This document shows positions 1-28,543 of a stretch of DNA of 28,543 nt, in pieces; position 1 is the stretch's first letter, and every line of letters begins with the position of its first letter. The notes beneath the pieces were generated by a model that worked only from the letters and a program-made list of their open reading frames with translations, had not been told where the DNA came from and searched no databases. Origin of the DNA: a virus; IMG/VR virus record IMGVR_UViG_3300025098_000215, positions 1 to 28,543 of that record; one strand, given 5' to 3'. Made by a program: the position numbers and the translations under genes.

Positions 1-343
1 ATAAAGTATTATCTGAACTGTCAAAAGTATTTATAACTCTAAATTTTGCAGTTGCGTTTGTAGAAGTACCACCACCATATAACTGAAATGATGCTCTTAT
101 CATAATAAGAATTTTACTTGATGTTGCGCTAGGTGTTATTTGTGCAGTTATGTTTGAATCTGCAAATGAACTAGATGTTGTATTAAGAACAGATGATGTA
201 CTTGCATGAACTACTTGACCAATCTTACCTGTATCAATACCACTAGGCAAAGCACTAACACTATTTAAAGAAGCGTTGTTAATAGATGTGTTTGGTATTG
301 TTAATCCCGTGATTGAGGGTGCTGTTAATCTTGTGATTGCCAT
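1..343 (-). CDS. Tail fibre-like protein, C-terminus beyond window
   Basis: Partial gene running off the left edge. It starts MAITRLTAPSITGLTIPN, then has the motif GKIGQVVHAS and later ITPSATSSKILI. The same two motifs occur in the next gene upstream (343-966: GKIGQVIQT and ITPSATSSKVLI), so the two are paralogues. The ATG overlaps the stop of that gene as TAATG, which supports this start and suggests coupled translation. The motif set is common in marine-phage fibre or virion-surface proteins of unknown structure. A receptor-binding role is inferred from position and family style only. Confidence 0.8.
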   Translation of the reverse strand, partial: MAITRLTAPSITGLTIPNTSINNASLNSVSALPSGIDTGKIGQVVHASTSSVLNTTSSSFADSNITAQITPSATSSKILIMIRASFQLYGGGTSTNATAKFRVINTFDSSDNTL

Positions 344-966
344 TATGCTAGTACCTCCATTAGTGTCATAGTTGATATGGTTCTATGATTAGCAGCATTA
401 TCAATATTTTCACCTTCACTGTTTAATTTAAAAGTTTGACCACTATTTAATGTTATTTGTAATTTGTAAGTTATTTCTGAAGTAGTTGAAGGACTGTCTA
501 AAAATTGAACTGCACTATTAGTAGCTTTTTGGAAAACATTATTAGAAGTAAAAACAGTTCCTCTTGTTCTACTACCAGCAGCATCACCCAATCCAATAGC
601 TGTGGTTCCTCTTAATATTCTTGAAGCACTATATATATTACTTGTGCCACCATAATTAATTGAACAGTTTATAAGAACTTTACTACTTGTTGCTGAAGGT
701 GTAATAGTTGCATTAAAACTAGTAAGGTCAACATATGTACCACTAGATGATGTTATTTGTTTTATGTCTGGTATAACAGTTTGGATTACTTGACCAATCT
801 TACCACCACCAAAACCTGTAGCAGTTCCGTTATTTGTTATAGTAGCACCCGATGGAATTGATATAGTATCACCACTTGCACCAACAGTAATAGTACCAGA
901 ACTCTCATTAATAATATTATCACCAGAGGTGTTTTGAATATTGTCTACTTTAATAATTGATGTCAT
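343..966 (-). CDS. Tail fibre-like protein with GKIGQV/ITPSATSSK module
   Basis: 207 residues. The N-terminus (MTSIIKVDNIQNTSG) matches the start of the next two genes upstream (ILKVNTIQ, TLEVNTIA) and is followed by a Gly/Thr/Ser-rich linker. From about residue 52 the protein switches to the GKIGQV...ITPSATSSKVLI module shared with the left-edge gene. It therefore looks like a common attachment head joined to an exchangeable distal domain. It is separated from the upstream gene by one base (TAACATG). A virion-surface or receptor-binding role is inferred; no enzymatic motif is seen. Confidence 0.8.
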   Translation of the reverse strand: MTSIIKVDNIQNTSGDNIINESSGTITVGASGDTISIPSGATITNNGTATGFGGGKIGQVIQTVIPDIKQITSSSGTYVDLTSFNATITPSATSSKVLINCSINYGGTSNIYSASRILRGTTAIGLGDAAGSRTRGTVFTSNNVFQKATNSAVQFLDSPSTTSEITYKLQITLNSGQTFKLNSEGENIDNAANHRTISTMTLMEVLA

Positions 967-967
967 G

Positions 968-1504
968 TTATGCTCCTATTACCCTATATGCTCCGAAATA
1001 AGTTCCCTTATCATTACATTCAAATTTTTCTCCACTACCACCATGTGCTTCTACATATCCAAAAATTTCTAGGTAATCAGATGTTCCGTTCATATCAATA
1101 GTATTTGAAATACTTGTTGCTCGTTCTAAGGCGGTTGATGTGTTAAAAACACTACCTGTAAACATATATGCAGAACCGTTTTTATAAATATAAAGTCTAA
1201 CTGAATATAAGTTATAATCACCAGTGCCTAAATTAACATTACTATAAACAAAATACTTACCAGCTACTGTTGGAGTAAATCTATAATTAGTAGAGTTATC
1301 GTAGTTAGTATTAGTATCAAATCTTTCTGTATTAAATTGAACTTTTGTTATAGTTGCATGGCTAATACTTTGGTCGGCTGACAAATACGCTTCAAAAGCA
1401 GGAGTATTAGATGCAAAACTCTGTGTTAAATTTCCAGAACCATCGCTAGAGATAATGGCGTTGCCCCCTCTATCCTGTATTGTATTAACTTTTAATATGC
1501 TCAT
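968..1504 (-). CDS. C1q-like tail fibre protein
   Basis: 178 residues. It starts with the shared anchor MSILKVNTIQ. From about residue 35 a beta-rich domain begins with TPAFEAYLS and continues through DNSTNYRFTPTVAGKYFVY, the pattern of C1q/TNF-like jelly-roll domains that trimerise at fibre tips. The downstream half of the 1505-2074 gene is clearly homologous (DNSTNYRFTP, VAGKYF). The stop TAA of this gene lies just before the next ATG. It is probably a receptor-binding tip protein; the C1q assignment rests on motif resemblance. Confidence 0.8.
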   Translation of the reverse strand: MSILKVNTIQDRGGNAIISSDGSGNLTQSFASNTPAFEAYLSADQSISHATITKVQFNTERFDTNTNYDNSTNYRFTPTVAGKYFVYSNVNLGTGDYNLYSVRLYIYKNGSAYMFTGSVFNTSTALERATSISNTIDMNGTSDYLEIFGYVEAHGGSGEKFECNDKGTYFGAYRVIGA

Positions 1505-2074
1505 CTATGCTCCTATTAGTTTATATGCCATAAATCTTGTTTCATCTTGACCAGGTTGTATTTGTGAAGTGTCGCTAGTTCCTTTAACATGATATATATA
1601 CAACTCTATATAATCTGATGAGCCATTCATTTCTATAATACCTGATACAGAAGGTGACATAGTATAGCCAATACCATCAGTTCTATAATCCCATAATTGA
1701 CCTAAAACTGTACTACCATTCTTTTTAATTCTAGTAATACCTTGATACATATTACTTGGGTTAAGACCATTTATAGTTACTTGACCATAACAAAAATACT
1801 TACCAGCTACTTGTGGTGTAAAACGATAATTAGTTGAATTGTCATAATCATTATCTGTATCAAATACTTCAGTATTAATATTTACTTTTACTTCTGTAGA
1901 ATCACTGATACCTGTTTGAGTAGAACCAAGATGAGCCATAAAAGCAGGAGTATTAGTTCCACCAAATCCACTCTGTGTAGCACCACTCCCTAGTGTTACT
2001 GTATCTCCATTACCACCAATCGTAACTGTTGTTCCTGATTGAGGGGCTATTGTATTTACTTCTAATGTACTCAT
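1505..2074 (-). CDS. C1q-like tail fibre protein, paralogue
   Basis: 189 residues. The anchor MSTLEVNTIAPQSG is followed by a Gly/Thr linker, then a C1q-like domain from about residue 43 (TPAFMAHLG) with DNSTNYRFTPQVAGKYFCY. It is a tandem paralogue of the neighbouring 178-residue protein; their loops differ while core strands are kept, as expected of duplicated receptor-binding tips. The genes abut (TAG then ATG). The ATG at 2074 has AGGAA about 7 nt upstream. Base composition is very AT-rich here, unlike the next gene upstream. Confidence 0.8.
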   Translation of the reverse strand: MSTLEVNTIAPQSGTTVTIGGNGDTVTLGSGATQSGFGGTNTPAFMAHLGSTQTGISDSTEVKVNINTEVFDTDNDYDNSTNYRFTPQVAGKYFCYGQVTINGLNPSNMYQGITRIKKNGSTVLGQLWDYRTDGIGYTMSPSVSGIIEMNGSSDYIELYIYHVKGTSDTSQIQPGQDETRFMAYKLIGA

Positions 2075-2086
2075 AATTTATTCCTA

Positions 2087-2542
2087 CTATACTATCACAA
2101 AAGTACTACCAGATGGAATGGTTAAAGTTCCGCTGACAGTAATTGGTCCTGCGGCTGAAGCGTTCTTGCTTGCACCAATTGTTATGTTGTTAAATGTCTG
2201 CGCGTTTTGCGAGATGAATGTGGAGCTCAATGATGCTTGCCCTACGGTTGCATCCGTTGGAGTTCCGATATCAAATACATTTCCTAACAGCACGCCGCTA
2301 AACGTATCGGTCGCAAGGGGGGCACTGGTGAATGTAATCGTGTTGCCGCTAACAGTGTACGCCGTATTTGGGTACTGGACAACGCCTGAAATGCTGATGA
2401 TTAAAGACTGCTCTGTCTCTACAGAAATATTCTGCGAGCCAGACTGTAAAGTGAAACTTGTTAAGGTACCGTTGAATGATCCTGAGATATCATCTATGAG
2501 TTGATATGCGCCAGTCTGTGGTACTCTACCTATGTATGCCAT
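2087..2542 (-). CDS. Tail fibre-like protein, GC-anomalous
   Basis: 151 residues beginning MAYIGRVPQTGAYQLIDDIS. The first ~90 residues resemble the N-terminal domain of the 4057-4707 protein (MSYIGNQPAEKYTTF): an xYIG start, then a beta-rich unit in which a variable loop follows INNV/ISGVVQ and Y. The C-terminal part is a short Gly/Ser/Thr beta-helix-like tail (ITIGASKNASAAG). It is probably a short fibre or a fibre base to which other subunits attach. GC content is near 50% over the gene, counted by eye on four lines, against roughly 30% on either side, so recent acquisition is likely. Its start overlaps the preceding stop as TAATG. Confidence 0.75.
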   Translation of the reverse strand: MAYIGRVPQTGAYQLIDDISGSFNGTLTSFTLQSGSQNISVETEQSLIISISGVVQYPNTAYTVSGNTITFTSAPLATDTFSGVLLGNVFDIGTPTDATVGQASLSSTFISQNAQTFNNITIGASKNASAAGPITVSGTLTIPSGSTFVIV

Positions 2543-2856
2543 TATTTTAATACCTCTGTTGGAAATTCGTATGCTTCTATTTTTTCTACAGTATCTAGTC
2601 CTGTTGTAGCATCACGAAGTTGTTGTCTATAAGTTGTCATAGCATCAGACATTGTTAAATCACTACTGCTAGTCCAATCTGTTTTGGCTAATAAATTGTT
2701 TCTTTTCTCTCTAAGACTGTTTAATGCTCTATCAAGTTCTGAAGGTATAGCATCTAAATCTTTTTTTCTTTGTGCTATTTCTTCTGATGTCATATCTACC
2801 AATACTCCTTTAGGATTCTCTGGCGATACTACAAATTTTTTATTTTCGTTTGTCAT
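2542..2856 (-). CDS. Tail-fibre assembly chaperone-like protein
   Basis: 104 residues. The central segment (LREKRNNLLAKTDW, residues ~48-61) and the following YRQQLRD are the signature of phage tail-fibre assembly/XkdW-type proteins, which help fold or attach fibres. The tail ends with FPTEVLK. It lies between two fibre-type genes and overlaps both by TAATG junctions. A second protein with the same signature is at 3446-4057. The chaperone role is inferred from the motif and from location. Confidence 0.65.
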   Translation of the reverse strand: MTNENKKFVVSPENPKGVLVDMTSEEIAQRKKDLDAIPSELDRALNSLREKRNNLLAKTDWTSSSDLTMSDAMTTYRQQLRDATTGLDTVEKIEAYEFPTEVLK

Positions 2857-3446
2857 TATTTTATCCCATATATTCTAAATTCAGACCTTGAATTAAAATT
2901 ACCTGAATAGTTTAAAAACCTTATACCAGTCACTGATGTCGCTGAATCAAGAGTTGTACCCATAAAGACAGTATTAAAACCACTAGCATTATCTTGAGCG
3001 TGAAATACTGTGTCACATACTGTTTTTTCACTAGCAAATGGATTATAGACAAACATTTTTACACTAGGCTCTGCTACATTTAAAGAGACTTTACCATGAT
3101 GAATTGATGTTCCACCCCAATTACCAATACTACTTACACCAGAGCCTCCAATTTCCATTCTTCCATTAAGACCTGCATTATAATAATTTGATGTTGTAAT
3201 TTCATTATTAGAAGAATCTTGAAATCTAAAACTTACAGTACCTGTTGCAGATAAATTATAACTAGCTAATACTAAATAAAATTTATAAGTGCTTGTAAAA
3301 CACCCATTAAATACTTGTGTTGCTGTACCACCGCCTGTAGCACTAGCAACTTGAACCATATCGTTTGGTGTTCCAGTAACAGTACCTGTAAAGTCATAAG
3401 TATCTGCAAGATTCATACTCTCTGCTTGTATTTTAGATATAGCCAT
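2856..3446 (-). CDS. Virion surface/tail fibre-like protein (MAISKIQAES type)
   Basis: 196 residues starting MAISKIQAESMNLADTYDFTGTVTGT, a start seen on many marine-phage tail proteins. The rest is a beta-rich domain (VSFRFQDSSNNEITTSNYYN, FRIYGIK at the C-terminus) without catalytic motifs. It has TAATG overlaps on both sides, so it is translated in a chain with the assembly-type proteins at 2542-2856 and 3446-4057. Probably a fibre tip or adhesin; precise role unknown. Confidence 0.7.
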   Translation of the reverse strand: MAISKIQAESMNLADTYDFTGTVTGTPNDMVQVASATGGGTATQVFNGCFTSTYKFYLVLASYNLSATGTVSFRFQDSSNNEITTSNYYNAGLNGRMEIGGSGVSSIGNWGGTSIHHGKVSLNVAEPSVKMFVYNPFASEKTVCDTVFHAQDNASGFNTVFMGTTLDSATSVTGIRFLNYSGNFNSRSEFRIYGIK

Positions 3447-4057
3447 TATTCGATCTCCTTTGGAAACTCACCAAGTGGTCTAGTAAAAGTTTCATCTTCT
3501 TGTTCTGTGTATTCGTATAAAGTTTTCAGTGCATCTACATCTGCTACCGCATTGATCTTTGTTTCCATATCATTAGATGCTGTACGAACTGCAGCTCTGT
3601 ATGTAGAGATATCTGTAGGTACAGAATACTCTGCAACTTCTGCTGCTTTAACTACATGCCAATCTGTTGGCGCTAATAAGCCTGCAGCTTGTTGTTTAAT
3701 AATAGAAATCTTTTGTTCTTTTAATCCATACTGTTTGATATCACCCACGACTCTATCAGAAGGAATCTCATCTTCTTCAGTAAATAAAATATTAGTTAAA
3801 GGTTTAGCGGTAGAAGTACCGTAAGAACCAGTAACAGTCCCACCGTTAAAAGCGTATGTGATGTTCGTATTAATGTAATACGCTTCATCCTTTTTGTTTT
3901 CCGAATTAACATTGATCTCATAAAGTCCTATCGCATTCCTTTCTGCTTCAGTCCATAATGTGAAAATTGTTTTAGGATATTGTACACCGTTAAGTTCAAT
4001 CCCTTTGCTAGAAGATACTGTCTTAACGAATTGATTATTTTCTACTAGAGCAAACAT
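3446..4057 (-). CDS. Tail-fibre assembly-type protein, longer paralogue
   Basis: 203 residues. The N-terminal half (MFALVENNQFVKTVSSSKGIELNGVQYP) looks like a small beta domain, found in front of assembly domains in other marine phages. The C-terminal half carries QAAGLLAPTDWHVV and later YRAAVRTASNDME, the TDW...YR signature also present in the 2542-2856 protein. It follows the fibre gene at 4057-4707 with a TAATG overlap, the usual fibre-then-chaperone order. Function is inferred from the motif. Confidence 0.65.
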   Translation of the reverse strand: MFALVENNQFVKTVSSSKGIELNGVQYPKTIFTLWTEAERNAIGLYEINVNSENKKDEAYYINTNITYAFNGGTVTGSYGTSTAKPLTNILFTEEDEIPSDRVVGDIKQYGLKEQKISIIKQQAAGLLAPTDWHVVKAAEVAEYSVPTDISTYRAAVRTASNDMETKINAVADVDALKTLYEYTEQEDETFTRPLGEFPKEIE

Positions 4058-4707
4058 TAGCTTACGTTGACGCTCCTTCCTACTTCATATAAATTTGTAC
4101 CATCGCTTCTAAATACTAGAATATCTTTTGCGGCAGCTGCCGTACTTAATGTAGGAGCTATCCCGTTAGTAAACTTGTATACAGTATTGAAGCTAAGAGT
4201 TCTAGATCCTGTACCATCTTGAATAATCATTAGACCATAAAAGCCTCCAGCATTTTGATTGGTTGGAGCCGCTAGTGTTCTGTTACCACCTAGAGTTACT
4301 TTAGCTACTTGTTGTGTTTCTAAGTTCCAACTGATCGTTGCTCCATCAGTTAATGTTGCTTCAGCTACATATAGTTGTGTTGGAAATTCAAATGATGTGT
4401 TACTGTTAAACATGTTAGCAGTAATACTGTTAGCACCTGGTGTAATTGTTTGCACTGCTTTACCAATAAATACGCAATACATTGTATCAGTTCCAGCAGT
4501 TGCTGCTGATAACACTAGGTTAGTTCCGTCTGCTGTATAAGCATAAGATGACCCAGGTTCTTGGCGCACGTTATTGATGAAAAGAGCAATCTCGTTTTCA
4601 TTTGCTACAGGGTGATCAAGCGTATATGTAGTTGTAGCACTAGTTGTAAAGTGCTGAACAGAGAAGGTTGTATACTTCTCGGCTGGTTGATTCCCTATAT
4701 AACTCAA
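4057..4707 (-). CDS. Tail fibre protein, xYIG N-terminal type (TTG start)
   Basis: 216 residues. The N-terminal ~105 residues (SYIGNQPAEKYTTF, LFINNVRQEPGSSY) form the domain widely found at the base of marine-phage fibres. A second beta-rich part follows (NRTLAAPTNQNAGGFYGLMI, ~140-160). The start is TTG at 4707: there is no in-frame ATG at this end, and AAGGAG lies 7 nt upstream. It resembles 2087-2542 in its first domain. Likely a structural fibre. Confidence 0.75.
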   Translation of the reverse strand: MSYIGNQPAEKYTTFSVQHFTTSATTTYTLDHPVANENEIALFINNVRQEPGSSYAYTADGTNLVLSAATAGTDTMYCVFIGKAVQTITPGANSITANMFNSNTSFEFPTQLYVAEATLTDGATISWNLETQQVAKVTLGGNRTLAAPTNQNAGGFYGLMIIQDGTGSRTLSFNTVYKFTNGIAPTLSTAAAAKDILVFRSDGTNLYEVGRSVNVS

Positions 4708-4717
4708 TTCTTACTCC

Positions 4718-5044
4718 TTATGTTGATATATCATCTACTGCTGAAACCCATACGTCAGCTGAAGATGCTGTATCAGAAATTACTTTTAATGCATCGCCCG
4801 ATTGGACTACGAATTTCGCGCCACCGTCTAATACCTGCAAAGATGAACCTGCAGGAATCGGCGCATCTTTGACCAAGTAAATATCATTACTTGCATCATT
4901 AATATATACATCTACGTTAATAGCGCTAGATGTAATATTTGCGACTGAGATTCCAACTACAGTATCATATGAGTTTGCAGTAAAGAGGGTAGCTGCGGAA
5001 GTTCCTACCGCGTTAGAAGTATATCTTCTAAAATTTTGTGCCAT
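4718..5044 (-). CDS. Small virion structural protein
   Basis: 108 residues, MAQNFRRYTSNAVGTSAATLFTAN. It is beta-rich with a central VDVYINDASNDIYLVKDAPIPAGSS, an immunoglobulin-like or cupin-like strand pattern. Proteins of this kind sit among tail genes in marine phages, but their role is not established. The ATG at 5044 has AAGGAG/AAGGA upstream. Only 10 bases separate its stop from the next gene. Confidence 0.75.
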   Translation of the reverse strand: MAQNFRRYTSNAVGTSAATLFTANSYDTVVGISVANITSSAINVDVYINDASNDIYLVKDAPIPAGSSLQVLDGGAKFVVQSGDALKVISDTASSADVWVSAVDDIST

Positions 5045-5055
5045 TCCTTACTCCT

Positions 5056-5556
5056 TTATAATGCAATCGCCATTGCGATTACGAATCCACTTGATGGAAC
5101 AGTTGTTAAATCTGTACCATTTACTGTTGTAACTTGGAGGTCAGCTAATGCATTAGCTACATTAGTACCATCCGAATAAACAAACGCGTCACGCCCAGCA
5201 GGTACAGTAAATGTTGTACCACTACCAGTTGTTAGGATTATGTCATTACTATCTGCTGTATTGTTCAGCACCATGTACACTGTTTCTAGTGCAGGTATGG
5301 TAACCGTACAAGTGCCCCCTGGTGAACCTCCGAAGTTAAGGACAAAGTTTCTTCCATCTTCGTCAGTGTAAGAAGTGGGGTCAGTAGTAAATGTTAATGT
5401 GTGTGTTGTACCTGATAATGAAACAGAAGCATAACCTGTAATCTTGTTCTCAAGACGTTTTAAGTTATCATTCGTTTGATCTCCCCAGGTGTTATCGTTC
5501 TCACCTGTGGTCATTAAACGTAAGTTTAAACCACCGTTACTCCAGGTAGATGCCAT
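5056..5556 (-). CDS. Tail fibre-like structural protein
   Basis: 166 residues. It starts MASTWSNGGLNLRLMTTGEN followed by DNTWGDQTNDNLKRLE, a beginning typical of phage fibre proteins whose first ~40 residues dock onto the tail. The remainder is Thr/Gly-rich beta structure (TTGSGTTFTVPAGRDAFVYSD). The start is fixed by the TAATG overlap with the upstream gene. Function is inferred. Confidence 0.75.
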   Translation of the reverse strand: MASTWSNGGLNLRLMTTGENDNTWGDQTNDNLKRLENKITGYASVSLSGTTHTLTFTTDPTSYTDEDGRNFVLNFGGSPGGTCTVTIPALETVYMVLNNTADSNDIILTTGSGTTFTVPAGRDAFVYSDGTNVANALADLQVTTVNGTDLTTVPSSGFVIAMAIAL

Positions 5557-6011
5557 TAACTAATCCTTATAATTGCGTTACTTGCGTCTGCTGTTGGAAA
5601 CTCAATGGTAAATGTACCATTAGAAACCGAATAATCTGCTCCGAAATCTAACACCATTAAGGCTGAGTTAGAATCGTCTGTGTTATAAATTATACAACCT
5701 CTTGTAGTAAATGTAGCACTTGACCATGATGTATTAGCAAAATCACAAACTGCTGTTGATCCATCTAATGTAGGAGTTACACTTACTAAAGTGTTACCAC
5801 CTGTAGTATATCCACTACCATTAGCTAGCTCATCACTGTTTCCAGTTACGTCTGTGTAATTTGTGGTCGAGGCGCCATAAGTACCGCTTTGGGCTGATTC
5901 AGCTTTAATCAGAGCAATCTTAAAAGTATTACCTGAACCATTAGTTAGGTCGTGTTTACTTTGTAAAATCTCTTGTTTAAAGCTATTACATATTGCTGAT
6001 GTAATTGCCAT
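5556..6011 (-). CDS. Tail-associated structural protein
   Basis: 151 residues, MAITSAICNSFKQEILQSKHD. The N-terminal helix precedes a beta-rich body with a KIALIKA strand and a CIIYNTDDSNSALMVLDFG strand. The family is common in marine phages next to connector genes; its function is not established. Three bases separate it from the upstream adaptor gene, and its stop overlaps the next ATG (TAATG). Confidence 0.75.
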   Translation of the reverse strand: MAITSAICNSFKQEILQSKHDLTNGSGNTFKIALIKAESAQSGTYGASTTNYTDVTGNSDELANGSGYTTGGNTLVSVTPTLDGSTAVCDFANTSWSSATFTTRGCIIYNTDDSNSALMVLDFGADYSVSNGTFTIEFPTADASNAIIRIS

Positions 6012-6014
6012 GCT

Positions 6015-6704
6015 TTATTGTCCTCTCTGCATTGTTCTTAGTTCACCATTACGAAACTCATCATTTCGCATTCTTACTTGTTCCTCATTCGCCAATGTTT
6101 GGATTGCTCGATTGTAATAACCTTGCCATAGTTCTATTACTTGAGGTGTCTCTTTCATATATCCTATAGCTTCAATCAGTGTACCGTATAGTATGGCGTC
6201 TGGGGCATTATCACCTAGATAAGTGTTTTGATTGCTTGGTGATAACCCTGGAACTCTAATAGTATACCCTATTTCTACTGTTGTTGCAAGGGCTGGAGTT
6301 GGTCCAAACAAGAAATTAGTTTGTCGATTTCCACTTGTATATGTTGTTCCAGTTTGATTTAAGGCATAGTATTTAACTGTGCCCGTACTCGACGGATTCT
6401 TATTGTACTCTTTGATAAATGATTCATCTTTATCTAATAAGAAATCTCCATTCAGAATCCTTAAGTATCTTGGTATAACCATGTCAGAAGGTACTGCTAC
6501 TGTTGCCGTGCCCCCTGTCAAGGATAGTGTTGAAATTTTTCTGAAGGCAGTAAGGTCTGTCTCTTTTGCTATACGTAATTCAGCTAATTCAATACACAAA
6601 TCAATAGGAGCTTTACCGCTACCTGTTGCTGTTGTAAAAGATACGGCTGAATTTTCTAGCCAATCTTGCACGTTTTGTTTAAGTTGATTATATGTTAATC
6701 CCAT
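6015..6704 (-). CDS. Head-tail adaptor/tail tubular-like protein
   Basis: 229 residues. The N-terminal helices (LTYNQLKQNVQDWLEN, LCIELAELRIAKETD) and the C-terminal segment with APDAILYGTLIEAIGY match the general pattern of podovirus adaptor proteins that sit under the portal. A longer frame from a TTG at 6716 exists, but the ATG at 6704 overlaps the preceding stop as TAATG and has GGGG 7 nt upstream, so it is preferred. The assignment to the adaptor role is moderate. Confidence 0.7.
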   Translation of the reverse strand: MGLTYNQLKQNVQDWLENSAVSFTTATGSGKAPIDLCIELAELRIAKETDLTAFRKISTLSLTGGTATVAVPSDMVIPRYLRILNGDFLLDKDESFIKEYNKNPSSTGTVKYYALNQTGTTYTSGNRQTNFLFGPTPALATTVEIGYTIRVPGLSPSNQNTYLGDNAPDAILYGTLIEAIGYMKETPQVIELWQGYYNRAIQTLANEEQVRMRNDEFRNGELRTMQRGQ

Positions 6705-7546
6705 TATGTACCCCAAGCATTAGCACCCCAGGAATCTGCACCCCATCCTGTGTTGTCTATTGCAATTGATATTGTACCAAATCCTGTTGAAAGTTGCAAC
6801 CCGTTCACGTCTTCTCCTGTATTAATTGTTGGAGTACCGATGCCAGTTGCAGCTGATTGATTTGGTGATGTTATTGTAGAACTGGATTGGAATGTTAGAG
6901 AGCCTATGCCAGATGTTAATTCTTGACCAGCAGGTACTTCAGTACCACTAAAATTTAATCCTGCAGCTCCGTGCTCTGAAGCTAAAGATTGCCCTGTTGG
7001 ATCAGCGGTTGAGCTAGCACTAAATGTTGGACTACCTTTTGCTGTAGTCGCTGACTGACCAACCACGTTTTCTTGCGCACTGAAACTAAATGAACCGAGT
7101 GCTGTTTGTAATAATTGTGAATCCGCATCCTCTGCAGTATTGATAGTCACGGAACCACGTGTAGAAGATAGTGCTTCACCGATAAGTGTGTAACCTGTGG
7201 CAATTGTTGGGATGCTAAAAGCAGTTTGCATTATTAAAGAATCTGCTTCTTCTCTAACTGCGATACTTATAGATCCAAATGCTACTTGTGCTGGTGGTGA
7301 ATACCCAGAACCATAGATACCAAAACGTACTGTTGTAGGTACGTTGTCACTATCAGGTCTAGGATTTTCTAATGATGTTGCTTCGGGTCCGAGCTTAGGT
7401 GGTGTGAGTTGCGGGTGTTTGGGCTCCCAATCTTTTTTGTAAACTCGAAGCCCATTCCACTCTGTTCGCGCATCTTTGTATCGTATCTTCCTGCCAGAAC
7501 GATCGTCTATCAGATATGCATATTTACCTGAAGCTCTTTTAGCCAT
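6704..7546 (-). CDS. Repetitive virion structural protein
   Basis: 280 residues. The first ~75 are basic and Trp-containing (KYAYLIDDRSGRKIRYKD, EWNGLRVYKKDWEPKHPQ). From about residue 90 onward the chain is made of roughly 24-30 residue units beginning with G-S/T-hydrophobic (FGSISIA, RGSVTINT, LGSFSFSA, KGSPTFSA, IGSLTFQS, IGTPTINT, FGTISIA). The last residues are WGADSWGANAWGT. The repeats suggest a regular beta structure. It lies between the two adaptor-like proteins, so it is probably part of the neck or tail; role unknown. Confidence 0.7.
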   Translation of the reverse strand: MAKRASGKYAYLIDDRSGRKIRYKDARTEWNGLRVYKKDWEPKHPQLTPPKLGPEATSLENPRPDSDNVPTTVRFGIYGSGYSPPAQVAFGSISIAVREEADSLIMQTAFSIPTIATGYTLIGEALSSTRGSVTINTAEDADSQLLQTALGSFSFSAQENVVGQSATTAKGSPTFSASSTADPTGQSLASEHGAAGLNFSGTEVPAGQELTSGIGSLTFQSSSTITSPNQSAATGIGTPTINTGEDVNGLQLSTGFGTISIAIDNTGWGADSWGANAWGT

Positions 7547-7551
7547 CGCCC

Positions 7552-8265
7552 TTAGTACCCGCGAATCTTAGGTTGAATATAAAAACTTGCTCTTTCTCTA
7601 TCCTCTTCTTTTGCAAACTGCCACTCTTCCACATAAATAGATTTCAATTCACCACGTCTAGCGGCATCTACTTTAGCAGGATTTTTATTAGCTATTTCAA
7701 AAGCTAGCCCACTAATTAATGCTGGTAAATATCTTCTAGGGATATCTGGGTTTTGTGTATATGTATCTGTTACATCTTGCGGATATCTAATAGTCCAGCA
7801 AAGTAATTGATAATATGTTTGATCAGGTACAGGAAATAAATATCCTGTGTGAGATGCTACGCCTGAGGAATCATACTGGCTGTTACGTTCAACTGCATAT
7901 TGAACAGGCTTGCCTTTTGTAGATTTGTTTGGGTAGTTTAAATATTCAGATAAACTGATTCTTTCACAAGCTGTATCTGTTGAAGGTGTGCTGTTAGTGT
8001 CACGTACACTAGCATCTAATATATCAAGATATTGATTTGAACCAATAGAGAATGTAGATTGATTTTGTGTAAGATTAATTGTTGTTAAATCAAGAGTGAA
8101 TAAATTCACGCCTTCATTAACCCATTTAGTCAGAAGTAAGTTGAGCGAACGTCTAGCTGTTACTAAGTCGTAACCCGACTTGAGTTCTAATCCGACGCGC
8201 TCGTGCGCCTCTTGTATTATTTCAGCTATGTCAAGGCTGAACGTGTATGTGCCAGAAGTTGCCAC
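7552..8265 (-). CDS. Tail tubular/head-tail connector-like protein (GTG start)
   Basis: 237 residues. The segment DIAEIIQEAHERVGLELKSGYDLVTARRSLNLLL (described by its ends: residues ~12-45) and the later RRYLPALISGLAFEIANKNP are typical of podovirus tail tubular A/gp4-like connector proteins that bind the portal. The start is GTG at 8265, preceded by AAGGGGGG. The gene sits five bases before the next one. Connector function is a moderate-confidence family inference. Confidence 0.72.
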   Translation of the reverse strand: MATSGTYTFSLDIAEIIQEAHERVGLELKSGYDLVTARRSLNLLLTKWVNEGVNLFTLDLTTINLTQNQSTFSIGSNQYLDILDASVRDTNSTPSTDTACERISLSEYLNYPNKSTKGKPVQYAVERNSQYDSSGVASHTGYLFPVPDQTYYQLLCWTIRYPQDVTDTYTQNPDIPRRYLPALISGLAFEIANKNPAKVDAARRGELKSIYVEEWQFAKEEDRERASFYIQPKIRGY

Positions 8266-8274
8266 GTGCCCCCC

Positions 8275-8580
8275 TTACTGAACGAATAAAGTTACTCGTG
8301 AAATGTTTGTTAAATCTACGTAAATGCCTGTTTTAAAAAGAACACCTGCATCTGGTAATCCAATGTTCATTACATCACCTTGAGGTACGTCAATAGTTAA
8401 TAAAGCTGTACCTGTTGCAGATGTATTGTCATAGAAAACCACGCTACCTGCACCCACACCATCATTAGCAATAATCATACCTTGTAGTCTTGTTCTTCCT
8501 ACGTAGTCTGAACCACCATCAGTGTAAGTCACACGACCGTCTGTTGTTCTGGTTACGGGTCTTAAATCTGATCTTACCAT
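8275..8580 (-). CDS. Small virion structural protein
   Basis: 101 residues, MVRSDLRPVTRTTDGRVTYTDGG. A beta-rich small protein with DGVGAGSVVFYDN and DLTNISRVTLFVQ, a pattern often found in small phage decoration or fibre-trimerisation proteins. AAGGAG lies upstream of the ATG. A GC hairpin at 8599-8616 precedes it. Role unknown. Confidence 0.7.
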   Translation of the reverse strand: MVRSDLRPVTRTTDGRVTYTDGGSDYVGRTRLQGMIIANDGVGAGSVVFYDNTSATGTALLTIDVPQGDVMNIGLPDAGVLFKTGIYVDLTNISRVTLFVQ

Positions 8581-8598
8581 TTATAAACTCCTTGTTGT

Positions 8599-8616
8599 GG
8601 GGGAGTTGCCTCCCCC
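8599..8616 (-). other. GC hairpin before 8275-8580 gene
   Basis: GGGGGAG and CTCCCCC (plus-strand spelling) pair perfectly around TTGC. On the minus strand it is followed by ACAACAAGGAG, so it lacks the T run of a terminator and lies directly before a ribosome-binding site. Confidence 0.45.
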
Positions 8617-8623
8617 GTTAAAA

Positions 8624-8827
8624 TTAAGACGATGCTATTGTAGCACCAGTGTCGCATCTTTTCCAGTTGCTTCCATCATAGAAAGCTAAGATTGCAGACC
8701 CTGCAGCTCCATCTGAGAAATATGCAATTTGACCTTCTACACCATCTGGTGCAGTAGCCACTGTGTATACGTTAAGACCAATAACAGATTGTGTGTTTAC
8801 TGGTCCTGAAAAAGTTGTTGTTCCCAT
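8624..8827 (-). CDS. Small virion protein, hypothetical
   Basis: 67 residues, MGTTTFSGPVNTQSV, with a central GQIAYFSDGAAGSAILAFYDG and NWKRCDTG. This resembles the short beta-hairpin domain often placed at fibre or decoration sites in marine phages. AAAGGAG is upstream of the ATG. It is the first gene after the capsid gene, in a segment bounded by hairpins (8889-8915 and 8599-8616), so its expression may be set separately. Function unknown. Confidence 0.7.
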   Translation of the reverse strand: MGTTTFSGPVNTQSVIGLNVYTVATAPDGVEGQIAYFSDGAAGSAILAFYDGSNWKRCDTGATIASS

Positions 8828-8848
8828 AGTCTATACTCCTTTGTTATA

Positions 8849-8868
8849 TAGTCTGCTTTTGCAGTCTA
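8849..8868 (-). other. Second hairpin before the 67-residue gene
   Basis: TAGTCTGC and GCAGTCTA (plus-strand spelling) pair over eight positions with one mismatch around TTTT. It lies in the 102-base gap after the capsid gene. Possibly an RNA processing or stability element. Confidence 0.35.
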
Positions 8869-8888
8869 TGGTGTTAATAGTTAAAGGA

Positions 8889-8915
8889 AGGGGGCACCTT
8901 TATGGTAAACCCCCT
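8889..8915 (-). terminator. GC hairpin after capsid gene
   Basis: On the minus strand AGGGGG pairs with CCCCCT, with an inner ACC/GGT pair, followed by TTCCTTT. It lies shortly after the capsid stop, as expected for reducing readthrough or protecting an abundant transcript. The T run is interrupted. Confidence 0.5.
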
Positions 8916-8929
8916 ATCCGAATTAGTGA

Positions 8930-9838
8930 TTAAGCACCTTGGTTTCCGTAGACACTTCTCCAGTCAGACCAACCGAAGCTGTATCTTTCTCTGGCTTTGT
9001 ATCGTACATTACCTGTTTCAAAGTCACCTTCCATCTTAGTATTCATAGCTGCTCTGTTGAACATTTTGATACCGTTAGGAGCATCAGTTCTAATGAAGAA
9101 TGCATCAGTGTCTGTGAATCTGTGGTTCACATAGTATCCACCAGGAAGCATACCCATAGAGTTGATAGCATTGATATCATTGTCAGCAGTTGCTACTCTG
9201 TTTGGAGATTTCATTAATCTCTCGGCAACAAATACTAATTGTCTTGGGATGTGTAAGGTTCTACCTTGAATTGCAGCTGGCACACCTTTGTCATCTGTTA
9301 GACCAGCAATATCAATTAATGCTGTTTCTAATGATGTCTCAGATAAGTCAGCGTAAGTAGCAGGTCTGTTAGAACCTGAACCGCCGTTTTGTAATGGGTG
9401 TGCATTAGAAATTAATGGTTGCCCATCACCGCCTGTGTATGAACCGCTGAATGCGTTGTTATACACGTTAGCTGCAGTAAGTTGCTTAGCAGAAGCCATC
9501 GCTCTTGCTAAAGCTTTAGTTAGTCTGGTTGACAACTTATCATATAAGTTATCTTCCATAGCTTCCTCAGTTAATGAGAATGCTAATGCTACAGTTTTGT
9601 GAGTGTATCGTGATACATATCCTTCACCTGAATCGGCGTAAGATACTGGTGCACCTTCGAACTTCTCACCTGCATTACCAAAGCCTGGGAAGAGTACTTC
9701 TTCTTCGAAAGCTCTGTTTGATGTTTCCTCATCGAACAAGACGGCGTGCTCATTTTCGTACCTATTGTATTCAGTACCAAAAATCGCATTAAGACCTGGC
9801 TCAAGTTCTTTAAGGATTTGTGCTCTTGATATAGCCAT
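8930..9838 (-). CDS. Major capsid protein, HK97-fold (Mu gpT-like)
   Basis: 302 residues. It starts MAISRAQILKELEPGLNAIFG, continues with an E-loop-like region (FEEEVLFPGFGNAGEK), a helix rich in Ala (LTKALARAMASAKQLTAANV, ~107-126), and ends with GNVRYKARERYSFGWSDWRS. These are the hallmarks of the Mu gpT-type/HK97-fold capsid family; the N-terminal sequence and the RYSFG(W/F)SD end are well conserved there. No protease is recognised nearby. A scaffold gene precedes it by two genes, and AGGAGG lies upstream of the ATG. Hairpins follow the stop. Confidence 0.93.
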   Translation of the reverse strand: MAISRAQILKELEPGLNAIFGTEYNRYENEHAVLFDEETSNRAFEEEVLFPGFGNAGEKFEGAPVSYADSGEGYVSRYTHKTVALAFSLTEEAMEDNLYDKLSTRLTKALARAMASAKQLTAANVYNNAFSGSYTGGDGQPLISNAHPLQNGGSGSNRPATYADLSETSLETALIDIAGLTDDKGVPAAIQGRTLHIPRQLVFVAERLMKSPNRVATADNDINAINSMGMLPGGYYVNHRFTDTDAFFIRTDAPNGIKMFNRAAMNTKMEGDFETGNVRYKARERYSFGWSDWRSVYGNQGA

Positions 9839-9849
9839 AATTTATCCTC

Positions 9850-10449
9850 CTATATACCTGTTACGCCAGTAGCGCCTAGTCCAAATTGATGAGTATTTAT
9901 TTTCACCAAAATATCCATAGATGTTCCAGCTGATGTGAAAGAATCATCTAACTCCGCACTAGCTAGTACAGTTAGTGGGAATGTGTTAGTTGTGTTCTTT
10001 GTGCTAGAATCTGCTACAAGACCTGATTTGTGTGTGATAGCACTACCTGTTGGTGATGCTACGATTTGTACGTTCTTACCTACGTCAGCAGCTGCGATAG
10101 CTGTTGTATCTTGATCTGCTTCGATTTGAAAGATGATATCTGGATCATCATATACGTACACTTTGTACTTATCTTTAGCTACAGTTGATGCTGGAATGCT
10201 TCTGACAAATTTTACTTCGCCTGATGCATTGTCTACATATTCTGCGCCCCAGAAAACACCTACGACTGCGCCTGGTGATGCTGCTCCCATATCGGTAACA
10301 ATGTTACCTCCTGAGAAAGTCACGAGATCGCCTTCGAAGAATGCACTAGGAGCAGTGGCAGCAACTCTGTAACCATTAACACCACTAAAGTTATTGGTTC
10401 TTACGAGACCACCTTTAGCGTGCTTGACTGGTTTTAAACCATATGCCAT
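9850..10449 (-). CDS. Head protein next to capsid gene (putative decoration)
   Basis: 199 residues, MAYGLKPVKHAKGGLVRTNNFSG. Beta-rich with FFEGDLVTFSGG, GAVVGVFWGAEYVD and a C-terminal Gly-rich tail. It lies 11 bases upstream of the capsid gene, a usual position for a decoration or cement protein. GGAGG is 7 nt upstream of the ATG. The decoration role is inferred from position and strand pattern only. Confidence 0.72.
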   Translation of the reverse strand: MAYGLKPVKHAKGGLVRTNNFSGVNGYRVAATAPSAFFEGDLVTFSGGNIVTDMGAASPGAVVGVFWGAEYVDNASGEVKFVRSIPASTVAKDKYKVYVYDDPDIIFQIEADQDTTAIAAADVGKNVQIVASPTGSAITHKSGLVADSSTKNTTNTFPLTVLASAELDDSFTSAGTSMDILVKINTHQFGLGATGVTGI

Positions 10450-10497
10450 GTTTTACCTCCGTTGTTATTATGTTGCAAAGCAGAGGTAATCAAACGA

Positions 10498-10965
10498 TTA
10501 GTCCTCAAACTTTGCGTTCCTTCCCCCGCCTACTGAGACGGAAGATTGTTCGTCTTGGCTTATAGGTGCAACTGCGCTATTGTTTTTCTGCAACTCAGAG
10601 TTGACTGCTCCCTCTGCAGCTTTGGTTTTGTCAGAAAAGTATTCGTTTCTTTGGTCAGCAATTTCTTGATCAACCTTCATCAAAATCAAATCACCTGTTC
10701 TAACTATACCCGCATGTTTACCTGTGTCTAAAACATCCGCTTGCCAGTCGCCGCCAAGTTCTTCTGGTCTAACTGGCTCGTATCCTTGACGTGTTCTTTC
10801 ATGAACATTTCCTGCGTGATCATCACCCAAGAGTTCATGTCGAACCCATCTATAGTGAACACCCTCTGGAGCTTTTGGAGTTTCCAATTTGCTCGGTGGA
10901 GTCCACGTCTTTTTGCGAGTACCCGAAGCTCGCGTTATTCGAGTTGTCTTAGTAGCCTGTGTCAT
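10498..10965 (-). CDS. Conserved head-associated protein, unknown role
   Basis: 155 residues. A basic N-terminus (ATKTTRITRASGTRKK) is followed by GVHYRWVRHELLGDDHAGNVHERTRQGYEPVRPEE (residues ~35-70, described by its ends) and then GDLILMKVDQEIADQRNEYFSDK. This pattern is found in marine phages next to the scaffold and capsid genes. AAGGAG precedes the ATG by 7 nt. Possibly a head-assembly partner of the scaffold; no function is known to me. Confidence 0.7.
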   Translation of the reverse strand: MTQATKTTRITRASGTRKKTWTPPSKLETPKAPEGVHYRWVRHELLGDDHAGNVHERTRQGYEPVRPEELGGDWQADVLDTGKHAGIVRTGDLILMKVDQEIADQRNEYFSDKTKAAEGAVNSELQKNNSAVAPISQDEQSSVSVGGGRNAKFED

Positions 10966-10976
10966 TCATCTACTCC

Positions 10977-11954
10977 TTATCCCGCCGTTCCATCTCGGCG
11001 CATTTTTTGTCGCGCATATTCTTGTAAAGATACTCCTAACTTATTAGCAGTGTCTACCTCTGATTTAGTCAATGTGACTTTCTGTTTGCCACTGGGGGAA
11101 GTGCGCGTTCCACCCGCTACTACTTGTACTTTTTTCGCTGTACCCGCTGTCTTGAATTTTTCAGGAAACTCAGAACGGATGCGAGCATCAAGTTCACTAT
11201 AGTACTCACCAGGATCAGCGTCAGGATATATACCTTCATCTATTAACTCCTTGTGTACTACCATGGCTGCTTGGGTCATAATCTTTTCAGATTGGTTTTG
11301 CCCACCAAACCATGAGTTTCTTTTCTGCCACTGAATAGCTCTTCTGTCTGGGACAGGAGTGTTATTTTGCGGCTTCTCAACAGTTTCTTCAGCAGAAACT
11401 TTTTTAGTAGAAGCTGACTTAGCTTTCTCTTCGTACTGTTTAACAATGAGAGACTCAGCTTTAATCGAAGCTAACTTATCGGTAGCTTCTATTTCTTTAT
11501 CTACATCACCATTTGATTTAGCATCTTTAAGAGTAGCTAGTACTTCTCTCTCTTGAGCCTTAAGTCTGTCACCGTACTGCGTAACTGCAGCTAGTTCTGA
11601 CTCTGCGGATCTACCTAGAAGTTCTTCACGTTCAGACTGAAACTTTTGTTTCTCATCTTCTAGTGATTTTAATTTTTCCTCAAGCTCCTTACGTTGCTTG
11701 ACTAGGCGTTTGATTCGCTTCTCAGCTCGTTTGCCATATTTGGTTTTGTCATCAGACTCTTCCTCTTCTTCTGGAATTAATTCAGGTGTTTCTTCCTCTA
11801 CAGGATCTTCATCTTCAACTTCATCAGTTTCGGGAGTTTCTGGTTCTGGAGCTGGCTGCTCTTCAGGTTGGCTCTCTTCGTGCCCCCCTTCATCAATCTC
11901 AATCTCGAGTTCATCCTCTTGATTAAGTTCTTCTTGTTTTGGGTCTTCTATCAT
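10977..11954 (-). CDS. Capsid scaffold-like protein
   Basis: 325 residues. Residues 1-70 are extremely acidic (Glu/Asp/Pro). Next comes a basic/coiled-coil stretch (KRAEKRIKRLVKQRKELEEK, then EKQKFQSEREELL), then more helix, and a C-terminal basic domain (SGKQKVTLTKSEVDTANKLG, YARQKMRRDGTAG) of the type that binds capsid protein. Order scaffold, head protein, head protein, capsid fits. A minus-strand promoter (12000-12029) lies just upstream, so the head genes can be transcribed separately. GGAGG precedes the start. Confidence 0.82.
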   Translation of the reverse strand: MIEDPKQEELNQEDELEIEIDEGGHEESQPEEQPAPEPETPETDEVEDEDPVEEETPELIPEEEEESDDKTKYGKRAEKRIKRLVKQRKELEEKLKSLEDEKQKFQSEREELLGRSAESELAAVTQYGDRLKAQEREVLATLKDAKSNGDVDKEIEATDKLASIKAESLIVKQYEEKAKSASTKKVSAEETVEKPQNNTPVPDRRAIQWQKRNSWFGGQNQSEKIMTQAAMVVHKELIDEGIYPDADPGEYYSELDARIRSEFPEKFKTAGTAKKVQVVAGGTRTSPSGKQKVTLTKSEVDTANKLGVSLQEYARQKMRRDGTAG

Positions 11955-11999
11955 TTATACCTCCGTCAGTTGCGAACTGCGTTTCACGCTGTGAACAAT

Positions 12000-12029
12000 A
12001 TAATACCACATTTTGTGGGTATATTGCAA
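12000..12029 (-). promoter_or_regulatory. Promoter before scaffold and capsid genes
   Basis: Minus-strand TTGCAA (12024-12029), 18 bases, TGG-TATTAT extended -10 (12000-12008). A perfect palindrome CCACA-AAA-TGTGG (12006-12018) fills the spacer and may be an operator or hairpin. The leader has two short inverted repeats (GCGT..ACGC and CAGTT..AACTG) before GGAGG. Confidence 0.6.
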
Positions 12030-12033
12030 GTGC

Positions 12034-12363
12034 TTATCTGTGTTTTATTTTATCTGGCTCTGGTACGATTGCCACTACTTCATCATCATTGATGATAGAA
12101 TAGTCTTCGTTTTCATACTTGAACTTTAGTCCAACGTACTTTCCTGTAAGCACATAGTCTCCTACTTTACACCATGTTGTTTCTGATTTGTCCATATTCT
12201 TATAACACTCTGGACCCATCTCAATTACTTGAGATACCACGCAAGCAAACTTTGCTAGCTCTCTGGTTTGGTCAGATAATAAGATTCCACCTGATGTTGA
12301 TATTGGCGGTTCCCATGGTTTCAGTAACATACGGTAGCCTTGCGGCTTTGGTAGTTTATTCAT
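12034..12363 (-). CDS. GroES-like co-chaperonin
   Basis: 109 residues from the chosen start. Cpn10 features are PQGYRMLLKP at the N-terminus, a mobile-loop segment STSGGILLSDQ (~18-28), CVVSQVIEMGPECY, VGDYVLTGKYVG and EVVAIVP. It would cap the host GroEL to fold the capsid protein, as T4 gp31 and other phage GroES proteins do. An in-frame TTG at 12378 and ATG at 12366 are also possible, but GGAGG is best spaced from the ATG at 12363. Its start overlaps the preceding gene. Confidence 0.85.
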   Translation of the reverse strand: MNKLPKPQGYRMLLKPWEPPISTSGGILLSDQTRELAKFACVVSQVIEMGPECYKNMDKSETTWCKVGDYVLTGKYVGLKFKYENEDYSIINDDEVVAIVPEPDKIKHR

Positions 12364-12574
12364 CATTACCTCCTGCAATGTCTTTGTACAATTTCTTGTA
12401 CTCCGTTTCTAGTCTATCAGACATATCGTTTAGTGTCTGACCTATACCTACAAGAAATCTGTAGGCTGCGTAGTCATCAGCTGATCCACTAAGGAGTTGC
12501 TGATTATTGGCAGCAATTGCTTCTGCCAAAACTTTTTGCATACGTTCTTTATAATTCTTAACTTGATCTAACAT
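12356..12574 (-). CDS. Small helical protein, hypothetical
   Basis: 72 residues, MLDQVKNYKERMQKVLAEAIAANN, then YAAYRFLVGIGQTLNDMSDRLETEY. It is wholly helical, soluble and rich in charged residues, similar to small proteins often seen next to phage head genes. It lies between Hsp20 and GroES and its last bases overlap the GroES start. Role unknown. Confidence 0.7.
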   Translation of the reverse strand: MLDQVKNYKERMQKVLAEAIAANNQQLLSGSADDYAAYRFLVGIGQTLNDMSDRLETEYKKLYKDIAGGNDE

Positions 12575-12596
12575 TGGTTCTCCTGTGACCTAAAGA

Positions 12597-12620
12597 GGGG
12601 GCACCTGGAAAGATACCCCC
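12597..12620 (-). terminator. GC hairpin after Hsp20
   Basis: On the minus strand GGGGGTA pairs with TGCCCCC (7 bp with one G-U) around a 10-base loop, then TCTTT. It lies 10 bases after the Hsp20 stop. Shares its outline with the hairpin after the capsid gene. The T run is imperfect, so it may be a weak terminator or an RNA-end stabiliser. Confidence 0.5.
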
Positions 12621-12630
12621 GAAAGTTTGA

Positions 12631-13029
12631 TTACTTAATGTTAATAATCTTTTCCTTCTTTTCTTCAGGAATTATTTTTTTAAGTTTAACACAAAGCAGC
12701 CCATCTTGCAACCCTGCATCTTCAACTACAAAGTCATCTGCCAATTGGAACTTCTTAGTAAAGTTCTTTTCAGATATACCCTTGTGTATTATTTGATTGG
12801 GTTCTTGATTGTCTTTCTTTTTACCCGTGATGGTTAAAGTATTTTCTGCATACTTTACTGTCACATCATCTTTGGTAAAACCAGCCACAGCCATTTCGAT
12901 CTCATAGTTTTCAGAGTCTACTTTCTTAATGTTATATGGTGGGAATGATGTATACTTGAATGAGTCCATTCTACTGAACAGGTCATCAAATCCTATCCAA
13001 AATGGATTGTATTGTTCTAGGCTTGTCAT
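12631..13029 (-). CDS. Hsp20 family small heat-shock protein
   Basis: 132 residues. The alpha-crystallin domain is evident: YEIEMAVAGFTKDDVTVK (~43-60), ITGKKKDNQEP, ISEKNFTKKFQLADDFVVED and GLLCVKLKKIIPEEKK. It would hold unfolded proteins until refolding. A TTG-started extension to 13047 exists, but the ATG at 13029 has AAAGGAGG about 7 nt upstream and is preferred. A consensus-like promoter (13083-13112) ends within its leader, so it is probably the first gene of a chaperone block. Confidence 0.9.
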   Translation of the reverse strand: MTSLEQYNPFWIGFDDLFSRMDSFKYTSFPPYNIKKVDSENYEIEMAVAGFTKDDVTVKYAENTLTITGKKKDNQEPNQIIHKGISEKNFTKKFQLADDFVVEDAGLQDGLLCVKLKKIIPEEKKEKIINIK

Positions 13030-13082
13030 AATATACCTCCTTTGCAAGCGAAGTTAATTAGCCCCTTACGGCAGCTATGTAT

Positions 13083-13112
13083 ATTATATAGTAATTACTT
13101 TTTAGATGTCAA
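13083..13112 (-). promoter_or_regulatory. Promoter before Hsp20
   Basis: Minus-strand TTGACA (13107-13112), 18 bases, TATAAT (13083-13088): both boxes are full sigma70 consensus. The -35 lies inside the end of the 13095-13553 gene. The leader carries AAAGGAGG before the Hsp20 ATG. Confidence 0.75.
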
Positions 13113-13553
13113 GCCTGACAGTGGATTATTTAAAGACTTATCTAACTCCAGTTTTAATTCATCTTCAATAATCTTAAGCTCATCAAATATCTCTCTTGTG
13201 TCAGCTTTCTGCCTGTCTTCAACATCATTTACGATCTCAGTAATATGCCGAATGTCCCCGTTCATCTGACGTAAATCCATTTTCATGTCTGTCTTCAAAT
13301 CCCTGGCTACTGAAGCCACTAGGTTAATCTCATCTAAGATCATGTCTAGCTCTGATTTTAAAACAGCAAGTTGTTCATCATACTTTGATAAGTCAGGTGC
13401 TGTATATTCTTGCACTTGTGCTTTCATTGTAAGATAGTCATCATAAAATTTATATCCAGACCAGCCACCACCTACAATGGCACCGATCAGTGAAAGTATA
13501 ATGAAGAATTTCCCTCCAGAAAACTTCATTCCTTGATACTCAATACTGGGCAT
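13095..13553 (-). CDS. Membrane-anchored coiled-coil protein
   Basis: 152 residues. An N-terminal short segment precedes a transmembrane helix (FFIILSLIGAIVGGGWSGY, ~17-35). The rest is soluble, helical and charged, with likely coiled coil through about residue 140 (for example ISEL/DEINLVASVARDLKTDM and FDELKIIEDELKLELDK). The topology (N-in TM, periplasmic coil) is like an inner-membrane spanin, but no outer-membrane partner is evident, so this is only a possibility. GGAGG precedes the ATG; it overlaps the 13540-14994 gene by 14 bases. Confidence 0.75.
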   Translation of the reverse strand: MPSIEYQGMKFSGGKFFIILSLIGAIVGGGWSGYKFYDDYLTMKAQVQEYTAPDLSKYDEQLAVLKSELDMILDEINLVASVARDLKTDMKMDLRQMNGDIRHITEIVNDVEDRQKADTREIFDELKIIEDELKLELDKSLNNPLSGLTSKK

Positions 13554-14994
13554 TTATTATTTCCTCCATTATTTGTCCCTGCTCTGCTATAAATAAATCA
13601 CCGTATGGGTCATCTATTACTTTATTCAAATACTCATTAACATTTGCATCTTGTATTGTTGATTGAGTATCGAAAAATGTTTTAGTATTGCCTAAGATTT
13701 GCATTACTATTAATGTTTTTATTTGATTTGATTCATCGTATCTAGCTTTGTCATCAATCTTTTTTACTACTTTAGTTGCCGCTTTCTCTTTGGCGCTAGG
13801 TTCTTTTACAGGTTCTTTAGGCTCTTCAGCTTCTTCCTGTTGTACGTCTTCTTGTTCGGTACTATCTTTAACTTCCACAACGGGCTCCTCAGTAGTTTCG
13901 CTATCGGGTTCTGTTGCTTCTTCTTCTGTTGGTTGCTCATCTACTACTTCCTCTATCTGGGCTACTTCCATTTCTATTTCTAATTCCATCTCAGCTTCTA
14001 TTTCTACACTAGCAACTTCAGGTTCTGGAATATTCAATTCAAACTCCTGTATCTCTAGTTCTACAGTTTCATATGATACTTCTTCTGGCTGTGATTCTAT
14101 AGGAGCAAACTCTATATCTCCTGCCTCATCTACAGTAATATCATTAAACTCAATAACTTCTGTTGCGAACTCTATTTCTACAGGATCAAAAATATTAAGG
14201 TAAACTATTTCTTCCACTGAGGTAATTTGTTGTTCAACAATTGTATTGATAACATTGTAAAATACATTAACAGACACATCGTCAAACACAGGACCTACAG
14301 CAAGATTAATATCTCTACCGCCTATTTCAATCTTTAATGTTTTTAGAACGCCACCGAAATCGAAAGAACCTTTATAAGATTGGTAGCCTGTTGATACTCC
14401 AGATTCAGACAAGATGTCAGTACCTGAAAAGACTTGACTAGTTCCGTTAAGTCCTGTAATGTGCATGTATATTCTATCTTGAGCATCTTGTTTGTCTACC
14501 TCTATTGTATATTTAACTTTTCCACCATTATCTATTTCTAAATCAGATATGTCAATTGTATTTATAAATGTTGTGCCCATACCTGGCACACCCATAGTAG
14601 ATGTTGAATTACCACCACCTGTTATCTGTGCACATTTATCGGAACCAAGACCATAGCAAGAGTTACCACTAGTAATATTTGCAGGTCCTTCACCACCCCA
14701 ATCGTAATCCATATCGCCTTGTTTAGTTGTAGTGACATAGCTATTATTACCATCAAGAATGTCTCCTGAATCTTCGTTAGTGATTGCGGTAGTAGTGGTA
14801 GTTACAGTAGTTGTGGTTGTAGTAACAATTTCTGTACCTTTGTCTTCTTCAACAATGTCAACTTGTGTATCTTCTGTGATTGTAACGCCAGGAATACAAA
14901 GTCCTTCTATGTCAGGAAGGCAGTCTGCTTTAGAAGATAAGGATACCAGTAGTAAGAATAAACAAAGTTTTAAATAATAAAGCATTGTCCGCAT
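13540..14994 (-). CDS. Secreted Thr- and Glu-rich protein, unknown
   Basis: 484 residues from ATG 14994. A signal peptide is clear (MRTMLYYLKLCLFLLLVSLS followed by SKADC). Residues ~45-60 are almost all Thr, in tracts of six and five. The middle (~70-240) is beta-rich with paired Cys. A very acidic region follows (many Glu/Pro/Val, from about 290 to 400), and the C-terminus is a helical charged domain. A TTG-started form from 15030 exists, but the ATG at 14994 has AGGAGC upstream. It overlaps the 14930-15487 gene by 65 bases. Function not recognised. Confidence 0.75.
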   Translation of the reverse strand: MRTMLYYLKLCLFLLLVSLSSKADCLPDIEGLCIPGVTITEDTQVDIVEEDKGTEIVTTTTTTVTTTTTAITNEDSGDILDGNNSYVTTTKQGDMDYDWGGEGPANITSGNSCYGLGSDKCAQITGGGNSTSTMGVPGMGTTFINTIDISDLEIDNGGKVKYTIEVDKQDAQDRIYMHITGLNGTSQVFSGTDILSESGVSTGYQSYKGSFDFGGVLKTLKIEIGGRDINLAVGPVFDDVSVNVFYNVINTIVEQQITSVEEIVYLNIFDPVEIEFATEVIEFNDITVDEAGDIEFAPIESQPEEVSYETVELEIQEFELNIPEPEVASVEIEAEMELEIEMEVAQIEEVVDEQPTEEEATEPDSETTEEPVVEVKDSTEQEDVQQEEAEEPKEPVKEPSAKEKAATKVVKKIDDKARYDESNQIKTLIVMQILGNTKTFFDTQSTIQDANVNEYLNKVIDDPYGDLFIAEQGQIMEEIINAQY

Positions 14995-15487
14995 CACTAA
15001 GCTCCTGTGTTTCTGGTTTGTTGGCTTCAACGTAATCTATTTTATATTTACTTCCATCAGGAATACTCTCTGGATTATTCTTCCAACCATCTTGAGCTTC
15101 TGTTCCTATGGCACCATTATATGGGCACGGAGTCCCTGCATCTGTCATCGCGTCAAAGACACGAGGGTCTTGGCATAGTACAGATACTGCAGCAACTTTC
15201 ATTCCCATTGAGTACAATGACCTAGACAATTTTAAATTTTGACATAGCGCATCATCTATTACATAACCTGTAGCAAAACCTAAAACATTATTTTGCACAC
15301 TAGAGCCAACTCCAACTTTACAAATATCACTGTTAGAATTAATTACGGATGGGGCATTAGCTGTAGGTGGTGTGGAGTTTGTAACTACGGTTGAAGACAC
15401 CGTGTTGGTTTCAGCTTTTAAATCTGTAGCAACAGCTACAAATGTGAACGCAAACAATATAAAAAATAATAGTCTAAGTTCTTTCAT
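14930..15487 (-). CDS. Exported Cys-containing protein, marine-phage family
   Basis: 185 residues from ATG 15487 (TAATG with the upstream stop; a GTG two codons earlier is possible). There is a signal peptide (MKELRLLFFILFAFTFVAVA). The core has several Cys: ICKVGVGSSVQ, LCQNLKL, LCQDPRVFDAM and CPYNGAIG, with the phrase SMGMKVAAVSVLCQDPR. The C-terminus (ALLFKTLFILTTGILIF) may be a second membrane segment. Similar proteins occur in marine phages; no function is established. Confidence 0.75.
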   Translation of the reverse strand: MKELRLLFFILFAFTFVAVATDLKAETNTVSSTVVTNSTPPTANAPSVINSNSDICKVGVGSSVQNNVLGFATGYVIDDALCQNLKLSRSLYSMGMKVAAVSVLCQDPRVFDAMTDAGTPCPYNGAIGTEAQDGWKNNPESIPDGSKYKIDYVEANKPETQELSDADNALLFKTLFILTTGILIF

Positions 15488-15765
15488 TACCACTTGCTTT
15501 TATCAGCCCAGTAAGCTGCAGACATTTTACCCTTAGATATATTTTTCGCGTGCCTTGCTTTGAATGATTTTCTTCTAGCTTTTTGTTTTGCAGTTGTTGG
15601 ATTTTTACCAGCGCCTGATACGCCTTGTTGACCGTATCTAATTGTTTTAACTTTGTCGCCTTCTTTTGCCACCACAACGTGTGACTTCTTCGGGTGATTA
15701 GGAGTACGCTTCGGTTTATTAAATCCGCTTACTCCCGCTCTCTTTAGTCTTGGGTCTTTAGCCAT
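15487..15765 (-). CDS. Small basic conserved marine-phage protein
   Basis: 92 residues, very basic: MAKDPRLKRAGVSGFNKPKR, SHVVVAKEGDKVKTIRYGQQ, KARRKSFKARHAKNISKGKM and AAYWADKSKW at the end. It belongs to a DUF-type family common in marine phages (I believe DUF6321, not checked). The charge suggests nucleic-acid or ribosome contact, but no function is known. AGGAGG precedes the ATG. Confidence 0.75.
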   Translation of the reverse strand: MAKDPRLKRAGVSGFNKPKRTPNHPKKSHVVVAKEGDKVKTIRYGQQGVSGAGKNPTTAKQKARRKSFKARHAKNISKGKMSAAYWADKSKW

Positions 15766-15778
15766 ACCGTGCCCCCTC

Positions 15779-18169
15779 CTATCGGGCTGTTACAGGTACT
15801 CCGCCTGATGTTACAAATGGGTTTTCTGCAAATGCCATGTAGATATATGTTTCTCCAGTTACATTAAATTTAGCACCACTTTCAGAGTCTTCTCTAAGCT
15901 TAAATCCATTACTTAAAAATTCTAATCTCATATCACCCTCTGGGTCATAAGTATTAGGCTCTAAATAATCAAGTTGTGAATTACTTGCATTGTGAATTCT
16001 TTTGTCATCAAGTATCATCCAATCGGTTGCACTAGTAATATTTTTATACATTACCCATTTAGTAGAAAAGCCTGTGTGAATAAATGGACCATCCAAACTT
16101 GAATTGCCTGAAAACTTGCCAAATTTAGAGTAGCCTTCTATTTCTGCGAAACAGTAGGCAACATAGGTAGTTCCATTTGAATTACTATCTCCTGCATACC
16201 CAACCGCAAAGGTACTTGAGCCAACTGAACTAGGGTGATTATCTCCCCAAGTTGCATTGTTCACATCATCAGCTTGAGCAGAGGTACTGTTTAATTTTAT
16301 TTCACTTCCTGCGGTTAAATCTTTGTGATAAACCATCCAATCCTCTACACTACTACGACCTTTTAAAATTATCATAGCAGGTGCTTTGCCTAGTCCATGA
16401 CCTATAGTGGAATTATCAGAGCCATTTCCTGTATAAGTAACAATACTAAATCCTGCAGTTTGATTAGCTGATACTGTAGATGTGATTGAGCCATCAGTGT
16501 TAGAAACTGCATTAGAATCTGAGCCTCTCCAATTCCAACCAACATAAGTACGACCAGACATATTAACATTACCACTTTCATAGCCACTATAAGTACCAGG
16601 CGTTAAAGTAAATCCATCTGAATTAAAAGATGATACATAGCCAAATTGGGGATTTGTTTGTTCAGCACCACTTTCATGAGTTTGAAGTTGTTTACCATTT
16701 CCTCTAACACTGTCATAAACAACTTGACCGCCAGATGAATTACGATTTTTAATCCAAACCCAATCAGGTGAAAATCCGACACCTGTAAAACTTCTTGTCG
16801 TATTATCTCCACTCCAAGTTAAGGTATTAAAATATTGACTTGCATCATCAATCGTAGGGGGTGATTCAGTTGCTAGGTTTTGAGTACATAGTGCTAGATA
16901 GCCAGAGGGTGGTGCGTATTCAAAGTTTCCATATCCGTTATCGTCACTGTTGCCAGATGAGATTGAGAATGGTGGGTTGCCATAATTACCAGATTGACCA
17001 CTACTACCACTATTTATATATCCATGACAACCAATAAGCCATGTAGTGTTTGTATCTAATCCTGTAAAAGCAGTTCCTTGAGAAGCACCATTTTTATAAA
17101 ATGCTAATGTTCCATTATCTGCGTCAAGAGCAATACCAATAATATCACCTGTTGTATAACTCGCACCATAAGAACTAGCTGAGCCTTTGTTATTTTTATT
17201 ACCATTACTCTGATAATAAATTGCTTGGGTGTCTGGGTTGCCATTGTCATATGCTAATGGCTCTAAAATTCCACAAGAAGTAGCAGTGCCTACATTATCT
17301 ACTTTTATTTCTGCGTACCATTTACCACTAAATACACCTTGTGTTGAATAAGCTATTCCATTAGAAGCACCTTGTACTACTTTGCAATTTCCTTCTGAAA
17401 AAGTAGGATTGACTGATGTTCTTTTAAATAATGAATTAAAAGTAGCAAAGTTATTAGTCGGTGTATCTGTTGTAATATCTGTTGGTCCAGATAAATTCGT
17501 TGGAGAAAATGTATTATCATTACCTGAACTATCTTCACCTATATTACCTGTGTTGTTAAACTTTAAATAAAAACCATTCGTGCCATACGTTCCTGTGTAT
17601 TCGATTGGTTTCCATATACCACTATCTTCATCAAATTCACCAAAGTCTGTAGGTGCTTTTGCAGTTCCGTCTATAAAGTGTACCTCTGCCATGTAGCCAT
17701 CAAAATACCCACCAGTTGTATTGGAGTATCTACCCATTACCATTTCATTTGTGTTGTTAATAGCACCATTACCACTAATTGACTTGGAACTGCGTTCAAC
17801 ACTATTTACATATAATTTTAAAGTTGATGTATTCGCTTGTAAAACCACATGATACCAAGCTGATGGGTCTCTAAAAAGTGCAGATGAAATGGTAGGTGAT
17901 GAGGGAGTGTTCCAATAAGAATAAAATTGACCATTAATTAAGGCAAGTCCTGTTCCGTCTTGTCCTGCACTCCAACCACCTGCAGTGAAAATATTAAGAG
18001 TCCCTAAAGGATTTATTTTTAACCAAGCACTCCAAGTCCAAACTGCTCTATTCCCTGCACTTGATGGAGTTCTTTGTAAAGATGGTCCATCATCATCATT
18101 AAATCTTAGGGAATTATCAATGCTAAAAGCACCTCCTGGTATATTTGATCCGACAATAGGAAATGTCAT
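15779..18169 (-). CDS. LamG/SPRY-domain virion surface protein
   Basis: 796 residues. The N-terminal ~190 residues form a LamG/concanavalin-like domain (WTWSAWLKIN, WYHVVLQANTSTLKLYVNS, MVMGRYSN). About 255-425 is a SPRY-like domain (GKWYAEIKVD, GDIIGIALDADNGTLAFYKNG). The last third has three tandem units of the kind GFSPDWVWIKNR...VVYDS, each ending in an aromatic strand (YVGWNWRG, YVAYCFAE, YIYMAFAE). It is probably a carbohydrate- or receptor-binding fibre/decoration, placed unusually between portal and scaffold. AGGAG precedes the TAATG start. Confidence 0.85.
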   Translation of the reverse strand: MTFPIVGSNIPGGAFSIDNSLRFNDDDGPSLQRTPSSAGNRAVWTWSAWLKINPLGTLNIFTAGGWSAGQDGTGLALINGQFYSYWNTPSSPTISSALFRDPSAWYHVVLQANTSTLKLYVNSVERSSKSISGNGAINNTNEMVMGRYSNTTGGYFDGYMAEVHFIDGTAKAPTDFGEFDEDSGIWKPIEYTGTYGTNGFYLKFNNTGNIGEDSSGNDNTFSPTNLSGPTDITTDTPTNNFATFNSLFKRTSVNPTFSEGNCKVVQGASNGIAYSTQGVFSGKWYAEIKVDNVGTATSCGILEPLAYDNGNPDTQAIYYQSNGNKNNKGSASSYGASYTTGDIIGIALDADNGTLAFYKNGASQGTAFTGLDTNTTWLIGCHGYINSGSSGQSGNYGNPPFSISSGNSDDNGYGNFEYAPPSGYLALCTQNLATESPPTIDDASQYFNTLTWSGDNTTRSFTGVGFSPDWVWIKNRNSSGGQVVYDSVRGNGKQLQTHESGAEQTNPQFGYVSSFNSDGFTLTPGTYSGYESGNVNMSGRTYVGWNWRGSDSNAVSNTDGSITSTVSANQTAGFSIVTYTGNGSDNSTIGHGLGKAPAMIILKGRSSVEDWMVYHKDLTAGSEIKLNSTSAQADDVNNATWGDNHPSSVGSSTFAVGYAGDSNSNGTTYVAYCFAEIEGYSKFGKFSGNSSLDGPFIHTGFSTKWVMYKNITSATDWMILDDKRIHNASNSQLDYLEPNTYDPEGDMRLEFLSNGFKLREDSESGAKFNVTGETYIYMAFAENPFVTSGGVPVTAR

Positions 18170-20592
18170 TACAGCTCCTCTCGTTTAATCATTATCTTTG
18201 CGTTTTGTATTCCTTGCTTTGCCATGTCCATAGCATCTTTTGCCATCTTACGCTCGCGTTCGAGATCAGTATTTTCATCATTGATAATTACTTTTGATTC
18301 TTCTAATGTCATTTCGTCTTGATGCTTCTTTGCGTCTAAGGCTAGTCTTGCTTTGCGTAGTTCTAAATCTTGTTGTTGCAATTCAATCTGTTGTTCTTGC
18401 GTATCTTTCTTTTCGCCAGACATAATCTTTTGTTTTTCTTCATCTAACTTCATAATAGAATCTGATGCATTTGCTGTAAGCAAGGCAATTTGATTTTCTA
18501 CTTCTGGTGGAAGTGGTTGACCTGACATCATGGCTTGTACAATCTGAGGATCGCCAATCATTTGCGCTACTTCATTTCGGTATTTCATAGCCAAGTGATC
18601 TTGAATGTGAGATGATAAAGTTTGTATCATTACAGGGTTTCCTTTGTATGCAGGATTCTGCAGCATCGAGGCATGAGATACAATGTGAGCATCATGGTTT
18701 TGATCTGGTCTCGGGGTGAGAGGGGCACCTTTCATAGATGCCATGTTTTCCGTTACAGGGTCTGCAGAGATAGGTTGTTGCTGTTGCTTCAAATATCTTT
18801 GAGGCTCTTCAATACCCATTGCAGAAAATAATTCCATGCCTATTTGTTCCATGTTATATGCATTTGGATTCTGTTGTGCTATCTGCATGATGGCATTAAT
18901 TTTTGCTATGCGATGCGCTTCAGTTGGCATGTTTGGATCAGAGACAGGAAGAACATCAATTGACTTTAAATTAAAATCATTTTTGAAAACTTGCTGTGCA
19001 CCACCTGCGACCTCATACGGGTACAGATCAGGAAGATACTCAAAATCTAATCTCGCTAAGATTCGCAGGTCTTTGGATTGGGCGTTATGCAGACGCTTGT
19101 GCACAGCGCTGAACAACTTTGAACTTTGCTCAAGCAAAGCCATTGTTGTACCGACTGGACCATAGTTTGACGCTTGGTCTACTATGTTGTCGGTCGAGTC
19201 AGCAAACTCTTTTGCAGCATTAACAACATACTGCATTAAATTAAATAAAGTTCCTGAAGGTTCTTTGAATGGTAAAGGTTGTAATGATTTACCTAAGTCA
19301 CCCGCAGGACTATTAACTTCTCTCCACTCACCAGGAGCTATAGGCTCGTCTGGTGCTAACACTCGTAGTCCGTGTGCTTTGAATCCGCCAGGTAAATTTG
19401 CGAACGTACCTGCATCTACTAATTGTCTCATAGATGATGTTGCGGTTTTGGTTAAGCCTCCAATCAAGTGTAAGTATCCATAACCATAGAAACCTAAACC
19501 AGGAATCATGTAGTAATGAGTGAAGTATAATTTTTTTTCTTTTTTAAAATCTTCTGCATTCCAGTTTCTGCGAATTGCCAGAATCTTTCCTTCATCTGTC
19601 ATGTGAACAATGTAAGGAAGTTTTAATCCATCTGGATCTTCGAAGCCTGGTAAATCTAAGTTAACGTGCATCTCTAAAATTTCTACACGGTCAGTATCAC
19701 CATATGGTTTAGTCACACCTAAGATTTCATCAGAAGCTTCTTGAGCAGCTGACTCATCTAAGTAACTATCATTAACTTCTACATCAGCAAATGTTCCAGC
19801 CATCTGAAACTTTTTGATTTGATTCATAGACATAGAATACTTGTGAGTAAATCTCTCAGCAGTTTCTAAATCCGACGCGTAGTAGTCAATGTAAAAATCT
19901 TGTGCTTTAACATATTCAGTTCTTGGTCTTTGTAAACTAACATCCCAATATGTTTTCTTAAATGCAGAACCATAAAGCGCTACATAAAATAGCAAACGAT
20001 CGAGCTCAGGACCATACTCAGGCATTTGAACTTGTGTTTGATAATTCATAAAGTGACGCACACGATTTGCTTGCTCCATTTTCTGTTGAGTTTGTAAACC
20101 AACAATTCGTGTACGCACTGGACCTTCAGTGGGAAATAATTCTTTATATGCTTTTGCTTGAAACTTTACAACCGCCTGTGATAGTACAGGATGTGAAGAA
20201 GCACATGCTCCAGGAAATGGCTCATCGCTTTCTTCTGCTTTAAAACCTAAAAGGTCTACACCATCTTCGGCAATAGAATCGTATTCATCTCTTGATTGTT
20301 TGTCACGTTCAAATGAATCTTGTAGCTCATTGCCAATAGCGCCTAGCTCTTTGTCATCTATAAAATCTACGAGGTTCGCATCATGCTGCATTGCATCAGG
20401 GCTCATCTCCATATCGTCAAAGAGACCCATTGCCTCAGCTTCTTCTGCCATTGCTTTATTTTCTAGTGTAATCTCTGCACCACCATCAGGTGTTGCCATT
20501 ACATTAGTGTCTTGCTCTGGTGTTTCTGGTAAGTCTTCAAAGAGAGATAGTTCTTCTCCCTCTGGAATGTCAAATTGTTTTTCTACTGCCAT
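18169..20592 (-). CDS. Portal protein, long P22-like type
   Basis: 807 residues. The N-terminus is acidic and unstructured (~1-90). The portal core follows (FKAEESDEPFPGACASSHPV, YVALYGSAFKKTYWD, FYIDYYASDLETAERFTHKY). The C-terminal third is coiled-coil and Gln/Lys-rich (QQIELQQQDLELRKARLALD). The length and the FYxDYYA pattern fit P22-like/marine-podovirus portals, which form the dodecameric DNA gate. It lies 10 bases after terL, and AAGGA precedes the ATG. Confidence 0.9.
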   Translation of the reverse strand: MAVEKQFDIPEGEELSLFEDLPETPEQDTNVMATPDGGAEITLENKAMAEEAEAMGLFDDMEMSPDAMQHDANLVDFIDDKELGAIGNELQDSFERDKQSRDEYDSIAEDGVDLLGFKAEESDEPFPGACASSHPVLSQAVVKFQAKAYKELFPTEGPVRTRIVGLQTQQKMEQANRVRHFMNYQTQVQMPEYGPELDRLLFYVALYGSAFKKTYWDVSLQRPRTEYVKAQDFYIDYYASDLETAERFTHKYSMSMNQIKKFQMAGTFADVEVNDSYLDESAAQEASDEILGVTKPYGDTDRVEILEMHVNLDLPGFEDPDGLKLPYIVHMTDEGKILAIRRNWNAEDFKKEKKLYFTHYYMIPGLGFYGYGYLHLIGGLTKTATSSMRQLVDAGTFANLPGGFKAHGLRVLAPDEPIAPGEWREVNSPAGDLGKSLQPLPFKEPSGTLFNLMQYVVNAAKEFADSTDNIVDQASNYGPVGTTMALLEQSSKLFSAVHKRLHNAQSKDLRILARLDFEYLPDLYPYEVAGGAQQVFKNDFNLKSIDVLPVSDPNMPTEAHRIAKINAIMQIAQQNPNAYNMEQIGMELFSAMGIEEPQRYLKQQQQPISADPVTENMASMKGAPLTPRPDQNHDAHIVSHASMLQNPAYKGNPVMIQTLSSHIQDHLAMKYRNEVAQMIGDPQIVQAMMSGQPLPPEVENQIALLTANASDSIMKLDEEKQKIMSGEKKDTQEQQIELQQQDLELRKARLALDAKKHQDEMTLEESKVIINDENTDLERERKMAKDAMDMAKQGIQNAKIMIKREEL

Positions 20593-20602
20593 AAATCAAT
20601 CC

Positions 20603-22180
20603 TTAATAATAACGTCTGCGTTTTCTATTATACACTGATGACTCGTCTAAGTCAAGCCATGAATTATCACTATGTTCTAAGTACCCGCCATTACGTACAT
20701 ATAGCACTGCTTGTGTAACAGAGTCTACAATATCGTCATGAGGTCCCGATGGGAACTGGCGACACTCTTCAATAGTTTCTTTTGCCCACACTTTATCTAG
20801 TGGTGCGTAGATTCTTGCGTTATGAAACAAAGAACTGATAGCATATGCGCGTGATACTTTGTCTCGATCAGGTTGATACTCTTGTATAGGTAAACCTGCT
20901 AGTCTTAGGTCTTGAATTAACGATTGACCCGAAGCTTTTTTCTCAATCACTATGGAATCTGGCTTATGTTTCATAAATTTGTCCACAGCTTTCTGTCTTA
21001 GTGTAGGAAAATCCCAGCGACCCTTCTCCATTCCTAGCAATACCATGTTTGCCATGCTAAGTTCGTCCTTTTTAAAGACACCCCACGTAGTAATTACAGA
21101 ATAGTCTGCAGTTGTGCGGGTAGAGAACGCTGTATCCCAGGATTGTATGATAAAATCACACTCAGGAGGGTCTTCACTGCTCCAATCTTGCCAATAATCT
21201 ACTTGAATGATGCCCCCTGTCTCAGATGATGGGCTTTGTAGGTACAATGCGTCAAATTTAAACGGGGGTGTGTTGTTCTTTGTACGAATAATGTCCTCCG
21301 TTGACCAGCAAAATCCATTTTCGCGATCAGGTGCCCCCCAGAAAGACTCACCAAGCTTAGGTTCAGGGTACGTTTCTGATAAATACCCCTGTTCAATTAG
21401 AGAGTTTCTAGCTTTTGTTAGTTGTTCTGAAGATTCTGCAGTATTTAGCGCAGGTATTCGTACAACATTCCACTTATCTGCTAGGGGTGAAGCCTCTTGC
21501 TGCTTTAACAAGTGACCTGCTAAGTCATTTTCGTGCCACCTTGTCATCACCAGCACAACTTTTCCACCTGGCATTAGTCGTGTTCGTAAACCAGAAGCAT
21601 ACCATTCGTTTAATTGTTCACGCCTTGTCTTAGAATAAGCATCTTGCTCAGAGATTGGGTCATCAATAACTGCTAAGTGCGCACCAAAACCAGCGATACC
21701 TGAGCCAGAACCTGCAGCTAAGAAACTTCCTGCTACTTTGCCGCCTTCTTCTAGTGCCCAAGAGTTTGCTGCGCGATTATCTTTTTTAATTTTTACTTTA
21801 GGGAATATAGTGTTGTAGGCTGTGGTATTAATAATATCACGAATAGCTCTACCAAACTTAGTAGCTAAGTCATCTGAGTGAGATACTGCAATTTCCTGCC
21901 AATAAGGATTACGACCCAGCGCCCAAGCTGGAAAGTATGTTGAAGTAATAAGCGACTTAGATGAACGCGGAGATACAAATACCATTAGACGGTCAGTATC
22001 GCCTTGTTCTAATTTCATTAACTCATCGCATAACAGTCTATGGTGAGGTCCCACATTGAAGCTAGGGTTCATCAGCATTACAAATGCTAGTAAGTCATCA
22101 CGCGCTTGTTTGACTGCTAGCCTAGTTGCTGCGTCTCTATCTTCTACTGTGGCTTGAGAATTATTCTGTGATGTAAGCAA
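20603..22180 (-). CDS. terL: Terminase large subunit
   Basis: 525 residues. ATPase: Walker-A-like SPRSSKS (70-76, a deviant P-loop), Walker B VIDDPI (171-176) and coupling motif TRWHEND (213-219). Nuclease (RNase H-like): SWDTAF (D349), VIEKKASG (E413) and HDDIVD (D483/D486). It packages DNA and cuts it. The only good start is TTG at 22180. Seven codons upstream of an in-frame TAG (22196-22198) an ATG with AGGA begins at 22219, so the true start deserves checking. 78 bases separate it from terS. Confidence 0.95.
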   Translation of the reverse strand: MLTSQNNSQATVEDRDAATRLAVKQARDDLLAFVMLMNPSFNVGPHHRLLCDELMKLEQGDTDRLMVFVSPRSSKSLITSTYFPAWALGRNPYWQEIAVSHSDDLATKFGRAIRDIINTTAYNTIFPKVKIKKDNRAANSWALEEGGKVAGSFLAAGSGSGIAGFGAHLAVIDDPISEQDAYSKTRREQLNEWYASGLRTRLMPGGKVVLVMTRWHENDLAGHLLKQQEASPLADKWNVVRIPALNTAESSEQLTKARNSLIEQGYLSETYPEPKLGESFWGAPDRENGFCWSTEDIIRTKNNTPPFKFDALYLQSPSSETGGIIQVDYWQDWSSEDPPECDFIIQSWDTAFSTRTTADYSVITTWGVFKKDELSMANMVLLGMEKGRWDFPTLRQKAVDKFMKHKPDSIVIEKKASGQSLIQDLRLAGLPIQEYQPDRDKVSRAYAISSLFHNARIYAPLDKVWAKETIEECRQFPSGPHDDIVDSVTQAVLYVRNGGYLEHSDNSWLDLDESSVYNRKRRRYY

Positions 22181-22258
22181 CGCCGCCCCACAAAACTATT
22201 TGAGAATAAGTATCCACATCTTTTTGTCCTGTGTACAGCTCTAGCCTTGGTGTTAAAA

Positions 22259-22723
22259 TCATTTCTTTTTGTCTCCTGATACTACTTTAAGTTTAGGTGT
22301 TGCGATTCTTTTCAATCGCTCCACGTCACGCTGGATATCTTCTTCTGAATTACCTGATGCAAATGCATTCATAATAGTTGTTTCATTAACTGTCTTGTCA
22401 GTCCACAACGCTTTGTGTTTACCTAACAACTCCAGGCTTCGAATAGCCGCACTATAATCCCCTTCTTGTTCAGTTGCATCTGCAATACGAACTAATCGGC
22501 GCAAAATGTCATCCGCGTCAAGTTGTAGCCTGCGCATAGAATCTTGCTTGAGCTCCGCTACACGATCTCGAATACGATCCATTTTCAAAAACTGATACGA
22601 CTTTGCGTCAGCCACTTTGTCTGAGTAACCTGCGCGCTTTGCCGCTGCTTTTGAATTTAGGTCTTTAATGTATTCCTGGCAGAATAATTCTTGCCGACCT
22701 GTCAAGGGTTTATTTTTATCCAT
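22259..22723 (-). CDS. terS: Terminase small subunit
   Basis: 154 residues of the Terminase_2 family: LTGRQELFCQEYIKDLNSKA (helix-turn-helix region, ~7-26), AAKRAGYSDKVADAKSYQFL (~27-47), then a helical central domain (residues ~60-110) and a basic C-terminus (KRIATPKLKVVSGDKKK). It recognises viral DNA and recruits TerL. The ATG at 22723 lies only 8 bases after a TATAAT box, so the transcript may be nearly leaderless. Confidence 0.92.
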   Translation of the reverse strand: MDKNKPLTGRQELFCQEYIKDLNSKAAAKRAGYSDKVADAKSYQFLKMDRIRDRVAELKQDSMRRLQLDADDILRRLVRIADATEQEGDYSAAIRSLELLGKHKALWTDKTVNETTIMNAFASGNSEEDIQRDVERLKRIATPKLKVVSGDKKK

Positions 22724-22731
22724 GTTAAAAA

Positions 22732-22760
22732 ATTATAACATACCCCTCTTGTATAAACAA
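22732..22760 (-). promoter_or_regulatory. Late promoter of terS operon
   Basis: Minus-strand -35 TTGTTT (22755-22760), 17 bases, extended -10 TGT-TATAAT (22732-22740). An inverted repeat CTTGT...ACAAG (22749-22762) covers the -35 and could be an operator. The terS ATG is 8 bases after TATAAT. It reads into terS, terL and portal. Confidence 0.65.
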
Positions 22761-22772
22761 GGGCTGTTGTGG

Positions 22773-22855
22773 TACTATTCTAGTATCCCGCTTCGCGGGT
22801 GTCTCCTGTAAGAGAGGGGGCTTTAAAACGCTGACCTCACTCGGCGTGCCCCCTC
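22773..22855. other. Hairpin cluster before terS promoter
   Basis: Three stems in a row: TACTA-TTC-TAGTA (22773-22785), CCCGC-TTC-GCGGG (22787-22799), and a long-range GAGGGGGC (22814-22821)/GCCCCCTC (22848-22855) pair that encloses a smaller GCTGA/TCGGC stem. It could be a transcription barrier between the divergent gene blocks or a packaging/recognition site beside terS. Confidence 0.45.
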
Positions 22856-22868
22856 GAACAAAAAGCCT

Positions 22869-23075
22869 ATGGGTCATCATCGCATATTATCAAACGACAA
22901 AATCAAAAAAAGAATTTCGCGCTTATTGCGTGTGTTGTCACATGGCTTAAGCCCCAACCAATTTGCCGACCTGCTGGCGGACTTCCTCAGTCAAGGGGGC
23001 ACGCGAAAATCAGACAGGGTCGACCTCAGCCTCAAGGAATATATCGACAAGCACAAACGCCCGCCCGCTCCCTGA
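22869..23075 (+). CDS. Small basic protein, possible
   Basis: 68 residues, MGHHRILSNDKIKKRISRLL. It is basic, has two helix-like parts (LSPNQFADLLADFLSQGG) and ends KHKRPPAP. No good ribosome-binding site is visible before the ATG. Base composition is higher in GC than the plus-strand genes to the right. It lies immediately right of the hairpin cluster before terS, in the opposite direction. Possibly a real small gene; otherwise a chance ORF in a control region. Confidence 0.35.
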   Translation: MGHHRILSNDKIKKRISRLLRVLSHGLSPNQFADLLADFLSQGGTRKSDRVDLSLKEYIDKHKRPPAP

Positions 23076-23340
23076 AAAGGTGAGAAGGTAGGAAGGTCCT
23101 GAAATTTTGCTAAAATTTTTTTTGATGCATTATGTATGTATGTGCACACGTAGTTTTTTGGGGTGGGGTTTGGATTTTAGACCCCTCCCCCCTCTAATCA
23201 TCTCTACTATTCTTCTATAGTAATAATTTATTACTCCAGTATATGAGTCGTATATACTGAACAAACCACGAACACAAGCCCCAAACCCCTGCGACATATT
23301 GCGCATATACTTTTCTTTCGGGATATGTTCTACTTGATAT
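23076..23340. other. Non-coding gap with two inverted repeats
   Basis: Holds AAATTTT-GCT-AAAATTT (23102-23118) followed by five Ts, which could end plus-strand transcripts. It also holds a 10-bp near-perfect GC stem GGGGTGGGGT/ACCCCTCCCC (23160-23190) without a T run on either strand. TATACT boxes occur at 23253-23258 and 23306-23311. No convincing gene was seen. Confidence 0.4.
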
Positions 23341-23505
23341 ATGGAAAATACATTATTAAAATCTAAATCTTACGGTTGGCTCAAGCGTAAGGTTAAAAAC
23401 AGAACTAACAAAATTTACATGGGACAAAAAGTCGCACCTGTGTACAAAGTGTGGCAAATCGACTCACTCTGGTTTGCGAGACAAGTTGCCACAGCTAACA
23501 GATAA
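23341..23505 (+). CDS. Small basic ORF of 54 residues
   Basis: Starts MENTLLKSKSYGWLKRKVKN and ends LWFARQVATANR. Lys/Arg-rich with four Trp; no membrane segment. The ribosome-binding site is weak. A strong hairpin with a TTCG loop (23517-23532) lies 11 bases after the stop, which supports it as a transcribed gene. A TATACT box at 23306-23311 could be its -10. Function not recognised. Confidence 0.5.
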   Translation: MENTLLKSKSYGWLKRKVKNRTNKIYMGQKVAPVYKVWQIDSLWFARQVATANR

Positions 23506-23516
23506 GTCTAGATGAT

Positions 23517-23532
23517 AGCCCCTTCGGGGGCT
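23517..23532 (+). terminator. Hairpin terminator after the 54-residue ORF
   Basis: AGCCCC-TTCG-GGGGCT, a perfect 6-bp stem with a TTCG tetraloop followed by TTTC. A second hairpin CCTAC-ACTT-GTAGG (23537-23550) follows. The short T run makes termination likely but not certain. Confidence 0.6.
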
Positions 23533-23602
23533 TTCACCTACACTTGTAGGCATGAAGTACTGATGCGTGAAAATCGTAGGGTACCCCATGACCAAAATAA
23601 AG

Positions 23603-23681
23603 TGCGACTATATGTCGCATCAGGCATTTTGTCGCAGGATATAGTGTCGCATATACTCGGCTAATTGTCGCACTGCGACAA
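23603..23681. repeat. GTCGCA/TGCGAC repeat cluster
   Basis: Six copies in 77 bases: TGCGAC 23603-23608 and GTCGCA 23614-23619 (an inverted pair around TATAT), GTCGCA 23631-23636, 23646-23651 and 23667-23672, TGCGAC 23674-23679. The last two form the palindrome TTGTCGCACTGCGACAA (23665-23681). Candidate binding sites of the protein that also recognises GTGCGACA at the promoters, or iterons of an origin. Confidence 0.6.
23637..23660 (+). repeat. GTCGCATATACTCGG repeat, copy 1
   Basis: GGATATAG then TGTCGCATATACTCGG. Copy 2 at 27919-27941 has GGATATTT and GTCGCGTATACTCGG, differing by one base in the last 15. Both contain TATACT right after GTCGC. Confidence 0.55.
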
Positions 23682-23706
23682 CCCGCCCCATGTGACCAAA
23701 ATAACC

Positions 23707-23734
23707 TTGCTATTTTAAATCATGGTGTCATACT
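23707..23734 (+). promoter_or_regulatory. Early-type promoter P1
   Basis: TTGCTA, 16 bases, CATACT. It has the spacing of the other plus-strand promoters but no exact GTGCGACA at the usual distance; palindromic GTCGCA repeats end 26 bases upstream. The transcript would start near 23741 and cross the folded region 23738-23812. Confidence 0.45.
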
Positions 23735-23838
23735 CTAACCTACTTTTAACAACTGATTTAATAGACTTTTTAAATAACTATTTCAAATGTAGGTCGATCT
23801 CATTAGTTATTTATCATACTATTAAACGGTTGTTGGGG

Positions 23839-23883
23839 GTGCGACAGTTTTGACATTGACTTTAAAATTCAATCTGTCATACT
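23839..23883 (+). promoter_or_regulatory. Early-type promoter P2 with GTGCGACA box
   Basis: GTGCGACA (23839-23846), 9 bases, TTGACT (23856-23861), 16 bases, CATACT (23878-23883). A second TTGACA lies just before the -35. It drives the 23916-24146 gene. Confidence 0.65.
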
Positions 23884-23915
23884 GAATTTAGAAATTGATT
23901 GAGAGGCAATAAATT

Positions 23916-24146
23916 ATGAAATCAAACATGGGCATCATTGGGCGTGGTTTCCTACCTTTAGGAAAATCACCTATATTTAACGGTCAAAAAGACCGCTATG
24001 AAAATCCTGCAAAATCCGTTTTTACGGGTTATGTGTTTAAATCTGAAAATCAAAGGCTTTCAGATGGTGGTCGCGTGGCTTTACTTCGTAAGGCTCAACA
24101 ACACCCAGACTATGCAAAATATATGAAATTAGCATCTAGCAGATAA
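23916..24146 (+). CDS. Small unknown early protein
   Basis: 76 residues, MKSNMGIIGRGFLPLGKSPI, then DRYENPAKSVFTGYVFKSE and ALLRKAQQHPDYAKYMKLAS. Basic, mixed structure, no family recognised. GAGAGG lies upstream of the ATG. It has its own promoter (23839-23883) with the GTGCGACA box. A hairpin (24136-24153) overlaps its stop. Confidence 0.7.
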   Translation: MKSNMGIIGRGFLPLGKSPIFNGQKDRYENPAKSVFTGYVFKSENQRLSDGGRVALLRKAQQHPDYAKYMKLASSR

Positions 24147-24153
24147 TTGCTAG
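24136..24153 (+). other. Hairpin at end of 23916-24146 gene
   Basis: CTAGCA (24136-24141) pairs with TGCTAG (24148-24153) across the stop codon. No T run, and it directly precedes the GTGCGACA box of P3. Confidence 0.35.
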
Positions 24154-24199
24154 GTGCGACAGAATGTGCCATTGACTCTGAAAATGGTTATGGCATACT
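24154..24199 (+). promoter_or_regulatory. Early-type promoter P3 with GTGCGACA box
   Basis: GTGCGACA (24154-24161), 10 bases, TTGACT (24172-24177), 16 bases, CATACT (24194-24199). It drives the two genes 24224-24704. Confidence 0.65.
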
Positions 24200-24223
24200 A
24201 GATTTAATTAATGGGGGCATAAA

Positions 24224-24445
24224 ATGGCATTAACAAGAAAAGATTTTATTGAATTCGCTGAACTAATTGCAAAGCATAATCCAACCAAAGCTATGGTTGA
24301 GGATATAACGCACATATTAGCGAGATCAAACAACCGATTTGATAAGCTGAGATTTATGGATTATATCGAAGCAAAATCAGAGTTTACTAACAATAGCCTA
24401 ACAATCAATAACTTACGCAATAAATGGGGGGTAAATAATGGCTAA
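24224..24445 (+). CDS. Small helical protein, unknown
   Basis: 73 residues, MALTRKDFIEFAELIAKHNP, then FDKLRFMDYIEAKSEFTNNS. It resembles small helical proteins found in marine phages and bacteria (pattern RKDFI...F...N..FD..RF), for which no role is established. GGGGG precedes the ATG. It is driven by the promoter at 24154-24199. It overlaps the next gene by eight bases. Confidence 0.75.
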   Translation: MALTRKDFIEFAELIAKHNPTKAMVEDITHILARSNNRFDKLRFMDYIEAKSEFTNNSLTINNLRNKWGVNNG

Positions 24446-24704
24446 AACTGTATACACAACAAGGGCTAATTTCCTTGACGATATCAAAGTGTTTGGTAAT
24501 GTGACTGCACTATATAACTACGCATTTAGTTCACTAAATACCGAAACACCATTCCTAGAACGTGCTGGAGTGCCTTATCCAGCTACGTATTCTAGGTTTA
24601 ATACACTGCTTAAAAAACAGGGATTTGTATCGCTATATGCTGACAATTCTTTAAGCATTGAAACTGAAATCAAAGTCGATAGCACTACTATTAACAACAG
24701 TTGA
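24438..24704 (+). CDS. Small unknown protein
   Basis: 88 residues, MAKTVYTTRANFLDDIKVFG, YNYAFSSLNTETPFLERAG and YSRFNTLLKKQGFVSLYADN. Soluble and mixed alpha/beta. The start lies inside the end of the 24224-24445 gene and has GGGGGG eight bases upstream. Cotranscribed with that gene. Not recognised. Confidence 0.7.
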   Translation: MAKTVYTTRANFLDDIKVFGNVTALYNYAFSSLNTETPFLERAGVPYPATYSRFNTLLKKQGFVSLYADNSLSIETEIKVDSTTINNS

Positions 24705-24737
24705 TATGTGGAAAATTGACTTTGAAAACTTCTTACT

Positions 24738-24785
24738 AAGTGCGACACAATGTACAGTTTACATTTTCGCACTTAGTGTTATACT
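24738..24785 (+). promoter_or_regulatory. Promoter P4 of the amidoligase operon
   Basis: GTGCGACA (24740-24747), 10 bases, TTTACA (24758-24763), 16 bases, TATACT (24780-24785). A perfect 8-bp inverted repeat AAGTGCGA (24738-24745)/TCGCACTT (24767-24774) brackets the -35, a likely operator or looping site not seen at P2 or P3. Confidence 0.65.
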
Positions 24786-24817
24786 GTCTTTAATAATGTT
24801 ATGAAAGTGAGGTTTAC

Positions 24818-26086
24818 ATGTTTACATTATTGACTAGACTACGCACTACTAAATTGCTAAGTGTATCATTGTATAGCTATCTAAAAACGTTTTACTTTGA
24901 GTGCAACCGTAGTGTCGAGAAATTCCAAGATGTCCTTAATCTTGATGACGGTGAGTTATACCAATTTGCTATAGACTTACATACTTCTGTTCACAATGAG
25001 ATAAACATGTGGAGAACACAAACTTCTACAGTTGACGAACTACGTAATAATTCATTTCCAATACACAAACTTCAAGTATTGGCAAATCAAATACGCAACG
25101 ATATACAGTATCAATTTTCAACCTGTGATGATTGCGAGAATGTAGAGAATACTGAAGAACTAACCTATATAGAGGGTACTGATACCTACGTTTGTGAATC
25201 CTGTCTTAGTAGTAGTTATAGATACCATGATGATGACGGGCAATACTATCATGATGATGATTACCCCTATGAAGATGATGAAGCAGATTATGATGAAAAT
25301 GGTGTTCACTCATACGACTATGATGTGACTAACGAGCTATCACCACTGTATCATGGCAACGAGAAGCGACTTATGGGAGCTGAAATCGAAGTAGAAAGAC
25401 GATCAAGTGCCTCATACGAAATTGCTGAAGATGTGGAACAAATACTACGAGGCTTCGCAATATGTAAGCATGACGGGTCACTTAATAATGGTTTCGAAAT
25501 CGTGACTGCACCCGCTACATTATCATTTCAAAAGAAACGTTGGTCAGATTTCTGCGAGAAAGGTTTTGCAGATCAACTATCATCATGGAATACCTCAACT
25601 TGTGGTATGCATATACACGTAGATCGTACAAGCGTGACACCCCTAGATATTGGCAAGCTATTGGTGTTCGTCAATGGTAAGCACAATCGTGACTTCATTG
25701 AGCGTATTGCGGGGCGTAGTTCAGCCCAGTGGTCAGCCTTTAAATCTAAAAACCTAAAAGATAGTTTACAACGCTCTGATAAATACGAAGCATTGGCAAC
25801 GCACAAGCCACGTACTATTGAGTTCCGTATATTCAGAGGTAATATTGCAAAGCAAGGTATATTTAGAAACCTTGAATTTGTAGATTCTTTATGCAACTTT
25901 GTTAAGACTGTAGGCATTGACAAAGATACAGAATCAGTAAATAGTTTATCATATACCAACTATGTACGGTACATGACTAAATCTGAGAGCAGAGGTCAAT
26001 ACCCTTACCTGTTCTCATGGCTAGTTCGCAAGGGCTATACTAAGGGTAAAGCTAAAAATATACAAAACGAAAGTGAGGAAAGCTAA
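24818..26086 (+). CDS. Amidoligase-like protein with zinc-ribbon segment
   Basis: 422 residues. N-terminal helical part (1-100), then a C-x2-C pair at 103/106 and another at 126/129 (zinc-ribbon-like), a very acidic Tyr/Asp-rich stretch (138-170) and a C-terminal amidoligase-type domain: GAEIEVE (187-193), KHDGSL (217-222), GFEIVTAP (225-232), CGMHIHVDR (262-270) and TIEFRIFRG (333-341). These are motifs of the glutamine-synthetase-like amidoligase family (COOH-NH2 ligation). GTGAGG precedes the ATG. It shares an operon with a glutamine amidotransferase. Confidence 0.8.
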   Translation: MFTLLTRLRTTKLLSVSLYSYLKTFYFECNRSVEKFQDVLNLDDGELYQFAIDLHTSVHNEINMWRTQTSTVDELRNNSFPIHKLQVLANQIRNDIQYQFSTCDDCENVENTEELTYIEGTDTYVCESCLSSSYRYHDDDGQYYHDDDYPYEDDEADYDENGVHSYDYDVTNELSPLYHGNEKRLMGAEIEVERRSSASYEIAEDVEQILRGFAICKHDGSLNNGFEIVTAPATLSFQKKRWSDFCEKGFADQLSSWNTSTCGMHIHVDRTSVTPLDIGKLLVFVNGKHNRDFIERIAGRSSAQWSAFKSKNLKDSLQRSDKYEALATHKPRTIEFRIFRGNIAKQGIFRNLEFVDSLCNFVKTVGIDKDTESVNSLSYTNYVRYMTKSESRGQYPYLFSWLVRKGYTKGKAKNIQNESEES

Positions 26087-27003
26087 TGTGTTTAATTATT
26101 AAAAGCGACAATGCAAGTGAGTTAAAATCTAATTTACTCAAGTCAGCATACTCCAACAATTCAGACGGATTTGGTGGTATGTTTCTTGCAGACGGCAAGA
26201 TTCAAACATTCAAAGAACTGCCAAACAATGAGTATGATGTTATCAAACTCTGGGATAAATACAAAGATATGAAAATCCCAATGGGTTTACACTTCAGATT
26301 CACAACTAACGGTGGTACTAACAAAGCTAACTGCCACCCATTCGAAGTGCTTAACAAGAAGCAACACAACAGGGACATATGGTTAATGCATAACGGTCCA
26401 CAATTACCCACACCAATGATTGATGTAGACAAATCTGATACACATCAATATGTCAAGTGGGTACTACGTCCAATGCTATCTAACAATCCCGAACTTATAT
26501 ACAACAAGGATTGGTTAGAGATGATTGAAGATTCAATCGGCTCTGATAAACTGCTATTCCTTGACGGTTCCAATGGTAAGTTTACTATTGCCAACGAGGA
26601 CCATGGTGAAACTATGGATAACATGTGGCTATCCAATACATACTCAATCAATCGTGGTATGGGTAGTGATTATGATGTTCAAACTGATACCATATCTAGC
26701 AAGCCTAAGAACAAATACATATCATTCAATTCCGCATGGAATCCATACTCATATGATTCAAACACATTTGAATACGACAAAAGTGTAAGTAAAACAAACG
26801 CCGAAAAATCTATGGACTTGTGTGATGATAACGAGCCATACAACTTAGGCGACCTTGCGGGGCTAAGCCAAGCAGACATATCCGAAGTGGTCTACCACAA
26901 CCCAACAGGTACCGCCCAAATGCTGAGCGATTTGGTCAGTGCATCTGAGTTGGATTTGTATGACGTGTTTGATGACTTAATAGATAAGAAGGGGGCACTG
27001 TAA
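26086..27003 (+). CDS. Class-II glutamine amidotransferase-like protein
   Basis: 305 residues. Met-Cys start (MCLIIKSD): Cys2 would be the N-terminal nucleophile after Met removal. Other expected motifs are SDGFGG (26-31), HFRF (69-72), NCHPF (82-86) and HNG (102-104, oxyanion). The family releases ammonia from glutamine. The C-terminal third is unrelated and acidic. TAATG overlaps on both sides show tight coupling with the amidoligase before and the unknown gene after it. Confidence 0.8.
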   Translation: MCLIIKSDNASELKSNLLKSAYSNNSDGFGGMFLADGKIQTFKELPNNEYDVIKLWDKYKDMKIPMGLHFRFTTNGGTNKANCHPFEVLNKKQHNRDIWLMHNGPQLPTPMIDVDKSDTHQYVKWVLRPMLSNNPELIYNKDWLEMIEDSIGSDKLLFLDGSNGKFTIANEDHGETMDNMWLSNTYSINRGMGSDYDVQTDTISSKPKNKYISFNSAWNPYSYDSNTFEYDKSVSKTNAEKSMDLCDDNEPYNLGDLAGLSQADISEVVYHNPTGTAQMLSDLVSASELDLYDVFDDLIDKKGAL

Positions 27004-27740
27004 TGACGAGAAAACTAAAGCTAACGCCTTGTCCATACGGACACAAATCACTGATAGCTTTCCATGAAGTTAACGGTTATATTCAAAAGCTATACATGGT
27101 CAAGAACAGATCATCAGCTTTATTAATCAACAAGAATACTGTCAACTATGACGCTTTATCTAAGCCAATCAGTGATAAGTATGACTTAAACATCATACGT
27201 AATTACTTCTCATGCTACAACAACGAGTATCTCAAAGACGTTAAGTGGGTAGTCGTTAAAGTCAAGCCACCTATATACGAAGGGTTGCATAGATTCAATC
27301 TGATTGAGACTGAATCTGGTACACGTAAAGCTATGCAATCTGTGGCTGATACTAAGAACAAAAATAGAAATGCTTTCGATAGCTTCTACTGTACTGCTAT
27401 CATTGGTACAAGAATGAATCGCCAACACTGGATGCAAGAGTCCTTGCCCGAAGAACCTAGGCATAAAGTTATGCGTAAAATCTTGAAGCAACCCTCTATA
27501 TGGAGATCATATCCTAACTTGTATCCTAAAGCTAAGGTATCAGTACCATACTTTAACGCGAGTGGTGATTCTCTATCCCCCGATAGAGTTTTACCTGAGC
27601 TACGACCACCTAGCATTAAAGCTATACCAAATAACTTAGCATATGCTATGGTGAGTTTATCTTACGGCACTATATTACCCACCTTTAACAGTCCAAAAGT
27701 TAGAGGTTGGAGTGAGCATGGCTATCGCATGGTAGCATAG
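27003..27740 (+). CDS. Unknown protein of the amidoligase operon
   Basis: 245 residues, MTRKLKLTPCPYGHKSLIAF, VKWVVVKVKPPIYEGLHRFN and SVPYFNASGDSLSPDRVLPE. Basic, no signal peptide or membrane segment, no family recognised. It is the third gene of the operon and starts in a TAATG overlap. It may be the substrate-binding partner, a regulator of the two enzymes, or unrelated. Confidence 0.7.
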   Translation: MTRKLKLTPCPYGHKSLIAFHEVNGYIQKLYMVKNRSSALLINKNTVNYDALSKPISDKYDLNIIRNYFSCYNNEYLKDVKWVVVKVKPPIYEGLHRFNLIETESGTRKAMQSVADTKNKNRNAFDSFYCTAIIGTRMNRQHWMQESLPEEPRHKVMRKILKQPSIWRSYPNLYPKAKVSVPYFNASGDSLSPDRVLPELRPPSIKAIPNNLAYAMVSLSYGTILPTFNSPKVRGWSEHGYRMVA

Positions 27741-27918
27741 TGTATTTTCCTCACGTAGATATGCGACATAAGTCCGACATAAACACGAGGGTTGGTAAAA
27801 CTGAAGGGTGCCACGCCCAAATATATACTATATAAATAAATAAATATATATTTTAAATCGTATATTAGAGGGATGTGGGGGTCAGATTTACAATTTTATA
27901 GACCCTCGGATTTATCTC

Positions 27919-27941
27919 GGATATTTGTCGCGTATACTCGG
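27919..27941 (+). repeat. GTCGCRTATACTCGG repeat, copy 2
   Basis: Second copy of the element at 23637-23660, ending exactly where the GTGCGACA box of promoter P5 begins. Confidence 0.5.
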
Positions 27942-27986
27942 TGCGACACAATAACAACTTGACTTTAATCATGAAAGGAATATAAT
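27941..27986 (+). promoter_or_regulatory. Promoter P5 with GTGCGACA box
   Basis: GTGCGACA (27941-27948), 10 bases, TTGACT (27959-27964), 16 bases, TATAAT (27981-27986) directly before the ATG at 27987. The spacer also contains AAAGGAA, so it may act as ribosome-binding site for a transcript started further upstream. Confidence 0.55.
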
Positions 27987-28187
27987 ATGGACATGACTAT
28001 AAGTAAATTACAGACGGAAATTATCAGACTGAACTCTGAATTGTCAGATAGTTTAGATAGATACAAAGAGCAAGACCAAATGACTGATGACGAACTCATA
28101 GCACAGGGGTGGTTCGAAGCAACCGAACACTTCAATAAAATACTTGAGCAATATACTCAAGAAGAAAGCGAGGAACAAAATGGGTAA
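27987..28187 (+). CDS. Small coiled-coil protein
   Basis: 66 residues, MDMTISKLQTEIIRLNSELS, with acidic C-terminus (QEESEEQNG). Heptad-like leucines at the N-terminus. AAAGGAA lies upstream, within the spacer of the promoter at 27941-27986. A second ATG at 27993 is also possible. Unknown role. Confidence 0.7.
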   Translation: MDMTISKLQTEIIRLNSELSDSLDRYKEQDQMTDDELIAQGWFEATEHFNKILEQYTQEESEEQNG

Positions 28188-28365
28188 AGTAAAAGCATGG
28201 CTAATGGAACTAGAAGAAAGACGACACGAAGATAATCTAGAAGATTATGAAATGAAAATGCTTGAGCAATTAGATGAAGACAGACAAGCATTCGCAGAAG
28301 CAGAAGCACAATCGTGGAGAGAGAACAACGCTCAATTAGCGAGGGAGAAAAGAGATGACAACTAA
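28180..28365 (+). CDS. Small charged helical protein
   Basis: 61 residues from ATG 28180, MGKVKAWLMELEERRHEDNL, wholly helical and charged. A TTG-started form from 28144 exists, but GAGGAACAAA immediately before the ATG at 28180 favours this start. It overlaps the stop of the preceding gene and is overlapped by the next. Confidence 0.7.
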   Translation: MGKVKAWLMELEERRHEDNLEDYEMKMLEQLDEDRQAFAEAEAQSWRENNAQLAREKRDDN

Positions 28366-28537
28366 TTTATTATTGTTCTTGATGATGATTACTATGGCGT
28401 GTGTAGGATATGCGTCTGCATATAAGATAATGCAACGCGAAATTGTAGAGAAAGATATCCAACTGCACATGGCATACATGTTTATAGAAGAGAGGCTCAA
28501 TGACAGAACGAGAAAGACTAGAGTACGAACAACTTAA
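28355..28537 (+). CDS. Small membrane protein
   Basis: 60 residues, MTTNLLLFLMMITMACVGYA: one hydrophobic segment (~4-22), then a charged helical tail (IVEKDIQLHMAYMFIEERLN, RTRKTRVRTT). Overlaps its upstream neighbour by 11 bases. Size and topology would suit an inner-membrane accessory protein; a holin is not supported by anything else here. Confidence 0.65.
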   Translation: MTTNLLLFLMMITMACVGYASAYKIMQREIVEKDIQLHMAYMFIEERLNDRTRKTRVRTT

Positions 28538-28543
28538 AAAGAA
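28500..28543 (+). CDS. Start of a further gene, cut by window end
   Basis: ATG at 28500 with AGAGAGG 4 bases upstream gives MTERERLEYEQLKK before the window ends. It overlaps the end of the membrane-protein gene, as in the preceding pairs. Too short to identify. Confidence 0.5.
   Translation, partial: MTERERLEYEQLKK

Follow-up and report, generated by a model that had tools for sequence, protein, structure and literature searches.

The window, meaning the whole stretch of 28,543 nucleotides analysed here (IMG/VR virus record IMGVR_UViG_3300025098_000215, positions 1 to 28,543), includes the terminal part of an array, g1 to g9, made up of short tail-fibre genes and their accessory genes, with a conserved gene, g10, at its upstream border. 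The genes were divided into N-terminal heads and C-terminal tips as follows.

2-343, minus strand: g1, short tail-fibre-like protein starting MAITRL, cut by the window edge
230..343, minus strand: g1 head, MAITRL type, residues 1-38
2..229, minus strand: g1 tip of the GKIGQV/ITPSATSSK class, truncated at the window edge (full copy in related locus L082, 6692-7240)
343-966, minus strand: g2, short tail-fibre-like protein starting MTSIIKVDNIQ
805..966, minus strand: g2 head (MTSIIKVDNIQ...GFGG), residues 1-54
343..804, minus strand: g2 tip of the GKIGQV class, with a predicted jelly roll of the TNF-like-lectin fold
968-1504, minus strand: g3, short tail-fibre-like protein starting MSILKVNTIQ
1406..1504, minus strand: g3 head (MSILKVNTIQ), residues 1-33
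968..1405, minus strand: g3 tip, predicted C1q fold
1505-2074, minus strand: g4, short tail-fibre-like protein starting MSTLEVNTIA
1952..2074, minus strand: g4 head (MSTLEVNTIA), residues 1-41
1505..1951, minus strand: g4 tip, assigned to the C1q class through its homology with g3
2087..2542, minus strand: g5, MxYIG head gene with no tip recognised, conserved in L129, L092 and L237
2542..2856, minus strand: g6, tail fibre assembly chaperone-like (PF16778 over cut-off; phrog_4912)
2856..3446, minus strand: g7, MAISKI head with a YDNY-class tip
3446..4057, minus strand: g8, fibre assembly-like accessory gene (phrog_4912, weak)
4057..4707, minus strand: g9, MxYIG head gene
4718..5044, minus strand: g10, conserved gene, upstream border of the fibre array

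At least three anchor types are present in the window: one shared by g2, g3 and g4, the MAITRL/MAISKI type of g1 and g7, and the MxYIG type of g5 and g9. The preliminary description had been right to read g2, g3 and g4 as three consecutive genes with a common anchor, and to place a GKIGQV domain behind a different head in the left-edge gene g1; that head is of the same type as the head of g7. L082 is 99.9% identical to positions 1-7034 of the window, and in it g1 is complete at 182 aa and followed by two accessory genes. g5 is a candidate adaptor, and the place of g7 holds INGDM tips in L129, L232 and L237. The terminase does not single out a host: a provirus search with it (genome_contigs) gave three matches at 29-32%, and the terminases of the Pelagibacter phages HTVC023P and HTVC027P, at ~36% identity, are no closer than several of the other matches listed.

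Structure prediction pointed to two jelly-roll folds among the tips. The C1q-like domain proposed earlier for g3 and g4 is upheld by the g3 model (pLDDT 92), whose top PDB match is C1QL2 (TM 0.82 on the target, E 9.7e-9), and by the similarity of g3 and g4 over their entire length (42%, E 7e-39); the A2 profile matches adiponectin and C1q chains, and in Pfam g3 has a sub-threshold TNF match only and g4 has none. The GKIGQV/ITPSATSSK domain described in one of the three anchor-sharing genes is indeed that of g2 and recurs in g1, the two tips being similar at 38% identity (E 1.5e-9). The g2 tip model (pLDDT 87) gave VIA Z scores of 14.5 to 12.5 over 120-138 residues with an rmsd of 2.1-2.8, and is predicted to be a second jelly roll, of the TNF-like-lectin fold of the Chlamydia Pgp3 C-terminal domain, PLTL and BC2L-C; for these proteins, as for C1QL2, the likeness is one of fold only. 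Among annotated tail fibre families, similarity was found for g2 (phrog_6942, tail fiber, E 4e-15; the complete g1 tip of L082 matches the same family at E 4e-8) and g5 (phrog_18673, E 4e-46), whereas the sole matches of g3 and g4 are to phrog_13989, a virion structural protein family, and to phrog_15750 (function not assigned). Five tip classes occur in the related loci, GKIGQV, C1Q, WRIS, INGDM and YDNY, of which WRIS fused with C1Q at the fourth profile iteration; by profile similarity they probably form a single superfamily, and a change from one to the other should therefore be discounted as a class change. INGDM tips are followed by one small gene family in 35 of 38 cases, and this family is absent after the other classes in the fetched loci. 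The order of genes at INGDM and YDNY tips fits a chaperone behind the tip that it may serve (Tfa type), and g6 of the window is a PF16778 member.

Tip replacement was counted slot by slot in 88 loci; 372 pairs have a common block of 1.5 kb or more, and 263 of these pairs also have a slot in common. A different tip was found in 22 of 82 slot comparisons at block identities of at least 97%, where the count is biased towards kept tips because the block may contain the slots themselves, in 17 of 23 at 95-97%, and in 93 of 96 at 90-95%; the pairs are not independent, and the pattern for slot A0 (MA[ILF]S[KT]I) is loose, admitting head identities as low as 0.61. The loci are the best 80 of 599 and the best 80 of 106, chosen by similarity, most of them metagenome fragments, and the counts describe these fetched loci rather than the ocean. 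L249 and L254, which are 96.5% identical over 4.2 kb with heads at 0.75-0.93 nt identity, differ in tip class in three of five slots, and L142 and L143 (98.9% over 7.5 kb) have three of six slots replaced. Two earlier measures of core similarity were discarded: one based on one to three short genes overrated pairs, giving L083/L087 0.99 where the blastn identity is 74.6% across 2.4 kb, with a single block of 0.6 kb at 92.9%, and another lost lineage B to over-strict core patterns, leaving 27 loci; both gave way to the block-based count. Heads and tips are not always inherited together: of 1435 pairs matched by head (85% identity or more in the first 60 nt), 341 differ in tip class, and in the remaining 1094 pairs 976 have tips below 50% aa identity. 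As in modular receptor-binding proteins, the N-terminal part is conserved and the C-terminal module is swapped for non-homologous or distant ones.

The converse, tips moved between heads, was also observed, in support of the domain shuffling of fibre genes suggested at the outset. Near-identical tips, at up to 97% nt identity, sit on unrelated heads, with a match that starts at the junction and runs as far as the stop codon. A C1q tip conserved at 93.5% nt between L249 and L254 follows the head MGTVFVDN in the former and MSKILVDT in the latter, and the g2 tip of the window (L082 copy) is on another head in L158 at 95.2% nt. Among 65 pairs whose tips reach 80% nt identity or more, the heads of 12 fall below 55% aa identity; the measure takes the shorter head as its denominator, is generous to heads and missed pairs such as L082/L158. 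The edges are sharp: in 11 hand-picked pairs identity begins at the junction in all and stops at or near the stop codon in nine, with similarity extending into the next gene in L008/L187 and, more weakly, in L187/L203.

The left edge of GKIGQV-class tips contains an exact DNA repeat, located in the window as follows.

212..229, minus strand: G-K-I-G-Q-V junction motif of g1, 18-base exact repeat
787..804, minus strand: G-K-I-G-Q-V junction motif of g2, 18-base exact repeat

The exact match between these genes noted earlier is thus real, although the positions then given, 215 and 785, were off by 2-3 bases. A 17-mer of the repeat has 29 copies in the 2.46 Mb of loci (among which a few contigs may be present twice), and the repeat is therefore not due to chance; 23 of the copies lie in sense within listed fibre-tip genes and six elsewhere, on the plus strand of the loci. 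Exact G-K-I-G-Q is present in only 49 of 163 dereplicated tips of the class. Within the edge, the G and I codons show excess identity and the K codon has a switched preference (AAG in 34/54, versus 17/167 inside the same tips), with neither effect at Q and V; further inside, the lysine of the SSK(I) motif is encoded by AAA in 119/136. In C1q tips conservation is concentrated in the end columns (z 6.8-18.1, with interior values up to 4.1 and a weak left edge of up to 3.2). The GKIGQV joint and several of the heads are conserved at synonymous sites, as expected of recombination handles. Homogenisation of the joint within genomes was not found (identical in 7/26 versus 378/1804, p 0.28).

At the opposite edge, the coding end of the tip contains, in most tip classes, the ribosome-binding site of the next gene. 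The window has three such sites, with positions counted from the sequence.

354..358, minus strand: GGAGG ribosome-binding site of g1, within the last g2 codons (L-M-E-V-L-A-stop)
973..977, minus strand: AGGAG ribosome-binding site of g2, within the last g3 codons (I-G-A-stop)
1510..1514, minus strand: AGGAG ribosome-binding site of g3, within the last g4 codons

In the fetched loci, a ribosome-binding site, taken as any of five short motifs, begins inside the tip ORF in 110/136 GKIGQV, 131/161 C1Q, 16/23 WRIS and 29/36 INGDM tips, but in only 6/20 YDNY tips, compared with 1310/2200 other genes, a control that is probably underrated as its starts were called mechanically. Earlier publications already cover the shuffling of fibre domains and the variability of C1q genes in marine phages; new here are the next gene's ribosome-binding site, which four of the five tip classes usually hold in their coding end, and the conservation of the GKIGQV joint and several heads at synonymous sites. 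Our search of the open-access literature found no description of ribosome-binding sites in tips or of tandem heads.

The heads had been described as a constant docking part. They are indeed constant per slot and mostly stay in their slots, but there is no single common anchor and they are not frozen, the heads of L082 and L237 being 0.64 nt identical (ungapped) against 0.92 for the core. In L082/L092, heads and joints are 88-97% identical versus 75% in the flank. In lineage C, identity at four-fold sites is 0.963 for the C5 head and 0.975 for the C6 head against 0.66-0.70 in the neighbouring constant gene, the C6 head peptide, but not that of C5, having been among the patterns used to fetch loci; conservation is moderate in C1 (0.794), C3 (0.824) and C7 (0.864), and the C4 head is at 0.556 versus 0.72 at four-fold sites and 0.783 versus 0.72 over all synonymous codons. 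Head and tip distances in this lineage gave Mantel r values of 0.02 (C1), 0.48 (C2), 0.17 (C3), 0.39 (C4), 0.01 (C5), 0.07 (C6) and -0.17 (C7), compared with 0.85 when an ordinary gene is split in two; they are still correlated in three of seven slots (C2-C4), with r at or below 0.07 in the other four. Core-head and core-tip Mantel values rest on only 15-22 pairs and their p values are unusable. That heads are uniformly more conserved than the core was ruled out, as in close pairs of lineages A and B they are mostly less similar than the core (ungapped, and somewhat underrated). Heads vary, and are occasionally exchanged themselves.

The comparisons show tips exchanged as modules, slot-specific heads, sharp edges, embedded ribosome-binding sites and synonymous conservation at the edges, and we consider the following account, built on them, very probable. 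Each slot has its own head, which mostly stays in place, and tips pass as complete units from slot to slot and from phage to phage. Heads would dock on the tail and tips would act as trimeric receptor binders. Tip modules of the C1q-fold and GKIGQV classes, and of further classes in relatives, are swapped whole, sometimes travelling with the accessory gene behind them, and because most tip classes carry the next gene's ribosome-binding site their insertion would not silence the downstream slot. Exchange may occur by homologous recombination of the single-strand-annealing type at the short conserved edges, followed by host-range selection; among the annealing proteins searched for, ERF was found in 2/18 records and RecT in 0/18, the records being fragments. 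Very fast evolution in place under positive selection, with conserved heads and no exchange, would explain the many tips of the same slot and class that differ by divergence alone (median 34% aa identity), but we regard it as highly improbable given the 341 class differences and the near-identical, sharp-edged tips on unrelated heads. Hardly more credible is that the combinations are chimeric assemblies in which the assembler jumped at the heads or joints of co-occurring phages. These are repeats of the kind that mislead assemblers, and L231, 99.1% identical to L082 over 3.56 kb with a different g7 and a different head and next genes, could be such a chimera; however, isolates MEP401 and MEP402 from the same host strain (Methylophilales FZCC0133) have flanks at 92-96%, kept heads and different tips in two slots, so that exchange is not solely an assembly effect, the isolate pair HTVC035P/HTVC203P shows it too, these four genomes being complete, and several combinations recur in separate contigs (L249/L253, L143/L144, L148/L149 and window/L082), possibly from related samples. 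HTVC035P and HTVC203P, like HTVC115P, are grown on Pelagibacter laboratory strains, and all three, together with MEP401 and MEP402, are cultured relatives with this kind of array. A dedicated diversifier acting on the array, either a shufflon-type invertase or a diversity-generating retroelement, would fit the short DNA-conserved joint, which resembles a site-specific recombination site. We give it very little credence, as searches of 20 records, all fragments, for reverse transcriptase (PF00078) and tyrosine recombinase (PF00589) found 0/20 of each, 0/29 copies of the 17-mer are on the minus strand outside tip genes, and tip differences span the entire length as well as class, a poor fit to a retroelement.

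Tentatively, and at slightly less than even chances, the array may be a standardised plug-in system, in which heads and the GKIGQV joint, near-identical at synonymous sites, act as handles, the ribosome-binding site for the slot that follows comes from the tip's coding end in four of the five classes, and expression-neutral tips circulate across slots, genomes and even phages with unrelated cores. It is also quite possible, if short of even, that conservation of heads and joints reflects a constraint on translation start or RNA, with illegitimate recombination and selection producing the combinations and no handles involved. DNA conservation at the right edge is accounted for by the ribosome-binding site that lies there, synonymous conservation of heads at four-fold sites is strong in C5, C6 and, counted with them, C7, weaker in C1 and C3 and absent in C4, and the joint is not homogenised within genomes; against this, no translational reason is evident for the AAG preference at the left-edge lysine, although the interior SSK(I) lysine is mostly AAA.

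If the exchange of whole tips between slot-specific heads is correct, some marine phages can renew most of the tips presumed to recognise hosts in less time than their neighbouring genes take to diverge by 5-10%, and tip turnover would leave expression of the fibre row intact. Host-range turnover would become countable slot by slot, and genes mostly listed as hypothetical could be annotated by slot head, tip class and accessory gene.

Several known systems are comparable, as described in the available portions of the papers cited. C1q-domain and tail-fibre genes are hypervariable in metaviromic islands of marine phages with Pelagiphage-like genomes (Mizuno et al. 2014, PMC3909814), a result obtained by read recruitment rather than the contig comparison used here, which adds slot-specific heads, several tip classes per head, junction motifs and embedded ribosome-binding sites. 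That receptor-binding proteins of phages are mosaics of domains is well known (Smug et al. 2023, PMC10684548); the present case differs in being an array of many small fibre genes with an own head per slot and DNA-conserved joints. In Pectobacterium tailocins, which likewise have a conserved N-terminal half and a variable C-terminal fibre domain, the conserved flanks are held to let the tail fibre locus be exchanged by homologous recombination (Pardeshi et al. 2026, PMC13195805), and unlike there no inversion was seen here. The host recognition cluster of pelagimyophages, SAR11 phages, likewise contains tail fibres and forms a hypervariable island (Zaragoza-Solas et al. 2020, PMC7029224), but it is bigger and has other gene types, and the accessible part of that account does not describe head/tip modules. 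P-SSP7, with other heads and from another phage family, has several short fibre genes in a row behind gp17, and GKILQ-type tips of the GKIGQV class are found on four of these genes.

The array of tail-fibre-like genes at the left end of the window was compared with those of related phages, taking the N-terminal heads and C-terminal tips separately, and slot-specific heads with exchanged tips were seen, in agreement with the domain shuffling proposed in the preliminary description. In this 28.5 kb IMG/VR virus record the array is the left end of a tail-gene run on the minus strand (order g10, g9 through g1), and the following genes are also present:

Window 8930-9838: major capsid gene
Window 18169-20592: portal gene
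Window 20603-22180: terminase gene

Among the matches listed, the terminases of named phages are at most about 37% identical to that of the window, the list being headed by phage 023Pt_psg01 and Pelagibacter phages HTVC027P and HTVC023P. Window 15779-18169, adjoining the portal gene, encodes a 796-residue protein with LamG-like, SPRY and DUF7483 domains that resembles virion structural and tail fiber families and is possibly another large fibre. Upstream of the capsid gene, Hsp20 (PF00011, E 8e-19; 12631-13047) lies near a GroES-like Cpn10 (PF00166, E 3e-12; 12034-12378), and adjacent plus-strand genes at 24818-27003 weakly match Amidoligase_2, just above the cut-off, and class-II glutamine amidotransferase, below it. 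Contig L082 is 99.9% identical to window 1-7034 and extends beyond the window edge that cuts g1.

Sequence comparison recovered the N-terminal anchor reported for g2, g3 and g4, the GKIGQV tip common to g1 and g2, and the C1q-like character of g3 and g4; the exact DNA repeat is also real, spanning 18 bases (window 212-229 and 787-804) and translating to G-K-I-G-Q-V, six residues located where head and tip join in g1 and in g2. The predicted g3 structure (pLDDT 92) matched C1q domains. In the g2 model (pLDDT 87), the tip resembled the C-terminal domain of Chlamydia Pgp3 (VIA Z 14.5) and two TNF-like lectins, PLTL (Z 13.1) and BC2L-C (Z 12.5), whose structures contain blood-group sugars according to their entry titles, and was also matched by C1q domains (Z near 10). 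These model matches suggest that both tip classes of the window have related jelly-roll folds. The g2 family sequence profile matches orf22, a solved chain of 658 residues (9efk, E 1e-28).

Viral contigs were scanned five times (MCP, g3, g2, g11 and the joint motif), only the best matches of each being listed, and five tip profiles (GKIGQV, C1Q, WRIS, INGDM and YDNY; WRIS is probably a C1q relative) were built using loci found in the first four scans together with the first named records. At least 482 distinct genes in the listed loci had a head and a tip of these five profiles. The head order of the window, MSTLEVN - MSILKVN - MTS(I/L)IKVD - MA(I/L)(T/I)RL, is repeated with different tips in loci L129, L237 and L092 (the last cut within the fourth head slot). 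L092 agrees with the window in having C1q tips in both the MSTLEVN and the MSILKVN slot. In L129 these two slots carry GKIGQV and an unclassified domain, respectively, and in L237 WRIS and GKIGQV. Tips change in like manner behind the different slot heads of a second lineage (L249, L252-L264). Seven slots are present in a third lineage (about 27 loci among L097-L156), where head MASILKVNTIQ bears 27 distinct tips (at most 90% amino acid identity) in 27 genes and MASELHVD 24 in 26.

Identity of at least 85% over the first 60 nt was shared by 1435 gene pairs; 1094 of them had the same tip class, and in 976 of these the tips shared less than 50% amino acid identity. Slot comparisons were also binned by the identity of the longest common block (at least 1.5 kb). 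With blocks at least 97% identical, the tip was replaced in 22 of 82 slot comparisons and kept in 60 (median head identity 1.00); replacements numbered 17 of 23 at 95-97%, with none kept at 90% amino acid identity (0.88), 93 of 96 at 90-95% (0.88), 168 of 184 at 80-90% (0.87), and 163 of 164 below 80% (0.79). L142 and L143, 98.9% identical over 7.5 kb, differ by replacement in three of six slots, all toward one side. Separately, L082 4491-5035 (g5 and the g4 head) is 92.5% identical to L092 with a flank at 75%, and thus a MxYIG-head gene without a recognised tip may also be mobile.

Exchanged tips in isolate genomes show that the shuffling is not just a product of assembly. Most of the flanks are 92-96% identical between the complete genomes of MEP401 and MEP402, two phages recorded from one host strain. 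In MEP402, slots INADTS.GLKLTSDTSG and MADIVL.GDTSG both hold GKILQV tips; in MEP401 the first holds a C1q tip and the second a protein of 336 residues in which no tip was recognised. A third slot retains the INGDM class (68% nt). Since two or more fibre tips are unlike in these phages, that host need not change when a tip does. HTVC035P and HTVC203P have four slot heads in common (one block 100% over 83 nt, flank 74%) and unlike tips in all four (WRIS/C1Q, C1Q/C1Q, WRIS/YDNY, YDNY/GKIGQV). Hypervariable C1q and fibre genes of marine phages (PMC3909814) and receptor-binding proteins with conserved heads and exchanged tips (PMC10684548) are already published; no description of slot-specific heads, conserved joints or tip-borne ribosome-binding sites was found in searches covering open-access papers.

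Tips also occur on unlike heads. Of 65 tip pairs at least 80% identical in nucleotides, 12 had heads below 55% amino acid identity, and a single tip (97.4% nt) was found on heads MSTLEVNSIQ, MAIDKIQAES and MSSILRVDSIQ. The L082 copy of the g2 tip has a counterpart at 95.2% nucleotide identity behind a MALIKIKSES head in L158, and L160 and L161 have tips at 85-86% behind MxYIG heads. Edges were examined in eleven pairs (eight of the 12 unlike-head pairs and three g2-tip relatives): going upstream from the joint, 4-11 of the nearest 15 bases matched and 2-9 of the next 15, and within the tip 24-30 of its first 30 bases did. Identity ended at or near the stop codon in nine of the eleven; it ran on into the next accessory gene in L008/L187 (14-15 of 15) and partly in L187/L203. 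Contig L231 is 99.1% like L082 up to g8, beyond which (3546-4616) its head, tip, accessory and following gene are like those of L160, the result of recent exchange or else of chimeric assembly.

Both module edges of the GKIGQV family show a bias in the choice among synonymous codons (interior columns z at most 3.4). At the right edge, the E of MEVLA is GAG in 134/158, and in the IGA of C1q tips I is ATA in 72/79 and G is GGA in 91/109. These codons spell GGAGG or AGGAG a few bases upstream of the next start, as is also seen in the window at g2/g1, g3/g2 and g4/g3. The ribosome-binding site starts within the tip reading frame in 110/136 GKIGQV, 131/161 C1Q, 16/23 WRIS, 29/36 INGDM and 6/20 YDNY genes, compared with 1310/2200 other genes having some site within 18 bases upstream. 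Right-edge conservation is sufficiently explained by translation. The left edge was analysed using a scan blind to synonymous choice at the joint residues, which reported 99 stretches; the 87 matches read within listed loci gave 54 dereplicated tips of 56 after two without the tip motif were removed. Treating tips as independent, K is AAG in 34/54 at this edge versus 17/167 in the interior of those tips (Fisher p 6e-14), and I is ATT in 48/54 versus 192/376 (p 4e-8). Identical 15-mers are three times commoner there than expected (0.189 observed versus 0.058). Four-fold-site identity of third-lineage heads reached 0.963 in slot C5 and 0.975 in C6, against 0.66-0.70 in a neighbouring constant gene.

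Homologous recombination at short shared edges is considered the most likely mechanism: tips would be swapped at short edges common to both partners. It is favoured by the position and DNA-level conservation of the edges and because some relatives carry annealing proteins, with ERF in 2 of 18 records and an annotated single-strand annealing protein in HTVC100P; published work on relaxed recombination that phage recombinases carry out (PMC2327257, PMC3945230) also counts in its favour. Against it count the lack of any sign of homogenisation within genomes, the finding of RecT in none of the 18 records and the absence of head conservation from some slots. Among 20 fragmentary records, none was found with a reverse transcriptase or a tyrosine recombinase.

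Some tips, judging from the genes that follow them, appear to travel with an accessory. A small gene comes after 37/38 INGDM tips, 35 of these genes belonging to a family seen behind no other class here; after 17/20 YDNY tips there is a short gene from a broad accessory family, which also occurs after 56 GKIGQV, 29 C1Q and 11 WRIS tips. Another tip gene follows directly after 93/166 GKIGQV and 112/167 C1q tips. The travelling accessory is perhaps a chaperone. Within the array, g6 encodes a Phage_tail_APC protein; the accessory after the array (L082 7624-7950) matches XkdW (PF09636, E 9e-10), and both it and its neighbour (7266-7619) match phrog_9114.
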